A DNA stretch of 64,000 bases from Synechococcus sp. Tobar12-5m-g (lineage in GTDB: Bacteria; Cyanobacteriota; Cyanobacteriia; PCC-6307; Cyanobiaceae), in NCBI RefSeq assembly GCF_024345415.1, contig NZ_JAGQBB010000018.1, positions 1 through 64,000 of the forward strand. Reading direction: 5' to 3'. Position 1 is the first letter of the stretch. Every line of letters begins with the position of its first letter. Under the pieces are notes generated by a model. That model was not told the DNA's origin, did not search any database, and saw only the letters and a program-made list of their open reading frames with translations. The position numbers were made by a program, and so were the translations under genes. This document shows, piece after piece, positions 1 to 64,000 of this stretch.

Positions 1-2
1 AG

Positions 3-263
3 GGGGACGGGACGCTGCCGGAGGAGAACGTGGACAGCGAGTGCCTGCGGGGCGACATGCGGGCGCTGCTGGAGCAACTGCCGGACCTCCAGCGGGATGT
101 GCTGAAGATGCGCTACGGCATCGATGTCGAAGAACCGATGAGCCTCACCACGATTGCCCGCACCCTGGGCATGAGCCGCGACAAGACCCGCAACCTGGAG
201 CGCCGCGCCCTTGACGGCATCCGCTCCCAGTCCCGCAGGCTTGAGGGTTACCTAGTAGCTTGA
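3..263 (+). CDS. RNA polymerase sigma-70 family factor, C-terminal part
   Basis: This is the 3' end of a sigma-70 gene whose start lies before the window; the frame is open from base 3. The visible 86 residues cover region 4: LPDLQRDVLKMRYG is the region 4.1 helix, and SLTTIARTLGMSRDKTRNLE is the region 4.2 helix-turn-helix that contacts the -35 element. The tail after region 4 is short, as in group 1 and group 2 cyanobacterial sigma factors. The missing regions 1-3 prevent assignment to a particular Sig protein. A 34-base gap precedes the next rightward gene. Confidence 0.9.
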   Translation, partial: GDGTLPEENVDSECLRGDMRALLEQLPDLQRDVLKMRYGIDVEEPMSLTTIARTLGMSRDKTRNLERRALDGIRSQSRRLEGYLVA

Positions 264-297
264 GCATCTGAATCGTTGAAATAAGGGGCTTTTCGCC

Positions 298-1374
298 ATG
301 ACTGCGATCACCCCTTACTCGATCAGGCTGGATGTTTCCACGCACTGCCAGCTCAAGTGCCCTTCCTGCCCAACGGCCCAGGGCAAGATTGACACCGAGT
401 TGGGATCTGGCTTTGTGAGCTTGGATCAGTTTCGAGATCTGATCGAGAACAATCCGGATGTTCTTCATGTGGAGCTCTCCAACTGGGGGGAGTCCCTCCT
501 TAATCCCCAGCTGCCCCTCATGCTGGAGGTCGCCTACCGTCACAATGTGATCATCACGATCAGCAACGGCGCCAATCTCAACACCGTCAAACCAGAAGCC
601 CTTGAAGCGATTGTGAAATACAGGGTTCGGCAGATCACCTGCTCTATCGATGGTGCCAGTCAGGAAACCTATAGCCAATATCGAATCAATGGAGATTTTG
701 ATCGAGTCATCGCCAACATTCGCTCGATCAACCACCACAAGAGGGTTCACCGAACTCAGTTCCCCATTCTGCTGTGGCAGTTCGTCGCCTTCGGCCACAA
801 CCAGCAGGAGATTCCCAGGGCACGTACCCTTGCAGCCGAACTGGGAATGGAGTTTTACGTGAAACTCACCTGGGATGAGCAATTCTCCCCGCTGAAGGAT
901 CCCGACAAGCTACGGAAAGAGGTGAACAGCGGTTTTTCCAGCAAGAGCGAGTACCTTGCAACAACAAATCGCGACTACATGAGCGAGCAGATCTGCAAAC
1001 AACTCTTCCAGTCTCCACAGATCAACTGGGACGGTCGCATCCTTGGCTGTTGCGTGAATACATGGGGTGATTACGGCAACGCCTATGGCCAGCCTCTTCA
1101 GAAAGCACTCAACAACACCCGAATCCGCTATGCCCGGGAAATGCTTCTCGGGAAGGTGCCAACGCGTCCAGACATTCCCTGCGCGACCTGCGATAAGTAC
1201 CAGGCCATGCTGCAGCATGGAAGCTTCCTTCAATTGAAGGAAGCCAAAGAGTCCTGGCTGATTCGCCTAGGAGCAAAACTGGGACGGAATGGAATCGGCC
1301 TCCTCCGCATCTCCTGGGTTGCTCGGAAATGGCTGGAGGCAATCATTCTCTCGGGGATTCGCAAGAACCCCTGA
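298..1374 (+). CDS. Radical SAM/SPASM domain protein
   Basis: A 358-aa radical SAM enzyme. The CxxxCxxC motif that binds the SAM-cleaving 4Fe-4S cluster is C17, C21 and C24, near the N-terminus as usual. The C-terminal third has a SPASM-like cysteine pattern (INWDGRILGCC, then DIPCATC), the site of auxiliary clusters in peptide- and sugar-modifying members. The substrate cannot be told: no precursor peptide or partner is adjacent. Base composition is lower in GC than the flanking genes, which may point to separate acquisition. ATG start, 34 bases after the sigma gene. Confidence 0.85.
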   Translation: MTAITPYSIRLDVSTHCQLKCPSCPTAQGKIDTELGSGFVSLDQFRDLIENNPDVLHVELSNWGESLLNPQLPLMLEVAYRHNVIITISNGANLNTVKPEALEAIVKYRVRQITCSIDGASQETYSQYRINGDFDRVIANIRSINHHKRVHRTQFPILLWQFVAFGHNQQEIPRARTLAAELGMEFYVKLTWDEQFSPLKDPDKLRKEVNSGFSSKSEYLATTNRDYMSEQICKQLFQSPQINWDGRILGCCVNTWGDYGNAYGQPLQKALNNTRIRYAREMLLGKVPTRPDIPCATCDKYQAMLQHGSFLQLKEAKESWLIRLGAKLGRNGIGLLRISWVARKWLEAIILSGIRKNP

Positions 1375-1386
1375 CGACCGACCCGC

Positions 1387-1854
1387 CTAAAAGAACTGGT
1401 CGAAGTTGTCGAAGTCCACGGCCCTGAAGCTGCCGTCCTGCACCTGGCCCATCAGCCGCTCCAGCTGCATCCACAGACCCCCACCGGTCAGCAGCGACAG
1501 CAACAGCGCCACCAGCAGGGCGGTGCCACCACCGAAGCCGAACACCTGCAGGCTGCCGCCGATGAACAGCGTCACCCCGAGGATCACTCCCCCATAGGAG
1601 GAAGTGGTTTCCAGGCAGCCGAGCGGCAGCAGGGCCAGCCGATCCTGTTTCCAGCCATCCAACCGGTTCTGGACCAGCCTGGAGAAGGTCAGTCCGCAAA
1701 GCAGGCTGACCAGCAGGCCAACGCCCGCCAGGAAAAACGGCGGTTGTCCCAACGGGACGTACTGCAACAGGATCTCCTGGGCGTCGAGATCGCCGAAGCC
1801 GCCGCCAGCCAACAGCCCGGATGCTTCGCTCAGGTCGATCGGCTCGGAGGTCAC
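1387..1854 (-). CDS. Hypothetical membrane protein
   Basis: A 155-aa protein of unknown function with two or three hydrophobic stretches: about residues 38-60, then about 88-122, where a glycine-rich region (VFGFGGG) separates two possible helices. The ends are acidic; the C-terminus reads AVDFDNFDQFF. It faces the radical SAM gene tail to tail across 12 bases and follows the ABC1-family kinase on the same strand. The size and membrane pattern suggest a conserved cyanobacterial protein, but I recognise no family. Confidence 0.7.
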   Translation of the reverse strand: MTSEPIDLSEASGLLAGGGFGDLDAQEILLQYVPLGQPPFFLAGVGLLVSLLCGLTFSRLVQNRLDGWKQDRLALLPLGCLETTSSYGGVILGVTLFIGGSLQVFGFGGGTALLVALLLSLLTGGGLWMQLERLMGQVQDGSFRAVDFDNFDQFF

Positions 1855-1903
1855 GGGATGGCTGGCGGTGGAGGCTGCGACCCTAGCGATCGCTTCGCCG
1901 CCC

Positions 1904-3676
1904 TCAGGCGGCCGAGGCCAGGGGGTTGAGGCGCTGCAGCAGGTCGCCAGCCAGCTTGCGGGGCGAGAAAGTGCGCCGCAGAAGCCGGAGCAGGGCCTGG
2001 AGATCGTCGGTGTGCAGGTGGTTGTCGCGAACCAGCATCAGCAGCAGCCGCTGCCTCAGGCTGGCGCCGCGGCGGCCCAGCAGCAGGCGCAGGCCGGCAC
2101 CTGCCACCGGCAGCAGGTCGGCGTTGGCCTCATCCTGTTCGACCACCCCGAGCAGGTTCTCCAGCCGCTCCAGCTGCAGGCGGCCCTGGCGATCGAACAA
2201 CACCTCAAGGAGCTTCTCGCGTAGCTCCTCCGTGTCCCCCGCCAGCAGCCGCCGGGCCACGTAGGGGTAGGCGACCCGGATGATCCGGAAGCTGGGATCG
2301 AGCCGCAGCGCCAGGCCTTCCTGGCTCACCACCGCCCGAATGATCAGGGCGAAGCGGGCCGGCACCCGGAAGGGGTAATCGAACATCAGCTCGGAGAAGC
2401 GGTCGGTGATCGCCTTGAAGTTGAACGACCCGACGTTCTCGCCCAACTGTCCACCCAGCACCGTCTCCAGGGCCGGCACGATCGGGGTGAGGTCGGCGGT
2501 TCTGCTCAGAAAACCAAGGGTCTGGAAGTCTCGCGCCAGAGATTCGAAATCCCGATTGATAAGATGGACCACCGCCGCTGTCAGGGTGAGCCGATCGGCA
2601 TCGCTGATCGAATCCATCATGCCGAAGTCGACATAGGCCACATGCCCCATTGGACCGGTCTTGCCGGGCAGGGCGAAGAGGTTGCCGGGATGGGGATCGG
2701 CATGGAAGTAGCCGAACTCCAGCAGTTGCTGCAACCCGGCCATCACGCCGGTGCGGATCAGGGCGTCGGGCTCCAGGTGATGGGCCTCCAGCTCCTGCCT
2801 GTCCTGAAGCTTGATGCCGTTGATCCAGGTGGTGGTGAGCACCCGGCGGCTGGAGAGCAGACGCTCCACGGATGGAACGGTGACGGCGGGGTTGGCGGCG
2901 AACAGGGCGGCGAAGCGGTCGGCGTTGTCGGCTTCGCGCAGGTAGTCAATTTCCTCGAACAGGCTGCGGCCGAACTCATCGATGATGTCACCGAGGCCGA
3001 AGCCGAGGTTGAGCGGCAGGAAGGGGGCGCTGACCACCCCGATCAGGCGGATCAGCACCAGATCCCGTCGCAGCTGGAAAACCAGGTTCGGGCGCTGCAC
3101 CTTGACTGCCACCCAGTGGCCGCCAGCGATTTCCGCTTTGTATACCTGGCCGAGGCTGGCTGCCGCCACCGGATAGGCGGGAAAGTGCTCGAACAGCTGA
3201 TCGGCCGGCGCCCCCAGTTCCGCCTCGATCACCGCCAGGGCCACGGCGTGGGGGAAGGGGGGGAGGTTGTCCTGGAGCTGGCTGAGCTGGTCGAGCCAGT
3301 CGCGGCGCACCAGGTCGGGGCGGGTGGAAAGGGCCTGGCCCACCTTGATGAAACAGGGACCCAGGTCGGAGAGGGTGGTGAGGATGCGCTGGCCCAGCCG
3401 TTGCTGCACGGCCGGATCCTGGCTGTCGCCCTGCACCGCCAGCAGGACCGCCAGACCCAGCAGTTGCCAGACCACAACCACGAAGCGGGCGATCAGGATC
3501 CAGGGCCGCAACAACAGCCAACGGCGATCGGCCCGCGGGTCGTAGCGAAGGGTGGGCTCCCCATCAGGGGTGGCGACGCGGGCCGACGGGGCCGAAACAC
3601 TGGTGGTGATGGTGGAAACTCCCGAGCTGCCACAGGTCAAGCGACCAGACTCTAAAGAGATTCCCGCCTCGGCCAT
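1904..3676 (-). CDS. ABC1/UbiB/AarF family atypical kinase
   Basis: A 590-aa member of the ABC1K (UbiB/Coq8) family. Family motifs occur in order: the KxGQ motif in CFIKVGQALSTRPDL, the alanine-rich loop AAASLGQVYKA, the lysine of VAVKVQRP, the catalytic HADPHPGN loop near residues 322-330, and the metal-binding VDFGMM. A hydrophobic stretch lies near residues 58-80. Family members act in quinone metabolism or on membrane lipids; cyanobacteria carry several paralogues, so the exact role is open. The ATG start overlaps the divergent decarboxylase start by 2 bases (cCATGc). The first 35-40 residues are low-complexity, and a TTG 12 codons in is a possible alternative start. Confidence 0.92.
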   Translation of the reverse strand: MAEAGISLESGRLTCGSSGVSTITTSVSAPSARVATPDGEPTLRYDPRADRRWLLLRPWILIARFVVVVWQLLGLAVLLAVQGDSQDPAVQQRLGQRILTTLSDLGPCFIKVGQALSTRPDLVRRDWLDQLSQLQDNLPPFPHAVALAVIEAELGAPADQLFEHFPAYPVAAASLGQVYKAEIAGGHWVAVKVQRPNLVFQLRRDLVLIRLIGVVSAPFLPLNLGFGLGDIIDEFGRSLFEEIDYLREADNADRFAALFAANPAVTVPSVERLLSSRRVLTTTWINGIKLQDRQELEAHHLEPDALIRTGVMAGLQQLLEFGYFHADPHPGNLFALPGKTGPMGHVAYVDFGMMDSISDADRLTLTAAVVHLINRDFESLARDFQTLGFLSRTADLTPIVPALETVLGGQLGENVGSFNFKAITDRFSELMFDYPFRVPARFALIIRAVVSQEGLALRLDPSFRIIRVAYPYVARRLLAGDTEELREKLLEVLFDRQGRLQLERLENLLGVVEQDEANADLLPVAGAGLRLLLGRRGASLRQRLLLMLVRDNHLHTDDLQALLRLLRRTFSPRKLAGDLLQRLNPLASAA

Positions 3677-5066
3677 GCGCCTGCTGCAAGCCCTGCGCGC
3701 CCCGGGACCAGGCCTGGCCTTGCACCTGCCGGCCCATGGCCGCGGACGGGGTCTGCCTCCGGTGCTGCGTCAGCTGCTGGCAGCCCCCCCCGCTTCCTGG
3801 GACCTGCCCGAGCTTCCCGGCATCGGCGGGCCGCTGGAGCCCCACGGGGCCGTGGCCCAGGCCCAAGGCGAGGCGGCGCAGCTCTGTGGCGCCGACCGCT
3901 GCTGGTTCGGGGTGAATGGCGCCAGTGGCTTGCTGCAGGCCGGCCTGCTGGGCCTGGCTCCGCCAGGCTCGCGGGTCCTGTTGCCGCGCAACCTGCACCG
4001 CAGCCTGCTGCACGCCTGCGTGCTGGGCCAGCTGAGGCCCGTGCTGTTCAATCTGCCCTTCGATGCCGCCACCGGTCTGTGGTTGCCGCCCACGGCCGCC
4101 TGGCTGGAGCGGGTTCTGGAGCAGGCCGGCCCCCTTGCGGCGGTGGTGCTCATCCGGCCGACCTACCAGGGGCTGGCCGGTGAACTGGGCGGGCTGATCG
4201 AGCTGGTGCACCGCCGGGGCCTGCCGGTGCTGGTCGATGAGGCCCATGGGGCCCATTTCGGCGCCTTCGCCCCGCCCAGAGGTCTGCTGCCGGCCCCGGC
4301 CCTGGCGGCTGGAGCCGACCTGGTGGTGCAGTCGATGCACAAGGCCGCCGGTGGGCTGGGCCAGAGCGCCGTTCTGCTGCAGCAAGGTGAGCGGGTCGAC
4401 GCCGAGGCCGTGCAGCGGGGGCTGCTCTGGTTGCAGACCTCCAGCCCCAGCGCCTTGCTGCTGGCGTCGGCGGCGGCGGCCCTCACCCACCTTCACAGCC
4501 GCCGGGGCGCCCGGCAACTGCAACGCGCCCTTGGGATCGGGACCCGGCTGCGCCAGCGACTGAGCACCGAGGGAGTGCCGCTGGTGGCCAACCAGGATCC
4601 GCTGAGGCTGGTGCTGAACACCGCGGCCCTCGGCATCAGTGGCCTGGCGGCCGACACCTGGCTGATCGAGCGGGGCGTGATCGCCGAACTGCCGGAACCC
4701 GGCTGCCTCACCTTTTGCCTCGGCCTGGTTCCGCCGCCCGCCTTGGCCTGGCGCCTGAGCCGCCGCTTGCGCCAACTCGATGCCGCCCTCGGGGGGGCCG
4801 CCCTGCCGGCTTTTCAGCCGCCTCCTCTGCCCCTGGTTGCCGAGCCGGAACTACCGGTCGGACAGGCGTGGCGGGCGCCCAGCGAGGCTGTGCCCCTGGC
4901 CGATGCGGCGGGTCGGCTGGCGGCAGAGCCGATCTGCCCGTATCCGCCGGGCATCCCCCTGCTGATCCCAGGCGAGCGGATCGACCCACCCCGGGCCGCC
5001 TGGCTGGCGCGGCAGCGGCAGCTCTGGCCCGATCAGATCGCTGATAGCTTGAAGGTTGTGGCCTGA
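3675..5066 (+). CDS. Orn/Lys/Arg decarboxylase-family PLP enzyme
   Basis: A 463-aa fold-type I PLP enzyme of the ornithine/lysine/arginine decarboxylase family. LHLPAHGRG near the N-terminus is a variant of the family HTPGHKxG signature. VLVDEAHGAHF carries the cofactor-binding Asp and His, and SMHKAAGGLGQ carries the Schiff-base lysine, K223. The enzyme should remove the carboxyl group of a basic amino acid. The length matches the short cyanobacterial form without the wing domain. I chose the ATG that places the signature about 20 residues in; an upstream in-frame ATG at 3552 would run through the divergent kinase gene. It is directly followed by cbiT and cdsA, apparently as one operon. Confidence 0.85.
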   Translation: MRLLQALRAPGPGLALHLPAHGRGRGLPPVLRQLLAAPPASWDLPELPGIGGPLEPHGAVAQAQGEAAQLCGADRCWFGVNGASGLLQAGLLGLAPPGSRVLLPRNLHRSLLHACVLGQLRPVLFNLPFDAATGLWLPPTAAWLERVLEQAGPLAAVVLIRPTYQGLAGELGGLIELVHRRGLPVLVDEAHGAHFGAFAPPRGLLPAPALAAGADLVVQSMHKAAGGLGQSAVLLQQGERVDAEAVQRGLLWLQTSSPSALLLASAAAALTHLHSRRGARQLQRALGIGTRLRQRLSTEGVPLVANQDPLRLVLNTAALGISGLAADTWLIERGVIAELPEPGCLTFCLGLVPPPALAWRLSRRLRQLDAALGGAALPAFQPPPLPLVAEPELPVGQAWRAPSEAVPLADAAGRLAAEPICPYPPGIPLLIPGERIDPPRAAWLARQRQLWPDQIADSLKVVA

Positions 5067-5078
5067 TTGGCGCTGCGA

Positions 5079-5738
5079 ATGGGCGCTTCCGGGCAGGGCG
5101 GCAGTTCTGGATCTTGGTCAAGTGGTCCCAAGACTGGAACAAGCTTCGAATGGGACTTCGTGACCCCAGGGCTGCCGGATGGCGCCTTCGAGGATGCACC
5201 GGGATTCAGCCCGACGCCGTTGGAGCTGCGGGTGATGCTGCTGGCGCACCTGCGGCCCCGCAGGGATTCCGTGGTGTGGGACGTGGGCGGGGGAACCGGG
5301 GCCCTGGCCCTTGAAATCGCCCGGCTGATGCCTTCTGGCACAGTTCACACCCTGGAGCGGGATCCTGAGGCGATCGAGCTGCTGGAGAAGAATCGGCGGC
5401 GCTTCGCGATCGGCAATCTCCACATCCACGCCGGCCAGGCCCCCGACGACCTCCACCTGTTGCCGGCCCGACCCGACCGGGTGCTGCTGGAGGTGGGCCG
5501 CCCCTTGCCCACCGTGTTGAACGCCGTCTGGAGCGCACTCCAACCCGGCGGCCGCCTGGTGATCAGTACCGCGAACCTGGAGGGCCTGGTGGATGCCACC
5601 AACACCCTGGGTCAGTTGGAGGCCCTGGACCTGCAGGTGGTGCAGGCCACGGTGCACAGGATGCAGCGCCGGGGCAGCCAGGCCCGGTTGGCGGCGGCGG
5701 AACCCCTCTTCCTGATCGCGGCCGAGCGTCACGGGTGA
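5079..5738 (+). CDS. cbiT: Precorrin-6Y C15-methyltransferase (decarboxylating), CbiT type
   Basis: A 219-aa class I SAM-dependent methyltransferase. The SAM-binding motif I is VVWDVGGGTGALALEIA, followed by an acidic motif (HTLERDPEAIELL). Upstream, WDFVTPGLPDGAFEDAP resembles the CbiT entry motif and PTPLELR the following helix. CbiT methylates C15 and decarboxylates the C12 acetate during cobalamin ring synthesis. The frame is open to a TTG right after the decarboxylase stop; I prefer the ATG 12 bases later. The stop overlaps the cdsA start (GTGA). No other cobalamin gene is in the window, which fits the scattered cob genes of this clade. Confidence 0.85.
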   Translation: MGASGQGGSSGSWSSGPKTGTSFEWDFVTPGLPDGAFEDAPGFSPTPLELRVMLLAHLRPRRDSVVWDVGGGTGALALEIARLMPSGTVHTLERDPEAIELLEKNRRRFAIGNLHIHAGQAPDDLHLLPARPDRVLLEVGRPLPTVLNAVWSALQPGGRLVISTANLEGLVDATNTLGQLEALDLQVVQATVHRMQRRGSQARLAAAEPLFLIAAERHG

Positions 5739-6619
5739 ACGAACCCAGCCGAGCGCCCACCTCTCAGCCACGGGTGGCCAGCGGTCTGGCGGCCGGGGGC
5801 TTCGGCCTGGTGGTGGTGGGCCTGGGCGGCTGGTGGTTCACCCTGGCGGTCGGGGTGATCGTGCACCTGGCCCTGCTGGAATTCTTTCGGCTTGCCCAGT
5901 TCAAGGGCATCAGGCCCGCCACAAAAACCACCCTGGTGGTCTGTCAGCTGCTGCTGATCGCCACCCAATGGGCCAGCGGCGGCGGCACGGCCGCGGCGCT
6001 GGCGGCGGCCGTGCTGCCGGTGTCGGGTGCGGCCATCTGCGCCTGGCTGCTGCTGCAGCCGGTCACCGGCACGATCGCCGACATCGCCGCTTCCATCTTT
6101 GGCCTGTTCTATCTGGGGTTCCTGCCCAGCCATTGGCTGCGGCTGCGGGACCTCACCGCCAGCTCCCTGGCACCCCAGCTGGGGACCGCTGACTGGCCGT
6201 TCAGCCCAGGCATGGTGCTCACCCTGCTGGCCTGCCTGCTGGTGGTCGCCACCGACATCGGCTCCTATGTGATCGGTCGCCGCCTGGGACGGCATCCGCT
6301 TTCGCCGATCTCACCGGCCAAGACCGTCGAGGGCGCCCTGGGCGGGCTGGCCTGCTCCCTGCTGGTGGGGGGCCTCGGCGGGGTCCTGCTGGGCTGGCCC
6401 TGGGGCTGGGCCGTGGGAGGGGTGCTCGGCGGTTTGGTGTCCGTGTTCGCCCTGGTGGGGGACCTCACCGAATCGATGATGAAGCGGGATGCGGGCGTTA
6501 AAGACTCCGGCGACGCCATCCCCGGCCATGGGGGCATCCTGGATCGCATTGACAGCTATCTGTTCACCCCGGCGGTGGTGTTCTATTACCTGACCTTGGT
6601 GCTGCCCCTGGTGAGCTGA
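5735..6619 (+). CDS. cdsA: Phosphatidate cytidylyltransferase
   Basis: A 294-aa integral membrane protein of about eight hydrophobic segments that makes CDP-diacylglycerol from phosphatidate and CTP, the branch point to phosphatidylglycerol in the cytoplasmic membrane. The C-terminal CDP-diglyceride synthase signature is complete: SMMKRDAGVKDSGD then PGHGGILDRID. SPAKTVEGALGG, also conserved, precedes it. GTG start within the cbiT stop (GTGA), so translation is probably coupled. The downstream DUF2993 gene is convergent. Confidence 0.95.
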   Translation: MNEPSRAPTSQPRVASGLAAGGFGLVVVGLGGWWFTLAVGVIVHLALLEFFRLAQFKGIRPATKTTLVVCQLLLIATQWASGGGTAAALAAAVLPVSGAAICAWLLLQPVTGTIADIAASIFGLFYLGFLPSHWLRLRDLTASSLAPQLGTADWPFSPGMVLTLLACLLVVATDIGSYVIGRRLGRHPLSPISPAKTVEGALGGLACSLLVGGLGGVLLGWPWGWAVGGVLGGLVSVFALVGDLTESMMKRDAGVKDSGDAIPGHGGILDRIDSYLFTPAVVFYYLTLVLPLVS

Positions 6620-6631
6620 AGGGGAGGGAGG

Positions 6632-7276
6632 TCAGGGCGTCACCCTTGCTTCGCCATGGAGCTGAAGCATGCCCCCCTCGAGTTTGGCCGTGGTGATGTG
6701 GATAGCCCCATCCATCGGCAGACGGAGTCTCAGTTCGCCTTCGGGGGACAGGAGGCCGAGGCTGCCATCCACAGCCCTGGGACAGGTTTCCAGCTCCATC
6801 AACCGGCTTTCCCCTGCCGCCTGGGCCGCGAAGATCAGCGCATCTCCGACGATGCGCAGCTCCTTCAGGGGGGTCAGCCCCAGCAGTTGCTCGCCAAGGG
6901 TGTCGGCCAGACCCTGCCAGCGCGGCCGCGCCAGTGAGCCGGTCAGGCCGTCGGCGGTGAAGGCCACCTGGCCTTGCACCTGGAGAGGATGGTCAAGCTG
7001 GAACGACTGACCCCTGAGCAGCTTGCCGACCCTGACCTGCAACGCTCCGCTGCTCAGCTGCACCTGCTCGATCTGGAGGTCCTGGTACACCACCCGGCGG
7101 GCCATCAGGGTGAGGCCCTGCAGCTGGCCGCGCAGCATCTGCAGGGCCGTGCCGTGCAGTTGCAGATCCAGGCTCTCCACCGCTTCGCACTGGCTGCGGA
7201 TCCAGAGCTGGAGACCCGCTGCGATCAACTGCAGCAGCGGTCCTCCACCACTGGCGGCTGGGTCCGAGCCCGTCAT
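6632..7276 (-). CDS. DUF2993 (LmeA-like) domain protein
   Basis: A 214-aa protein matching the cyanobacterial DUF2993 pattern: an N-terminal segment (LLQLIAAGLQLWIRSQCEAVESLDLQLHG, given here only as residues 16-44), alternating beta strands, and the repeated theme of lipid-facing strands such as GLTLMARRVVYQDLQIE and LRLPMDGAIHITTAKLEGG. Relatives in actinobacteria (LmeA) act on mannose-containing lipids, and the fold is thought to bind lipids. The cyanobacterial function is unknown. It lies tail to tail with cdsA, 12 bases apart. Confidence 0.75.
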   Translation of the reverse strand: MTGSDPAASGGGPLLQLIAAGLQLWIRSQCEAVESLDLQLHGTALQMLRGQLQGLTLMARRVVYQDLQIEQVQLSSGALQVRVGKLLRGQSFQLDHPLQVQGQVAFTADGLTGSLARPRWQGLADTLGEQLLGLTPLKELRIVGDALIFAAQAAGESRLMELETCPRAVDGSLGLLSPEGELRLRLPMDGAIHITTAKLEGGMLQLHGEARVTP

Positions 7277-7436
7277 CGTGAGACTCTAATCATTTTGAGA
7301 TCAGCATTGTCAGAAAACGCAGAAACTTTTAACAGATTCAACCGGAAGAAAATCAGACAGTTCGCCAGCTGACTTAACTCTTGAGTTTCACGCCCATCTC
7401 TGTTGGCTAGGATCAAAGAGTTGATCGGTCATCGAA

Positions 7437-8354
7437 ATGAATTTCAAACGCTTGTTGCTGGCCGGAGCAACCGTAACGGCCCTCGGCAGTGCCACCCTCA
7501 TCACCCCCGCCAGGGCTGTCGAAGCCCCCGCCACCGGATCATTACCGACAGAAGGAAAAGCAGCGGACCTCACCTTGGCCGCCGGTGAACCCCTGGTCGC
7601 CCCGACTGCCCCCCAAACCCCGGTCGCCCAGGCCCAGGCGATCGAGGTGAACGCCTCCGGCGAGTTCGAGCAGGCACCTGGCTGGTACCTCACGGTGGGT
7701 GCGGGCGCTGCCTGGCCTTCTGATGTAGGTTTCCGCACTCGCAACTTCGACGACAACCTCAATGGCGACTTGCAGTTCGGCGGTGGCTTCTCCGTTGATG
7801 GCGGCCTCGGCTACGACTTCGGTGCGATCCGTGCCGAACTGACCTATGGCTATACCGCAGCCAGCCTTAACGAGATTTCCGTGAGCGACTTCAATCCGGG
7901 AGCCTCGGGCATCATCAACAAGAACGACATCTTCGCCAGTGCCTACTGGGACATCATTCCCACCGGACGATGGACCCCCTACATCGGTGGTGGGCTCGGC
8001 TACACCAACCTCAGCACGCCCAGCTTCAGCGTGGGTGGATTCCGCACCGGTAGCAGCAACAGGGGGCTGTTCGGCTGGCAGGCCAAGGTGGGCGTGAGCT
8101 ATGCCGCCAGCTACAACTTCGACGTCTACGCTGAAGGCACCTATTCCGGTACCGAGGGCTTCAGCACCAGCAACGTCCGCTACGACTCCTACAACGACTT
8201 CGGAGCCAAGTTGGGCTTACGCTATCGCTTCGGATCCCGTCCGGTGGTGGTTGTGGAACAACCCGTACCTGCTCCCGCCCCCCGGCCCGCTCCCGAGGTG
8301 TTCACACCTCAGCCAGCTCCCCAGCCCGTAGAACCCATCCGCGGCCTCTGGTGA
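7437..8354 (+). CDS. Outer-membrane beta-barrel protein
   Basis: A 305-aa secreted protein. Residues 1-27 form a signal peptide (KR, then hydrophobic LLLAGATVTALGSATLI, then a PARA cleavage site). Residues 80-270 show alternating hydrophobic strands typical of an OmpA-like or opacity-type 8-strand barrel: GWYLTVGAGAAWPSD, GGLGYDFGAIRAELTYGY, GRWTPYIGGGLGY, and a final strand GAKLGLRYRFG. The C-terminus is a proline-rich tail (about residues 275-300) that could span the cell wall. The 160 bases upstream are AT-rich and probably hold the promoter. A strong terminator hairpin for this strand lies 115 bases downstream, inside the convergent hydrolase gene. Confidence 0.8.
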   Translation: MNFKRLLLAGATVTALGSATLITPARAVEAPATGSLPTEGKAADLTLAAGEPLVAPTAPQTPVAQAQAIEVNASGEFEQAPGWYLTVGAGAAWPSDVGFRTRNFDDNLNGDLQFGGGFSVDGGLGYDFGAIRAELTYGYTAASLNEISVSDFNPGASGIINKNDIFASAYWDIIPTGRWTPYIGGGLGYTNLSTPSFSVGGFRTGSSNRGLFGWQAKVGVSYAASYNFDVYAEGTYSGTEGFSTSNVRYDSYNDFGAKLGLRYRFGSRPVVVVEQPVPAPAPRPAPEVFTPQPAPQPVEPIRGLW

Positions 8355-8397
8355 TCGAGCTTCGACGCGGCGGCGTTGTGCCCGGCAGGGCGGCCAC

Positions 8398-9276
8398 TCA
8401 CCAGGCGGCGGCTACCCGCTCCACCTGATCGAGATGGGGCAGATGCCCACAGTTGGGGAGCAGGTTCAGGCGGTCGCCGAGCAGGGCGACCGCCGCTTTT
8501 TTTTGGGAAGCCCTGAGAATGCGATCGTTCTCCCCCCACAGCACGGTGATCGGCTGGGAAGGCAAGGGGGAGCCACAGCCAGCGAAGCCGCCGCTGCGGG
8601 CGAACCGAGCCAAGGAAGCGCCCCAGAGGGGCACCCGCAGATGCAAGGAGGCGATTTCCTCCTCTGCTGGCCCCACATCGGTGGCGGGATCGGCGAAGGC
8701 CTGGCGGCAGAGGCCGCGGCGCACCGCCGCCAGGCCCAGGAACCACACCCCCAGGCGATCCAGCAGCGGTGGCAGGGGCATCGGCTGGCCGGTCAGCCCA
8801 GCGGGAGAGAGCAGCAGCAGGCGGTTGATCCGGCAGGGAAAGCGTCGGGCAAGTTCCATCGCCACCGAACCGCCCATCGAGGCTCCGACCACACCCACGG
8901 GCCGGTCGTTGCGGCTGGCGATGACCTCCAGCAGGGCCGCGAGGTGGTCGAGCACCCCGGCCGGGCTGTAGGCCGCATCGAGGCGACGGGGACCGAAGCC
9001 AAACCCGAACAGATCGGGGATGAACAGCTGGGCCCGCCCGGCCAGCAACGGGGCCAGCCGCCGGAACTCCAGCAGGGAGCTGTCAAAGCCATGCAGAAGC
9101 AGCAGCGGTTCCCCCCTGCCGAGCACGGCCACCGGCCATGGGTCGGGGTAGCCCAGCAGGTCCCACCACTGCACGCTGGCGGCCAGCTCCCGCCCCTGGC
9201 GATCTCGCAGGGATTGCGACGCCCACTCCAGCAGTTGCCGGCCCGAGCGCCTCTCAGTTCCGTTTTCGCCGCTCAA
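8398..9276 (-). CDS. Alpha/beta hydrolase fold protein
   Basis: A 292-aa alpha/beta hydrolase. LLLLHGFDSSLLEFR is the oxyanion-hole region. GASMGGSVAMELA holds the nucleophile elbow (GxSxG). VLWGENDRILR carries the acid residue, and LPNCGHLPHLDQ carries the catalytic histidine. The layout is that of small-molecule esterases/lyases (MenH-, BphD-like); the substrate is unknown. It is the last gene of a leftward run with the dehydrogenase (4-base overlap) and the helicase. Its 3' coding end contains a terminator read on the other strand. Confidence 0.85.
   Translation of the reverse strand: MSGENGTERRSGRQLLEWASQSLRDRQGRELAASVQWWDLLGYPDPWPVAVLGRGEPLLLLHGFDSSLLEFRRLAPLLAGRAQLFIPDLFGFGFGPRRLDAAYSPAGVLDHLAALLEVIASRNDRPVGVVGASMGGSVAMELARRFPCRINRLLLLSPAGLTGQPMPLPPLLDRLGVWFLGLAAVRRGLCRQAFADPATDVGPAEEEIASLHLRVPLWGASLARFARSGGFAGCGSPLPSQPITVLWGENDRILRASQKKAAVALLGDRLNLLPNCGHLPHLDQVERVAAAW
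8469..8504 (+). terminator. Rho-independent terminator inside a convergent gene
   Basis: A perfect 10-bp stem (GGCGGTCGCC / GGCGACCGCC) with a 6-base loop, then GC and a run of eight T on the plus strand. It lies 115 bases past the beta-barrel gene stop and would end that transcript. It sits within the 3' coding part of the leftward hydrolase gene, where the T run encodes two lysines (QKKAA). Confidence 0.65.
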
Positions 9277-10412
9277 GAACCGGACTCGCGGGACGGGGAG
9301 AGCGCTGGGGGAACCGGCACTCCTGCCATTGTGCTCACCAGGGCAGCCAGCAGGTCGGTTTCACTGACGGGGAAGGGCAGGCGGTGCAGGTCGGAGCCAG
9401 GCCGGCAGGCAAAGGCGCAGACCTGCCGCAACTCGCCCAGGCTGGAGGCCGCCAGACCAAGATCGTCGAGGTTGACCGGCAGCGCCAGCGAGCGAAACAA
9501 GGCGATCAGCTGGCGCCGGGCCTGGGCGGCTAGATGGTTGGCACGCAGCAGTTCCTCCAGCCTCAGCTGCACCAGCACACCGAAGCCCACCTTCTCCCCG
9601 TGGAGGGCCCCATGGCAGGCGGCCAACTGGGTGAGGCCGTTGTGGACGGCATGGGCGGCAACGGTGCGGCAGCCGGCCCCGCCGACACCGCCGATCAGTC
9701 CGGCCGTGAGGGCGGAGGCTTCGGCAACCCGCACCCAGGCTTCGCTGCTGGGCGCAGCCATCGCCTCCACCCCATCGAGCAGGAGCTGATCGCGGAGCAC
9801 CCGGGCCTGCTGGACCGCCTGCTGGACCAGCCCATCGCCGCTGCCGCCGCTGCTCACCGACGCTTCGTACCACTTGGCCATGGCATCGGCGATCCCACTG
9901 GCCAGGGTGCGGGCCGGCGCCTGACGCACCAGTCCATGGTCGAAGACCAGCAGATCGGGGCAGCGATCCAGGGCCACATCCCCTTGAAAGGCGCCCTGGG
10001 GGGAGTACAGATTGGCCAGGGCGGTCCAGCCGGCACAGGTGGCCGCACTGGTGGGAACGGTGATGCAGGCGAGACCCAGGCGATGGGCCAGCAGCTTGCC
10101 GGCATCGAGCACCTTGCCCCCACCGATCGCAACCACGGCATCGGTGCCTGCGCCTGCAGCAGCCTCTGCGGCCAACCGGGTGAGGTCCGCCTCGCAACAA
10201 TCGAAGCGCAGCTCCCCAGCCAGCGGCGCCAGTCCCCCGCGGCGCAGATCGGCCAGGAGCCTGTCGCGCAAGGCGGCGGTGTTGGAACTGCGGCCCAGCA
10301 CCAAGGGGCGTTGGCAAAGAGCCGATATCCTTGGCAAGGACTCCTGCCAGGCCCCGGCCCCCCGCAGCACCTGGGCGGGGGCGATGGCGTGCAGGTTGAC
10401 CGTGCTGCTCAT
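9273..10412 (-). CDS. Iron-containing alcohol dehydrogenase, glycerol dehydrogenase-like
   Basis: A 379-aa member of the GldA branch of metal-dependent alcohol dehydrogenases. The nucleotide-binding motif is VVAIGGGKVLDAGK, followed by TVPTSAATCAGWT. The metal ligands expected in this family are visible: Asp in LASGIADAMAKWYEA and two histidines in AHAVHNGLTQL and LHGEKVGFG. It should oxidise glycerol or a similar polyol with NAD(P)+. GldA, AraM-like and other subfamilies cannot be separated by eye. The stop overlaps the hydrolase start, and it follows the helicase by 48 bases on the same strand. Confidence 0.85.
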   Translation of the reverse strand: MSSTVNLHAIAPAQVLRGAGAWQESLPRISALCQRPLVLGRSSNTAALRDRLLADLRRGGLAPLAGELRFDCCEADLTRLAAEAAAGAGTDAVVAIGGGKVLDAGKLLAHRLGLACITVPTSAATCAGWTALANLYSPQGAFQGDVALDRCPDLLVFDHGLVRQAPARTLASGIADAMAKWYEASVSSGGSGDGLVQQAVQQARVLRDQLLLDGVEAMAAPSSEAWVRVAEASALTAGLIGGVGGAGCRTVAAHAVHNGLTQLAACHGALHGEKVGFGVLVQLRLEELLRANHLAAQARRQLIALFRSLALPVNLDDLGLAASSLGELRQVCAFACRPGSDLHRLPFPVSETDLLAALVSTMAGVPVPPALSPSRESGS

Positions 10413-10460
10413 CGTTTGAGTCTAAAAGCTCCGCAACCAGGCGCTTGAAAAGGCCGGCGA

Positions 10461-13334
10461 TCAAGAATGGGGGGTGATCTCCTGCGGCTGATGGCTTGTT
10501 GCTTCGCTCGTCATCGCCAGTAGATCCTGCACCTCGCACACGGGAAAGCGGTTGATCGCCTTGAGGGCCGCTCGGGCTGTGGACCGCAGCCGTTCACTGA
10601 TCGCTTCGGCGTAGGGCACCTGGGCCAGCAGATCCACGGTGCGGCGCAGGATCCGCACCACATCGCCCTCATCGAGGGAGGTGTTGGCGATCAGATCGCT
10701 CCAGCCGGTGCCCTTGGCCCAGGCCTGAACCAGACCCATCAGCTCCGGCTCCCACCAGGCCGGCACCACCACCCCAGCACTTTCCTGCTGCCGCAGCAGC
10801 TCTCGCCGCAGGCCGCCCAGATCGTGCAAGGCCTCCTCCGCCCTGGCGGGCGGCGGGAAGCCACTCCAGAGATCCGGCCGGTTCACCTCGGTGCTGATCG
10901 CCTCGAACACGGCGGCCAGTTCGGCCGGATCGAGGCCATCGAGGTGGCCGCTCATCAGGGCCAGGCCCAGCCAGAGCTCGTTGTCGCCGCGCAGGGCAGC
11001 CACGGTGCGGCCCACCTCGGTGGGCTCCAGCCCCTGGGGACCATCGAGGGCACCGAAGAAGCGCAGGATCTCGATCAGCGAAAGAAACGTGTCCCAGTGG
11101 CGGTTGGAGCGGTGGTGCAGCAGCCGCTGACGCTCCTCGATCTCCAGATCCAGCTCCTCCATGCGCCGCCGTTGCTTCTTGAGTTGGCGGCGGTCCCCCC
11201 AGCGGTGGGCCGGATGCAGCTCCAGCTCCTCTTCCAGCTGCCGCACCAGCTCGGCCTGGCCCCGCACCTCGCCGGCCAGGTCGTACTGGGGGGTGACCAT
11301 GTCATGGCGGCTGGCCATCGAGCCCACCGCCAGAGCCAGGCCGCCACTGAGCTGATCGCCATGGCGCAGCTCGCCGGGATGGCGAAGCTCGGGCGCCGAG
11401 AGCTGAGCCACCTGCAGGCAGCTGAGCTCGGCATGCAGGCTCACCACCCCCTGGCAGGGCACCAGGATCCAGAGGTTCTCATCGGTGAGGCAGAGCAACA
11501 GGGGGAACTGGCCCGGGCCCGGAAGCTTCTCGACGATCACCGCCGGGGTGACCCGCCCCTTGAGCTGGGGCGCCTTGAGGCTCACCAGGCTTCCCTCGCT
11601 GGCGAACTGCAGGGCCAGGGTGAGCTCATGGGCCAGGGTTTCCTCGGCCTGTTGCTGGAGGATCCGCAGCAAGCGCCGCTCTTCCCGCAGCCGCTCCCTC
11701 TGCTTCTCGTAGACCTCGAAATCGTCCCAGGGCACATCGGCCGCCGGTCCGGTGAGGGTGTCCAGCTGGCAGCGCAACTCGGCGATGCGGGTTTCATCCT
11801 CGAGCAGGTCGAGGGTGGCGAGATAGCGGCCGAAGCTGCGCTCCACCAGTTGTTTCGCCTTGGGCAGCTCGTAGCGCTGCAGCAGGTTCAGCACCATGCC
11901 GTAGCTGGGCGTGAACTGGCTCACCAGGGGATCGGCGGGGCTGGTGGCCAGTTGCCCCGCTTCCCGCACCCCCTCGAATCGGCTCTGCACCGTCACCACG
12001 TAGCCCTGCACATCGAGGCCGCGGCGGCCGGCCCGGCCGGCCATCTGCAGGAACTCGCTGCCCATCAGCGGCCGGTGGCCCCGCTCGGTGCGCTTGGAAA
12101 GGGCCGAGATCACCGTGGTGCGGGCCGGCATGTTGATGCCCGCCGCCAGGGTTTCTGTGGCGAACACCACCTTCACCAGCCCCTGCTGGAACAGCCCCTC
12201 GATCAGCTCCTTCCAGGCAGGCAGCACACCGGCATGGTGGGCGGCGATGCCTCGCAGCAGGGCATCGGCATGGCCCCCTTCCCGCACGGCCTCAGGCGTG
12301 GCCGCCACGAAGGCGTCGAGGCTGGCCCGGATCACCGCCTGCTCCTGCTCGTTCACCAGGCAGATGCGGCCGAGGTCACGAACCGCCTTGTCACAGGCCC
12401 GGCGGGAAAAGATGAAATAGATGGCCGGCAGCATGTCCCGCTCCGCCAGCTGGGCCACCACGAAGGGCAGCGGCGCCGCCTCCGGCTGGGGCGGCTTCGG
12501 GCTCTTGCCCTTGCGACGGTCGCCCTTGGGAGCCCGCCACACCTTGCAGTTGGGATGGAGCCCGGTGCCCTCGTCATTGAGCAGGGGATGGAGACCCTTG
12601 GCACTGCAGAAGCTGAAGTCCAGCGGAACGGGCCGGTGGTCGCTCAACACCAGAGTGGTGGGGCCGTGCACCCGCTCGATCCAGTCGGTGAGCTGGCCCG
12701 CATTGGCCACCGTGGCCGAGAGCGCCACGAGCTGCACGGGCGGCGGGCAATGGATGATCGACTCCTCCCAGACCGTGCCCCGCTGGCTGTCGTTCATGTA
12801 GTGGCACTCATCGAGCACCACCGCTTCCACGCCGGCAAGAGGATCGTCGCCCCGATCCGCCTCCGCGTAGAGCATGTTGCGGAAGATCTCGGTGGTCATC
12901 ACCACGATCGGCGCCTCGCGGTTGACGCTGAGATCACCGGTCATCAGCCCCACCTTCTCGGCGCCGAACTGCTCGCGGAAATCACGCAGCTTCTGGTTGG
13001 AGAGTGCCTTGAGCGGCGTGGTGTAGAACACCTTCTGGCCATGGGCCAGGGCGCGGTGAATGGCGTATTCGCCCACCAGGGTCTTGCCCGAGCCGGTGGG
13101 GGCGCTCACCACCACCGAATGGCCCTGGTTGAGGGCGTCGATCGCTTCGAGCTGGAACGGATCGAGCGGGAATGGAAACAACGCCTCCAAAGGAAGCACG
13201 GCCGACACGGTCCCGCCTTCGGGTGGCTCCGCATCGGTTAGAGGGGCATCATCTGGTTGAGGGTCATCAACTGGCGCCACGGCGTTCGCACCGGCCATCG
13301 CGGTGGGAAGAGCGTCTGGACCGGCGGTGAGCAT
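10461..13334 (-). CDS. Ski2/Mtr4-like superfamily 2 RNA helicase
   Basis: A 957-aa DEAD/DEAH helicase. Walker A is SAPTGSGKT (about residues 77-85), motif II is LDECHYMND, motif III is LSATVAN, and motif VI is QMAGRAGRRG, all typical of the Ski2/Mtr4 group. A long C-terminal part with coiled coil (EEELELHPAHRWGDRR and neighbouring lysine/arginine-rich helices) ends in a DSHCT-like domain. Cyanobacteria and plastids carry such helicases (ISE2-like), linked to RNA processing; that role is inferred here. The gene starts 63 bases from the divergent bioF. Confidence 0.93.
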   Translation of the reverse strand: MLTAGPDALPTAMAGANAVAPVDDPQPDDAPLTDAEPPEGGTVSAVLPLEALFPFPLDPFQLEAIDALNQGHSVVVSAPTGSGKTLVGEYAIHRALAHGQKVFYTTPLKALSNQKLRDFREQFGAEKVGLMTGDLSVNREAPIVVMTTEIFRNMLYAEADRGDDPLAGVEAVVLDECHYMNDSQRGTVWEESIIHCPPPVQLVALSATVANAGQLTDWIERVHGPTTLVLSDHRPVPLDFSFCSAKGLHPLLNDEGTGLHPNCKVWRAPKGDRRKGKSPKPPQPEAAPLPFVVAQLAERDMLPAIYFIFSRRACDKAVRDLGRICLVNEQEQAVIRASLDAFVAATPEAVREGGHADALLRGIAAHHAGVLPAWKELIEGLFQQGLVKVVFATETLAAGINMPARTTVISALSKRTERGHRPLMGSEFLQMAGRAGRRGLDVQGYVVTVQSRFEGVREAGQLATSPADPLVSQFTPSYGMVLNLLQRYELPKAKQLVERSFGRYLATLDLLEDETRIAELRCQLDTLTGPAADVPWDDFEVYEKQRERLREERRLLRILQQQAEETLAHELTLALQFASEGSLVSLKAPQLKGRVTPAVIVEKLPGPGQFPLLLCLTDENLWILVPCQGVVSLHAELSCLQVAQLSAPELRHPGELRHGDQLSGGLALAVGSMASRHDMVTPQYDLAGEVRGQAELVRQLEEELELHPAHRWGDRRQLKKQRRRMEELDLEIEERQRLLHHRSNRHWDTFLSLIEILRFFGALDGPQGLEPTEVGRTVAALRGDNELWLGLALMSGHLDGLDPAELAAVFEAISTEVNRPDLWSGFPPPARAEEALHDLGGLRRELLRQQESAGVVVPAWWEPELMGLVQAWAKGTGWSDLIANTSLDEGDVVRILRRTVDLLAQVPYAEAISERLRSTARAALKAINRFPVCEVQDLLAMTSEATSHQPQEITPHS

Positions 13335-13397
13335 GGTCGAATCCTATGGGTTGCGCGCCGATTGGGCAGAGTGGGGGAGTCCTGGGGCCAGCGGCGC

Positions 13398-14636
13398 ATG
13401 GCGGCCCACCGCGTCAGTGGGGATCCCCTCGAACCCATCGATCCCCTCAAACCCATCGATCCCCTCGCACCCCTGAGCCAGGCCCTCGCCCGGCTTCCTA
13501 AGGAGCGCCGGCGCGGGCTGCGGGGCTTCAGCCCCTGCGGTCCCGGGATGCTCAGGGCCACGGATCCGGCCGGTGCCGCCGTTCTTCTCGATCTGGCCAG
13601 CAACGACTACCTCGGTCTGGGCGGCCACGCCCGGGTGCGGGCGGCGGCCCGGGCTGCGATCGAGGCGGTTGGGGTTGGAGCGGGCGCCTCGCGGTTGATC
13701 AGTGGAAGTCGGCCTGTGCACGCCGAGCTGGAGGAGCGCCTGGCCGCCTGGCTGGGACGGCACACGGTGTTGCTCTTCCCCAGTGGCTTTCAGGCCAACC
13801 TGGCGGCGGTGGTGGCCCTGGCCGATCGGCGCAGCCTGGTGCTCGCCGACCGGCTGATCCACCACTCCCTGCTGGTGGGGGTGCAGGCCAGCGGCGCCGC
13901 GCTGGAGCGCTTCCGCCACAACGACAGCACCGATCTGGAACGGCGGCTGCAACGCCAGCGCCGGCAGGATCCCAGGCGCCGGTTGCTGGTGATCACCGAG
14001 AGCCTGTTCAGCATGGAGGGCACCAGCCCCGACCTCACTGCTATCGCTGCCCTCTGCCAAGCGCATGGGGCCCTGTTGCTCGTCGACGAGGCCCACGCCC
14101 TCGGGGTGCTGGGCCCCGGCGGCCGGGGCCTGGCCTTTGGCCTCAAGGGGATCAGCCTGATCAGCGGCACCTTTGGTAAGGCCTTCGGGAGCGGCGGCGC
14201 CTTTCTGACCGGGGATGGGCCGGTGGGGGACTGGTTGCTGCAGAGCTCCGGCGCCTTTCGCTACTCCACCGCCCTGGCCCCGCCCCTGGCCGCCGCCGCC
14301 CTGGCGGCCCTCGACCTGATCGAGGCCGATCCGGCGATGGGCCTGGGCCTGCAGTTCCGTGCGATGCGATGGCGTGATCGCTTGGAGCAGGCGGGCTGGT
14401 GCCGCCCTGCCGGGACGGGCCCGATCCTGCCCCTGCCCGTGGGGGGCGAGGCCGCCGCCATGGCCCTTCAGCGGCAGCTGGAGCACGGCGGCTTGCTGAG
14501 CGTGGCGATCCGCCCCCCCACCGTGCCGGCCGGCGGCGCCCGGTTGCGGTTGGTGCTGCGCCGTGACCTCCCCCCAGGCAGCCTGAGCCGACTCCTGGTG
14601 GCCCTTGGCCCACCCCCTGCCCCGTCGGTGGCATGA
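13398..14636 (+). CDS. bioF: 8-amino-7-oxononanoate synthase
   Basis: A 412-aa PLP enzyme that condenses pimeloyl-ACP with L-alanine, the first ring-forming step of biotin synthesis. LLDLASNDYLGLGGH and the phosphate-binding GAGASRLISGSRPVHAELE are family hallmarks. LVDEAHALGVLGPGGRG holds the cofactor Asp and His, and GTFGKAFGSGG holds the Schiff-base lysine K261. I chose the ATG at 13398; the frame is open further upstream. The N-terminus carries a short repeat (PLEPID PLKPID PLAPL). First gene of a six-gene biotin operon in which almost all neighbours overlap; divergent from the helicase. Confidence 0.93.
   Translation: MAAHRVSGDPLEPIDPLKPIDPLAPLSQALARLPKERRRGLRGFSPCGPGMLRATDPAGAAVLLDLASNDYLGLGGHARVRAAARAAIEAVGVGAGASRLISGSRPVHAELEERLAAWLGRHTVLLFPSGFQANLAAVVALADRRSLVLADRLIHHSLLVGVQASGAALERFRHNDSTDLERRLQRQRRQDPRRRLLVITESLFSMEGTSPDLTAIAALCQAHGALLLVDEAHALGVLGPGGRGLAFGLKGISLISGTFGKAFGSGGAFLTGDGPVGDWLLQSSGAFRYSTALAPPLAAAALAALDLIEADPAMGLGLQFRAMRWRDRLEQAGWCRPAGTGPILPLPVGGEAAAMALQRQLEHGGLLSVAIRPPTVPAGGARLRLVLRRDLPPGSLSRLLVALGPPPAPSVA
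13425..13460 (+). repeat. Two tandem 18-bp repeats in the bioF 5' coding region
   Basis: Two copies of CCCCTCRAACCCATCGAT sit head to tail (13425-13442 and 13443-13460), differing at one base (G/A). A partial third copy begins at 13461. They encode PLEPID, PLKPID and the start of PLAPL at residues 10-24 of BioF, ahead of the conserved core. Confidence 0.85.
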
Positions 14637-15337
14637 CGGACCCAACACCCACTTGGCACGTGATCGCCATGCACGGCTGGGGCGGCGACAGCCTCGCCTG
14701 GCAGCCCTGGCAGGCCAGCGCCCAGGAGCGGGGCTGGCACTGGCAGAGCGGCGAGCGTGGCTACGGGACCCTGGCACCCCGCTCCCCCGCCTGGCCGCCG
14801 GGCCCGGGCCGCCGCGCCGTGATCGTCCACTCCCTCGGCCTGCATCTGCTGCCGGCGGCCGTGCTGGAGCGGGCCGATGCGGTGGTGCTTCTGGCCAGTT
14901 TCGGCCGTTTCGTTCCGAAGGGTGCCGCCGGGCGCCCCTGGCGGGCGGCCCTGCAGGGCATGGCGGCCCGACTCGAAGCCGGGGATGGCGAGGCGATGCT
15001 TGCGGACTTTCTGCGCGAGGCGGCCGCCCCGGACCCGGCTGGCCTGCTGCCGCCAGGTCCCGGCCAGGGGCCGCTGCCGGCAAGCGCGGTGGAACGCCTC
15101 CGGCAGGATCTTCTCCGGCTGGAGGGCACCTCCGGCTTGCCGCCGGGCTTTCCAGCCGGCGCCAGGGTGCTGATCGTGGAAGCCGGCGCCGACCGGATCG
15201 TTGCCCCGCTGGCACGGGGGCAGTTGGTGCAGGCCCTGCCGGCAGCCGAACATTGGAGGATCGAAGCGGCTGGCCACAGCCTGCTGAGCGCCAACCTGGT
15301 GGAGCCGGTTCTGGATTGGCTGGAGGCTGAGCGATGA
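14633..15337 (+). CDS. bioK: Pimeloyl-ACP methyl ester esterase, BioK/BioH-type
   Basis: A 234-aa alpha/beta hydrolase between bioF and bioC, overlapping both by 4 bases. HGWGGDSLAW is the oxyanion region. The probable triad is S67 (VHSLG), D187 (GADRI) and H215 (AGHSLL). BioC-made pimeloyl-ACP methyl ester must be hydrolysed before BioF can use the chain; cyanobacteria use BioK, a BioH substitute, for this. The assignment rests on position and triad; overall sequence is divergent from E. coli BioH. The elbow is HSLG rather than the full GxSxG, since valine replaces the first glycine. Confidence 0.75.
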   Translation: MTDPTPTWHVIAMHGWGGDSLAWQPWQASAQERGWHWQSGERGYGTLAPRSPAWPPGPGRRAVIVHSLGLHLLPAAVLERADAVVLLASFGRFVPKGAAGRPWRAALQGMAARLEAGDGEAMLADFLREAAAPDPAGLLPPGPGQGPLPASAVERLRQDLLRLEGTSGLPPGFPAGARVLIVEAGADRIVAPLARGQLVQALPAAEHWRIEAAGHSLLSANLVEPVLDWLEAER

Positions 15338-16134
15338 TCTCGAGTCCCTCCCTGGAGCTGGTGCGGGGCGGCTTCGAGCGCCGCGTCTCCAGCTATGAGC
15401 AGGGGGCGGCCCTGCAGCGTTCCGTGGCCTGGCGCCTGGCCCACCACTGCTGCAGCTTGCCGCTGCTGGAGGGACCCTGCGCCGATCTGGGGTCGGGAAC
15501 GGGCCTGCTCAGCCGCGCCATCGCCCAGCAACGGCCGGAATTGGACCTGCTCCGCCTTGATGCCTGCCCGGCCCTGCTGAGCCAGGAAGGGGCCGCTGCC
15601 CTGGCGATGGCAGCCACGCCCCCTGCGAGCCTGATCTGGGACCTGAACCAGGGTCTGCCTCCCGAGCTGCAGCAGGCATCCCTGCTGGCTTCGAGTTTTG
15701 CCCTGCACTGGCTGAATCATCCCGTGGAGCAAATGGAGCACTGGTGCCAGGAACTGCGACCCGACGGCTGGCTGGCCCTGGCCCTGCCCACCGCCGGCAG
15801 CTTTCCGCAATGGCGCCAGGCCGCTGCGCGCGCCGGGGTGGCCTGCACCGCCCTGCCCCTGCCGGAGGCCAGCGCCCTGGTGGCAGCCGCCGAGCAGCAT
15901 CTCGACCTGCACCGGGCCGAGCGGCTCCGCTTCAGCCAACACGCTGAATCCGGGCTTTCCTTCCTGCGCCGGATGCGGGACCTGGGGGCGGGGGCCAGCC
16001 CCAGCCCACCGCTCAGGCCGGGGGAATGGCGGCGGCTTGAGGCCCACTGGCCCAGCCAGCCCGGCCTGGGGGGTGGCGGCAAGCTCCTGCGTTGGGAGAT
16101 GCTGCTGCTGCTGGGCCGGAAACCGCCGCCATGA
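15334..16134 (+). CDS. bioC: Malonyl-ACP O-methyltransferase
   Basis: A 266-aa SAM-dependent methyltransferase. Motif I is CADLGSGTGLLSRAIA, followed by LLRLDACPALL. LLASSFALHWLNHP is the BioC-type post-motif region. BioC caps malonyl-ACP as a methyl ester so that fatty acid synthesis can build the pimelate chain. The N-terminal FERRVSSYEQGAALQRSVA matches the BioC start, where the residues RxxxYxxxAxxQ recur. The ATG overlaps the bioK stop (ATGA); 16 bases separate it from bioD. Confidence 0.9.
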   Translation: MISSPSLELVRGGFERRVSSYEQGAALQRSVAWRLAHHCCSLPLLEGPCADLGSGTGLLSRAIAQQRPELDLLRLDACPALLSQEGAAALAMAATPPASLIWDLNQGLPPELQQASLLASSFALHWLNHPVEQMEHWCQELRPDGWLALALPTAGSFPQWRQAAARAGVACTALPLPEASALVAAAEQHLDLHRAERLRFSQHAESGLSFLRRMRDLGAGASPSPPLRPGEWRRLEAHWPSQPGLGGGGKLLRWEMLLLLGRKPPP

Positions 16135-16150
16135 CCCGAGGACAACCGCG

Positions 16151-16804
16151 ATGAGCCCGCAGCTCGTGGTCTGCGGCACCGACACCGATGTGGGCAAGAC
16201 GGTGCTGAGCGCCCTGTTGGTGCTGGGCCTGGGCGCGCGCTACTGGAAGCCGGTCCAGTGCGGACTCGACGGTGGCGGGGACAGCGTCCGGGTGCGCCGG
16301 ATGCTGGGGCTGAGCGCTGCGGAGGCCGAAGCGCGGATCCTGCCCGAGGCCTACCGCTACACCCACCCGGTTTCTCCCCACTGGGCCGCCGAACTGGAGG
16401 AACGGCCGCTTGATCCGGATCGGTTGACGCTTCCCGGCGGGGATGGCCCCCTGGTGGTGGAAACGGCGGGGGGGCTGCTGGTGCCCCTGCGACGCGACCT
16501 GCTCCAGATCGAGCAGATCCGCCGCTGGGGCTTGCCGGTGCTGCTGGTGGCTCGCAGCGGCCTGGGCACCTTGAACCACACCCTGCTGTCGGTGGAGGCC
16601 CTGCGTCGGCGCCAGATTCCCCTGCTCGGCCTGGTGCTGAACGGGCCGCCCCATGCCGACAACCCCGGCACCCTGGCCACCCTCACCGACGCCCCGGTGC
16701 TGGCCTGTCTGCCCCCCCTGCCCGAGCTCACGGCCCGGACCCTCGCCATCGCCTGGCAGGGCTCAGGCCTGGCCGATGGCCTGGCCCGTAGCCTGGGCCA
16801 ATGA
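16151..16804 (+). CDS. bioD: Dethiobiotin synthase
   Basis: A 217-aa ATP-dependent carboxylase that closes the ureido ring of dethiobiotin from 7,8-diaminopelargonate. The P-loop is GTDTDVGKT at residues 9-17. PVQCG and VVETAGGLLVP match the substrate- and magnesium-binding segments of the family. The ATG at 16151 puts the P-loop at the usual distance; the frame is open upstream. The stop overlaps the start of a 52-aa membrane protein gene (ATGA). Confidence 0.93.
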   Translation: MSPQLVVCGTDTDVGKTVLSALLVLGLGARYWKPVQCGLDGGGDSVRVRRMLGLSAAEAEARILPEAYRYTHPVSPHWAAELEERPLDPDRLTLPGGDGPLVVETAGGLLVPLRRDLLQIEQIRRWGLPVLLVARSGLGTLNHTLLSVEALRRRQIPLLGLVLNGPPHADNPGTLATLTDAPVLACLPPLPELTARTLAIAWQGSGLADGLARSLGQ

Positions 16805-16959
16805 CACGCTCCAACCTGGTGGTCAGCGCCGTCGTCGCCCTGATCTGCGGGGTGATCCTGGTGGTGTTCACCGATCTCGAAATCACGCTGGTGCGTTGGG
16901 TGAACTGCGGCCCCCTCGCCTCCGAGGCCGCCCGGCTCGAGAAGCGCTGCCGCCCTTGA
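16801..16959 (+). CDS. Small single-span membrane protein within the biotin operon
   Basis: A 52-aa open frame that fits exactly between bioD and bioA: its ATG overlaps the bioD stop (ATGA) and its TGA overlaps the bioA TTG start (TTGA). The product begins MTRSNLVVSAVVALICGVIL, a short basic N-terminus and one membrane helix (about residues 6-24), then an acidic/aromatic stretch, two cysteines (C36, C50) and a basic end (LEKRCRP). The perfect stop-start coupling on both sides argues it is translated. Function unknown; a membrane role next to biotin enzymes is unexpected. Confidence 0.7.
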   Translation: MTRSNLVVSAVVALICGVILVVFTDLEITLVRWVNCGPLASEAARLEKRCRP

Positions 16960-18221
16960 CCTGGCATCCCAACCTCTGGCATCCCACCACCCAGGTGGCC
17001 CGCAGCGATCCCCCGCTGCAGGTGCTGCGGGGCCAGGGCGCCCTGCTGGAGCTGGCCGATGGCCGCCAGTTGATCGACGCGATCAGCAGCTGGTGGGTCA
17101 CCCTGCATGGCCACGGCGAGCCCAGCATCGCCGCGGCGATCGCCGCCCAGGCCATGGAACTGGAGCAGGTGATCTTCGCCAACTTCCGCCATCCCCAGGC
17201 CGAGCGACTGGCGGAGCGCCTCAGTGCTGCCAGCGGGCTGGAGAGGCTGTTCTTCTCCGATGACGGCTCCACCGCCGTGGAGGTGGCCCTCAAGATCGCC
17301 TGGCAGTGGTGGCGGAACCAGGGCAGCCCCCGGCGTCAGATGATCGCCTTCGAGGGGGCCTATCACGGCGACACCTTCGGCGCCATGGCCCTGGGCGAAC
17401 GCGGGCTCTTCTCCGCCCCGTTCGAGCCCCTGCTCTGCCCGGTGGCCCGGGCTCCCTGGCCCTCCACCTGGTGGAACGACGGGGACGTGGAGGCGAAGGA
17501 GGCCGTGGCCCTGAACCACCTCGAAGCTCTGCTGGCTGTGCCGACCGCCGCGGTGATCCTGGAGCCGCTGGTGCAGGGAGCCAGCGGTATGGCGATGGTG
17601 CGCCCTGAGTTCCTGCGGCAGGTTCAGGAGCGGGTGCGGCAGGCCGGTGCCCTGTTGATCGCCGATGAGGTGATGACCGGCTTCGGCCGCACCGGCTCCC
17701 TGTTCGCCTGCCAGGGGGCCGGCCTCCAACCAGACCTGGTCGCCCTCTCGAAGGGCCTCACCGGCGGCTTTCTGCCGATGGGGGTGACCCTGGCCAGCGA
17801 GGCGCTCTACCGGGGATTCATCAGCGACAACCCGGACCACACCCTGTATCACGGCCACAGTTTCACGGCGAACCCCCTCGGCTGCGCCGCCGCCAACGCC
17901 AGCCTGGCCCTGCTCGGCGCCACCCCCGATCGCCATCAGGGCTTCGAGGCGCGCCATCGCCCCCACCTCGCCGAGCTGGCCCGCCACCCCCGAGTCTGCC
18001 GGCCGCGGCTCATGGGCACCATCGCCGCCTTCGATCTGGTGGTGGACGCGCCGGGCTACCTCAACAGCGCAGGCCGGCAGCTGCAGCGCCTTGCCCTCAG
18101 CCAAGGCGTGTTCATCAGGCCCCTCGGCCAGGTGGTCTACCTGCTGCCACCGCTCTGCCTGAGCGAGGCCCAGCTGGAACGTTGCTATGGCGTGATTCGT
18201 GCCGGGTTGGATCAGCTCTGA
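16956..18221 (+). CDS. bioA: Adenosylmethionine-8-amino-7-oxononanoate aminotransferase
   Basis: A 421-aa class III PLP aminotransferase that makes 7,8-diaminopelargonate using SAM as amino donor. The N-terminal HPNLWHPTTQV, SSWWVTLHGHGEP, DDGSTAVEVALKIA, AYHGDTFGAM, and LIADEVMTGFGRTG follow the BioA pattern; the Schiff-base lysine is K266 in LSKGLTGGF. The start is TTG at 16956, inside the upstream stop (TTGA); no ATG or GTG lies near it in frame, and the length (E. coli 429) agrees. Having bioA means this strain does not need the alternative enzyme BioU used by many cyanobacteria. Confidence 0.92.
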   Translation: MTWHPNLWHPTTQVARSDPPLQVLRGQGALLELADGRQLIDAISSWWVTLHGHGEPSIAAAIAAQAMELEQVIFANFRHPQAERLAERLSAASGLERLFFSDDGSTAVEVALKIAWQWWRNQGSPRRQMIAFEGAYHGDTFGAMALGERGLFSAPFEPLLCPVARAPWPSTWWNDGDVEAKEAVALNHLEALLAVPTAAVILEPLVQGASGMAMVRPEFLRQVQERVRQAGALLIADEVMTGFGRTGSLFACQGAGLQPDLVALSKGLTGGFLPMGVTLASEALYRGFISDNPDHTLYHGHSFTANPLGCAAANASLALLGATPDRHQGFEARHRPHLAELARHPRVCRPRLMGTIAAFDLVVDAPGYLNSAGRQLQRLALSQGVFIRPLGQVVYLLPPLCLSEAQLERCYGVIRAGLDQL

Positions 18222-18226
18222 CCAGA

Positions 18227-18255
18227 AGTCCAACCAATCGGTAGTCCAACCAATC
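18227..18255. repeat. Direct repeat after bioA
   Basis: AGTCCAACCAATC occurs at 18227-18239 and again at 18243-18255, a 16-bp period, in the 38-base gap between bioA and the convergent DUF3143 gene. It may be simple slippage; no hairpin or T run is present. Confidence 0.75.
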
Positions 18256-18259
18256 CGGC

Positions 18260-18526
18260 TCAGGGGCCGGCGAAGATGGCAGCTTCCACATCTGCCCTGG
18301 AGAGCCCGTAGGAGAACAGCCGCACTGTGGTGCGGCCCTCCTGGTGCCAGCTCACCTTGAGCTCCTCGATGTCCAGCTCGATCAGGGCACTCCAGAAGGC
18401 TTGATGCAGATCCCAGCGGCAGGGATCGGCCTTGTCCCTGGCTGCGCCGAGTTCGACCAGCCACTGCTCAAGAGACGGCAAGGGATGGTTGTAGAGCGGG
18501 GTCTGCTGAGGGGGCAGGGCGTTCAT
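18260..18526 (-). CDS. DUF3143 family protein
   Basis: An 88-aa soluble protein. PLYNHPLPSLEQWLVELG near the N-terminus, DPCRWDLHQAFWSALIELD in the middle and RTTVRLFSYGLSRADVEAAIFAGP at the end match the small cyanobacterial DUF3143 family, known to me only as uncharacterised. I chose the internal ATG because it gives the family start. The first 59 bases overlap the 3' end of the J-domain gene in another frame, so the two are probably co-transcribed. Confidence 0.8.
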   Translation of the reverse strand: MNALPPQQTPLYNHPLPSLEQWLVELGAARDKADPCRWDLHQAFWSALIELDIEELKVSWHQEGRTTVRLFSYGLSRADVEAAIFAGP

Positions 18527-19004
18527 GCCCGGTTTCGGCTCCTGAGGTACCAGCAGTCTGCACGGCTGGGGCGTCGAGCCAGCTCGTCGGAGGCGTGACC
18601 AGCTCCAGACCACGCCACCAGGCCAGGCTCAGCCCCAGCACCAGGCTGAGTACCAGGGCCACGCCCAGCAGCACCAGGGCAAACCATTCCCCGCCCGAGA
18701 GCGCCCGGCGCACTGACAGGCTGCGCTCCAGCCTCCGCACCGGAGCGGGCTGGAGCGGCACCGCCTGGAGCTGGCTGTCGTAGGCCCTGCGGCGCTCGGG
18801 GTCGTTGAGGGTGAGGTAAGCCAACTGCAGCTGCCGGAACTGCTCCTCGGCCTGCGGCGCCGGAAGGAGCGTGGTGTCCGGGTGGTACAGCTTGCTGAGC
18901 GAACGAAAGGCCTGCCGCAGATCCTGGGCCGAGGCCGTTGGGGGGAGGCGCAGCAATTGGTAGTGATTCGGGCCCGTCGATGCCGTTTCGCAACCTGCCA
19001 CCAA
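18468..19004 (-). CDS. Membrane-anchored J-domain (DnaJ-like) protein
   Basis: A 178-aa protein. Residues 13-75 form a J domain (NHYQLLRLPPTASAQDLRQAF ... YHPDT ... DPERRRAYD) with the HPD tripeptide that stimulates Hsp70 ATPase. One transmembrane helix follows (about residues 105-130, FALVLLGVALVLSLVLGLSLAW), then a low-complexity tail. It should recruit DnaK to a membrane. It is divergent from rsmG (42 bases between starts) and overlaps the following DUF3143 gene. Confidence 0.85.
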   Translation of the reverse strand: MVAGCETASTGPNHYQLLRLPPTASAQDLRQAFRSLSKLYHPDTTLLPAPQAEEQFRQLQLAYLTLNDPERRRAYDSQLQAVPLQPAPVRRLERSLSVRRALSGGEWFALVLLGVALVLSLVLGLSLAWWRGLELVTPPTSWLDAPAVQTAGTSGAETGHERPAPSADPALQPSLAVS

Positions 19005-19046
19005 CCACGCACGGACGTTGCGAGATCCTAGAGATCCCAGACCTCA

Positions 19047-19847
19047 ATGACAGCGTGGATGGCTGCTGAGCCGGACTTCACCATCGGACCGGATGACCGG
19101 ATCGGAACCGAACCATCCCAGGGGCAGGCGGAGGCGGTCTGGCAGGACCTGGGCTGGTGGCCGGCCCCCGGACAGCTGGCCCAGTTCCGGGCCCTCCAGG
19201 AGGCGTTGCGCCACTGGAACGGTCGCCTCAACCTCAGCCGCCTGGTGGAGGGAAACGATTACTGGATCGCCCAGCTGCTCGACAGCCTGTGGCCCTGGCA
19301 GCCGCTGCTGCGGCAGCCTCCCACCGCCCACTCCCTGATCGATGTGGGAACCGGCGGTGGGTTCCCCGGCCTGGCCCTGGCGATCGCCCTGCCCGAGGCG
19401 CACATCACCCTGGTGGATTCCGTGGGCCGCAAGGCCGAAGCCGTGCGGGCAATGGCCCAGGACCTTGGCCTGGGCCATCGGGTCACGGTCCGCTGCGAGC
19501 GGGTCGAGAGCACCGGCCGAAATCCTGCCTGCCGCGGCCGCTTCGACTGGGCCCTGGCACGGGCGGTCGCGGCCGCGCCGGTGGTGGCGGAGTACCTGCT
19601 GCCCCTGGTGCGGCCCTCGGACGGCAGAGCCCTGCTCTACCGCGGCCAGTGGGAGCCCGGGGATCAGCAGGCCCTGGAGCGGGCCCTGCGGCCACTGCTG
19701 GGTGCCGTTGAGCGGGTGGAGCGACGGGAACTTCCCACTGGCCGGGGGGTGCGCCATGCCGTGGTGCTCAAACCCCTGGCCGCCTGTCCGCCCGCCTATC
19801 CCCGGCCGGTAGGGGTGCCCGCCAAGCTGCCGCTGGGGGCGGCCTGA
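19047..19847 (+). CDS. rsmG: 16S rRNA (guanine-527-N7) methyltransferase
   Basis: A 266-aa SAM-dependent RNA methyltransferase (GidB). The SAM motif is LIDVGTGGGFPGLALAIALP, a family signature, with DSVGRKAEAV as the ribose-binding acidic motif and ARAVAAAPVVAEYLLPL following. WNGRLNLSRL is the conserved N-terminal helix (usually KxNLT). It methylates G527 in the 530 loop of 16S rRNA. The C-terminal 30 residues are a proline-rich extension beyond the usual 210-240 aa. Confidence 0.93.
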   Translation: MTAWMAAEPDFTIGPDDRIGTEPSQGQAEAVWQDLGWWPAPGQLAQFRALQEALRHWNGRLNLSRLVEGNDYWIAQLLDSLWPWQPLLRQPPTAHSLIDVGTGGGFPGLALAIALPEAHITLVDSVGRKAEAVRAMAQDLGLGHRVTVRCERVESTGRNPACRGRFDWALARAVAAAPVVAEYLLPLVRPSDGRALLYRGQWEPGDQQALERALRPLLGAVERVERRELPTGRGVRHAVVLKPLAACPPAYPRPVGVPAKLPLGAA

Positions 19848-19866
19848 GAACGTCGGCCAGGGCCGC

Positions 19867-21069
19867 TCAGTCGGCCGCCATCAGTCTCTGGGAGGCTGCG
19901 CCCCCCAGCCGCTGGCGCAGGCGACGCAGCAGGTCAGGGATCCGCTCCGCCCACGGGCTCCCCCCCAGCACCTTGAGCAGGTCGGCCTCGCTGACCGTGT
20001 CGTCGAGGGCATCGGCGTTGGCCCCGGGGAACCAGTGGTCGCCCTGGCCCAGCAGGCCATAGCGGGCCCGGCCATAGCCCTCCAGATCCCAGGCTTCCAG
20101 CAGGTTGTGGAGCCAGAGCAGTACCGGCAGGTTGATGCCGCCTGGGGTGTGATGCCACTCCGGCAACCCCTGCTGCCAGCTGCTGAGCCAGGGTTCCCCC
20201 AGGCTCTGAACCCTGGCGCGCTCCAACCGCTTGAGAATCGGCGGCAACAACCTGGTGGCCTGGGGCAGCAGGGCCACGGCCTCCAGGTGCAGGTCCAGAT
20301 CGGCCGGGTTCGCCGCCCCGACGCTGATCGTGTGGATGCCCGGTGCCGTCAGGCAGTACAGGTCGTTGAAGACAATCGGATGGAGCGGCGCGCAGAGCTC
20401 CCTGATGCGTGCCGATGGAGTGTGCAGATGGCCGCCCTTGTCGGTGGGGCTGATCACGAACACGCCCATGTCATGGGCGCGGGCGGCCTCGATCGCCGGG
20501 CGGTTCTGCTGCCGAATGAAGTACCAGTGCAGGTTGATGTAATCGAAGGCGTCGGATGCGATCGCCTCAAGGATCAGGGGAAGCGGCGCGTGGGTGGAGA
20601 AGCCCACGTGGCCGATGCGACCCTGCGCCTGCCAGCGGCGCACCACCGCCAGGCAGCCGCCCGGCCGCAGGGTCTGCTCCAGATGCTCCGCCAGGTTCAG
20701 GCCATGGATGGCCAGCAGGTCGATCCGCTCCACCGCCAGCCTCTCGAAGCTGCGCTCCAGTTCGGCCTCGAACAGGGCTGAATCCGGGTTGGGGGGAACC
20801 TTGGTCTGGAGGATCCGCCGCGGATCGGCGACCTGGGGAAGCAGCCAGCCCAGCTGACGTTCGGAGCTGCCGTAGTAGCGGGCCGTTTCGATGTGGTGCA
20901 GGCCGGCGGCAGTGGCCCGCTCCAGGGTGGCTCGCACCGTCGCCTGGCTCGCGGCGGTGATCTGATCGGCGGGCACGTCACTCCAACTCTGCTGATAACG
21001 CATGCCGCCCAGAGAGAGCAGGGGCATGGCCAGGCCCGTGCGCCCGAACCGCCGGGTCGGCAGGATCAC
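19867..21069 (-). CDS. Aldo/keto reductase family protein
   Basis: A 400-aa TIM-barrel oxidoreductase. FGRTGLAMPLLSLGGMRYQQ opens the barrel. HIETARYYGSSERQLG holds the catalytic tyrosine, LQTKVPP the lysine and LLAIHGLN the histidine; the usual tetrad Asp is Glu here. The C-terminal 100 residues (WLHNLLEAWDLEGYGRARYG and beyond) form the extension of the ferredoxin-linked AKR subfamily in cyanobacteria. Substrate unknown. The start overlaps the stop of the ferredoxin gene by 4 bases, suggesting the two proteins work together. Confidence 0.87.
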   Translation of the reverse strand: MILPTRRFGRTGLAMPLLSLGGMRYQQSWSDVPADQITAASQATVRATLERATAAGLHHIETARYYGSSERQLGWLLPQVADPRRILQTKVPPNPDSALFEAELERSFERLAVERIDLLAIHGLNLAEHLEQTLRPGGCLAVVRRWQAQGRIGHVGFSTHAPLPLILEAIASDAFDYINLHWYFIRQQNRPAIEAARAHDMGVFVISPTDKGGHLHTPSARIRELCAPLHPIVFNDLYCLTAPGIHTISVGAANPADLDLHLEAVALLPQATRLLPPILKRLERARVQSLGEPWLSSWQQGLPEWHHTPGGINLPVLLWLHNLLEAWDLEGYGRARYGLLGQGDHWFPGANADALDDTVSEADLLKVLGGSPWAERIPDLLRRLRQRLGGAASQRLMAAD

Positions 21070-21446
21070 CGGCGGGGCAGGGTGCGCTTCAGCCGGGAGG
21101 GGGAGGGCAGGCCAAGTGGCTGGAGTTCCTGGGTCTGCAGGCGCTCCTGCAGGGCCCCCACGTCTTCATAGGCCACCCAATGGATGCAGTCCACCGGACA
21201 GGTGTCGATCGCCTCCTGGATCGTTTCGGTGCTGTCACCGTCCTGGCGGATGGCGCGGGAGCGGCCCCAGAGCGGCTCGACCAGAAAGGTGTTGGAGGCC
21301 ACGTGGGCGCAGTAGCGGCAGCCGATGCAGACGGCTTCATCGACCCACACCGCCTGCTCCCGCAGGCTGCCGCCCAGCAGGGGTTCCGAGCCGGTGGGCC
21401 GGGGATCGGCCCGAACCGGTGTGGTGTAGGCCAGGGATGGGTCCAT
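21066..21446 (-). CDS. 4Fe-4S ferredoxin
   Basis: A 126-aa protein with one clear 4Fe-4S site, CIGCRYCAHVA ... CPVDCIHWV, and a second half without further cysteines. AVWVDEAVCIGC is the usual lead-in. It should carry electrons, most likely to the overlapping aldo/keto reductase. The ATG at 21446 gives a protein like cyanobacterial homologues; the frame is open upstream into ycf35. It belongs to a leftward group HEAT protein-DUF2997-ycf35-ferredoxin-AKR. Confidence 0.88.
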   Translation of the reverse strand: MDPSLAYTTPVRADPRPTGSEPLLGGSLREQAVWVDEAVCIGCRYCAHVASNTFLVEPLWGRSRAIRQDGDSTETIQEAIDTCPVDCIHWVAYEDVGALQERLQTQELQPLGLPSPSRLKRTLPRR

Positions 21447-21453
21447 CGGCGGC

Positions 21454-21846
21454 TCAGCCGTCCCAGCGGGTGACCACCAGTTCAATGCTTCCGTCGTTGT
21501 GCTGGGTCTGGGCGCTGAGCTGAAAGCCTTCCTGGGCCGAGGCCGAGAGGATGGTGTGCAGGGCGTACCGCTGGGTGAGCTGGGCAAGAAAGCGCTCGAC
21601 CGGAACCGGCTGTTTCCAGAGGTCCAGGTCGGTGACCAGTTCGTAGCTGCCGCTCTCCTGATTCCAGCGGAAGCCGATATCCCCGCCCTGGGCCTGGGGC
21701 AGGGCCAGCTGGGCCATCACCGTCTGACCGCGATAGCCCCGAACCGGACGCTCACCCAGCTCGGGCTCATGCCCGAGGTCGCGGAGGGCATCGAGCAGGG
21801 CCCCACGGTCGCGAAGTTCGGTTTTGACAGTGCTGAAGTGGGACAT
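21454..21846 (-). CDS. ycf35: Ycf35 / DUF1257 protein
   Basis: A 130-aa protein starting MSHFSTVKTELRD and continuing with ALLDALRDLGH, RGYRGQTVMAQLA and DIGFRWN, which is the Ycf35 pattern found in cyanobacteria and some plastid genomes. The function is not established. The internal ATG gives the conserved start. Seven bases separate its stop from the ferredoxin start. Confidence 0.87.
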   Translation of the reverse strand: MSHFSTVKTELRDRGALLDALRDLGHEPELGERPVRGYRGQTVMAQLALPQAQGGDIGFRWNQESGSYELVTDLDLWKQPVPVERFLAQLTQRYALHTILSASAQEGFQLSAQTQHNDGSIELVVTRWDG

Positions 21847-21874
21847 CGGATGCGAGGCGAAGAGCGAACGGAAT

Positions 21875-22087
21875 TCAGGAGCTGGACTGCTGGAGATGCA
21901 GGGCTGGAACCACGACCTGAGGCTCGGATTGGAACGCTTCCGCCGTGTTGCGGCGCTGCTGGACAGTGCCAAGCCGGGCTTCGATCCGCTCGGTGAGCTG
22001 CGAGCAGCCCGTCCCTTGGACCCCTTCCACCACCTCTTCCACGCGGCCGTCGGGCCGAATGCGAAAGCGAATGGTGTGCTGGGACAT
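21875..22087 (-). CDS. DUF2997 protein
   Basis: A 70-aa protein beginning MSQHTIRFRIRPDGRVEEVVEG, the DUF2997 signature, with GCSQLTERIEARLG following. It typically travels with Ycf35 and the ferredoxin in cyanobacteria, as here, so the three probably form one functional unit of unknown purpose. The start is the ATG that matches family members; 28 bases separate it from ycf35. Confidence 0.82.
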   Translation of the reverse strand: MSQHTIRFRIRPDGRVEEVVEGVQGTGCSQLTERIEARLGTVQQRRNTAEAFQSEPQVVVPALHLQQSSS

Positions 22088-22150
22088 CACGAGATCAATC
22101 GTGGATGTCAACAATAGCTGGCCTGACTGGCTGCCGAGGCCCGGTCCTGC

Positions 22151-22954
22151 TCAGCAGACCAGGCCTTCTTCCACCAGGGTCTGGATCCGATCGAGAACGG
22201 CGGGGCTTTCAAGCTGCTCGAGGGCCACCCGCGCCTCATCGCGCACGGTGGCATCGATGTCGTGAAGCATCACCAGCACCAGGGCTTCAACCAGATCCCG
22301 CTGACGCGGTTCCACCAGATGGTCGAAGAGCCTCCCCAGGGACCAGGCGCAGTTGCTGCGCACCGCCGGCTCGCTGTCGATGCGGAGGCTGACCAGGAGC
22401 TGGCCGGCCGCCTGATCCGCCTTGGCCAGGCCGGTGCCCCCCGCATCGGCCAGGGAGCCGGCCGCCCAGAGCCGAACCGCCGCGATGTCCACCTGCAGCG
22501 AGCGGATCAACGGGTTCAGCACAGGCGCGTCCGGGTAATTGCCCAGGCTCCAGGCCACCGCCTTGCGCACATAGCCATTGCTGTCCTGCCGCAACAGAGC
22601 GAGCAGCGGCTCCACGGCCCGCCGATCGGGGTTGCGGCCGAGGGCGTAGACGGCGCTCATCCGCACGATCGGGCAGCTGGCCTCCAACAAGGGGAGCAGC
22701 TGGGGGATGGCGCGGGGATCCCGGTGTTCACAGAAAATCCGCAGACCCTGGAGGCGATCGTCCTTGCCGCCTGAGCCAAGCAGTTCCAGGCCGAGATCGC
22801 ATTCAACGGCAATGTCTGCGTCGGTGGGCTCGGTGGCGTCGAGGGCATCGAGGGGATCGACGGCCAATTCCTCGGCCAGCTCGCCGGCCAGCAGTTCCGG
22901 ATCAAAACCAAGCTCAGCCGGGCTGGAGGAAAACGGGGGGATGGACTCCGCCAT
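22151..22954 (-). CDS. HEAT-repeat protein
   Basis: A 267-aa alpha-solenoid. After an acidic N-terminus rich in Glu and Asp (residues 1-50), HEAT/PBS-lyase-type repeats follow: RLQGLRIFCEHRDPRAIPQL, MSAVYALGRNPDRRAVEPLL, VRKAVAWSLGNYPDAPVLNP, VRSNCAWSLGRLFDHL and VRDEARVALEQL. Such repeats in cyanobacteria occur in phycobilin lyases and NblB-like proteins or in protein scaffolds; no lyase-specific residues are obvious, so only a binding role is inferred. A 41-aa membrane protein gene lies just upstream on the same strand. Confidence 0.85.
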   Translation of the reverse strand: MAESIPPFSSSPAELGFDPELLAGELAEELAVDPLDALDATEPTDADIAVECDLGLELLGSGGKDDRLQGLRIFCEHRDPRAIPQLLPLLEASCPIVRMSAVYALGRNPDRRAVEPLLALLRQDSNGYVRKAVAWSLGNYPDAPVLNPLIRSLQVDIAAVRLWAAGSLADAGGTGLAKADQAAGQLLVSLRIDSEPAVRSNCAWSLGRLFDHLVEPRQRDLVEALVLVMLHDIDATVRDEARVALEQLESPAVLDRIQTLVEEGLVC

Positions 22955-22974
22955 GGGCTTCTCCCTTCTCCGGC

Positions 22975-23100
22975 TCAGTGGAGTGGCGCCGGGGCCAGCA
23001 TGTCGCCGGGCAGCCAGAGCCGGGCACTCACCACGAACAGCGCGAAGCCGAACAACAACACGATCGCGGCCGGCAGGACGGTGGAGCGAAGAAAGGACAC
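22975..23100 (-). CDS. 41-aa single-span membrane protein
   Basis: A GTG-initiated frame of 41 codons. The product starts with SFLRSTVLPAAIVLLFGFAL, giving one membrane helix at about residues 8-27, then SARLWLPGDM and a short proline/alanine end. It lies 20 bases before the HEAT-protein gene on the same strand. AGGCGG sits a few bases before the GTG. Size and topology recall the tiny subunits of photosynthetic complexes, but I do not recognise it as one of them. Confidence 0.5.
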   Translation of the reverse strand: MSFLRSTVLPAAIVLLFGFALFVVSARLWLPGDMLAPAPLH

Positions 23101-23163
23101 GGACCGCCTGCAGGTTTGGGAGCCATTCTGAAGGCATAGGGTTCGGCCAGTCGCCGCCGGACC

Positions 23164-24468
23164 TTGCCGCCCGAAACCCTCCCTGGCTCCGCACCCCAGG
23201 CTGGCCTGGATTCAGCAGGGTGGCGCCGGCTGGTGGCCGTGGCGGCCCAGGGGGTGGCCAGCGGCACCCCCTACATGGTGGGCAGCAAGCTGTTGCAGGG
23301 CTGGCTTACCGCCAGCGCCGTGCCCCTGGGGCTGATTGGACTGCTGGGGCTGGCGGAGCTGCCCTACACCCTCAAGATGGTCTGGGCGCCGCTGCTGGAC
23401 CGCTGGCCCCTGCCCTGGCCCGATCGGCGGCGGGGCTGGCTGCTGGTGCTGCAGCTGACCCTGGTGGCAGTGATCGGGGGGATGGCGCTGCTGCGGCCCA
23501 GCACCGATCCGGCCAGCCTCACGGCGATCGGAGCGATGGCCGTGCTGCTGGCGGTGGTCAGCGCCACCCAGGACATCGCCGTGGATGCCTACCGCACCGA
23601 CCTGCTGCCGGCTGGGGAGCGCGGTGGCGGTGCCGCCGCCGCCTCGCTGGGCTATCGGGGAGCGATGCTGGCGATCGGCGCCGGAGGCTTCATGCTGGCC
23701 GGACGCTTCGGCTGGCCGATGGCCTTTCTAGCGGCCGCCGTGCTGCTGCTGGCGGTGGTGCCGTTCACCCTGGCGGCACCGCGGTTGGCACCGATCGTCC
23801 ATCCGGTGACGAGCCTGCGCCAGGCGGTGGTGGGGCCGGCGAAGGAGTTTCTGCGCCGCACCGGCGGCGGCCGGGCCCTGCTGATACTCCTGCTGGTGCT
23901 GCTCTACCGCTGGCCCGACGGGCTGCTGGGGCTGATGGCGGTGCCGTTTCTGATCCAGAAGGGCTTCGAGCCGGCGCTGATCGGTACGGTGCAGGGCGGC
24001 TGGGGCATCGCTGCCACCATCGCCGGCACAGTGCTGGGGGGCGTGCTGTTCCCAAGGCTGGGGATGAACCGCTCGCTCTGGCTGTTCGCCGTTGCCGGGG
24101 CGATCGGCAACCTGAGTTACTGGGCGCTGGCCCGGTTCGGCGGCGGGGTGGCGGGGCTGCTGGTGGCGGTGAGCCTGGAGAACCTGGCCGGCGGGATGGT
24201 GGGGGCTGTGTTCGTGGCCCTGCTGATGAGCCTGTGCAACCCACGCTTCTCCGCCACCCAGTACGCCCTGCTCTCGGGGGTGTATGCCCTGAGCCGATCG
24301 GTGCTGGCGGCGCCGGCGGGGGTGGTGGCCGAGCAGGTGGGCTGGCCCAGCTTCTTCCTGTTCACCGTGGCGGCGGCGCTGCCGGCATTTATGTTGATGC
24401 TGCGACTCACTCCCTGGAACGGCAAAGGGGTGATCGGCGCCTTTGATCCCGCGCGCGATCCGACTTGA
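23164..24468 (+). CDS. AmpG-like major facilitator transporter
   Basis: A 434-aa protein with about twelve membrane segments. GTPYMVGSKLLQGWL, AELPYTLKMVWAPLLDRWPL and AVVSATQDIAVDAYRTDLL are the conserved motifs of the AmpG/acetyl-CoA transporter (PAT) branch of the MFS; DIAVDAYR is especially typical. AmpG moves anhydromuropeptides for cell-wall recycling, and that substrate is plausible but unproven. The frame starts at TTG (23164); no ATG lies before the first helix, so TTG or a downstream GTG must be used. It is divergent from the 41-aa gene. Confidence 0.85.
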   Translation: MPPETLPGSAPQAGLDSAGWRRLVAVAAQGVASGTPYMVGSKLLQGWLTASAVPLGLIGLLGLAELPYTLKMVWAPLLDRWPLPWPDRRRGWLLVLQLTLVAVIGGMALLRPSTDPASLTAIGAMAVLLAVVSATQDIAVDAYRTDLLPAGERGGGAAAASLGYRGAMLAIGAGGFMLAGRFGWPMAFLAAAVLLLAVVPFTLAAPRLAPIVHPVTSLRQAVVGPAKEFLRRTGGGRALLILLLVLLYRWPDGLLGLMAVPFLIQKGFEPALIGTVQGGWGIAATIAGTVLGGVLFPRLGMNRSLWLFAVAGAIGNLSYWALARFGGGVAGLLVAVSLENLAGGMVGAVFVALLMSLCNPRFSATQYALLSGVYALSRSVLAAPAGVVAEQVGWPSFFLFTVAAALPAFMLMLRLTPWNGKGVIGAFDPARDPT

Positions 24469-24544
24469 GGCGATGGGTCGGCAAGGCCTGCACCGAGAGC
24501 GTCAGCAGGCAGCGGGTTGTCACAGAGGCTGTTGGCCAGCACGC

Positions 24545-24860
24545 CAGGGTTGATTCAAAGTGTCAGCAAGGGCTTAGCTACGGCTTTCGCCGCGCCATCA
24601 CCAGAAGCTCATTGATGTCGTGGGACTCGGTCTGTAGGCCGGCGCGGATCTGCTGAAATCCAGCCAGCCGGAGCAGGTTGAGGGGCGCCGTCCTGAGGGT
24701 CGCCAGGGCACCGGCACCATTTCCCCGGGGGCATGAAATGACCGACTCGTTGACATAGTAATAATGATGATAAGGCTACAGCCGTTCAAGCATGCTGAAA
24801 CTGGTTTATCTCGTTTGATCCAGAGTATTGAGACCAAGCAGGGTTGTTCATTCAACCCAT
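24545..24860. mobile_element. Internally deleted ISAs1-like element
   Basis: This 316-bp stretch fills most of the 474-base gap between the transporter and hypA. It begins CAGGGTTGATTCAAAG and ends with a sequence whose complement reads ATGGGTTGAATGAACA, an imperfect inverted pair sharing GGGTTGA. Between them lies only the 3' end of a transposase gene. The right end also forms a perfect hairpin (GGGTTG, 6-base loop, CAACCC at 24841-24858). No target duplication is evident, so the exact ends are uncertain. I see nothing else in 24469-24942. Confidence 0.45.
24578..24733 (-). pseudogene. C-terminal fragment of an ISAs1-family transposase
   Basis: The minus strand encodes about 50 residues ending at a TAG: GAGALATLRTAPLNLL, then RLAGFQQIRAGLQTESHD, then INELLVMARRKP. 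This matches the end of ISAs1-type DDE transposases (LRxxALNLLRxxGFxxIRxGLxxxxHDI). The catalytic region is absent, and no start codon or upstream part remains. It is a dead remnant marking past insertion next to the hydrogenase operon. Confidence 0.6.
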
Positions 24861-24942
24861 CAGATACTTCGAGATCCAGTCTTCCCGTTTCTCTCCTGGA
24901 GTGCTCCCCGCCCATCACCAAGGTACGACCCACCATCCCACG

Positions 24943-25284
24943 TCACGACACCTCCAACCCCGTCATCTCCAACTCCCGCCCCCCCAGCACGTCCGCCGAC
25001 AGCTCGCCACAGCACGGGCAGGCAAAGATCACATCCACCGGCTCGAACCGCTGCCCGCAACCTCCGCAGCGGCACACCGTGGGCACCACCTCCAGCTCCA
25101 GCGTTGCCCCTTGGCTGATTCCGCCCGCCATCACCACCTCGAAGGCGAAGGCGAGGGCGTCGGGGTCCACGCCCGAGAGCCGCCCCACCCGGAGCTTCAC
25201 GGCGTGAATCCGGTTGGCACCCTGGGCCGTCGCCGCCGCCAGGGCGATGCGGTGCAGCTCCTCCATCAGCGCCAGTTCATGCAT
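24943..25284 (-). CDS. hypA: Hydrogenase nickel-insertion protein HypA
   Basis: A 113-aa maturation factor that delivers nickel to the NiFe large subunit with HypB. It starts [10 protein letters not shown] with the nickel-binding His2-Glu3, and carries the structural zinc site in VCRCGGCGQRF ... CPCCGE. NxIHAVKLRVGRLSGVDPDAL is the family core. The ATG overlaps the hoxW stop by 8 bases, so it is the last gene of the hox operon. HypBCDEF are not in the window and must lie elsewhere. Confidence 0.93.
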   Translation of the reverse strand: MHELALMEELHRIALAAATAQGANRIHAVKLRVGRLSGVDPDALAFAFEVVMAGGISQGATLELEVVPTVCRCGGCGQRFEPVDVIFACPCCGELSADVLGGRELEMTGLEVS

Positions 25285-25747
25285 CGCCGCACCAGCGGCG
25301 CACCGCCGCCAGCACCTCGGGCAGCACGGCCCTGGTGGCGAGCGTGAGCCGCGTGCTGAAGCCGCAGCCGTGGGCCGCCACCAGCAGTTGCCAGGCCGGC
25401 GGACGGCGGCCATAGAGGGTTTCGGCCAGCTGCAGCAGCGTGCCCGTGCTGGCGTGGTGGCTGAACAGCCCAGCAGGGCCCGCCGCATCGGCTCCCCCGC
25501 TTTCCGGGGGCAGGAGCGGCTCCAGCCGCCAACCGCCTGGGCCCGCCGCCGCTTCCGCTTCCGCATCCACGAAGAGCACACGCCGGGCGGCGGCCAGCTG
25601 CGGCGCCAGCTCGGGTGTGAGCTGGGTCCGTTCGATCACCGCCAGGCTGGGGAGCTCCCAGCGCTCCACTTCGGCGGCGATGGCGCGTCCCACGCCATCG
25701 TCCTGGCGCAGGCCGTTGCCCCAGCCGATCAGCAGATCGCCGCTCAC
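25277..25747 (-). CDS. hoxW: HoxH C-terminal processing protease
   Basis: A 156-aa hydrogenase maturation endopeptidase that trims the C-terminus of HoxH after nickel insertion. [16 protein letters not shown] is the family start with the nickel-sensing Asp, [10 protein letters not shown] holds the second acidic ligand, and FSHHAST the histidine site. The GTG start lies in the hoxH stop (GTGA), ensuring synthesis together with its substrate. Confidence 0.9.
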
Positions 25748-27177
25748 TGCCGCCACCGCTCCTGCAGCATTCCCCCGTCGGGGCCGATCAGCTGCACATG
25801 CAAGGGCATCTGGCCCGCCGCATGGGTGGAGCACGACAGACAGGGATCGAAGCAGCGGATGCCCGCCTCCACCCGGTTGAGCAGGCCCTCGCTGATCTCG
25901 GCCGCCCCCGGCGGGATCCATTGCCGGGCGATCTGGGTGATGGTGCGGTTCATCGCCCGGTTGTTCTGGCCGGTGGCGATGATCAGGTTCACCGCCTCGA
26001 TCAGGCCGTTGGCATCCACCTTGTAGTGGTGGAACAGGGTGCCGCGCGGCGCCTCGCTCACGCCCACCGCCTCGAAGGCGTTCACCCCGGCGTGGGCGCG
26101 CACGTGGGTTGCGCAGATCTCGGGGTCGTTCAACAGCAGCTCGATCGCTTCGAGCGCCGCCAGGATTTCGATCAGGCGGGCCAGGTGGTAGTGGAAGGAG
26201 CTGGTCACCACACGGCCGCCGCGCTCCCGCAGCTCCAGCAGTTCGGCATCGGCCCGCTCGGTGCCGATGTGCTCGCACACGTTCAGCCGTGCCAGCGGCC
26301 CCACCCGGTAGCTGCCCGCTTCTGGCCCCAGCGGCTTGTAGTAGGGAAATTTCAGGTAGGTCCAGGGTTCCACCGCCTCCGCCAGCGCCTCGCTGATCTG
26401 TTGCTGTGGCAGCGCCTCGGCCAGCACGGCGCCGTCGGAGTCGATCAGGCGCAGCTGGCCGTCGTAGTGCTCCCAGCGGCCATCAGCCCCCACCAGGCCC
26501 ATGAACAGCGACGGGAAACAGCCGAACGTGCTGGCCTCCGTCGCCAGCGGGCCATCCAGCAGCCCCTTGAACCGTTCCAGCGCCGCGTTGGTGGTGGCGA
26601 AGGCTTCCGGCAGACGCGCACGGATGGCCTCGCGATCCGCTGGATCCAGGGGGGTACGCACCCCTCCCGGCACGGCCCAGGCGGCGTGGATCTTGCGGCC
26701 CCCCAGGCGCTCGATCAGGTCCTGGCCGAACTGGCGCAGGCGGATGCCGCCGCGGGCCAGCTCCGGGTCGGCGGCAATCAGGCCGAAGATGTTGCGCTTG
26801 GCCGGATCGCTGTCCCAGCCCAGCAGGAAATCGGGGCTGCTCAGGTGAAAGAACGACAGCGCATGGGACTGGGTGATCTGGGCCAGGTTCAGCAGCCGCC
26901 GCAGTTTCTCGGCTGCCGGCGGGATCGTCACCGCCAGGATCCGATCGCCCGTCTTGGCCGAGGCCAGCAGGTGGCTCACCGGGCAGATGCCGCAGATGCG
27001 GGCGGTGATCGCCGCCATCTCGGTGAACGGCCGCCCCTCGCAGAACTTCTCGAAGCCCCGGTACTCGACCACGTGGAAGCGGGCACCCTCCACGGCGCCG
27101 GCCCCGTTCAGGTGGATGGTGATCTTGGCGTGGCCCTCGATCCGCGTCACCGGATCGATCAGGATCGTGCGGGTCAT
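25744..27177 (-). CDS. hoxH: Bidirectional NiFe hydrogenase large subunit
   Basis: A 477-aa catalytic subunit that reduces protons or oxidises H2. The four Ni-Fe ligands are C62 and C65 ([10 protein letters not shown]) and C446 and C449 ([10 protein letters not shown]). A 25-residue C-terminal extension after H452 is the segment HoxW should remove. It pairs with HoxY, and electrons pass through HoxFUE to NAD(H), ferredoxin or flavodoxin. Starts 3 bases after the hoxY stop. No ligand is missing, so the enzyme looks functional. Confidence 0.96.
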
Positions 27178-27180
27178 GGC

Positions 27181-27726
27181 TCAGCCGAAGCGGATCATCG
27201 CCGCCCCCTCCATCACCGGCCGCTCGCCCCGCAGCAGCGGCTCGAGGAAGGCGCGGATGCGCGCGGCCGAAGGCGGGCAGCCTGGCAGGTAGAGATCCAC
27301 CGGCACCACCTCGTGCAGCGGCAGCACCCGCTCCAGCAGATCAGGCACCAGGCCCGGGGCATGGGGCAGCTGGCCGCTGCCATCGGCCAGCTCCAGGTAG
27401 CCGCGGCGCAGCACCGGCTCCGCTCCATCCAGCCTGTTGCGCATGCCCGGCACGTTCGCGGTGATCGCGCAATCCCCGAACGACACCAGCAAACGGGTGC
27501 GCGCGCGCACCTGAAGGATCAGCTCCAGGTTGTCGCCGTTGGCGACGCCTCCCTCCACCAGGCAGACATCCACGTTCTCGGGGAAGCCCTTGATGTCGGA
27601 CGCCACCGGGCTGAACACCACATCAACCTGCTCGGCCAGCTCGATCAGCCACTCGTCGAGATCGAGGAACGACATGTGGCAGCCGGAGCAGCCGGCCAGC
27701 CAGACGGTGGCAAGGCGCAGCTTCAT
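27181..27726 (-). CDS. hoxY: Bidirectional NiFe hydrogenase small subunit
   Basis: A 181-aa protein carrying the proximal 4Fe-4S cluster next to the HoxH active site. [18 protein letters not shown] (C13, C16), [15 protein letters not shown] and [12 protein letters not shown] supply the four cluster cysteines. It is shorter than uptake-hydrogenase small subunits, as expected for HoxY, and has no Tat signal, so the enzyme is cytoplasmic. The start overlaps the hoxU stop by 4 bases. Confidence 0.95.
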
Positions 27727-28439
27727 GGCGTCTGCTGCCCCCTGGCGCGGGCCCGCACCAACGTCCACAGCCGGGCGGGGTCGGCGTGCTTCTCGCCGGT
27801 GGTGTCGGCCTTGTCGAACAGGGCGCCGGTGGGGCAGACCTGCACGCACTTGCCGCAGTCAGTGCAGGCGTCCACCGCCCCCCAGGGCTGATTCAGCCCG
27901 GCGATGATCCGGCAGTGCTCGCCGCGCCAGCCCACATCCCAGACATGGGCCCCCTCCACCTCGTCACAGACCCGCACGCAGCGGGTGCAGAGGATGCAGC
28001 GGTTGTGGTCGAGCCCGAACAGGTGATGGGTCAGGTCGACGGGACGATCCGGATGGCGGTAGGGCAGCCGGGAATGGTCCATACCCACCTCCACGGCCCG
28101 GTCCTGCAGCTCGCAGTGGCCGTTGGCCACGCACACCGCGCAGACGTGGTTCCCCTCGGTGAAGAGCATCTCGATCAGCGTGCGCCGGTAGTCCTGCAGC
28201 CTGGGGGTGTCGGTGTGCACCACCATCCCCTCCGCCACCGGGGTGAGGCAGGCGGGCTGCAGCTTGCCGCTGCCCTCGATCTCCACCAGGCAGAGCCGGC
28301 AGGCGGCCACCGGGCTCAGCCCCTCCAGGTGGCAGAGGGTGGGGATGGACACCCCCACCTCCCGGGCCGCCGCCAGCAGGGTGGCGCCCGTGGCCATCGC
28401 CACGTCGCGGCCGTCGATGGTCAGGGTGCGGACGCTCAT
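27723..28439 (-). CDS. hoxU: Hydrogenase diaphorase subunit HoxU
   Basis: A 238-aa iron-sulfur subunit homologous to the N-terminal part of complex I NuoG. The 2Fe-2S site is in [20 protein letters not shown] with a further Cys in LQPACLTP. A His/Cys-ligated 4Fe-4S site follows ([15 protein letters not shown]). Two ferredoxin-type clusters close the protein: [13 protein letters not shown] and [14 protein letters not shown]. It wires HoxF to HoxY. Overlaps hoxF and hoxY by 4 bases each. Confidence 0.95.
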
Positions 28440-30076
28440 CGGCCGGCTGCCGCTGCCGTGGGCTGGGGCCTCAAGCGAGCCACGTACTCGTCGCGGAAGA
28501 AGCGCAGGGTGCTGAGCACCGGTTTGGGAGCGCTCTGGCCCAGACCGCAGAGGCTGGTGTCCACGACCATGTGGCAGAGGGCTTCGAGCTGGGCCAGATC
28601 GGCGGCCGTGGCGTCGCCGCCCAGGTGCTTCTGCAGCAAACCATGCAGCTGCACGGTGCCGGCGCGGCAGGGCACGCACTTGCCGCAGGATTCATCCCGG
28701 CAGAAGGCCATGAAGAAGGCGGCGATCGCCACCATGTCGGTGGAGTGGTCCATCACCACCATGCCGCCGGAGCCCATGATCGTGCCCAGCTCCTTCAGGC
28801 TCTCGTAATCCACCGACGTGTCGAGCAGGGAGGCCGGCACGCAGCCGCCGGAGGGGCCACCGGTCTGCACGGCCTTGATCCCGGCTCCATCCGGGCAGCC
28901 CTCCCCCATCTCGGCCACGATCGTGGCCAGGCTGGTGCCCATCGGCACTTCCACCAGCCCGCCACGGCGGACATTGCCGGTGAGGCAAAACACCTTGGTG
29001 CCCTTGCTGCCCTCCGTGCCGATGGCGGCGAACCAATCGGCGCCCTCCCGCAGGATCGGCACCACGTTGGCGAACGTTTCCACGTTGTTGATCAGGGTCG
29101 GGAGTCCCCACACCCCCGCTTCGGCGGGGTAGGGGGGGCGCGGCCGCGGTGTGCCGCGCTGGCCCTCGATCGAGTGGATCAACGCCGTTTCCTCGCCGCA
29201 GACATAGGCACCGGCGCCGACCCGCAACTCCACCGTGAAGCCGAAGGGGGAGCCGAACAGCCCCGCTCCGAGCAGGTGGCGGCGACGGGCCTGCTCGATC
29301 GCCCGCCGCAGGTTGACGATCGCCAGCTTGTATTCGGCGCGGATGTAGATGAAGCCCCGATCGGCCCCCACTGCGTAGGCGGCGATCGCCATGCCCTCCA
29401 GCACGCGGTGGGGATCCCCCTCCAGCACGCTGCGGTCCATGAAGGCGCCGGGGTCGCCCTCATCGGCGTTGCAGACCACCACCTTGCGCTCACCAGGCAT
29501 CTTGGCCACCGTCGCCCATTTCAGACCGGTGGGATAGCCCGCACCACCCCGGCCGCGCAGGCCGCTGCGGCGGATCGTCTCCACCACCTCGGCCGGGGTG
29601 CACTCCTGCACGGCGCGGCGCAGCTGCTCGTAGGCGCCGCGCTCGATCGCCGCTTCGATCCGCTCCGGGTCGATCAGGCCGCAGTGCTCCAGAACGATGC
29701 GCCGCTGGCGCGTGAAGAAGGGCCGCTCGGTGTCGACCTGCTCCCCCGCAGCAGGGGTCCAGGCCAGGGGGGCCTCCCGCTCGGCGGACGAGGCTGCCTG
29801 CAAACGGTGGGCCAGGGCCGTGATCAGCCCGTCGGCATCGGCGGCCGTCACGCCGGCGAACAGGGCGCCATCGGGATCAACCGCCAGCAGCGGGCCCTGG
29901 CTGCAGGGACCGAGGCAGCCCACCCCGGTGATGGCCAGGCGTTCCTGCAGCTCCCGCCGGGCCACAGCGGTGGTCAGCGCCTGCCGCAGCTCGGCGGCGC
30001 CGCCGGCCAAGCAGCCGGCGGAGCTGCAGCAGCGCACCCGCAGAACGGAGGAGGGGGGCGGAGAGTGGGTGGTCAT
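28436..30076 (-). CDS. hoxF: Hydrogenase diaphorase subunit HoxF
   Basis: A 546-aa NADH-binding flavoprotein homologous to NuoF with a thioredoxin-like 2Fe-2S domain at the N-terminus (RCCSSAGC ... [10 protein letters not shown]). [16 protein letters not shown] is the NADH/FMN binding glycine-rich loop, [14 protein letters not shown] contacts FMN, and [12 protein letters not shown] plus a later Cys bind the 4Fe-4S cluster. It exchanges electrons with NAD(P)H and perhaps ferredoxin. The ATG overlaps the hoxE stop. Confidence 0.96.
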
Positions 30077-30600
30077 GGCTGTGGTTCCGATCCGCGCTCA
30101 AGCTCGTGCTCTGCATCGAGGCCACGCACCGCCGCCAGGACGGAGCCGACGGTCTGGTGTTTGCGAACCTCCCCGTCGATCACCACCACCGGCGCGGCGC
30201 TGCAGGTGCCCAGGCAGCGCACCGATCCCAGGCTCACCCAGCCATCGGCCCGGCAGGCGCCCAGATCGATCTGCAACTCCTGCTCCAGGGCCTCGATCAA
30301 GGGGGCCGCCCCCTTCACCGCACAGGCCGTGCCGTTGCAGACGACGCAGCTGTGCCGCGCCGGCGGGCGGAAACGGAACAGGTGATAAAACGAAGCCGTG
30401 CCATAAACGCGGCTGAGCGGCAACTCGAGGCTGCGGGCGACGTGGCGCAGCAGATCGTCGCCGAGATAGCCGTAGAGCTCCTGGGACTGGTTGAGGATCT
30501 CGATCAGGCTGTCGGGGCTGCGGTGATGCCGGCGCAGCATCGGCTCCAGGGCCTCGAAGGTTGCGCTGGACAGCATTGCGCTGGGAATCGCGCTGGGCAT
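30073..30600 (-). CDS. hoxE: Hydrogenase diaphorase subunit HoxE
   Basis: A 175-aa NuoE-like subunit with a thioredoxin-fold 2Fe-2S cluster ligated by cysteines in VCNGTACAVKG and VRCLGTCSAAP. QSQELYGYLGDDLLRHVA and VYGTASFYHLFRF are typical of the family. It is the first gene of hoxEFUYHW-hypA. I took the ATG at 30600, giving MPSAIPSAM; the next ATG eight codons on is also possible. Paired inverted repeats lie 37-74 bases upstream. Confidence 0.94.
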   Translation of the reverse strand: MPSAIPSAMLSSATFEALEPMLRRHHRSPDSLIEILNQSQELYGYLGDDLLRHVARSLELPLSRVYGTASFYHLFRFRPPARHSCVVCNGTACAVKGAAPLIEALEQELQIDLGACRADGWVSLGSVRCLGTCSAAPVVVIDGEVRKHQTVGSVLAAVRGLDAEHELERGSEPQP

Positions 30601-30636
30601 CGCTTGGTCCCACCCGTGGTTGCACCGTAGGAAGCA

Positions 30637-30674
30637 ACAGCCGTTTGGGCTGTGACGAAGGCATTTCTTCGTCA
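30637..30674 (-). promoter_or_regulatory. Tandem inverted repeats upstream of hoxE
   Basis: Two hairpin-like repeats abut: ACAGCC-gtttg-GGCTGT (30637-30653) and TGACGAAG-gcattt-CTTCGTCA (30653-30674, a perfect 8-bp pair). They sit in the 185-base gap between the HAD gene and hoxE. Neither is followed by a T run. They may be operators for the hydrogenase operon; LexA and AbrB-type proteins regulate hox genes in other cyanobacteria, but I cannot match either site by eye. Confidence 0.4.
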
Positions 30675-30785
30675 TCCGTTCCGATGAACCACCTCAAGCT
30701 GCCCAAGGTTCCCGATCACTTCGTCCCGTTCTGGACGGTGCTGGGGAAAGCCCTTGGCTGCTCGCTCTACCAGGGCCTCAGCCCA

Positions 30786-31436
30786 TCAAAGCCGAACCTC
30801 CCGCAGGGAGCGCAGACAACGCGCCTGGGGCGGATAGTTCTCGCACCCCTCCCCCTTCGGCAGGAGCACATAGACCAGGCAACCGGCCGCCAGGGCTGCC
30901 TCCGTGCCGGCCTGGGAATCCTCGAAGGCCCAGCAGCCTGCGGGTTCAACGCCGAGGCGGCGGGCCGCCAGCTTGAATCCGTCCGGGGCGGGCTTGCCGC
31001 TCACCAATCCGGGATCATCGCCGTGAACCCGGATCTCCAGCAGCTCTATCCAGGGGTGGGGGGCGCACTTGAGCGCCACCGCATCCCGGCTGCTGCTGGT
31101 GACCAGCGCCATCGGGATCGCCAACTCGCGGCAGCGGGCCAGCAGCTCGGGCGCCCCCTCCATCGCGGCCGCCGATGGCAGCAAGCGTCGGGCGATCGGC
31201 TGCTGCACCGCCAGCAACTGCTCGGCCGTTGGGGCCACCACACCCGCCGCCGCGATCCAGGCGATCACCTGCCGGGCGTTGTCGAGGCGGCGGCGGCCCC
31301 TGAGCTGCAGAAGTTGGGCATCGTCCAGGGCCACACCGAACCGATCGGCCGCCTGGCGCCAGGCTCGCCCGTGCAGCGGCTCCGTGTCGAGCAGCAGGCC
31401 ATCGAGATCGAACAGGCAGGCGGCCGGGCGGATCAT
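30786..31436 (-). CDS. HAD-superfamily phosphatase/phosphomutase-like protein
   Basis: A 216-aa HAD hydrolase with a helical cap. The nucleophile motif is FDLDGLLLDTEP, motif II is LVTSSSRDAV, motif III is SGKPAPDGF, and motif IV is FEDSQAG. This is the beta-phosphoglucomutase/phosphoglycolate phosphatase group; the substrate is a small phosphorylated metabolite, not specified by sequence. It lies upstream of hoxE on the same strand but 185 bases away, so it is probably not part of the operon. Confidence 0.87.
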   Translation of the reverse strand: MIRPAACLFDLDGLLLDTEPLHGRAWRQAADRFGVALDDAQLLQLRGRRRLDNARQVIAWIAAAGVVAPTAEQLLAVQQPIARRLLPSAAAMEGAPELLARCRELAIPMALVTSSSRDAVALKCAPHPWIELLEIRVHGDDPGLVSGKPAPDGFKLAARRLGVEPAGCWAFEDSQAGTEAALAAGCLVYVLLPKGEGCENYPPQARCLRSLREVRL

Positions 31437-31539
31437 GGCGGCATCCTCTCAGTGGGCGGGATCAGGCCAGCTGCCATGAGGTACTCCTTAGGGTGAAGGC
31501 CTTTCAGTGGCCGGCCAGGCCCCCACTCGCCATAGCGCC

Positions 31540-32595
31540 ATGCCTGCCCTTCCCCCGGCGGAGTCCCCCGCCTATCCGGTGCCGGAGGACGAGGTGGCAC
31601 GTCAGCAGGCCCTTGACGACCTCCACATTCTCGACGTGGACCCGGACGACGACTTCGATCGGCTCACTCGACTGGCCAGCCAAATGCTGGGGGTGCCGAT
31701 CGCTCTGATTTCCCTGGTCGACCACGACCGGCAGTGGTTCCTCTCCCGCGTCGGCCTTGACGCAACGCAGACGAACCGGGATGTGGCTTTCTGCGCCCAT
31801 GCCATCTGCAGCGATGAGCTGATGGTTGTTGAAGACGCGCTCCATGACGATCGCTTCAAGGACAACCCGCTGGTCAGTGGCGACCCCCACATCCGGTTCT
31901 ATGCGGGCGCGTTGTTGCAGACCCGCGAAGGTCACAACCTCGGTACCCTGTGCGTGATCAGTCCTGAACCGAGGCGGCTCTCGGGAAGCGAGCACCAGCT
32001 GCTGGCAGACCTTGCCGGCCTGGTGATCCAGCACCTGGAGGCGCGGCGGAACAGCTACTTGTGCCCGATCACGGCCCTCCAGAACCGTCGGCCCTTCTTC
32101 GAAGCGGGCCTGCGGGAGTTCCTGCGGGTCAGCCAGAAGACTGAGCCGCTGACGCTTCTGCTCTTCGGCATCGACGATTTCCCGGCGATGAACGAGCGTT
32201 TCGGTAACAGGCAAGGGGAAAGGGTGCTTCGCGAGGTGACCGAAACACTCCGGTCCGTGCTGGGGGAGAGCGCCCTGCTGGGGCGGGTGGCCGGAGATGA
32301 GTTCGGTGCGTTGCTAACGGGTCTGGAACGCCAGGAGGCCATGGGACTGGCGGAGCGGATTCGCTCCGGGATCGCTCTGAATGGATGGGTAGTGGATGGA
32401 GCACGTCATCCTCTGACCCTCAGTTGCGGAGTCGCCTCTCTCATCCCCGATGACCGTGGGTTCATCGATCTGTTCCGTCGCGCTGACTCGGCTCTGAACC
32501 AGGCCAGGCTGTCGGGACGGGCCCAGACGGACGACATCAAACGACGATCTAGCCTCTCTGAACCGAGACATAAGCCCGGGAAAGGGCCGCTCTAA
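31540..32595 (+). CDS. GAF-GGDEF protein, probable diguanylate cyclase
   Basis: A 351-aa cytoplasmic protein. Residues 15-165 are a GAF domain of the type that begins PEDEVARQQALDDLHILD and contains DRQWFLSRVG and GTLCVIS. Residues 175-330 are a GGDEF domain with the active-site loop reading AGDEF (251-255). The Gly-to-Ala change occurs in active cyclases, so c-di-GMP synthesis is likely but not certain. No RxxD inhibitory site precedes the loop. A GTG 33 bases upstream is an alternative start. The 3' end overlaps the convergent kinase gene by 47 bases. Confidence 0.85.
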   Translation: MPALPPAESPAYPVPEDEVARQQALDDLHILDVDPDDDFDRLTRLASQMLGVPIALISLVDHDRQWFLSRVGLDATQTNRDVAFCAHAICSDELMVVEDALHDDRFKDNPLVSGDPHIRFYAGALLQTREGHNLGTLCVISPEPRRLSGSEHQLLADLAGLVIQHLEARRNSYLCPITALQNRRPFFEAGLREFLRVSQKTEPLTLLLFGIDDFPAMNERFGNRQGERVLREVTETLRSVLGESALLGRVAGDEFGALLTGLERQEAMGLAERIRSGIALNGWVVDGARHPLTLSCGVASLIPDDRGFIDLFRRADSALNQARLSGRAQTDDIKRRSSLSEPRHKPGKGPL

Positions 32596-34438
32596 GCGTC
32601 TCCACCTGGATGGGTTTGCCGAGAAAGTCGTTCATACCGCTCTCGAAAGCCTGGACACGATCGCTCTCCAGAATGTTGGCCGTGACCGCCACGATCCACG
32701 GACGACGATCGCTCCCGCCATCCTGCCGGATTCTGCGCGTGGCTTCGAGCCCATCAAGGTTGGGCATCCGCAGATCCATCAGGATGATGTCAGGATCGAG
32801 GCTGCGCTGCTGCACCAGGGCCTCTTCCCCGTCGCGGGCCACGCTGACGCCATAGCCGAGCCGTTGCAACATCAGCTCGCAGACGCGGGCATTCACAAGA
32901 TTGTCTTCGGCCAGGAGAATGCGCAAGGGATGCTGTGCAGCAAACGTGGACGCCTCGGGAGTGGCCGCTGCCGCGAGGCGAGTCATGGCGGCATCCTCCA
33001 GAAGCTCCACCGGGAGCGTGACCGTGAAGGTGCTGCCCTGACCGAGTTCGCTTTCCAACTGAATCCCGCCGCCCAGGGCCTTCGCGAGGCTCTGGCAGAT
33101 GGCCAAACCCAGACCGGTGCCGCCATGGACACGGGTGCTGGAGGAGTCACCCTGCGTGAAGGGCTGGAACAGGGCCTCCCTCCCGGTCTCGCTCAGCCCT
33201 GGTCCGGAATCACGAACGCGGATAATCAGGGGAACCATCCCATCGGGTTGGCAAGGCTGAACCGAAACGGCCACACCCACCCCGCCACTGGAGGTGAACT
33301 TGATCGCGTTACTGACCAGATTCACGAGGATCTGCCGGAGGCGGAAGGGGTCGGTGCTCAAGAGCTCGGGAACGCCGGCATCGATCTCGAGTGTTGTACG
33401 CAAACCCTTCGATTGAGCCTGCTGGGCGAAAAGGCCCAGCACATCCTCGAACAGAGGGCGGAGCCGACAGGGCGCTACCTCCACGACCAGTTTACCACTA
33501 TCGATCGTCGAGAAGTCGAGAAGTTGATTGAGCAGAAGAAGCAGGGATTCGGCTGAGTTCTTAACCGTCTGCAAGCACGAGTGCTGCTGGGTTGTCAGGC
33601 GGCTACTCAGCAGGATGTCAGTGAGCCCGATCACCCCATTCAGCGGTGTGCGGATCTCATGGCTGATCGTCGCCAGGAAGATGCTCTTGGCAAGGTTGGC
33701 CGCCTCCGATTCGGCTGCCGCCTGGCGGGCCAGGTCACGCGCATTCCGGATGTCTTCGAGGGCGATTGCGCGCGATTGCAAGGAACGCCAATGGAGGAAA
33801 CCGATCAGAGCGGAGAGGAGGCCACTCCCCGCAAGAGACAGTCCCAGGGCCAGGCGCAGGGGGAAAAGCTGTCGGTTGAGGCTGGCCAGGGACAGGTCGA
33901 CTCCCACGAGAGCGATGGTCTTGCCATCCTCGTCGCGGAAGGGAGCGAAACTGCTCAGAAACGTTCCCCACTTGTCGGTGTAGGGAGTGGAGCTCACGGC
34001 GACACGACCGGTCCGAACGGCGGTCAGGGCAGCAGTAGGAGCATCGGCATAGCGCTGCCCTGTCGAAGCCACAACGGTGGCGTCACCCTGGTTCCTGATG
34101 TAGTAGGAGCTATCCAGCACGAAGAGGAGATCCTGCAGACGGGCCCGGAGCGTGTAGGCGTAATAGACATCCGGTACCGCCTTCCGCAGTTGGAGCAGGG
34201 GCTGGGCGGCCCGGCGATAGGCCTCACTGCCCATCTGCTTTGGGGTGGTGATCGATCCGTGAAGCTCAGGACTCATTTCCGATGCCGTGATCACGGCAAG
34301 ATCCCGCAACCGATCCTGAATGTTTCTATGGAGCGACTGATTGGCCGTCCGATAGGTGACGATCAGCGCCGTACTGGCGATTGCAAAGACTGCCAAGGCC
34401 ATGCAACACGCCTCTCGGACCAGCTTGCCTTTCGGCAT
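32549..34438 (-). CDS. Membrane hybrid sensor histidine kinase
   Basis: A 629-aa kinase. One membrane helix lies at about residues 9-29, a periplasmic sensor of about 165 residues follows (with PDVYYAYTLRARLQDLLFVLD, cache-like), and a second helix lies near 195-217. The HisKA domain has the phospho-acceptor H260 (ISHEIRTPLN). The ATPase shows NLVSNAIKF, RDSGPGL and [10 protein letters not shown]. The C-terminal receiver has D555 (LMDLRMPN). The ligand is unknown. A good Shine-Dalgarno (GAGGAGG) supports this ATG; the alternative at 34486 would overlap the upstream stop (ATGA). Third gene of a PAS-kinase-kinase operon. Confidence 0.9.
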   Translation of the reverse strand: MPKGKLVREACCMALAVFAIASTALIVTYRTANQSLHRNIQDRLRDLAVITASEMSPELHGSITTPKQMGSEAYRRAAQPLLQLRKAVPDVYYAYTLRARLQDLLFVLDSSYYIRNQGDATVVASTGQRYADAPTAALTAVRTGRVAVSSTPYTDKWGTFLSSFAPFRDEDGKTIALVGVDLSLASLNRQLFPLRLALGLSLAGSGLLSALIGFLHWRSLQSRAIALEDIRNARDLARQAAAESEAANLAKSIFLATISHEIRTPLNGVIGLTDILLSSRLTTQQHSCLQTVKNSAESLLLLLNQLLDFSTIDSGKLVVEVAPCRLRPLFEDVLGLFAQQAQSKGLRTTLEIDAGVPELLSTDPFRLRQILVNLVSNAIKFTSSGGVGVAVSVQPCQPDGMVPLIIRVRDSGPGLSETGREALFQPFTQGDSSSTRVHGGTGLGLAICQSLAKALGGGIQLESELGQGSTFTVTLPVELLEDAAMTRLAAAATPEASTFAAQHPLRILLAEDNLVNARVCELMLQRLGYGVSVARDGEEALVQQRSLDPDIILMDLRMPNLDGLEATRRIRQDGGSDRRPWIVAVTANILESDRVQAFESGMNDFLGKPIQVETLRAALSRAYVSVQRG

Positions 34439-34443
34439 GGAGA

Positions 34444-34450
34444 CCTCCTC
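34444..34450 (-). promoter_or_regulatory. Shine-Dalgarno site deciding the hybrid kinase start
   Basis: On the minus strand GAGGAGG lies 5 bases before the ATG at 34438. It is unusually strong for this genome, where most starts rely on overlap coupling, and favours 34438 over the in-frame ATG at 34486. Confidence 0.55.
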
Positions 34451-34482
34451 AGTGGCGTGCGCAGGATTAAGCATGCCAAGCC

Positions 34483-36111
34483 TCATGTCAATTCTCCGGC
34501 AGCCCTGTGTCTACGCCATTCTCGGAAACGACTCAAGGCAGCGCAGAGGTCATCGTGGCGAAGGGGTTTGGACAGAAAGTCATTCATTCCGGCGGCTTGA
34601 CAGTCCTGGCGATGGGAATTGAACGAATAGGCTGTGAGGGCAATCACATAAAGCCCAGAATACCCTTGGGAACGCAAGCGACGTGTCGCCGCCATTCCGT
34701 CGAGCTTGGGCATTTCGATGTCCATGAAGACCAGATCAATGTCGCCAGCCTCGATGCGATCGATGGCCGCCTGACCGTCGCCTACCAACTCCGCTTTCAG
34801 GTCCAACTTGGCCAGCATCAATTCCAGCACCCGTTGATTGACGCGGCTATCATCGGCAACTAGAATCCCGATCAAGTCACCGAATTCGCCTGTGGATTGC
34901 GCCTTGGCATCCTCGCGCTGAGGCTGAATCGTCAACCCGAAAGGTAACTTCACCGCAAAGCAGCTCCCTTCCCCAAGGATCGATTCAACAGAGATATGCC
35001 CTCCCATCAGCTTGCAGAGCCGGAAGCAGATGGCAAGGCCGAGACCGGCACTCTGTGAGGTCTGTGCTGGATTGGAGTGCCGGATGAATTCCTCAAAAAT
35101 GAAAGGCAGAACATCGGCGGGAATGCCGATCCCCGTATCGGTGACACGAAACAGTAACTCCTGTTCGCTGCCCACCGCCGGTGCCAGCTCGATCGAGAGA
35201 CAGATCGTTCCCTGATTTGTATACTTACAGGCATTTCCAAGTAAGTTGAAGAGGATTTGACGCAGTTTCAGATCATCCCCAACCAACCATCTCGGCATGT
35301 CTGGCGCGACGGAAAACTCCAGCTTGATGCTCCTGATGGCTGCTTGATGCTGAAACAGTCTCAAGCAGTCATCGAGTAAAGCATGAAGGTCGAATTTCCT
35401 GGAATTAAGCTTCAGGCGACCAGTCTCGATCTGAGAAATGTCGAGGATGTCATTGATTAAGCCAAGCAGATGCTCGCCACTGTCGTGAATGGTATCGACC
35501 ATCTCCCTCTGGTTCTCACTCAAGGGGCTATCGAGTAACAGCTCAGTCATTCCGAGAACCGCATTCAATGGGGTTCGGATCTCATGGCTCATGCTCGATA
35601 GGAATCTTGTCTTTGACTGACTGGCAGACTGGGCCACATCTCGTGCCAGCAGCAGCTCGTGGGTTCTTTCACCCACCTGTATCTCTAACTGATCACGAGC
35701 CTCGATCAACTTATCCTGAGCCTGCACGATCGCGCTCTGATCCCTGAAAGTGAAGACCAGTGAAGGCTTGTTCGGTATATTGACCGTAGCCCAGCAAACT
35801 TCGATGACCCTGCGCGGACGGGTGGGAGTCAGTTCCCATGTGACTTTTCCTGCGCCGCTTCTCGCCCAGAACAACAGACAATCCGCAGGCTCGGTGCGTC
35901 CGGCTTGGTAGCGTTGGGGTAGAAGCTTGGTCAAGGAGTTCCCCAGGCACTGTAAACGTGATCGTCCAACGAATCGATCGAAGGACGCATTGGTCCACTC
36001 CACGATCCCATCCAGATCAGTGAAGGCAAGGCCTTCCTCAACGACTCCCAGCGCCGCCTCCAGTCGCCCCAGGGTGGTTCGGAGTTGGGTGACGAGATTC
36101 AGATCCGCCAT
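34483..36111 (-). CDS. PAS-sensor hybrid histidine kinase
   Basis: A 542-aa soluble kinase without membrane segments. A PAS domain spans about residues 15-125 (GLAFTDLDGIVEWTNASF), a coiled coil 130-165 follows, then HisKA with H176 ([11 protein letters not shown]), an ATPase domain (LLGNACKYTN, DTGIGIP, AGLGLAIC) and a receiver with D464 (MDIEMPKLDG). The gene is noticeably AT-richer than the window average. It follows the PAS-only gene by 7 bases and overlaps the possible upstream start of the next kinase. Confidence 0.9.
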   Translation of the reverse strand: MADLNLVTQLRTTLGRLEAALGVVEEGLAFTDLDGIVEWTNASFDRFVGRSRLQCLGNSLTKLLPQRYQAGRTEPADCLLFWARSGAGKVTWELTPTRPRRVIEVCWATVNIPNKPSLVFTFRDQSAIVQAQDKLIEARDQLEIQVGERTHELLLARDVAQSASQSKTRFLSSMSHEIRTPLNAVLGMTELLLDSPLSENQREMVDTIHDSGEHLLGLINDILDISQIETGRLKLNSRKFDLHALLDDCLRLFQHQAAIRSIKLEFSVAPDMPRWLVGDDLKLRQILFNLLGNACKYTNQGTICLSIELAPAVGSEQELLFRVTDTGIGIPADVLPFIFEEFIRHSNPAQTSQSAGLGLAICFRLCKLMGGHISVESILGEGSCFAVKLPFGLTIQPQREDAKAQSTGEFGDLIGILVADDSRVNQRVLELMLAKLDLKAELVGDGQAAIDRIEAGDIDLVFMDIEMPKLDGMAATRRLRSQGYSGLYVIALTAYSFNSHRQDCQAAGMNDFLSKPLRHDDLCAALSRFREWRRHRAAGELT

Positions 36112-36118
36112 CCGAAGC

Positions 36119-36475
36119 TCACGGAAGCGGGCGCAGCGTCGCCGCGAAGGCCCAGCTCGCTCCCCGGCGTTCAGCCACGATGAAATGTTCTGAGTTGATC
36201 TCCCGATGATCCTTGCAGACCGTCATCAACTCCAGGGGATGGTTGAGGATCTGGGATTCTCCAATGATCTGAAAGCGAGAGAATCCCAGGTGGTGAGCAT
36301 CCTGAAAGGAGGCGGGGAGAATCATGGAAAGCGACTGGCCCCTCAGGTCTTCCAGAGTCCATCCATAGACAGACTGGAACAAGTCGTTGATCTCTTCGAT
36401 CATCCCTTCCTGATCTGCAGCGACGAAGGGCAGAGCTTGCTGACGCAACTCTTCAATTGTGACCATGGACTTCAT
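36119..36475 (-). CDS. Stand-alone PAS domain protein
   Basis: A 118-aa protein that is essentially one PAS domain: FVAADQEGMIEEINDLFQSVYGW is the PAS core entry, EDLRGQSLSMILP the helical connector, and the final strands read SEHFIVAERRGASWAFAATLR. It has no output domain, so it probably acts by binding the PAS-containing kinase encoded 7 bases downstream. The start is the first ATG in MKSMVTIEE. Confidence 0.75.
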   Translation of the reverse strand: MKSMVTIEELRQQALPFVAADQEGMIEEINDLFQSVYGWTLEDLRGQSLSMILPASFQDAHHLGFSRFQIIGESQILNHPLELMTVCKDHREINSEHFIVAERRGASWAFAATLRPLP

Positions 36476-36795
36476 CCCTGATGTCGCCAACAGATTAATC
36501 GATTGTAGCTGGGTGGTTCCACCCGCTGGCCATGGCACAAGGACCTAACCCACGATCGCGCTCCCGGGACCCTCGCCTCAGTGTCGGTTCATGCCTGCAG
36601 CGGCCGTTGGGTCCTTGCACGGCTCAGCGGGTCGATGCCCTCGGTGCCGCAGTGCATGGCCCAAGGAGTGGATCGTATCAAGAAAGCGGAACCATCCCTG
36701 ATCGCCCTTGCGTGCGGGCCGATCAGTATGGATTGCCAGATGCCACAAGCTCGCACTCAACCAATGGTACGATCAATAACGTACGAGGCGCACTA
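36476..36795. other. Intergenic region between divergent PAS and STAS genes
   Basis: A 320-base non-coding stretch from which the PAS-kinase operon (left) and the STAS gene (right) diverge, so it should hold both promoters. The last 60 bases before the STAS ATG are AT-richer and contain GGTACGATCAATAACGTACG, a loose palindrome (GTACG/CGTAC). No convincing -10/-35 pair, RNA gene or small frame is evident. Confidence 0.5.
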
Positions 36796-37128
36796 ATGAA
36801 TGATCTCTACATCCTCAGGCCTACTGGTTTCATCGATGCTCAGAATGGCAGGGACCTACGGGACAGAATCGGGTCTGTGCTCGCCGAGAAGCCAAGGGAC
36901 ATCCTGATCGATTGCCAGGATGTTGAGTTTATGGACAGCAGTGGATTCGGCGCCTTGGTCTCCGCGCTCAAACGGGTGAGAGAGCATGGCAAGCAGTTGT
37001 TCCTATGCAGCCTCAACAGCCAGCTGCGCGTCGTTCTCGAGCTCACCGGAACTGACCGGGTATTCTCTATCTTTGCGAACAGCCACGATTGCTTCACCTT
37101 TGTGTCACAACGCCAGTCCGATTCCTGA
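36796..37128 (+). CDS. STAS-domain anti-sigma-factor antagonist (SpoIIAA/RsbV-like)
   Basis: A 110-aa single STAS domain. The first strand and turn (LYILRPTGFIDAQNGRDLRDRI) and FMDSSGFGALVSALKRV are typical; S48 of DSSG aligns with the serine phosphorylated in SpoIIAA. Such proteins switch partners according to phosphorylation. The convergent gene 24 bases on encodes a receiver-controlled PP2C phosphatase, the expected activator. No sigma factor lies nearby; an RsbW-like kinase is encoded at about 52.0 kb. Confidence 0.88.
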   Translation: MNDLYILRPTGFIDAQNGRDLRDRIGSVLAEKPRDILIDCQDVEFMDSSGFGALVSALKRVREHGKQLFLCSLNSQLRVVLELTGTDRVFSIFANSHDCFTFVSQRQSDS

Positions 37129-37152
37129 ATCCCGCCCGGGCTGTGAAACGGG

Positions 37153-38325
37153 TCAGGACAGGAGGGCCAGGATCACCGAGTAGTCATCCGTGAAGGGTGC
37201 ATCTGCCGTGATGACTTGAATCCGACCCAGTAAGTGATCCAGTCCATCTGTGGCCCCCAGAAGGCCTCGGCACTCCTCCACCACATCCATGAATTCGGGC
37301 AGCGACCACATCGTTCCGCCGGGAAGGGGCACTTCGTAGAGCCCATCGCTGTAGACCAGCAAGCAGGCCCCCTCCCCCACCGGAAGGCTCTCGGTGATGT
37401 AAGTCGCCTCTTCGAACAAACCAATGCCCATTCCCTGTCCTTGAAGCCAGCGAGCGGGGAACGCGCCGCCTCTGGACCAGAGCATGGCAGGGGGATGGCC
37501 CGCGCTGGCGAAGCGCAGTGTCCTGGTTGAGGGTTGATACACCCCGTACCACAGGGTCAGGTAGCGGCCTTGGTGCTGCTCCATCTGAAAGCCGGCGTTG
37601 AGGGCCTTGAGCACAGCAGCCGGCTCACGGAGATCGACGGGCAGCGAGCGGGAACGCAGCTGGTTGTGCACCGAGATCGAAGGGAAGGCCGCCGCCAGTC
37701 CATGACCGGAGGCATCAGCGAGGTAAACCACGAAGTGATCCTCGTCGAGCCAGAAGTAGTCGAACGAATCGCCGCCCAGCTCATGGGAAGGAACGAAACA
37801 GGAATCCACAGTCACAGCACCACTGATCGCCTTCGGGAGCAACGAGCGCACATAGCTGGCCGCCTCGGCCAGCTCCTGATCCAGGCGTGCCTTCTGGCGC
37901 TGCAGCTCATCGGCCAGGTCCTTGAGGCGTTCGTTGGCCTGGTGGAGGCGAATGCCAGACCGAACGCGTGCCAGCAACTCCTCGGGATCGACCGGCTTGC
38001 TGAGGAAATCATCGGCGCCACAATCCAGCCCGGTCACGCGATCCTCCACCCGGGAGCGTGAAGTCAGCAGGATGAAATGGGCCGCCTCCAGGACCGGATC
38101 AGCCTTGACCGCCCGGCAGACCTCCAGACCATCCATGCCCTCCATCAGCCAGTCGCAGAGGATCACCGTGGGTGGGCTGAGGCGTGCCTGCTGCAGAGCG
38201 CTCTCACCCGAATCGACCACCAGGATGTGATAGCCCTGCGACTTAAGTCGGGCCTCGAGTATGCGGGAATGGATGCGGTCGTCATCCACCAGCAGGATCG
38301 TGATCTGGGCGGAACCAACGTCCAT
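37153..38325 (-). CDS. Receiver-PP2C (RsbU-like) phosphatase
   Basis: A 390-aa response regulator with a serine phosphatase output. Receiver domain residues 8-122, phospho-acceptor D58 (LCDWLMEGMDG) and the conserved lysine in LSKPVD; a coiled coil at 125-155; then a PPM/SpoIIE-type domain with the metal-binding acids in GGDSFDYFWL, LADASGHG, VYSDGLYE and FTDDYSVIL. It should dephosphorylate a STAS protein when an upstream kinase phosphorylates its receiver. The neighbouring hybrid kinases are the obvious candidates. Confidence 0.9.
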   Translation of the reverse strand: MDVGSAQITILLVDDDRIHSRILEARLKSQGYHILVVDSGESALQQARLSPPTVILCDWLMEGMDGLEVCRAVKADPVLEAAHFILLTSRSRVEDRVTGLDCGADDFLSKPVDPEELLARVRSGIRLHQANERLKDLADELQRQKARLDQELAEAASYVRSLLPKAISGAVTVDSCFVPSHELGGDSFDYFWLDEDHFVVYLADASGHGLAAAFPSISVHNQLRSRSLPVDLREPAAVLKALNAGFQMEQHQGRYLTLWYGVYQPSTRTLRFASAGHPPAMLWSRGGAFPARWLQGQGMGIGLFEEATYITESLPVGEGACLLVYSDGLYEVPLPGGTMWSLPEFMDVVEECRGLLGATDGLDHLLGRIQVITADAPFTDDYSVILALLS

Positions 38326-38364
38326 GGGAGTGAGGGAGGAGCGAATCGCGAAAGCAGCTGCGAA

Positions 38365-40965
<2,601 letters not shown>

Positions 40966-40981
40966 CAGCGCCACCCCCCAG

Positions 40982-41245
40982 TCATCCTGGACTCCTGGCT
41001 GCATTCACAGCCGCGTGGGTGATCCAGTATTCGCCGAAGGCATGCATGATCTGATCGCCCGACAGGTCGAGTTCGTCGGAAGCAGCCGCCACCAGTCGAT
41101 GGGTCACGTCATCGGAATAGGCCTGGTATGCGGAGAAGAAGTCAAGATCCTGGAGGTCAGCTCTCTCCCTGTTGCGCTGCCACGTATCTTCGCCGTGATG
41201 GTTGGTCACCATCTGATGGATTGCCCGGTCGACAAGTCCGTACAT
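40982..41245 (-). CDS. Truncated H-NOX (heme NO-binding) protein
   Basis: An 87-aa protein equal to the N-terminal half of an H-NOX domain: [48 protein letters not shown] and [13 protein letters not shown] follow the cyanobacterial H-NOX start closely. A full domain is about 180 aa. Everything after the EYW motif is missing, including the proximal heme histidine and the YxSxR heme-propionate motif; the frame ends AARSPG and stop, 16 bases before the kinase. Heme binding therefore seems impossible. It is either a decayed gene or a heme-free regulator of the HNOBA kinase. Confidence 0.8.
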
Positions 41246-41400
41246 CATCGAAAGCTGCTTTGCCAGGAATCTAATCCCACCAGCCCATCGCCCCAGCCGG
41301 AGTCTGAGGGTCCCTGATCCTTCGACTGATCCGCAGCTTTCACCGCCAGCTTCGCCCCCTGGATCTCGTGTCAAGCACACTCAGAGTGGTGCATGCGGCC

Positions 41401-42759
41401 TCAGGGGGGCTGTGGCAGGAGTCCAGGCTCCACCATGACATCCAGCCTCGGAGACTGTTTCTCCTGCAAGGCCAACCCTAAGATAATCATTCCAGGCCAA
41501 TAAAGATAGACAAGAATCTCCAGGTTCTCACCAAATGTATAAAGGAATAGGATCACGATCATGCTGAAGCCCACGGAGCCAAGTCGGTATCTGGGATTCG
41601 AGGCACGCCACATCAGAGTAACTACTGTGGCCAGCATCGGCACCGCCAAGGCAAGAAAACCAACAATCCCCTTAACAAATAAAAGACCTGCCCAGGTGTG
41701 ATGGGAACCGATCGGCATCCATTCCACGACATGGCTCCCCCTTTCGACGACTCCGTGACCCCACATCGGTGCCTCTGTTTCCCAGCGATAAATGGCAATG
41801 CGTTTCAAGGCCATTCGTACCCGGGTGGAATCAGCGCGAGCCGATTTGAAGGACTCCCAGAAGTTGTCGAGAAATGCGATCACGCTAGGTGCAAAAAGAC
41901 CGCTTAGATAACTGATCACGCCAAGACCGATCAACACCATGGGACGGCCAAGGCTGGTTAGCAACATGGTAATGAGTGGGATCAGAAACAGAGACAACTG
42001 AGCAAGTCGCGATTTACATATAAGGCACAACAAGATAGCGCCTGCCAACCCAAAGACTTTCCATTTCTTGTCCTTCTCCTGAAGTGAAAGCATGAAGTAG
42101 ATATTTCCAACAAATCCCAGGGCCGGTGCCCAGGGCGTAAACAGCCGCCATCTCAACTGATCAGTGGTTGGATCGATTTCAAAAAGCCTCACATCGAAGA
42201 ACTCCGGTCCTGGTCCACCGATGGCCTTCAGGGGTGATACGTAAAGAATTTCAGGCAGGTGCAGATAAGGCGTGATCAACAATAATGGCGTAATCAGGAG
42301 GGTCTGGAAGCCAATGATGCAGACGGCCCGGATGATGATTTCTGGCCTGATTCGAAGGTTTCCAGCCAGGGGATACAGTGCCAGAGCAGCCCAGCCTTTA
42401 GCCCAGCCGATGCTGGATTTAACGATCATGTCAACGCCGAGATTGTAGTCAAGGTGCCCCGCCAACAGGGCAACTTCCATGGTCACCATGCCGATGATCC
42501 AGAACCAGATGACCCAGGAGATGCTGATTCTGTCTGTTTTGGGGGTGGAGGCATCCTGAGCGAGGATTTTAACCAGCAGAAGCGCAAGAAGTACCCATCC
42601 CAGGATGGAGCCAACAATGTAAAGCCCACCGATCAACCAGAGGGGGTATGTCCAGGTGATGGCCAACCAGACGATATGTTCTGGAATGTTTTCAGGACAG
42701 ATCTTGTCAGACGGTCGTTTTTCGTTCGGCGCATGGGCCGACTGCAGGGAATCGCTCAT
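41401..42759 (-). CDS. O-antigen ligase/polymerase-like membrane protein (Wzy type)
   Basis: A 452-aa protein with about eleven membrane helices and a large loop near residues 300-350 containing RIAIYRWETEAPMWGHGVVERGS and GSHHTWAGLLFVKGI, the Wzy_C pattern (GxGxxxxxH ... HN/HHTW). It should polymerise lipid-linked repeat units at the periplasmic face of the membrane. It overlaps the wzz stop (ATGA) and ends the wza-wzz-wzy operon. Its composition is less GC-rich than the chromosomal background. Confidence 0.82.
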   Translation of the reverse strand: MSDSLQSAHAPNEKRPSDKICPENIPEHIVWLAITWTYPLWLIGGLYIVGSILGWVLLALLLVKILAQDASTPKTDRISISWVIWFWIIGMVTMEVALLAGHLDYNLGVDMIVKSSIGWAKGWAALALYPLAGNLRIRPEIIIRAVCIIGFQTLLITPLLLITPYLHLPEILYVSPLKAIGGPGPEFFDVRLFEIDPTTDQLRWRLFTPWAPALGFVGNIYFMLSLQEKDKKWKVFGLAGAILLCLICKSRLAQLSLFLIPLITMLLTSLGRPMVLIGLGVISYLSGLFAPSVIAFLDNFWESFKSARADSTRVRMALKRIAIYRWETEAPMWGHGVVERGSHVVEWMPIGSHHTWAGLLFVKGIVGFLALAVPMLATVVTLMWRASNPRYRLGSVGFSMIVILFLYTFGENLEILVYLYWPGMIILGLALQEKQSPRLDVMVEPGLLPQPP

Positions 42760-44189
42760 GGAGAGATCCGGGCCGAGATCTTCTTAATCCAGGGCTTGCG
42801 AATCCACAGAATCCAGAGACCGAGGCTCGAGAATATGGAGCCGGCCACAGCGCCTGCGAGAACAAAGCTGGTTTTCGGTGCACTTGGTTTGGTGGGCAAC
42901 GTAGGTTCTACGGCCATCTGAATCAGTGGATAAGCCGAAAACAGATCACCCTGGCCCAGATCAAGCTTGGCCAGCGTTGAGGCGAAGACCGCCTGGGCGA
43001 TCTGTTCATTCCGCAACAGCGCTTCCAGTGTGGACAGCGGTTTGGCAATGCCCCTGAGACGCTTTTCCAGGCTCTTGATCTGTGTTTCGAGAGCAATGGC
43101 CTGGCCGTCAAGGGCGCGCTGGTCAGCCTGGACGTTGACGAGATTCTGCAGCAATGAATCGCGGCCAGAGTTGCTGGCCACCGTTGAAAGTGCCAGCTTG
43201 CTGATAGCAAGTAGGGGCAGATCTTTGCCAAGAATCTGCTTGCTTCTTTGCAGCAAGTTTTTTAGGGCAGAGTTCTGCTTGTTACTTTCCCTTATCACCC
43301 TTGGATTCCGTGGTCCAAACTTGCCTGTAAGCAGTCGAAGCGAACTGGTCGCTTCGCTGTAGTCTTTGAGATGCTGCTGAAAAACCTGGTCAACCTGAAG
43401 CTGAAAGGCATCAGCGGCTTGGGAAGACGAGAGCCCGAGGCTTAAGCTCAACTGGGCAAGGCGCCTAGCTGCCGACTGTTCATTAGCCAATACTTCCGCA
43501 CGTTGTCGTCGCAGTTGCTCAATGTTCCCAGAGAGATCCCTCACCTGATCAGATGAACTCAAACCTGAGCTGAATTTAAAATTCGTGACTTTCTGCTGAG
43601 CTTCCTGCAGCTTGTTCTGAACAGACATGAGGATCGACTCCGCTGGAATCTCCCGTTCCCTCATTTCCTTTTCGCGCAGTTCGTTCAGTCTCTTCTGTGC
43701 TGAACGGTAGAGGGCAATCGACTTCTGCTGAGCTTCTTCGGGCGATCGACCCGTAATTTCAAACTGCATCATTGTTGTATTATCGATCAGTTTGATTTTC
43801 GGTTTACCAAACTTGGCGGGATCCACATTGCTGAGCCTGGATGCTTCGCTGATCACCTGATCGCTCATAAAGATATATTCATAATTCGCTCGGGTGTCAT
43901 AGGTAGATCCGCTTATTCCTGCACCAGAGGAGGAGGTGGCTTGGCCGATTTCTGGTAAATTAAGATTCGTGGCCGAGCTCGTGCTTGGCAGGATCAATGC
44001 CCACTTGCTGGTGTAGATTGGCTTGGTGACAAAAAGATAAAGAATCGCAGAAGTCCAGATGAATCCATTGGCAAATAACATTAGAAGGAAATAGCGATTC
44101 GATCTCTTCTTAGAGAGGAGCCGAAGCTGATCGGGTAGGCTGGCGTATTGCTTCCGCAGCTTTGAGTAGAGAAGTTGTGGATTAGTCAC
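42756..44189 (-). CDS. Polysaccharide co-polymerase (Wzz/GumC-like)
   Basis: A 477-aa chain-length determinant. A membrane helix near residue 35-58 (FLLMLFANGFIWTSAILYLFV), a long periplasmic coiled-coil region (for example EEAQQKSIALYRSAQKRLNEL and QKVTNFKFSSG) and a C-terminal proline-rich helix (PTLPTKPSAPKTSFVLAGAVAG) give the Wzz fold. No Walker motifs or tyrosine tail follow, so it lacks a fused BY-kinase. I chose the GTG whose GTGA overlaps the wza stop; a GTG three codons earlier is possible. Confidence 0.87.
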   Translation of the reverse strand: MTNPQLLYSKLRKQYASLPDQLRLLSKKRSNRYFLLMLFANGFIWTSAILYLFVTKPIYTSKWALILPSTSSATNLNLPEIGQATSSSGAGISGSTYDTRANYEYIFMSDQVISEASRLSNVDPAKFGKPKIKLIDNTTMMQFEITGRSPEEAQQKSIALYRSAQKRLNELREKEMREREIPAESILMSVQNKLQEAQQKVTNFKFSSGLSSSDQVRDLSGNIEQLRRQRAEVLANEQSAARRLAQLSLSLGLSSSQAADAFQLQVDQVFQQHLKDYSEATSSLRLLTGKFGPRNPRVIRESNKQNSALKNLLQRSKQILGKDLPLLAISKLALSTVASNSGRDSLLQNLVNVQADQRALDGQAIALETQIKSLEKRLRGIAKPLSTLEALLRNEQIAQAVFASTLAKLDLGQGDLFSAYPLIQMAVEPTLPTKPSAPKTSFVLAGAVAGSIFSSLGLWILWIRKPWIKKISARISP

Positions 44190-45253
44190 GGATTCCACAC
44201 GTTAAGGATCAACGCGGCTGGTGTCAGCACGTCGGAAATCGACTTGATCACATCTCGAAAAGTTGTAATAATGGAGTCGTAGCAGGCGACTGCATCGTTG
44301 GGCATCAGGTAAGGATTGACACGATCATTGTTGGAGTTCATCAGCAGGTCATCGACCTTTCTCTCCAGATAGTTTGTCTTGCCTGTGCTTTCATCAGTGC
44401 GTACAAGAATCGCCTTTCGGCCCGCATTGGTGAAGCGCGTTCCTCCGGCACAGTTGGCGGCAACCACGGCCTGTGAAAATCGGTTTCCGTACGTGAATGA
44501 CGTGGCATCACGACTGATCCCTGACGGGGCATTGCCCGTGGCAGGAACAGTTAGGTTGGAAAGGAATACCTTGACTCCCGCCAAGGTGATAGGGGAGGGA
44601 CGAACAATCAGGGGGTTGACCTTTTCAGTAGCCTGTACGATGACCTGATCGCCGGCGATCAAGGCGACATCCTGCAATGGCTGTCCAGTGAAGATTCCTG
44701 TGAAGTCGTGAAAACTTTCCTTGCCACCCCTGATCAGCTTAATAGTGGAAACATCAGCTGTAGGCATTACTCCTCCGGACGACTTGAGAGCGACCGATAA
44801 AAAACGATTAGGTGGATATTGACCCGATACGGTGACTGGAGCTTCGTCGGGTCGATCTGCTGACTTTTCATTAATCAAGACTCGTCCTGGGAAAAAGACA
44901 TCTCCGGCGACAAAGACATTGATCGGTGCCCAGCTGACGACGTTGACGCTCAGTTGCAAAAATGATGGCTGGAAAAAGCCGCCATTGATCAGCATGCTTC
45001 GCAGTTCAGCGCGCAAGACATCAGGCTCCTTGCCAACCACCTCAACTGATGGAAGATAGGGAATATCGATCTTTCCATCTATATTTACATCATATGTGCC
45101 GTTGAATTCTTCGCCGTCCAGGATGGTGACCCGTATCCGGTCTCCCGGTGATAAAGGCAAGGCCTTGGCAGAGGGCGTGCAGACAACGACCTGAAGCAAT
45201 GCCAGGCTGAGGCCACCAATGATTCCCATTAGATTCCTGCCGGGATCTGCCAT
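44186..45253 (-). CDS. Polysaccharide export protein (Wza/GumB-like)
   Basis: A 355-aa periplasmic/outer-membrane protein. A signal peptide (residues 1-31, cleaved after PSAKA; no lipobox) leads into the Poly_export motif LSPGDRIRVTILDGEEFNGTYDVNIDGKIDIPYLP and SLBB-like domains (INVFVAGDVFFPGRV, ALKSSGGVMPTADVSTIKLIR, GDQVIV), quoted by segment. It should form the export channel for the exopolysaccharide. First gene of the leftward operon. The C-terminal 130 residues with two cysteines go beyond a minimal Wza and may be clade-specific. Confidence 0.87.
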   Translation of the reverse strand: MADPGRNLMGIIGGLSLALLQVVVCTPSAKALPLSPGDRIRVTILDGEEFNGTYDVNIDGKIDIPYLPSVEVVGKEPDVLRAELRSMLINGGFFQPSFLQLSVNVVSWAPINVFVAGDVFFPGRVLINEKSADRPDEAPVTVSGQYPPNRFLSVALKSSGGVMPTADVSTIKLIRGGKESFHDFTGIFTGQPLQDVALIAGDQVIVQATEKVNPLIVRPSPITLAGVKVFLSNLTVPATGNAPSGISRDATSFTYGNRFSQAVVAANCAGGTRFTNAGRKAILVRTDESTGKTNYLERKVDDLLMNSNNDRVNPYLMPNDAVACYDSIITTFRDVIKSISDVLTPAALILNVWNP

Positions 45254-45596
45254 TTTCCAGGGTTGTCTAACGTGAAACCTAATTTAGCGTAGCCCCTCAC
45301 TCCGGCAAGGATCCGTGATTCACATCTTCGTCAGAGAGAACCAGGGATCCAGCTCCTCCGCTGCAGGGCTCTCCATGGGGATTCCACAGCCCTGGGAGTC
45401 TTCCCAGAGGATGAGTCTCCAGTAATGCTCAGTTCAGTGCAGCAACATGCACAAGCTGACAGGCCTATCCTCGATAGGTTATTCTCATGGACGCATGAAC
45501 GGGTGGAAGATCTTCTTCCTTTCTGATCTCGCTCAACCATGATCTGCCAGCCTGGGGGCCATCGTTGATGCTCAGCCGAGCACTGTTCTTCCGCCC
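45254..45596. other. Divergent promoter region of the exopolysaccharide cluster
   Basis: A 343-base non-coding region between wza (left) and the first glycosyltransferase (right), likely holding both promoters. The wza side has an AT-rich stretch (CTAATTTAGCGTAG). A perfect 6-bp inverted repeat, CCTATC-ctc-GATAGG, lies at 45464-45478 and could be an operator. I see no RNA gene or convincing small frame. Confidence 0.5.
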
Positions 45597-46583
45597 ATGA
45601 AGGCCCTTCATCTGCTTCCACCTGGCGGGACAACCTGGGGTGGGGGCATTCCTGCCACCCTCTTCAGCCTGGCCGAGTCGCCCCAGTTGCAGTGGGTTTC
45701 CTTCCGGCAGGTGCCGCTCGAATTTGCGGTGGAAACCCTTCGCAGCTGGCGTCCCGATGTGGTCATCTGGCACCCGGCCTGCTCCTGGAGAGGGCTGCCT
45801 GATCAGTTAAGACTGAACGGCATTCCGAGTGTCCTTGTCGAACATCACTATTGCCAGGGATTTGAGACGTACCAGGTTCCCAATCGGCTGAGATTCCGAA
45901 TGATGCTACGGCTCGGGTATTCACTTTTCGATCGTGTCGTTTCCGTTTCATACGGTCAGGCCCGCTGGATGATGGATTCGAAGCTGCTGCGGGCTTCCAG
46001 GCTGCGTGTCATTCCCTTCAGCCGTACCCTGGACGAGTTTCTGGCGCTGCCCATCGGCCGCTCTCCCCACACCCCCCTCCGTCTCGGGGCCTTCGGTCGT
46101 TTCGTGAAACAGAAGGGTTTCGATACCCTGATCAAGGCGGTCCAGCTGCTGCCGCTCGGCTCCGTGCAGTTATTACTGGGGGGTGATGGGGTGTTGGATT
46201 CCGAACTCCGCAGCCTGGCCGCGGGCCATCCAGCCATCACCTTCCTTGGACCGATCACCAACGTGCCTGCCTTCCTCCATGACTGTGATGCCATGGCCAT
46301 TCCTTCCCTCTGGGAACCGTGGGGGAATGTCTGTCTCGAAGTGCGGGCCGCTGGTCTCCCGGTGATCGTCAGCACCGTCGGTGGCTTGAGCGAACAGATC
46401 GAAGGATGTGGCTTTGCGGTGCCGCCCGCTTCGGCCACAGAACTGGCGGCGGCCATTCAGCAACTCATCGCCCTTTCGGCCGATGATCGCTCCCGCCTGG
46501 CCGACAGGGCTCGCGCGTCGAGTCTCAACAGCTGGGATCAATTCTGCCGCTCCTGGGACAGTCTTCTGCGGGAGCTGGCTTGA
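45597..46583 (+). CDS. Glycosyltransferase family 4 protein
   Basis: A 328-aa GT-B glycosyltransferase. LRLGAFGRFVKQKGFDTLI and LLLGGDGVLDSEL are the nucleotide-sugar side motifs, and PSLWEPWGNVCLEVRAAGLPVI is the E(x7)E retaining-GT signature. The N-terminal GGGIPATLFSLAE replaces the usual GGxxR/xxL motif for the acceptor side. It should add a sugar to the lipid-linked repeat unit. Its stop overlaps the flippase start (TGATG). Confidence 0.88.
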   Translation: MKALHLLPPGGTTWGGGIPATLFSLAESPQLQWVSFRQVPLEFAVETLRSWRPDVVIWHPACSWRGLPDQLRLNGIPSVLVEHHYCQGFETYQVPNRLRFRMMLRLGYSLFDRVVSVSYGQARWMMDSKLLRASRLRVIPFSRTLDEFLALPIGRSPHTPLRLGAFGRFVKQKGFDTLIKAVQLLPLGSVQLLLGGDGVLDSELRSLAAGHPAITFLGPITNVPAFLHDCDAMAIPSLWEPWGNVCLEVRAAGLPVIVSTVGGLSEQIEGCGFAVPPASATELAAAIQQLIALSADDRSRLADRARASSLNSWDQFCRSWDSLLRELA

Positions 46584-47854
46584 TGCGTCTCAACATCCTG
46601 AGGCGTTTTCGATCGGAAGACCGCTTCCTGAGGAACATCGGCTGGATGGGGCTCTCAGAATTCGGCATTCGGATTTCGAGACTTCTTGCCACTGTCATAT
46701 TGGCCAGATTGCTGAGTCCCAATGATTACGGGATCGCCGCCCTGGTCATGATGACGCATGAGTTCATCCGGGTGTTCACCAGGAACGGCATTGGCGAGAA
46801 ACTCGTTCAGGCTCCAGCCTCTGAAGTTGAGGAGATGTGCAACACCGCCTTCACCTTGAACTGGCTGCTTGGAATCCTGCTTTTTTTCATCCAAACCCTT
46901 GGCTCTTTCGCCGCTGCCAGTTTCTATGGACAGTCCGAACTGATTCGGCCGATCATCTTGATCGGATTGACCTATCTGATCTATCCACTTGGATCCGTGC
47001 AGACATCGCTGATTCTCAGGGAGAATCGCATGAATGTTTTCGGCATGACCCAATTGGCTTCCGTCATGACGGACAATATCCTGATCGCAATCTTTGCCCT
47101 CAATGGTTTTGGAATGTGGTCCATTATCCTACCTAAATTTCTTGTTGCTCCGATTTGGGTCATCATGGTCTACCGCTTTCATCCCTGGCGGCCGAACTGG
47201 CGACCCACGCTATTGCACTGGCGCCGAATACTAGGATTCGGATCTCGTATTCTTGGCGTCGAACTTCTAAATACTTTGCGTGAGAACATTGATTATCTGC
47301 TGATCGGTCGCTTTATCGGTGTTAGCCAGCTGGGCATCTATTACTTCGCTTTCAATGCCGGCCTTGGCATGAGCTTAAGTGCCGTGAATGCGATGGGATT
47401 GACGCTTTATTCAGATCTCTGTGACGTCAGCCACGACCGGTTGTTGCTCCAACAGCGCTTTCAGCGGAATCTCAGCACGATCGCCAAAGTGATCATTCCA
47501 CTGGTGACACTTCAAGCGTCGCTTGCGCCGCTGTACGTCCCTATCGTCTTTGGGCAGAAGTGGGTCGATCGGGGAGCTGTGCCCATCCTGATCGTCATTT
47601 GCCTATCGGCGCTCTCCAGGCCTTTTGCCAATGCGGCTTCCATGTTGTTCCGCTCCATCGGCCTGCCCCAGGTGGATCTCATCTGGAATCTGGGGTTCAC
47701 CCTTTGCCTGGCGGTCTCGGTTTTCGTCGGAACTCACTACGGCATCTTCGGTGTTGCCGTGGCCGTGATGGCCACCCATCTGCTGCTTCAACCCCTTTAC
47801 GCCCTCTGGGCATGGCGGGTCGTTCTGCTTCACCCTGCTTCCTGGGCCAGTTGA
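46583..47854 (+). CDS. Wzx-type polysaccharide flippase
   Basis: A 423-aa membrane protein of about twelve helices in the MATE/MVF-like polysaccharide transporter family. LRNIGWMGLSEFGIRISRLLATVILARLLSP (in two parts) and DYGIAALVMM open it as in RfbX/Wzx; RENIDYLLIGRFIGVSQLGIYYFA is the second-half signature. It should flip lipid-linked oligosaccharides to the periplasm for Wzy. AT-richer than most genes in the window. Confidence 0.88.
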   Translation: MRLNILRRFRSEDRFLRNIGWMGLSEFGIRISRLLATVILARLLSPNDYGIAALVMMTHEFIRVFTRNGIGEKLVQAPASEVEEMCNTAFTLNWLLGILLFFIQTLGSFAAASFYGQSELIRPIILIGLTYLIYPLGSVQTSLILRENRMNVFGMTQLASVMTDNILIAIFALNGFGMWSIILPKFLVAPIWVIMVYRFHPWRPNWRPTLLHWRRILGFGSRILGVELLNTLRENIDYLLIGRFIGVSQLGIYYFAFNAGLGMSLSAVNAMGLTLYSDLCDVSHDRLLLQQRFQRNLSTIAKVIIPLVTLQASLAPLYVPIVFGQKWVDRGAVPILIVICLSALSRPFANAASMLFRSIGLPQVDLIWNLGFTLCLAVSVFVGTHYGIFGVAVAVMATHLLLQPLYALWAWRVVLLHPASWAS

Positions 47855-47857
47855 ACC

Positions 47858-48835
47858 ATGTCTGTTCCGTCCGTATCGGTCGTCATCCCCGCCTTCAATG
47901 CCTTCGCTTCCCTGGCCCAGACCATCGCCTCCGTTCAGGCCCAGACCTGCACCGACTGGGAGGCCCTGATCATCGACGACGGTTCCACCGATGGCACAGC
48001 GACCCTGGTTCGCGAACTCCAGGCGAGAGATTCGCGACTGCGCCTGCTTTCGGTGCCGAACCGGGGAGTATCGGCTGCCCGTAATCGCGGTGTGGCAGAG
48101 ACCCATTCTCCCCTCATCGCCTTCCTCGATGCCGATGACCTCTGGCATCCTGACAAGCTCCGTTTCCATGTGGAGTGTCATGCCCGCCAGGCCGAGTTGG
48201 GGGTGAGCTTTGCCAAGGTGGGATTCCTTTCCCCTGATGGGAAGCCCACCGGTTTGGTCGCTTCCCATCCGCAACATGCTCTAAGGCCCGTGGACTTCAT
48301 CTGTGAAAACCCGACGACGACGACGTCGAACTGGGTCCTGCGGCGGGAGGTCTTCGAAACCGTGGGGGGCTTCGATGAAGCGATGAGTTATTCGGAAGAC
48401 CTGGAATGGCTGCTTCGGGTCGCCTGTTACGGCGCCTGGCGGATCGCGCCGATTGATCGGGTCCTCACCTACTACCGCACATCGTCGGGTGGACTTTCTT
48501 CCAGCCTTCAGAGGATGGAGCAGGGCTGGCTTCGGCTGATCTCCAAAGCTCGCTGCTATGCCCCTGGGCTGGTCGAGAGCAACTTCGCAACAGCCCAGGC
48601 CGTTCACCTTCGCTACCTGGCAAGACGCTCCCTTCGTCTGCAAGACGATCCAGCCGCCGGGGCCGACTTTCTGCTGCGGGCCCTTCGATCGGACTGGCGT
48701 CTCCTGATCCGGGAGCCCCGCCGAACAGGACTGACGGCTCTTGCGGTCTTCGCCAGACTGCTGGAGCACAACTGCAGGAACTGCTATCCGTCGGCACGCC
48801 GCCTCCCGAGGCAGCACCCGGATGCGAACCCATGA
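47858..48835 (+). CDS. Glycosyltransferase family 2 protein
   Basis: A 325-aa GT-A enzyme. VSVVIPAFNAFASLAQTIAS, DWEALIIDDGSTDGTA and AFLDADDLWHP carry the nucleotide-binding Asp residues and the DxD motif. NPTTTTSNWVLRREVFETVGGFDE and YSEDLEWLLRVA form the acceptor side with the catalytic ED. It is closely related to the next gene (shared YRTSSGGLSS/YRVSSGGLSA and the RYLARRSxR tail), so the pair probably arose by duplication. Starts 3 bases after wzx. Confidence 0.9.
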   Translation: MSVPSVSVVIPAFNAFASLAQTIASVQAQTCTDWEALIIDDGSTDGTATLVRELQARDSRLRLLSVPNRGVSAARNRGVAETHSPLIAFLDADDLWHPDKLRFHVECHARQAELGVSFAKVGFLSPDGKPTGLVASHPQHALRPVDFICENPTTTTSNWVLRREVFETVGGFDEAMSYSEDLEWLLRVACYGAWRIAPIDRVLTYYRTSSGGLSSSLQRMEQGWLRLISKARCYAPGLVESNFATAQAVHLRYLARRSLRLQDDPAAGADFLLRALRSDWRLLIREPRRTGLTALAVFARLLEHNCRNCYPSARRLPRQHPDANP

Positions 48836-48869
48836 AGACCGCTTGAGCAGAACTTCTGAGCCGAACTTC

Positions 48870-49985
48870 ATGACCCGGGCCGACCACTCTTCCGCCGCAC
48901 CAAGCGGCTCTGCCGCCGGGTCGCCCCTGGTAGCGGTCGTGATGCCGCTGTACAACTCTGCCACCACGGTGAGGGCCAGCCTGGAGTCGGTGCTGGCCCA
49001 GACCTACCGCCACCTTGAGATCCTGGTGGTGGACGACGGCTCCACCGATGAGGGGGCTGCCATCTGCCGCAGTTACGACGATTCCCGAATCCGGATCGTC
49101 CAGCAGCGCAACCGGGGGCTGGCCGGGGCACGCAACACCGGGATCCGCCAGGCCCGGGGTGTCATCCTGGCCTTTCTCGACAGCGACGATCTCTGGCTGC
49201 CGCAGAAGATCGAGCGGCATGTGGAGCATCTCCGCTCCGCGCCAGGGGTGGGGGTGAGCTATTCCCGATCCGCCTTCATCGATGCCGACGGCCGGCCGCT
49301 GGGCATCTACCAAACCCCACCGCTGCACGCCATCACCCCGGAGCTGATTCTCTGCCGTAATCCGATCAGCAACGGGTCGTGCGTGGTGATGCGCCGCGAA
49401 GTGCTCGACGGGATCCGCTTCGAGGCGAACCTCTACGGCAGCACCGAGAGCTACTGGTTCGACGACAGCTTCCGCCAGTCGGAAGACATCGAATGCTGGT
49501 TGCGCATCGCCCTGCAGACGAAGTGGCGGATCGAGGGCATCCCGGAGGCGCTCACCCTCTATCGGGTGAGCAGCGGGGGTCTCTCGGCCAACATCGAGAA
49601 GCAATTCGCCAGTTGGCAGCGGGTTCTCGACAAGACGGCCGGCTATGCGCCCGAACTGATCAGCCGCCATGGTGACCGGGCCCGGGCCTACCAGCTGCGT
49701 TATCTGGCCCGTCGCAGCATCCGCGAACGTCAACCGCGCCAGGGGGCGAAACTCGTCCACGAGGCACTGCTCCGCTACCCGAGGCTGCTGCGGGAAGAGC
49801 CGGGGCGCACCCTCATCACATTAGCGGCGGCCTATCTAGGCATGCTGCTGCCGCAGGCGGTCTATAGGCTTCTGGAGAACACCATGATGCGGATCACAGG
49901 GCTGATGCAGCGTCTGACCCTTGGGCTCCATGCGCACCGGCAGGATACGGTTCCCTGCCCCGGTTCTGGATCCCGTGAGGGCTGA
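48870..49985 (+). CDS. Glycosyltransferase family 2 protein (paralogue)
   Basis: A 371-aa GT-A enzyme parallel to its upstream neighbour: VAVVMPLYNSATTVRASLES, ILVVDDGSTDEGA, LAFLDSDDLWLP, NPISNGSCVVMRREVLDG, QSEDIECWLRIA and YRVSSGGLSA. The C-terminal RYLARRSIRERQPRQGAKLV also aligns. It should add a different sugar, as paralogues in one cluster usually do. An upstream ATG at 48822 would overlap the previous gene. Confidence 0.9.
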   Translation: MTRADHSSAAPSGSAAGSPLVAVVMPLYNSATTVRASLESVLAQTYRHLEILVVDDGSTDEGAAICRSYDDSRIRIVQQRNRGLAGARNTGIRQARGVILAFLDSDDLWLPQKIERHVEHLRSAPGVGVSYSRSAFIDADGRPLGIYQTPPLHAITPELILCRNPISNGSCVVMRREVLDGIRFEANLYGSTESYWFDDSFRQSEDIECWLRIALQTKWRIEGIPEALTLYRVSSGGLSANIEKQFASWQRVLDKTAGYAPELISRHGDRARAYQLRYLARRSIRERQPRQGAKLVHEALLRYPRLLREEPGRTLITLAAAYLGMLLPQAVYRLLENTMMRITGLMQRLTLGLHAHRQDTVPCPGSGSREG

Positions 49986-49989
49986 TGCG

Positions 49990-50475
49990 ATGCGGCTTCT
50001 GCTCGTCTGCTCCTCAGGTGGACATTTCAAGGGTCTTTTCCAGCTGCAACACTTCTGGAGCCTGCACCAGCGCACCTGGGTGACCTTCGACACCTCCACC
50101 ACCCGAGCTGGTCTGGAGGGGGAGTCGGTCACTTGGGCCTTCAGCCCCACCAACCGCAATCTGCCCAACCTGATCCGCAACGCCCTCCTTTCCTGGCAGG
50201 TGCTGAGGCGTCCCAGGCCGGACGTAATCCTCTCCACCGGCGCTGGTGTGGCGGTTCCCTTTTTGATCCTTGGCAAGCTCCTGGGTTGCCGCACCGTGTT
50301 CGTCGAATCGATCACCCGCATCGAAACCCTCAGCCTCTCGGCCCGTCTGGCCCTGCCCTTCCTCGATGTTCTCTACGTGCACTGGCCGCAGCTGCAGGCC
50401 CGTTATCCACGGGCGGAACTGATCAGCGCGACAGCTGACCTGCGTCCTGCCGAGCTCGAGGGGTCTACCCAATGA
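49990..50475 (+). CDS. Alg14/PssD-like glycosyltransferase membrane subunit
   Basis: A 161-aa protein resembling the Alg14 half of a split GT-B enzyme: LLLVCSSGGHFKGLFQL with the GGH motif, RPDVILSTGAGVAVPFLIL and VFVESITRIETLS. In yeast, Alg14 anchors the catalytic Alg13 to the membrane; bacterial pairs (PssD/PssE, CpsF/CpsG-like) do the same for an exopolysaccharide sugar. The next gene encodes the Alg13-like half with a 4-base overlap. A GTG 15 bases upstream is an alternative start. Confidence 0.85.
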   Translation: MRLLLVCSSGGHFKGLFQLQHFWSLHQRTWVTFDTSTTRAGLEGESVTWAFSPTNRNLPNLIRNALLSWQVLRRPRPDVILSTGAGVAVPFLILGKLLGCRTVFVESITRIETLSLSARLALPFLDVLYVHWPQLQARYPRAELISATADLRPAELEGSTQ

Positions 50476-50996
50476 TCCTCGTCACCGTTGGCACAGAGAA
50501 GTTTCCCTTCAACCGCCTGATGCGATGGGTGGATCAGCTGCTCGAGGACGATCTGATCGGGGACGAGGAGGTGGTTGTGCAGTACGGCACCTGCACCGAT
50601 CTACCGGGGGGGGCGAAGGTCTATCGCCTGCTCAAAGAACATGACTTCCAGGACTTGGTACGCAGGGCCCGTCTGGTGATTGCCCACTGCGGTGAGGGCA
50701 CGGTGCTGCTGCTCGACGGCATGGAGACCCCGTTCCTGCTGGTGCCCCGCAGCCAGCGCTACCAGGAGCACGTGGACGACCATCAGGTCGAACTCGCCCT
50801 GGCCCTCGCGTCGATCGGTGTGCCGATCGCCTGGGGGCCGGCCGATCTGGTGCGCTTCCTGGCGGCGCCCACCAAGGTGTCGATCGGGGAGCTGTCGGTG
50901 ACGGCCGCCCAGGCCGTCTGCAGCCGCCTGGAGCGACTCTTTCCAGCCGTATCCCCAGCTCCCGACTCGGCGTTCCTCCCTCCCATGACCCGATGA
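50472..50996 (+). CDS. Alg13/PssE-like glycosyltransferase catalytic subunit
   Basis: A 174-aa protein matching the C-terminal half of GT28 enzymes: MILVTVGTEKFPFNRLMRW at the start, VVVQYGTC, ARLVIAHCGEGTVLLLDG (the UDP-sugar binding glycine-rich helix) and FLLVPRSQRYQEHVDDHQVELA, a strong PssE/Alg13 signature. It needs the Alg14-like subunit encoded just upstream. Its stop overlaps the ATG of the STAS fragment (ATGA), so that start is translationally coupled. Confidence 0.87.
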   Translation: MILVTVGTEKFPFNRLMRWVDQLLEDDLIGDEEVVVQYGTCTDLPGGAKVYRLLKEHDFQDLVRRARLVIAHCGEGTVLLLDGMETPFLLVPRSQRYQEHVDDHQVELALALASIGVPIAWGPADLVRFLAAPTKVSIGELSVTAAQAVCSRLERLFPAVSPAPDSAFLPPMTR

Positions 50997-51136
50997 GCGC
51001 CCCTAGTACCACAGGCAGCATCCCCGTCCAACCCGGTGGGGTCACGGTGACTGTCCATAGGGGTGTCCTGCTGCTTGGCTTCCCGAGGCGTTTCACTGTG
51101 GGGGAGGCCGTGGCCTTCCGCCAGTGTCTGGAATAG
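50993..51136 (+). pseudogene. N-terminal STAS fragment cut off by an in-frame TAG
   Basis: Translation from the coupled ATG gives 47 residues (GGVTVTVHRGVLLLGFPRRF, then TVGEAVAFRQCLE), the first two strands and first helix of a STAS domain, and then meets TAG at 51134. The same frame continues without break into LLPSHPDTRRIVLDFSRTEL and the rest of the STAS domain. A CAG-to-TAG change (LEQLLPS) would explain it. This is either a nonsense mutation or sequence error, or a site of readthrough or restart. Confidence 0.75.
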
Positions 51137-51139
51137 CTT

Positions 51140-52012
51140 TTGCCCAGCCACCCCGACACGCGGCGCATCGTGCTGGATTTCAGCCGCACCGAGCTGATCG
51201 ACAGCAGCGGCCTGGGCTCCTTGATCCCCAACCTGAAGCTGGCTCGCGACCGAAAGATTCCGATGGAGGCCTGGAGCGCCGGCGCCCAGGTGAAACTGGC
51301 CCTCTCGCTGATCGGACTGGACCAGGCGCTGCCGGTGGTGGCCGGCAGCGAGGGGCTGAATCCGGCCCAGGCGGTGAACACCAAGGAGCGGCCCGCCATC
51401 ACTCACCCCTCGGTGCGATCGCTGCCCAAACGCCTTCTGGACATCATGGGGGCCCTGGTGGGGCTAGCGATCACCCTGGTGCTGTTTCCGTTCCTCGCCC
51501 TGGCGATCCGGCTGGACAGTCCCGGGCCGATCTTTTTCTGCCAGGTGCGGCTGGGATGGATGGGGCGGCGCTTCAGGCTCTGGAAACTGCGCTCGATGGT
51601 GGTGAACAGCGAAGCGCTGCGCACGACGGTTCGGAATGAGGCCTCCGGGGCCTTCTTCAAGAACGCCAACGACCCACGCATCACCCGGGTGGGGAGGTTC
51701 CTGCGCCGCACCAGCCTTGACGAACTCCCCCAGTTCTGGAATGTGCTGATCGGCGACATGAGCCTGGTGGGCACACGGCCTCCCACGCCGGATGAGGTGG
51801 ATCGCTACGCCGTTCCCAACTGGCAACGGCTGGATGTTCGGCCCGGACTCACTGGCGAGTGGCAGGTGAACGGACGCTCCAGGGTGATCGACTTCGAGGA
51901 TGTGATCCGGCTTGACCTGCGCTATCAAGAGAATTGGAGCTTCGACTACGACCTCAGGCTCATTCTCAAGACCCTCGCTGTGATGTTCAGCAGGCGCTCG
52001 GGTGCCGCCTGA
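51140..52012 (+). CDS. STAS domain fused to priming sugar-phosphate transferase (5' part split off)
   Basis: As it stands a 290-aa frame from TTG, one codon after the TAG. It begins in the middle of a STAS domain (IVLDFSRTELIDSSGLGSL, with a SpoIIAA-like phosphorylatable serine) and continues from about residue 95 into a WcaJ/WbaP-type bacterial sugar transferase: KRLLDIMGALVGLAIT (membrane hairpin), IRLDSPGPIFFCQVRLG, WKLRSMV, TSLDELPQFWNVLIGDMSLVGTRPP, RPGLTGEWQVNGRS. This enzyme starts each repeat unit by moving a sugar-1-phosphate to undecaprenyl phosphate. The catalytic domain is complete; the STAS domain is complete only if the TAG is read through. Confidence 0.82.
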   Translation: MPSHPDTRRIVLDFSRTELIDSSGLGSLIPNLKLARDRKIPMEAWSAGAQVKLALSLIGLDQALPVVAGSEGLNPAQAVNTKERPAITHPSVRSLPKRLLDIMGALVGLAITLVLFPFLALAIRLDSPGPIFFCQVRLGWMGRRFRLWKLRSMVVNSEALRTTVRNEASGAFFKNANDPRITRVGRFLRRTSLDELPQFWNVLIGDMSLVGTRPPTPDEVDRYAVPNWQRLDVRPGLTGEWQVNGRSRVIDFEDVIRLDLRYQENWSFDYDLRLILKTLAVMFSRRSGAA

Positions 52013-52014
52013 CA

Positions 52015-52479
52015 ATGGCCCTCCCCCACCCGGAGAGTGGCGGGCAGGCCAGTTTCCCCAGCCGCCTGGAGGAGACTCGGGCCCTGCTCGACTGGTTTGA
52101 GCACAGCAGGCCCCACGACATGGACCCGATGCTATGGATCCAGGCCCAGACGGCCCTGGTGGAGGGATTCTCCAATGCCGTACGCCATGCCCACGCTCAC
52201 CTCGCCTGCCCACCGCCGGTGGAGGTGGCACTGGAGATCACGCCGGCGCACTTGAAGCTCCACATCCGGGATCGCGGCGCTCCCTTCGACATCAGCGCCG
52301 CCTGGACCGGCGCTGAAGATCCTCCGCTTGGGGATGGCCGGCCGGAACTGCCCGAACGTGAAGCCCATTGGGGACTGATCATGCTGAGCAGGCTCCGCCG
52401 GGATTTCGGCTGGGTGATCCGCTACGACCCCCTCCCTGGGGGCGGCAATGAGCTGATGCTGAAGCGGGCGCTCACCTGA
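52015..52479 (+). CDS. RsbW/SpoIIAB-like serine kinase (anti-sigma-factor type)
   Basis: A 154-aa GHKL ATPase of the anti-sigma-kinase kind. The N box is VEGFSNAVRHAH (E50, N54), the G1 box is LHIRDRGAPFD (D86), and HWGLIMLSRL is the short G2 region. Such kinases phosphorylate the serine of a STAS partner. It begins 2 bases after the STAS-sugar transferase fusion, so the fusion itself is the likely substrate. No sigma factor is encoded nearby. Convergent with the next gene. Confidence 0.87.
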   Translation: MALPHPESGGQASFPSRLEETRALLDWFEHSRPHDMDPMLWIQAQTALVEGFSNAVRHAHAHLACPPPVEVALEITPAHLKLHIRDRGAPFDISAAWTGAEDPPLGDGRPELPEREAHWGLIMLSRLRRDFGWVIRYDPLPGGGNELMLKRALT

Positions 52480-52497
52480 GCCACCCGGGAGTGGAGA

Positions 52498-53028
52498 TCA
52501 GCCCGGTCCTGACGAGGTCTGACCGGAGCGGAAGAAGTCGATACCGAAGCGCTCGGGATGGCCGCAGGCCTGCGGATGCAGCCAGGTCCAGCGGGTCCAC
52601 AGTTCCAGATACACCTGGGTACCGCGTGGTCCCTGGCCCCGGCCCATACCGGGGAAATCTCCCCACACCACAGGTGAGCGGCCGGAGTAGTGGCTTCGGC
52701 CCTGGGAGGCAGCGACCTCACTCGAGTGCAGGATCGGCCGCCCCTCGTAGGTGAACACTGGACGAAGACCGGAGACGCTGGGTTCGGCGAGCCTGAACCA
52801 AACCTTCTTGCTGTGCCGGAGGTACCAGAAACTCCAGGAGCATCCCGCAACAAGCCGGTCCCGGTGGGTGGTGAACAGAGTCCCGCGAGCGCGTTCCAGG
52901 GGAGCCCCGATGGGAAGCGTCGGACGCGGAGCGTCTGGAAGGGGATGGTTCTGCACGGCGCCAGCCGCGAACACAAGTGCGGCGATCAGGCAGGTCCTTG
53001 ACAAGCCTCGGCCTAGGGAAGGTGTCAT
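52498..53028 (-). CDS. Secreted protein of unknown function
   Basis: A 176-aa protein with a signal peptide (RTCLIAALVFAAGAVQ, about residues 10-25). The mature part is rich in Trp, Arg and Gly: FWYLRHSKKVWFRLAEPSVSG, LRPVFTYEGRPILHSS and TQVYLELWTRWTWLHP. It contains one or two cysteines (the CSWSFW region and near the C-terminus). I recognise no family. It lies tail to tail with the RsbW-like gene (18 bases) and diverges from acs. Confidence 0.65.
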   Translation of the reverse strand: MTPSLGRGLSRTCLIAALVFAAGAVQNHPLPDAPRPTLPIGAPLERARGTLFTTHRDRLVAGCSWSFWYLRHSKKVWFRLAEPSVSGLRPVFTYEGRPILHSSEVAASQGRSHYSGRSPVVWGDFPGMGRGQGPRGTQVYLELWTRWTWLHPQACGHPERFGIDFFRSGQTSSGPG

Positions 53029-53131
53029 TCCTAGCGGATCCCTGCCTTCAGATGCTTCCTGCACAAAGACCACGATCCGCGGATGCCCGCATCGTCTCCG
53101 TTCACAATGAGGCAACCCTTTCTTCACCGCG

Positions 53132-55096
<1,965 letters not shown>

Positions 55097-55141
55097 ACCG
55101 GCTGGGCTCAGGTTCCATCTTTGGGATGTCGCTGGTGCCGC

Positions 55142-55459
55142 TCAGCCGGGGACAGAGGGGAGCACCAGCAGCACGATCAACCAGATCGCACCGATGACTG
55201 GCACCAGGCCGATGAAGATCCATGGCCAGGCTTTGCCGGCGTCCCGCAGACGCCGGATGACAAGAGGCAACCCCGGCACAATCGCCGCGATTGCATAGAG
55301 ATTGGAGAGTGTGCCCAGTTGGCGCACCGCCAAGGCAAGCAGGGCCAGCAAGAAGGCCACGATCAGGTTCGCGAGAAAAAACCACCAGTAGGCGCCCCGG
55401 TTGGAGCGCCCGCCGTAATCAAAGGCACGTTGCCAGCCGGAGATGTAGGCAGCGAGCAT
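55142..55459 (-). CDS. DUF805 membrane protein
   Basis: A 105-aa inner-membrane protein: YISGWQRAFDYGGRSNRGAYWWFFL is the DUF805 signature (Y...F.GR..R..YW), followed by three or four helices (LIVAFLLALLALAV, YAIAAIVPGLPLVIRRLRDAG, FIGLVPVIGAIWLIVLLV). Some family members form parts of transport or secretion complexes, but its role is unknown. Convergent with acs. Confidence 0.87.
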   Translation of the reverse strand: MLAAYISGWQRAFDYGGRSNRGAYWWFFLANLIVAFLLALLALAVRQLGTLSNLYAIAAIVPGLPLVIRRLRDAGKAWPWIFIGLVPVIGAIWLIVLLVLPSVPG

Positions 55460-55518
55460 TGAAAGGGTTCCGCGACGCGATCAGTCCGATCAAAAGATCG
55501 GCTCCATTTGCGGAGGTG

Positions 55519-56316
55519 TCAACCGGGATCGAAGGAACCGTTGTATTCCGGCACCCCACCCCACCAATCCACCACTTGATCGGCCAGACGATCGATCTGC
55601 CGCTGCCGAGCCGGGTCATCGGCCCAGGCCCCCAGCAGGTTCTGGCGCAGGCCGGCGCTGGCGGGGGTGAGATGGTCGCCGGGTCGCTCCTGCAGGATCG
55701 AAGCGTCATCCGGCCGTTGTTGCAGCACCCCGATCAGCCGCCGGCTTTGATCGAGCGCGTCGGTGCCGAAGCGGATCAACAGGTTGCGGGGCTGGCGGTA
55801 GTGCAGTCCCACCAGCCGCAGGGTTTCCTCCGGCGACGGGCTGAACTCGGTGCGCAGGCCCAGCCGGGGGGCCAGGTCGGCCAGCAGGGGAATGGAGCGG
55901 TCGGCGGAGAAGTTGTTGAAGCTCATCGCCACCAGACCACTGCAGCCCCGGCCGCCATCGGGGGCGAGCAGATGGAGTTTGCAGCCCAGGCTGTGGCCGA
56001 GCCGCAGCACCGGCTGCGATCCCCCCTGGCCGGAGGAGGCCTCCCGAGCGGCCCGAAAGCGACGCCAGGCCTCGGTGGCCTGGCTCTGGTGATCGAAGCC
56101 GGGCACATAGCTCCAGGCGCGGATCGCCAGCCCGCGGGCCGCCAGGGCCTCCAGCAGGCGGCGGTAGCTGAGCTGGGGGGTGGCGGCCAGCACGGTGCCG
56201 CCGATGAACTCGACCACCCCGATCGGATCCCCTGCAGGCCTGGTCCTCGACCCTGCGGACGGCATGGAGGGGGGGGACAGGCACCAGAGGCTGCCCTGCT
56301 GCTGCCAGCGGTTCAT
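55519..56316 (-). CDS. DUF1350 alpha/beta hydrolase-like protein
   Basis: A 265-aa protein. GVVEFIGGTVLAATPQLSYRRLLEALA and AWSYVPGFDHQSQA match the DUF1350 family found in cyanobacteria and chloroplasts; LRLGHSLGCKLHLLAPDGG is a serine elbow. VAMSFNNFSADRSIPLL is a family-specific stretch. A hydrolase fold is clear, the substrate is not known. The ATG at 56316 precedes the conserved region by a normal distance. Confidence 0.82.
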   Translation of the reverse strand: MNRWQQQGSLWCLSPPSMPSAGSRTRPAGDPIGVVEFIGGTVLAATPQLSYRRLLEALAARGLAIRAWSYVPGFDHQSQATEAWRRFRAAREASSGQGGSQPVLRLGHSLGCKLHLLAPDGGRGCSGLVAMSFNNFSADRSIPLLADLAPRLGLRTEFSPSPEETLRLVGLHYRQPRNLLIRFGTDALDQSRRLIGVLQQRPDDASILQERPGDHLTPASAGLRQNLLGAWADDPARQRQIDRLADQVVDWWGGVPEYNGSFDPG

Positions 56317-56347
56317 GGCGAAGGGGCCATCGGGGAAACGATGGCCT

Positions 56348-56809
56348 TCAGGCCGGCAGCCGCTGCAGGGCAGCGAGGGCCTCACGGGCATGGGCCGCGC
56401 CATCGAGCAGGTCGCTGAAGATGTGCCGCACCACCCCCTCGCCGTCGATCACGTAGGTGACCCGGCCCGGCAGAAGCAGCAACGCCTTGGGCACCCCGAA
56501 GGCTTGTCGCAGGGCATTGCCCCGGTCGACCAGCAATGGATAGGGAAGTTGGTGGCGGGAGGCGAAGCGGCCATGGCTGCCGGCGTCATCGCCGCTGACA
56601 CCCCACACCTGGGCGCCGAGGGCCTCCAGGGCGGCGTGGTTGTCGCGAAAGGCGCAGGCTTCGGCGGTGCAGCCGGGGGTGTCGTCCTTGGGATAGAAGA
56701 ACAGCACCAACGGTTTGCCCTGGAGCTGATCGCTGCGCCGCTCCACGCCGTTCTGGTCGGTCAGGGCGATCAGGGGGGCCTTCTCTCCCAGCGCGATGGG
56801 GTTGGCCAC
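56348..56809 (-). CDS. Peroxiredoxin, PrxQ/BCP type
   Basis: A 153-aa thiol peroxidase. FFYPKDDTPGCTAEACAFRD contains the peroxidatic C47 and the resolving C52 five residues on, the hallmark of atypical 2-Cys PrxQ. WGVSGDDAGSHGRFA and PYPLLVD complete the thioredoxin fold. It removes hydrogen peroxide and organic peroxides using thioredoxin. 31 bases upstream of DUF1350 on the same strand. Confidence 0.93.
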   Translation of the reverse strand: MANPIALGEKAPLIALTDQNGVERRSDQLQGKPLVLFFYPKDDTPGCTAEACAFRDNHAALEALGAQVWGVSGDDAGSHGRFASRHQLPYPLLVDRGNALRQAFGVPKALLLLPGRVTYVIDGEGVVRHIFSDLLDGAAHAREALAALQRLPA

Positions 56810-56892
56810 GCGGAGCTCTGTCGTTGGGCCACGAGCCTAGGAACGGCCGAGCCAGGGCCGCCCCCTTGCGCGGCTGGGATCATGGGGTGTCG

Positions 56893-57762
56893 ATGGAGCG
56901 GGGAATGGGGCCGGCAAAGGAGCTGGAAGCGGGGGCAGGCGAGGGGCGAGCAGACTGGCAGCAGACCAGCCTGCTCAGCCTGGTTGCTGCACCGCCGTCC
57001 CCGGACGTTCAGCTGCCTGACCTGCCGGCGCCGTTGGCCGCGGCTCCCGCCAAGCGGGCTTCCGGCCAGCGGGCTCCTGGCCGCCTGCTGATCGTTGACA
57101 CCGAAACCACCGGCCTTGAACCGGGCCACCACCAGTGCATCGAGGTGGGGGCCCTGCTGTTCGACGTGCCCCATCGGGCGGTGCTCAGCCAGGTCTCCTT
57201 TCTGCTGCCCTGCCAGACCAATGACGCCGAGGCCATCAACGGCATCGCCGCGGCGGTGACCCGGCTGAGCCAGCCCTGGCCCCAGGCCCTGGCCTATTTC
57301 CAGACCCTGGTGGACGGCGCCGACGTGGTGCTCGCCCACAATGCCGCCTTCGATCGCCAGTGGTTCGGCCACGGCCACCTGCCGAGCATCGAGAAGCCCT
57401 GGCTGTGCAGCATGGAGGACCTGCGCTGGCCGTCGGAGCGGAACCTGCGGGCCACCCCCTCCGTGCGGGACCTGGCCCTGGCCTATGGCGTGCCGGTCTG
57501 GGCGGCGCACCGGGCCCTGACCGACTGCATCTACCTGGCCCAGGTGTTCGAGCGCTGCGACGACCTTGAGGGCTTGCTCGCCGCCGGCCTGGAGCCCCGC
57601 CAGCTCTATCGAGCCCAACTCCCCTATGAGGAGCGGCATCGGGCCCGCCAGGCGGGATTTCGCTGGAACGATCCCGTTCCCAAGGCCTGGAGCCGGCGTC
57701 TCAGTGCCCGCGAGGCGGCCAGCGTCGGCTTTCCCGTGAGCCTGGAGCCGCTGACGGCGTGA
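56893..57762 (+). CDS. DEDDh-family 3'-5' exonuclease (DnaQ-like)
   Basis: A 289-aa protein. After a 60-residue low-complexity leader comes an exonuclease domain: LLIVDTETTGLEPG (D69, E71), AHNAAFDRQWF (Exo II) and AHRALTDCIYLAQVF (ExoIII with His-Asp). This resembles the DNA polymerase III epsilon proofreading domain or a stand-alone nuclease. The C-terminal 70 residues (YRAQLPYEERHRARQAGFRWN) are typical of a cyanobacterial group and may bind nucleic acid. An ATG 12 bases on is also possible. Confidence 0.87.
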   Translation: MERGMGPAKELEAGAGEGRADWQQTSLLSLVAAPPSPDVQLPDLPAPLAAAPAKRASGQRAPGRLLIVDTETTGLEPGHHQCIEVGALLFDVPHRAVLSQVSFLLPCQTNDAEAINGIAAAVTRLSQPWPQALAYFQTLVDGADVVLAHNAAFDRQWFGHGHLPSIEKPWLCSMEDLRWPSERNLRATPSVRDLALAYGVPVWAAHRALTDCIYLAQVFERCDDLEGLLAAGLEPRQLYRAQLPYEERHRARQAGFRWNDPVPKAWSRRLSAREAASVGFPVSLEPLTA

Positions 57763-57844
57763 TCTGCCATGCCTGACGCGGTCGCCGGGATGGCAGAACG
57801 AAGCGGGCGGGGCGCCTGAAATCGTGGCCCCCGCTGATGTCGTG

Positions 57845-57997
57845 ATGGCCGGTCTGCTCTGGAAGCGCCGTTCCCAGGTCGGTTGCTGCTTGTTAATTCA
57901 GGGCGTGCTCCTCACCGTGGGCCTGGGGCTGGAGCGGCTGATGCCCCACCACGCCCCCTCCCCAGACACACTGGGCCTCGCTAGAACGCGTGGATGA
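57845..57997 (+). CDS. Possible 50-aa membrane protein upstream of corA
   Basis: A short frame (MAGLLWKRRSQVGCC then LLIQGVLLTVGLGLERL) that ends in TGA overlapping the corA ATG (ATGA). It has a basic start, one hydrophobic stretch (about residues 12-29) and a proline/histidine-rich end. The overlap and composition support it; lack of any recognised relative and the short length argue for caution. The rest of the 57763-57993 gap shows nothing. Confidence 0.3.
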   Translation: MAGLLWKRRSQVGCCLLIQGVLLTVGLGLERLMPHHAPSPDTLGLARTRG

Positions 57998-59100
57998 TCC
58001 GCACCGCACCGGCTCAGCCGGTTTCCAGACGGCTGAAGGTACGGCCCGGGGAGTTGCCTGGCCAACTCTTCGTGCATGGCGGCAGGGCTCCAACCAGTCT
58101 CTCCGTGCTTCGCTTCAACCCCGCGGGGTTGAACCACCAACACGCCCTGGTGGGGCCGGACGGCCTGGATGCGCTGATCGCCAGCGGCGATCCCCTCTGG
58201 GTCCGGCTGAAAGGTCTGGGGCATCCAAGACTGATCAGTGCGGTGCTTCAGAAGCTGGGGGTTCCGGAGATTTTCCATGCCCCGCTGATGGAAACCCCCC
58301 AACGCACCCGGGTCGACTCGATGCGGGACGCGGTGCTGGTGGTGATGCACCGCCTCAGTTTTGCCGATTCACCCGACCACCTGATCAGTGAACAGGTGGG
58401 GCTGCTGCTGATGCCCAACCTGCTGCTCACCATCGAGGAATCCCCCGAACCGCACTCCTTTCCCCAGCTCACCCAGTGGCTGGACCGCCTGGAACCCCCA
58501 CCCGGCCGTGAGGACCTCGACGACATCCTCCACTTCCTGATCGACGAGATGCTCGATGAGCTCTTCCCGATGCTGGAGCAACTCGCCGAGCTGCTTGATG
58601 GCCTGGAGGAATCCGCCCTGCGGGATCCCAAGCCGAAGCTGCTCAACCGCGCCTACATGGCCCGGGCCAGCCTGCGGAAGATCCGCAGCCTGGTGTGGCC
58701 CCTGCGGCACCAGATTCTGATTCTCCTGCGCCAGAACCAGCGCATCCTGGGACCCGATGCTCGCAGTGGCTTCGAGGACATGGCCCAGCATGTTGGACTG
58801 ATTTTCGAGAATGCCGAGCTGCTGCGGCACCAATGCGATGCCGTCTCCGATGCCTACATGGCCAGCGCCAGCAACAGGATGAATCAGGTGATGAAAACCC
58901 TGACCATTGTGGCGAGCATCTTCGCTCCCCTCACCTTCATCGCCGGCATCTATGGCATGAACTTCAAAGTGATGCCCGAACTCGATCTGCCCCTGGGCTA
59001 TTACTTCGCCCTGACCTTCATGGCCCTGATCGCAGGGCTGCAGACCTATTTTCTGTGGCGACGGGGCTGGTTCCAGGACTGGACGGCGACGCGGCGCTGA
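57994..59100 (+). CDS. corA: CorA-type magnesium/cobalt transporter
   Basis: A 368-aa CorA-family channel. The cytoplasmic domain (residues 1-290) contains ETPQRTRVDSMRDAVLVVMH and the long helices LLDGLEESALRDPKPK and RASLRKIRSLVWPLR. Two C-terminal membrane helices surround the essential GMN motif (YGMNF, residues 321-323) that forms the pore entrance. The loop MPELDLPLG after GMN is close to the MPEL loop of the family. It should import Mg2+ or other divalent cations as a pentamer. Confidence 0.94.
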   Translation: MIRTAPAQPVSRRLKVRPGELPGQLFVHGGRAPTSLSVLRFNPAGLNHQHALVGPDGLDALIASGDPLWVRLKGLGHPRLISAVLQKLGVPEIFHAPLMETPQRTRVDSMRDAVLVVMHRLSFADSPDHLISEQVGLLLMPNLLLTIEESPEPHSFPQLTQWLDRLEPPPGREDLDDILHFLIDEMLDELFPMLEQLAELLDGLEESALRDPKPKLLNRAYMARASLRKIRSLVWPLRHQILILLRQNQRILGPDARSGFEDMAQHVGLIFENAELLRHQCDAVSDAYMASASNRMNQVMKTLTIVASIFAPLTFIAGIYGMNFKVMPELDLPLGYYFALTFMALIAGLQTYFLWRRGWFQDWTATRR

Positions 59101-59130
59101 GCCAGCCGGCAGGAATCTGTGGGCAGGACA

Positions 59131-62100
59131 TCAGATCGCTTCATAGGCGGCGGTGGTGTTGCGAAGCCGTTTGGCCAGTTCGTGAATCACCCCCTGCACG
59201 ATTTCAGGGTGATCCACCATGAGCTCCGAAAGCGTTTCCTGGTCGATGCGGTAGAGAAGGGTGGGCTCGATCGCGGACACCGAGGCCGACCTGGGTTCCG
59301 GGTCAAGCGCGGCAAGCTCGCCCACGATCTCCCGCCGACCCAGTTCCACAATCGTTTGTTCCCCCATGTGGACACGGACAAGCCCCGCCGCAATCACGAA
59401 CATGGAGGTTCCGAGATCCCCCTGCTTGAAAAGCTCTTCCCCTGGGGTGAGATGAACCTCGTCCACCGCATTCGCCAACTGCAACAGCACATCACTGGGC
59501 GTGCTCGCGAAGATCTCAACACCCTTGAGAGCAAGAATCTTCTCCATCGTGGCTGAATCCGTCATGGCCGTGAAAGCATTGAGCTGAGGTGCATCCTGAC
59601 TGCACAGCCGGCCAGCGGCGTCAACGCTGTACAGCGCACAAGTTCGCAGCCAAGGGTGAGAGGAAGAATAGGATCGGCCCTCCAGGATTTCCTTCAAGCG
59701 CTCCGAGGCCGTCAGCGGTTGGGGGACAAACTTCTGGGGCATCCCCACCAGGGCCACAGCGATGGACTGCCCCTCCAGCAGTGGAAACAACATGTCCTGA
59801 AGGGATGGGGAGAGGATCGAGTCGAGCAGTTCCAGGGCCATGGCCCGTTCCCTGGCGGACCCAGCCCAGTAGCGCTGGCGGGCTTCCCGGATCGCAGAAC
59901 CGCCATGGAGACACTCCAGCAGCAGCAGGATTCGTTCGCGGCAACGGTGCAGCTCGGTTTTCAGCGCCTCGGCAAGCAACCCACGCTCCCGATCGCCAAG
60001 ATCACTGAGCGAGCGCAGCAACCAGCCGCCCAGGCGGACATCCCGCAGCAGTTCGGCCTCCACGGCGGCTGATTCCTCCTTCGCAGGTCCATAACCGCAG
60101 CGCACCAGTCCAACCAGGACTGCACGGCGCCTGGCCGGATCGCTTGAGGAAAGTCGCTCCAGCAGGGCTGCCTGGCTGCTGGGATGGCAGAGCCGAGCCA
60201 GCAGACGGAGGATGCGGAGCTCCTCGCCCTGGAGCAGGGCCTCCCCATCCAATCGAGCGATCAAGGCCTCCACCCCCGCATCCCCCGCCCCCAGAAGGGC
60301 CAGCAGGGCAGGCTGCCTCGAATCGCGCTCCTGCAGCTGTTCCACAACCCGCCCCCAGATCCTCGGGTGAGCCCAGGGGCCCGCCGCCCGCAGAGCTGCC
60401 CTGCGCACCTCGATGTCCCGATCATCGAGCAGCGCCTCTAGATCGTTGGTCAGTCGACGATGACCGCTCTGGGCCAGGACCTTCGCCGCCAGTTGACGCT
60501 GGGCAGGCTCTGTGGATTCTCTCAACCGGCTCAGGGCCTGATGGGCCGCATCGACGGCTTCGGCAGGACCATGGCGGAAGAACCCGACCAACGCCCCGAC
60601 CCGCACCGGATCGTGCCCGCTGTTGAGATGCATTGGCAGCCGCAGCAGCTCCCGATCGCCGTCGTGGGCCGCCAGAACCCGAAGGGCCGCCCCACGCAGT
60701 TCGGGATTCCGCTCGGAGTCGGCAACCGTGCGAAACCAGGGCAACGGCGGCGGGTTTCCGCCGCGCTCCACGACCCCCAGAACATGAAGCCGAACATCAA
60801 CGTTCGGATTGCTCAGCAAGGTGGGGAGGTGCGTTGAGATGAACGTCGGATCGGAGTCCTGCAGCAGCTCCAGGGCATAGACCGCCTCAGAGGCGGAACT
60901 GGGGTCCAGGGCCGCCCGGCGAAGAACATCGCGGGAGGCGCGGTCGGCGGCGGAGACAGTCCCGCCGACCCATTGGCGCCGCCGCAGCGCCATGGCCAGG
61001 GTGCGCGGAAAGGCGCGCCTCAAGGCCAGGGCGATGCTGATCCAAATCAGAACCACAGCAAGCATCCACCAGGCAAGCGTGGGCGGGCCCGAACTCAAGA
61101 ACGTGTCGAGGGCCAGGATCAACAGACCCGCAGATCCCGCCGCCAGGGGGCTGACCACCCCCTCCGCCAGGGTCTGGGCACGGATGCGTTCCTGGCTCGG
61201 CAATGGCTGGAACAGCAGCAGCACAGAAGAGCGATCAATGGAATGCCGGAAGGCGTGATCGAAGAACTTCCCCGCAGCCAGGGGCCAGAACAGGATCAGC
61301 AGGGAAGCGCTCGAGCCCGCCAGGGAAACGGTCACCAGGGCAGCAAAGCCCAGGCTCAGCGGCAGGATCATCAGACCTGGCCCCAGTCCGAATCGCCCCA
61401 GCAACGGTCGGGTCACCAGGCTGCGCAGGACGAGGGTGATGGCGGCTGCGGCCGCGTAGAACACCCCCAGAAAGGCTGCCAGCCCATCGGCCGTGCTGAA
61501 GCGTTCCACCGCCACGGCCAGGAAGTTCTTATCCACCAGGAACCGCATCAGCACCGAGGCGAGAAACAGGCCAAGAATCAATCGAACGAACGGGGTGTGC
61601 TGCAACAGCGGTCGGGTGGCTCGGCGCTCGCCAGAGGACGACCTGGCCCTCCCCAAGGGCCCGGGGCGATCGGGAAGGACCCAGAACAGCACGGGCAGGC
61701 AGATCGCTGAGGCGGCCGCAGCCAGCACCACAAGGCCGTCGCTGCCAACGCGAGCAACCAGCAATGGCAAGGCCAGTCCCCCCAGCATCATGGCCAGTAC
61801 TTCTCCTGAACCGATCAAGCCGTAGAGCCGCTTGGCCTGCCGCACATCCAGAAGCGAAGCGACCAACCCCCAGAACTCCAGGTTCAGGAGCACCTCCGCC
61901 ACCCGGTACCAGATCAGCAGACCAAAGGCAGCAACCCAGGGATTACCACCGCCGATCAGAACCCGAAAGCCCAGAAAAACAACCGTGATGACAAAAAGCG
62001 TGAGCCACCATGCCCGCCGTTCCGAAACCCGGCGAGCCAGCCCCATGAACCCAACGCTGCTCAAGGGAGCCGCTACCGCTACTGACAGATAGACGTAGGG

Positions 62101-62265
62101 GAGGCCCTGGGGGCCAATTGTTGAGATGAACAGGGCGTTGGCTGACGTGAGCGTCAGGATCAGAACGCAGCCGATCAATCCCGAATGGAGAAAAAGCCCG
62201 ATGACCAGACGTTCTTCGCCTGCGTCAACACCCAAAGACCGGAAGACCTTGCGGAGGATCCTCAC
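59131..62265 (-). CDS. Transporter-HEAT repeat-cyclic-nucleotide-binding fusion
   Basis: A 1044-aa multidomain protein with a GTG start. Residues 15-425 hold about twelve membrane helices of MFS or ATP/ADP-translocase (TLC)-like type (YVYLSVAVAAPLSS, WYRVAEVLLNLEFWGLVASLLD, RLYGLIGSGEVLAMMLGG). Residues 450-860 are HEAT-like repeats (for example ELRGAALRVLAAHDGDREL, EVRRAALRAAGPWAHPR). The C-terminal 130 residues are a cyclic-nucleotide-binding domain (GEELFKQGDLGTSMFVIAAG ... GELAALDPEPRSASV). The PEPRSASV stretch corresponds to the phosphate-binding cassette. Transport gated by cAMP or a similar ligand is inferred; the substrate is unknown. Confidence 0.82.
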   Translation of the reverse strand: MRILRKVFRSLGVDAGEERLVIGLFLHSGLIGCVLILTLTSANALFISTIGPQGLPYVYLSVAVAAPLSSVGFMGLARRVSERRAWWLTLFVITVVFLGFRVLIGGGNPWVAAFGLLIWYRVAEVLLNLEFWGLVASLLDVRQAKRLYGLIGSGEVLAMMLGGLALPLLVARVGSDGLVVLAAAASAICLPVLFWVLPDRPGPLGRARSSSGERRATRPLLQHTPFVRLILGLFLASVLMRFLVDKNFLAVAVERFSTADGLAAFLGVFYAAAAAITLVLRSLVTRPLLGRFGLGPGLMILPLSLGFAALVTVSLAGSSASLLILFWPLAAGKFFDHAFRHSIDRSSVLLLFQPLPSQERIRAQTLAEGVVSPLAAGSAGLLILALDTFLSSGPPTLAWWMLAVVLIWISIALALRRAFPRTLAMALRRRQWVGGTVSAADRASRDVLRRAALDPSSASEAVYALELLQDSDPTFISTHLPTLLSNPNVDVRLHVLGVVERGGNPPPLPWFRTVADSERNPELRGAALRVLAAHDGDRELLRLPMHLNSGHDPVRVGALVGFFRHGPAEAVDAAHQALSRLRESTEPAQRQLAAKVLAQSGHRRLTNDLEALLDDRDIEVRRAALRAAGPWAHPRIWGRVVEQLQERDSRQPALLALLGAGDAGVEALIARLDGEALLQGEELRILRLLARLCHPSSQAALLERLSSSDPARRRAVLVGLVRCGYGPAKEESAAVEAELLRDVRLGGWLLRSLSDLGDRERGLLAEALKTELHRCRERILLLLECLHGGSAIREARQRYWAGSARERAMALELLDSILSPSLQDMLFPLLEGQSIAVALVGMPQKFVPQPLTASERLKEILEGRSYSSSHPWLRTCALYSVDAAGRLCSQDAPQLNAFTAMTDSATMEKILALKGVEIFASTPSDVLLQLANAVDEVHLTPGEELFKQGDLGTSMFVIAAGLVRVHMGEQTIVELGRREIVGELAALDPEPRSASVSAIEPTLLYRIDQETLSELMVDHPEIVQGVIHELAKRLRNTTAAYEAI

Positions 62266-62310
62266 GTCCGCCCTGGCCCCATCGCTGATCCCGATTGATT
62301 GGGGCGGACT

Positions 62311-62724
62311 TTACGGCTCAGCCCGCTGGCGGTGGCGTGAGCGGCTGATCCGCGAGCGACAGGTGCTGGAGCAATAGCGAGCGTCCTGACGACGGGCCGT
62401 GAAGGGTGTTCCGCAGCACGCACACTGCTTCAGGACCGGCTCGGCCGGCCTTTCCAGCAAGAGCAGGGGCATCCAGCGCCCGGCCCGTTCTCCCAGCACC
62501 AGATCGAGGCCGTAGCCGTCCATCAAGAGGGCGGCGGCATCGGCGTAGCCAAGGGATTCGGCCAGCAGGGGGGCTTCCTCCGCCATCCGATCCAGGAGCT
62601 GGAGCAATCCGTAGCCCTCACTCCAGAGCCAGCGACGGCGTTCCCGAACCAGCTCCGCCAGACGATCCGGCGGCAACTGATCAGCGCGGTCGTGGGGGTG
62701 GATGGGGCCTTGGACCGATGTCAT
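62311..62724 (-). CDS. Zinc-finger protein of unknown function
   Basis: A 137-aa protein. A helical N-terminal part (DRLAELVRERRRWLWSEGYG, SLGYADAAALLMDGYGLDLV) is followed by a C-terminal zinc-binding motif CACCGTPFTARRQDARYCSSTCR, the Cx2C...YCSxxC pattern, and a basic tail rich in Arg and Ser. The end resembles a nucleic-acid-binding zinc ribbon; no family can be named. The ATG at 62724 gives a tidy start; it diverges from the PstS-like gene. Confidence 0.7.
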   Translation of the reverse strand: MTSVQGPIHPHDRADQLPPDRLAELVRERRRWLWSEGYGLLQLLDRMAEEAPLLAESLGYADAAALLMDGYGLDLVLGERAGRWMPLLLLERPAEPVLKQCACCGTPFTARRQDARYCSSTCRSRISRSRHRQRAEP

Positions 62725-62760
62725 GACGCAGCAGGTCGTTGGTGCCAATCACTACGCAGT

Positions 62761-62779
62761 CCTAACCGCGCCTTAACCA
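62761..62779 (+). promoter_or_regulatory. Possible Pho box upstream of the PstS-like gene
   Basis: CCTAACCG-cgc-CTTAACCA: two 8-base units with an 11-base period. The second matches the cyanobacterial SphR/Pho-box unit (YTTAAYYW) exactly, the first with two changes. It lies about 49 bases before the ATG of a phosphate-binding protein, the right place for activation under phosphate starvation. Confidence 0.45.
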
Positions 62780-62827
62780 ATAGCCCGTCACCGGCAGCCG
62801 AGAGTGTGTCTGCAACGCGACTGTGGC

Positions 62828-63892
62828 ATGGTTCGACACGATCTTCCCATCAACCGGCATTGGATCTCGCTGGGCTCAGCTGCCATGGCCGCCGCAGCCC
62901 TGCTCGCCTTCACCGCGGGGATGATCGCACGGGCCCAGTCCAAGCCGGCCGCGATCCAGATCAGCGGATCGAGCACCGTCTTCCCGATCACCGGCGAAGC
63001 GATCCGTGGATTCAAAGAGACTCGCGCCGGCAAGGAGGTGCGCTTTGACCTCAAGGAAACGGGCACCAGCGCTGGCTTCCGTGATTTCTGTGCCGGCAAG
63101 GTGCCGATCAGCAATGCCTCCCGACCGATCAGCAGCAAGGAACTCAAGGCCTGCGATGCCAAGGGCATCAAGTTCATTGAATTACCGATCGCCTTCGACG
63201 CCGTCACCGTTGTCGTCAACCCCCGCAACAGCTGGGCCAGAACGATCAGCACCGAGGAGCTTTCCCGCCTCTGGAATCGCAAGGCCCAGGGTGTGGTCAA
63301 CCGTTGGAATCAGGTCAACAGCGCCTGGCCGGCCAGCCCGATCAAGCTGTGTGGTCCTGGCAAGGATTCCGGCACCTTCGAGTATTTCAACAAGGCCATC
63401 AACGGCTCAGCAGATAATTCCCGCACCGATTTCACCAGCAGCGAAGACGACAACGTGGTGGTGAACTGCGTGGCCGGCAATCCCCAGGCGCTCGGCTATG
63501 TTGGCTTCGGCTGGTATGTCTCCAACGCCACCAAGCTACGTGCCCTGGCGATCAAGGGGCCGAAGGGGGCCGTTACCCCCTCCATTGAGACAGTGCAGGA
63601 CGAGCTCTACACCCCCCTAGCCCGGCCATTGTTCATCTATGTGAACAACGACATGCTGCACAGCCAGGAGAACGTGCGCCGTTTCGTCAGCTTCTACGTC
63701 CGGCAGGGCCCGCGTTTCGTGAAAGCGGCCCGCTTCATTCCCCTGCCGGATTCCACCTACCGCCTGGTGGAGTCCAAGCTCTACCGCAACGTGCTCGGCA
63801 CCTCCTTCGGTGGTGATCTGCCCGTGGGGCTCACGATTGGCAAGGCGATCGCCCGCAGCTTCGACGAGATCAAACAACCCCAGTTCCGCTGA
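62828..63892 (+). CDS. PstS-like periplasmic phosphate-binding protein
   Basis: A 354-aa solute-binding protein. A signal peptide (basic, then ISLGSAAMAAAALLAFTAGMI, cleavage near ARAQS) precedes AIQISGSSTVFPIT, the phosphate-loop signature of the PstS family. ETGTSAGFRDFCAG, FDAVTVVVNPRNSWA, CGPGKDSGTFEYFNKAI and the final DLPVGLTIGKAIA follow the same fold. It should capture phosphate for a Pst ABC transporter, whose membrane genes are not in view. The ATG at 62828 gives the better signal peptide. Confidence 0.9.
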   Translation: MVRHDLPINRHWISLGSAAMAAAALLAFTAGMIARAQSKPAAIQISGSSTVFPITGEAIRGFKETRAGKEVRFDLKETGTSAGFRDFCAGKVPISNASRPISSKELKACDAKGIKFIELPIAFDAVTVVVNPRNSWARTISTEELSRLWNRKAQGVVNRWNQVNSAWPASPIKLCGPGKDSGTFEYFNKAINGSADNSRTDFTSSEDDNVVVNCVAGNPQALGYVGFGWYVSNATKLRALAIKGPKGAVTPSIETVQDELYTPLARPLFIYVNNDMLHSQENVRRFVSFYVRQGPRFVKAARFIPLPDSTYRLVESKLYRNVLGTSFGGDLPVGLTIGKAIARSFDEIKQPQFR

Positions 63893-63969
63893 TTACGGCC
63901 AGTCTCAATCGGGGATCAGGAGCTTGGGTAGCCCCTGGCAAGCCCCCGGCGGCGGCGCAGAATCAATCC

Positions 63970-64000
63970 ATGCTTGACCTCAGCGCGCCCCTCCTGAGCA
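63970..64000 (+). CDS. Possible start of a gene running off the window
   Basis: An ATG at 63970 opens a frame (MLDLSAPLLS) that runs to the window end without a stop. Only ten codons are visible, so neither reality nor product can be judged. The 77 bases between the PstS-like stop and this ATG contain nothing recognisable. Confidence 0.25.
   Translation, partial: MLDLSAPLLS

Follow-up and report, generated by a model that had tools for sequence, protein, structure and literature searches.

Partner switches are best known as controls of sigma factors. In the window (the whole stretch of 64,000 nucleotides of Synechococcus sp. Tobar12-5m-g that was analysed), a STAS domain of the kind found in such switches is fused to a transferase of polysaccharide synthesis and is followed by a gene for an RsbW-like kinase, which raises the question of whether the switch controls a sigma factor encoded elsewhere or the enzyme that carries the STAS domain. 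We consider it probable that the locus represents a partner-switching module of cyanobacteria that has the priming phosphoglycosyl transferase, and not a sigma factor, as its output.

The fusion gene and the kinase gene

The fusion gene (50993..52012, + strand) starts with an ATG at 50993 that overlaps the stop codon of the upstream gene (ATGA), and encodes a STAS domain fused to a priming sugar-phosphate transferase (Bac_transf) in an interrupted frame; an in-frame TAG (51134..51136, +) lies within the STAS domain. The translation of 51137-52009 matched Bac_transf (Pfam PF02397, E 6e-64), and the second half of the STAS domain was also matched in it, under the curated cut-offs. With the TAG read through, the N-terminus scored over the cut-off for STAS (PF01740; 25.1 bits vs 22.6) and just under that for STAS_2 (29.1 vs 29.2). 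In a profile alignment to SpoIIAA (1th8_B), the motif IDSSGLG of the fused domain falls on the SpoIIAA motif DSSG, and the serine of the fused domain that pairs with the second Ser of this motif is the candidate phosphoserine (codon 51206..51208, +); the domain thus combines a STAS fold with a DSSG motif aligned to SpoIIAA, in a frame that is interrupted in the window's own copy. The closest solved relatives of the Bac_transf catalytic domain (51428..51988, +) are WbaP (profile match to 30us_A, E 2.9e-53) and PglC (fold match). The pair Asp237-Glu238 in SLDELPQ is invariant in 30 alignment rows, and we take it to be the DE dyad of monotopic phosphoglycosyl transferases. With a Bac_transf domain and this Asp-Glu pair, the fusion belongs with the PglC/WbaP domains and is a putative WbaP/PglC-type priming transferase, predicted to transfer a sugar-1-phosphate to undecaprenyl phosphate.

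The fusion ends with TGA (52010-52012); two bases follow, and then the ATG (52015) of the gene for an RsbW/SpoIIAB-like serine kinase (52015..52479, +; stop codon 52477-52479), which matched HATPase_c_2 (PF13581, E 5.9e-13) and has its N-box EGFSNAVRHAH inside the stretch aligned to RsbW (6m36_A). The N-box residues Glu50 (E50) and Asn54 (N54), as well as H60 and G120, are present in 106/106 kinases linked to such fusions, G88 in 99% and D86 in 92%. A HATPase fold, the N-box Glu/Asn and the nucleotide-binding glycines mark it as a kinase of the RsbW/SpoIIAB type, and from its sequence it is predicted to phosphorylate the serine of a partner STAS domain. The original prediction had described a STAS domain with a SpoIIAA-like serine fused to the transferase and an RsbW-like kinase gene two bases downstream, and by speaking of a repaired STAS domain it implied a stop; all three are found at the positions given here.

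Because one stop interrupts the fusion gene, the switch is probably broken in the window's genome, or else the cell makes a transferase that lacks an intact STAS domain. Among the 23 fusion places of the family (Cyanobiaceae), a stop inside the matched part was found only in this genome, and intact relatives of the interrupted fusion are many. For structure prediction, a read-through translation of one Nostoc locus, with fusion and kinase in one frame, was folded. Confidence was high for the STAS and kinase parts (pLDDT 89-97 in most blocks of 10 residues) and lower for the transferase part, with a pTM of 0.64 for the model, which was used for fold matches only. The modelled folds of the STAS and kinase parts match the SpoIIAA/SpoIIAB and RsbV/RsbW/RsbU families, with the SiaB-SiaC complex (6kko_B) among the matches of the kinase part; a second list of fold matches covered the STAS and kinase chains only and is uninformative on the transferase part.

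Linkage and co-divergence of fusion and kinase

The kinase adjoins the fusion in 106 of 197 distinct cyanobacterial fusions, the window's included, if a linked kinase is taken as a same-strand frame whose start lies between -200 and +1000 bp relative to the fusion frame's end; these distances were measured to the open-frame start and not to the start codon, and gene overlap is not readable from them. Profile A1 was made solely from members linked to a kinase, and the named loci were chosen by the DSSG pattern; both choices favour linked members. The other 91 of the 197 fusions have no adjoining kinase. As a control, 150 Bac_transf places were listed, and the kinase adjoins 6/20 that are fused to a STAS domain vs 0/130 that are unfused. 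In the family (251 genomes), the fusion was found in 23 genomes, the kinase in 24, both in 22 and neither in 226; in 22/22 genomes with both genes these lie on the same contig and strand, with the kinase right behind the transferase (determined by script on the listed places), and the kinase tracks the fusion, present or absent together, save three explained cases.

The class-wide linkage, the unfused-transferase control and the family co-occurrence rule out a chance neighbourhood, and the relatives with the same module rule out an oddity confined to the window. A search for the same fusion followed by an RsbW-like gene in other cyanobacteria had been proposed with the original prediction, which was to fall if the pair occurred in one genome only with no conserved linkage; the counts turned out otherwise.

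At 1e-20, the kinase profile matched in 34 of 98 genomes of the phylum, all in the window's class, and in 0/58 phylum genomes outside this class. The best 80 of 199 relatives are cyanobacterial by title except for two MAGs, Gracilibacteria (L108) and Chloroflexaceae (L129), which we take for mis-binned contigs. In a plasmid collection, the fusion is covered to 80% or more by five records, which all come from Synechocystis.

The second serine of DSSG is present in 194/197 fusions, and both serines are kept in 132 of the 133 fusions that were not picked by the motif and in 88 of the 91 without an adjoining kinase; a neighbouring kinase is therefore not needed for retention of the serine, and for these fusions a kinase from elsewhere must be assumed. 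All three fusions without the second serine are also without the kinase; the idea that phosphoserine and kinase are strictly lost together throughout the class is nevertheless only weakly supported, because 88 fusions keep the second serine without a kinase. The evolutionary distances of the STAS part and the kinase correlate at 0.85 (partial correlation 0.72 given the transferase part), and the partial correlation between transferase part and kinase is 0.09 given the STAS part. The divergence of the kinase thus follows that of the STAS part more tightly than that of the transferase part, and the correlation may come partly from kinase and STAS part both evolving faster than the transferase part.

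XssP of Synechocystis aligns over the STAS and transferase parts of the fusion, and is described as the priming glycosyltransferase of synechan and as required for synechan, in a cluster under transcriptional control by XssQ/R/S. The DSSG motif is replaced by DSAA in XssP, and within 12 kb of its gene no kinase of this family was found; as it is required for synechan despite this degenerate motif, the enzyme can work without the switch. This, together with the serines kept in the 88 kinase-less fusions and with SLC26 transporters, the STAS domains of which are said to stabilise the protein, would suit a fused STAS domain that is a structural or membrane-targeting module with a serine kept for the fold, the kinase acting on free STAS proteins only. 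We hold this unlikely: the second serine is replaced in XssP, so that the fold tolerates its loss; kinase and fusion are strictly co-occurring and adjacent in the family; the kinase co-diverges specifically with the fused STAS part; and the serine pair has been lost in the free STAS protein of three family genomes, not in the fused one. The free proteins without the second serine read DSN in these genomes (G079, loci L082/L276; G038, L270; G373, L277) and DSA in locus L079, and would there not be switchable in the way proposed for RsbV.

Further candidate switch genes and the polysaccharide region

The window encodes further candidate components upstream of the fusion, identified by domain matches: a free STAS protein of the anti-sigma-factor-antagonist type with the motif FMDSSGFG (36532..37128, +), a response-regulator receiver with a SpoIIE/PP2C phosphatase domain (37153..38325, -), whose gene and that of the free STAS protein are convergent, and three hybrid histidine kinases, one with HNOBA domain, receiver and Hpt (38365..41004, -) and two with a receiver (34483..36111, - and 32549..34486, -). 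These five genes, absent from the original prediction, lie in the same polysaccharide region as the fusion. This region comprises a Wzy/O-antigen-ligase-like protein (41401..42759, -; weak match, under the Pfam cut-off), a 480-aa protein that is perhaps a chain-length determinant or co-polymerase (42756..44198, -; TIGR03007 far under cut-off) and, by domain matches, a polysaccharide export protein (Poly_export; 44186..45253, -), a GT4-type glycosyltransferase (45597..46583, +), a Wzx-type flippase (Polysacc_synt_3; 46580..47854, +), two GT2 glycosyltransferases (47858-48835 and 48741-49985, together 47858..49985, +) and a glycosyltransferase pair (49921..50996, +) that is Alg14-like (49921-50475) and Alg13/GT28_C-like (50472-50996). 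In the family, the module forms the last part of a polysaccharide operon.

PP2C phosphatase, STAS protein and kinase are encoded together in the window, as in gene sets of the RsbU/V/W type, which is not general across loci: a phosphatase was found within 2.7 kb of 19/73 kinase-linked fusions vs 3/77 other fusions, and was absent within this distance of 54/73 linked ones; a PP2C gene was found in 20 of 80 named loci and none was detected in 60. Fusion, kinase and free STAS gene stand in a row in 7/7 loci of Nostoc and relatives (L073-L079), each with a receiver-PP2C gene within the locus, and in 8/10 genomes mapped in the family the free STAS gene is convergent with a receiver-PP2C gene in the region. 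A partner-switching module tied to the transferase, as originally predicted, is well supported because the linkage is conserved and phosphatase and free STAS are encoded in the same region; against it stand the interruption of the fusion here and the 91 fusions that lack an adjoining kinase.

No sigma factor gene was found within 2.7 kb of any of 150 fusions, and one was found inside 1/80 named loci. In the window's genome there are 11 matches to sigma70 region 2 (10 over cut-off), none on the window's contig, in agreement with the predicted lack of a sigma factor nearby. Ordinary anti-sigma control, i.e. a descendant of RsbV/RsbW with its sigma factor encoded elsewhere and an incidental fusion to the transferase, would fit the resemblance in sequence and fold to SpoIIAA/SpoIIAB and RsbV/RsbW; given that the fusion persists throughout the class and no sigma factor was found in its near neighbourhood, and that family genomes with the fusion have the kinase and those without it lack the kinase, apart from the three explained cases, we regard it as very improbable. 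The flow might also be reversed, with the membrane-bound STAS-transferase as a docking site that titrates the kinase away from free STAS or another partner and so reports the state of polysaccharide synthesis to another output, e.g. a distant sigma factor or an HmpV-like effector. The role of the STAS protein in SpoIIAA/RsbV systems is to release another partner, the modules often include a gene for a free STAS protein, and the sigma70 matches elsewhere in the genome would supply candidates; the near neighbourhood of the fusions, almost devoid of sigma factors (a distant partner being still compatible with this), the position at the end of the polysaccharide operon and the missing kinase beside all of the listed unfused transferases make this reading improbable.

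Known systems and the proposed mechanism

The same STAS, kinase and PP2C families occur in SpoIIAA/SpoIIAB and RsbV/RsbW/RsbU, with DSSG and N-box stretches that align and folds that match; the output there is a sigma factor, whereas the present module has no linked sigma factor and its STAS domain is carried by an enzyme. The statement that known pairs control sigma factors is correct for SpoIIAA/AB and RsbV/W, but too narrow, as the output described for HmpUVW and SypA/SypE is undefined and possibly not a sigma factor. HmpU/HmpV/HmpW of Nostoc punctiforme is described as a partner switch for hormogonium motility and polysaccharide, and resembles the present module in that a phosphatase, a STAS protein and a kinase of a cyanobacterium are tied to polysaccharide; the dephosphorylated form of HmpV is suggested to be the active one, and the downstream effector of HmpV is called undefined, possibly not a sigma factor. 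As described, HmpV is a STAS protein with an unknown target, and here the priming enzyme itself carries the STAS domain in covalent linkage. Likewise, SypA and SypE of Vibrio fischeri, a STAS protein and a serine kinase/phosphatase, are described as controlling a polysaccharide locus, the target of SypA being called unknown and possibly non-sigma; unlike here, SypA is a single-domain protein and SypE combines kinase and phosphatase in one protein.

In the SiaA/B/C/D partner switch of Pseudomonas aeruginosa, the STAS-like SiaC stimulates a diguanylate cyclase directly, and does so in trans; in the present module the enzyme under control would be that of polysaccharide priming, and the control would be in cis. 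MlaB regulates the MlaFEDB transporter directly, and to our knowledge no partner kinase of MlaB has been reported; MlaFEDB is an ABC transporter, unlike the priming transferase here. A paper on MlaFEDB presents MlaB as a STAS protein in a transporter complex, the regulation of which it addresses.

The STAS-glycosyltransferase architecture is already known, in that the available portions of the literature note all4160 of Anabaena PCC 7120 as a glycosyltransferase with N-terminal STAS domain, named among heterocyst envelope polysaccharide genes; likened to the fusion by description, it is discussed there without a kinase or phosphatase partner. The claim that no system of exactly this form is described holds for the module and not for the fusion architecture: no description of a fusion-kinase-phosphatase module was found in the literature searched, in which subscription journals are thinly covered, and novelty is unproven.

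In the mechanism that we infer, the RsbW-like kinase would bind the transferase-fused STAS domain and phosphorylate the serine of its DSSG motif, the kinase would also be competed for by the free STAS protein, and the receiver-PP2C phosphatase, driven by a signal through the hybrid histidine kinases, would take the phosphate off. The state of the fused STAS domain, phosphorylated or kinase-bound, would then set the loading of the first sugar-phosphate on the lipid carrier, and this loading would decide whether polysaccharide is made; by analogy to HmpV and SypA, the dephosphorylated form may be the active one. On a wider view, to which we give slightly better than an even chance, a histidine-kinase-driven switch across cyanobacteria, made up of hybrid kinases, receiver-PP2C, free STAS and an RsbW-like kinase, acts at its end not on a transcription factor but on the enzyme of the first committed step in making exopolysaccharide. 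The N-terminal STAS domain of this enzyme would be the partner that is switched, so that phosphorylation would turn the priming transferase on and off directly, and the kinase-less fusions would supply the outputs still missing for stand-alone switches, HmpUVW among them.

With switch domain and enzyme joined covalently, the fusion itself points to a candidate output, and two purified proteins would suffice to test it. The sequences suggest that many cyanobacteria may switch their slime (exopolysaccharide) output by phosphorylating an enzyme instead of by regulating genes; if true, this would provide a post-translational handle on the production of slime, capsule and heterocyst envelope in cyanobacteria, of relevance for blooms, biofilms and polysaccharide engineering.

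The fusion gene and its polysaccharide operon

The right end of the window (from contig C10 of a 2.95-Mb genome; the relatives found by sequence are cyanobacteria) contains a polysaccharide operon on the + strand, comprising genes for a GT4-type glycosyltransferase, a Wzx flippase, two GT2 glycosyltransferases, an Alg14-like and an Alg13-like protein, and closing with the fusion gene and then the kinase gene. The fusion gene (50993-52012, +; its ATG at 50993 overlaps the stop of the gene before) encodes a STAS domain followed by the priming sugar-phosphate transferase (Bac_transf). The original prediction of such a fusion with an RsbW-like kinase two bases downstream was confirmed by STAS, Bac_transf and kinase profile matches, and by the fusion stop at 52012 and the kinase ATG at 52015 (+).

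The profile of the STAS part matched TM1442, SpoIIAA (1th8_B, 1auz) and RsbV (6m36_B), and aligned the DSSG of the fusion with the MDSSGLG of SpoIIAA; in SpoIIAA the second serine of DSSG is the one that is phosphorylated (Ser58). The transferase part matched WbaP (E 3e-53) and PglC in profile search, with Ser, Leu, Asp, Glu, Pro and Gln of the SLDELPQ stretch invariant in 30 rows, and the kinase profile matched RsbW across the N-box (E 1e-8). A predicted structure model of a Nostoc read-through chain (fusion plus kinase) matched PglC, SpoIIAB and SpoIIAA/TM1442 using Foldseek; with a second aligner its STAS part resembled SpoIIAA/RsbV and its kinase part UsfX/SpoIIAB.

A single in-frame TAG (51134-51136) breaks the STAS domain of the window's fusion; it may have arisen recently by mutation or reflect an error in the assembly, and among the 23 fusion places in 251 genomes of the family (Cyanobiaceae) a stop within the matched part occurs in the window alone. 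Besides the window, three family fusions are not full-length frames: G586 (at a contig end), G519 (a 255-residue frame), and G008, a Kiruna MAG in which a frame change in the linker splits the fusion (L018/L135). The receiver-PP2C frame of G008 is interrupted too, and the breaks would represent decay or MAG errors. Intact copies are the rule in the family.

Linkage of fusion and kinase

Within the 251 family genomes the fusion (called at a STAS match of E 6e-45 or better) is found in 23, the kinase in 24, both in 22 and neither in 226. All 22 pairs share one contig and strand (script over the listed places), and the gap of 305-614 bases between STAS match and kinase is the room of the transferase part. 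The exceptions are a fusion at base 21 of its contig (G586), a kinase at base 318 of its contig (G558) and a deletion remnant (G026), in which only about 45 last residues of the fusion are left beside an intact kinase. At this locus (L015, G026:C1:3046877-3050368) a different reading frame is joined to these residues; the locus is the remnant of a lost cluster. Both genes are absent from the three other searched genomes of the window's genus. The genes for Alg14, Alg13, fusion and kinase are consecutive in 8/8 mapped relatives, L135 having a split fusion; in six of the eight, the genes for export, the 480-aa protein, the polymerase and the flippase can be seen as well.

Across the class (Cyanobacteriia), the STAS profile matched 286 of 388 genomes at 1e-12, free STAS proteins included, and a kinase frame was present in 27 of the 30 best loci of this search (opposite strand at L062). 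Pooled class loci and a Synechocystis plasmid yielded 205 distinct fusion frames. At least 900 bp of downstream sequence was available for 197, of which 106 are linked, i.e. have a same-strand kinase frame starting -200 to +1000 bp from the fusion-frame end. The linkage thus extends, with 22 paired family genomes and these class fusions, beyond the window's genome. Linked fusions numbered 64 of 79 with enough sequence among the 80 named loci, which were selected by a DSSG-type pattern as the best 80 of 199 relatives, and 47 of 127 in a set not selected by motif. On a FastTree tree, which has long branches and open forks, the linked state requires 10 changes versus 65 with shuffled labels, and is therefore mostly inherited, not scattered. 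Among the Bac_transf places listed (150, in 53 genomes), a kinase lies next door in 6 of 20 fused versus 0 of 130 unfused transferases, where fused status derives from the listed STAS-profile places and the kinases come from a search with the window's kinase.

A second large fusion group without neighbouring kinase keeps the serine motif (L153, L162, L165, L172, L189 and others), and four genomes (G190, G210, G300, G326) carry both linked and unlinked fusions. Cyanobacterial-type fusion-kinase loci also occur on MAG contigs labelled Gracilibacteria (L108) and Chloroflexaceae (L129), which are probably mis-binned.

Both motif serines are present in 194/197 fusions, and in 132/133 of the motif-unselected ones; the STAS part has a median column identity of 0.56 in linked fusions and 0.49 in unlinked ones. 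Residues E50, N54, H60 and G120 are invariant in all 106 linked kinases. Pairwise kinase distances track the distances of the fused STAS part (correlation 0.85; 0.72 with the transferase part removed), and their correlation with the transferase part is 0.09 once STAS is accounted for; the STAS-kinase correlation is support, not proof, for function, since rate differences could contribute.

Further partner-switch genes and sigma factors

A search of the window's genome for other switch members found five STAS, four HATPase_c_2 and two SpoIIE/PP2C places. Apart from the fused STAS, the window itself contains one STAS and one PP2C, 14 kb upstream of the fusion. The first is a free STAS protein (36532-37128; FMDSSGFG); the second, encoded convergently, is a PP2C phosphatase joined to a response-regulator receiver (receiver-PP2C; 37153-38325). 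Both had been overlooked, and with them the original interpretation is better backed than its author knew. Three hybrid histidine kinases adjoin this pair; the one next to the phosphatase (38365-41004), with HNOBA (heme NO binding associated) and Hpt domains, is a possible signal input into polysaccharide synthesis. This group is separated from the fusion by genes for polymerase-like and export proteins (41401-45253) and by the operon; the 480-aa protein at 42756-44198, which has no Pfam match and in relatives keeps its place between the genes for export and polymerase, is perhaps a chain-length co-polymerase.

The convergent free STAS/receiver-PP2C pair lies beside the cluster in 6/8 fusion-bearing relatives (20-kb flanks), and in 8/10 with the window and G008 added; the flanks of G053 are without it, and those of G056 gave a weak PP2C match only. 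No searched gene was found in the flanks of G026, which lost the cluster, or in the 13.7 kb covered upstream in G140, a member of another family. At least 14/23 family genomes have a second STAS match no more than 20 kb from the fusion, a lower bound because the free STAS of G038, G071 and G373 fall below threshold.

For the class, 19/73 linked versus 3/77 other fusions have a PP2C phosphatase no more than 2.7 kb away, and in two of the latter three (L098, L120) the kinase is slightly further away. All seven loci L073-L079 (titles: Nostoc, Dolichospermum, Anabaena, Richelia, Tolypothrix) have the order fusion, kinase, free STAS and a receiver-PP2C, which adjoins the free STAS in five and is 5-6 kb more distant in L073 and L075; in L088, L093, L114, L115, L128, L142, L144 and L147 the PP2C follows the kinase, and then a free STAS on the opposite strand. 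A sigma factor, queried with those of the window's genome, was found within 2.7 kb of the fusion in 0/150 loci, in agreement with the absence first noted in the window, and in one of the 80 named loci (up to 20 kb each); control of a distant sigma factor by the kinase/STAS pair is regarded as very improbable.

The free STAS motif is DSSG in most loci compared. It is DSN in three family genomes (G079, L082:3415-3819 and L276; G038, L270:14857-15297; G373, L277:13972-14247) and DSA in L079, and the fused STAS retains DSSG in these modules, so that there the partner open to phosphorylation seems to be the fused domain and not the free protein. A simple RsbV-type function of the free protein is thereby made less likely, and a function of the fused domain more so; the DSN/DSA proteins could be locked, non-phosphorylatable competitors for the kinase. 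A reverse flow, with the enzyme as docking site for the kinase, appears unlikely.

Relatives in the literature and the proposed switch

The fusion profile also finds XssP, the synechan priming glycosyltransferase on pSYSM of Synechocystis PCC 6803 (L072:11995-12948), on disruption of which blooms reportedly no longer formed and the accumulation of polysaccharide was suppressed (PMC8205485). Its STAS domain is degenerate (DSAA for DSSG), and no kinase of this family was found within about 12 kb. That the enzyme still works fits, as one case, a regulatory and not a catalytic role of STAS. A structural role of the STAS domain of the fusion is, like the docking role, considered unlikely. The later synechan paper nowhere uses the word STAS, and the consulted passages of the first are silent on this domain of XssP. 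In other papers, all4160 of Anabaena is described as a glycosyltransferase with N-terminal STAS domain (2021 review PMC8256260, citing Wang et al. 2007) and grouped with heterocyst envelope polysaccharide genes (PMC4390870), HmpV is said to act on an undefined effector (PMC6495340, PMC8256260) and SypA on an unknown target (PMC8256260). A literature search, with thin coverage of subscription journals, found no description of a STAS-fused priming transferase with partner kinase or phosphatase.

Of the proposed partner switch on the priming enzyme, the module itself stands, with phosphatase and free STAS also present; control by phosphorylation is suggested by the genomic evidence. The interpretation as partner switching with a STAS-fused priming transferase is partly supported, on genomic grounds. 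We consider it probable that the transferase itself is the output, with the kinase phosphorylating the DSSG serine of the fused STAS. Judged by the protein families, a sensor kinase would act on the phosphatase and the phosphatase on STAS, and as the last step the state of STAS may set the activity of the transferase.
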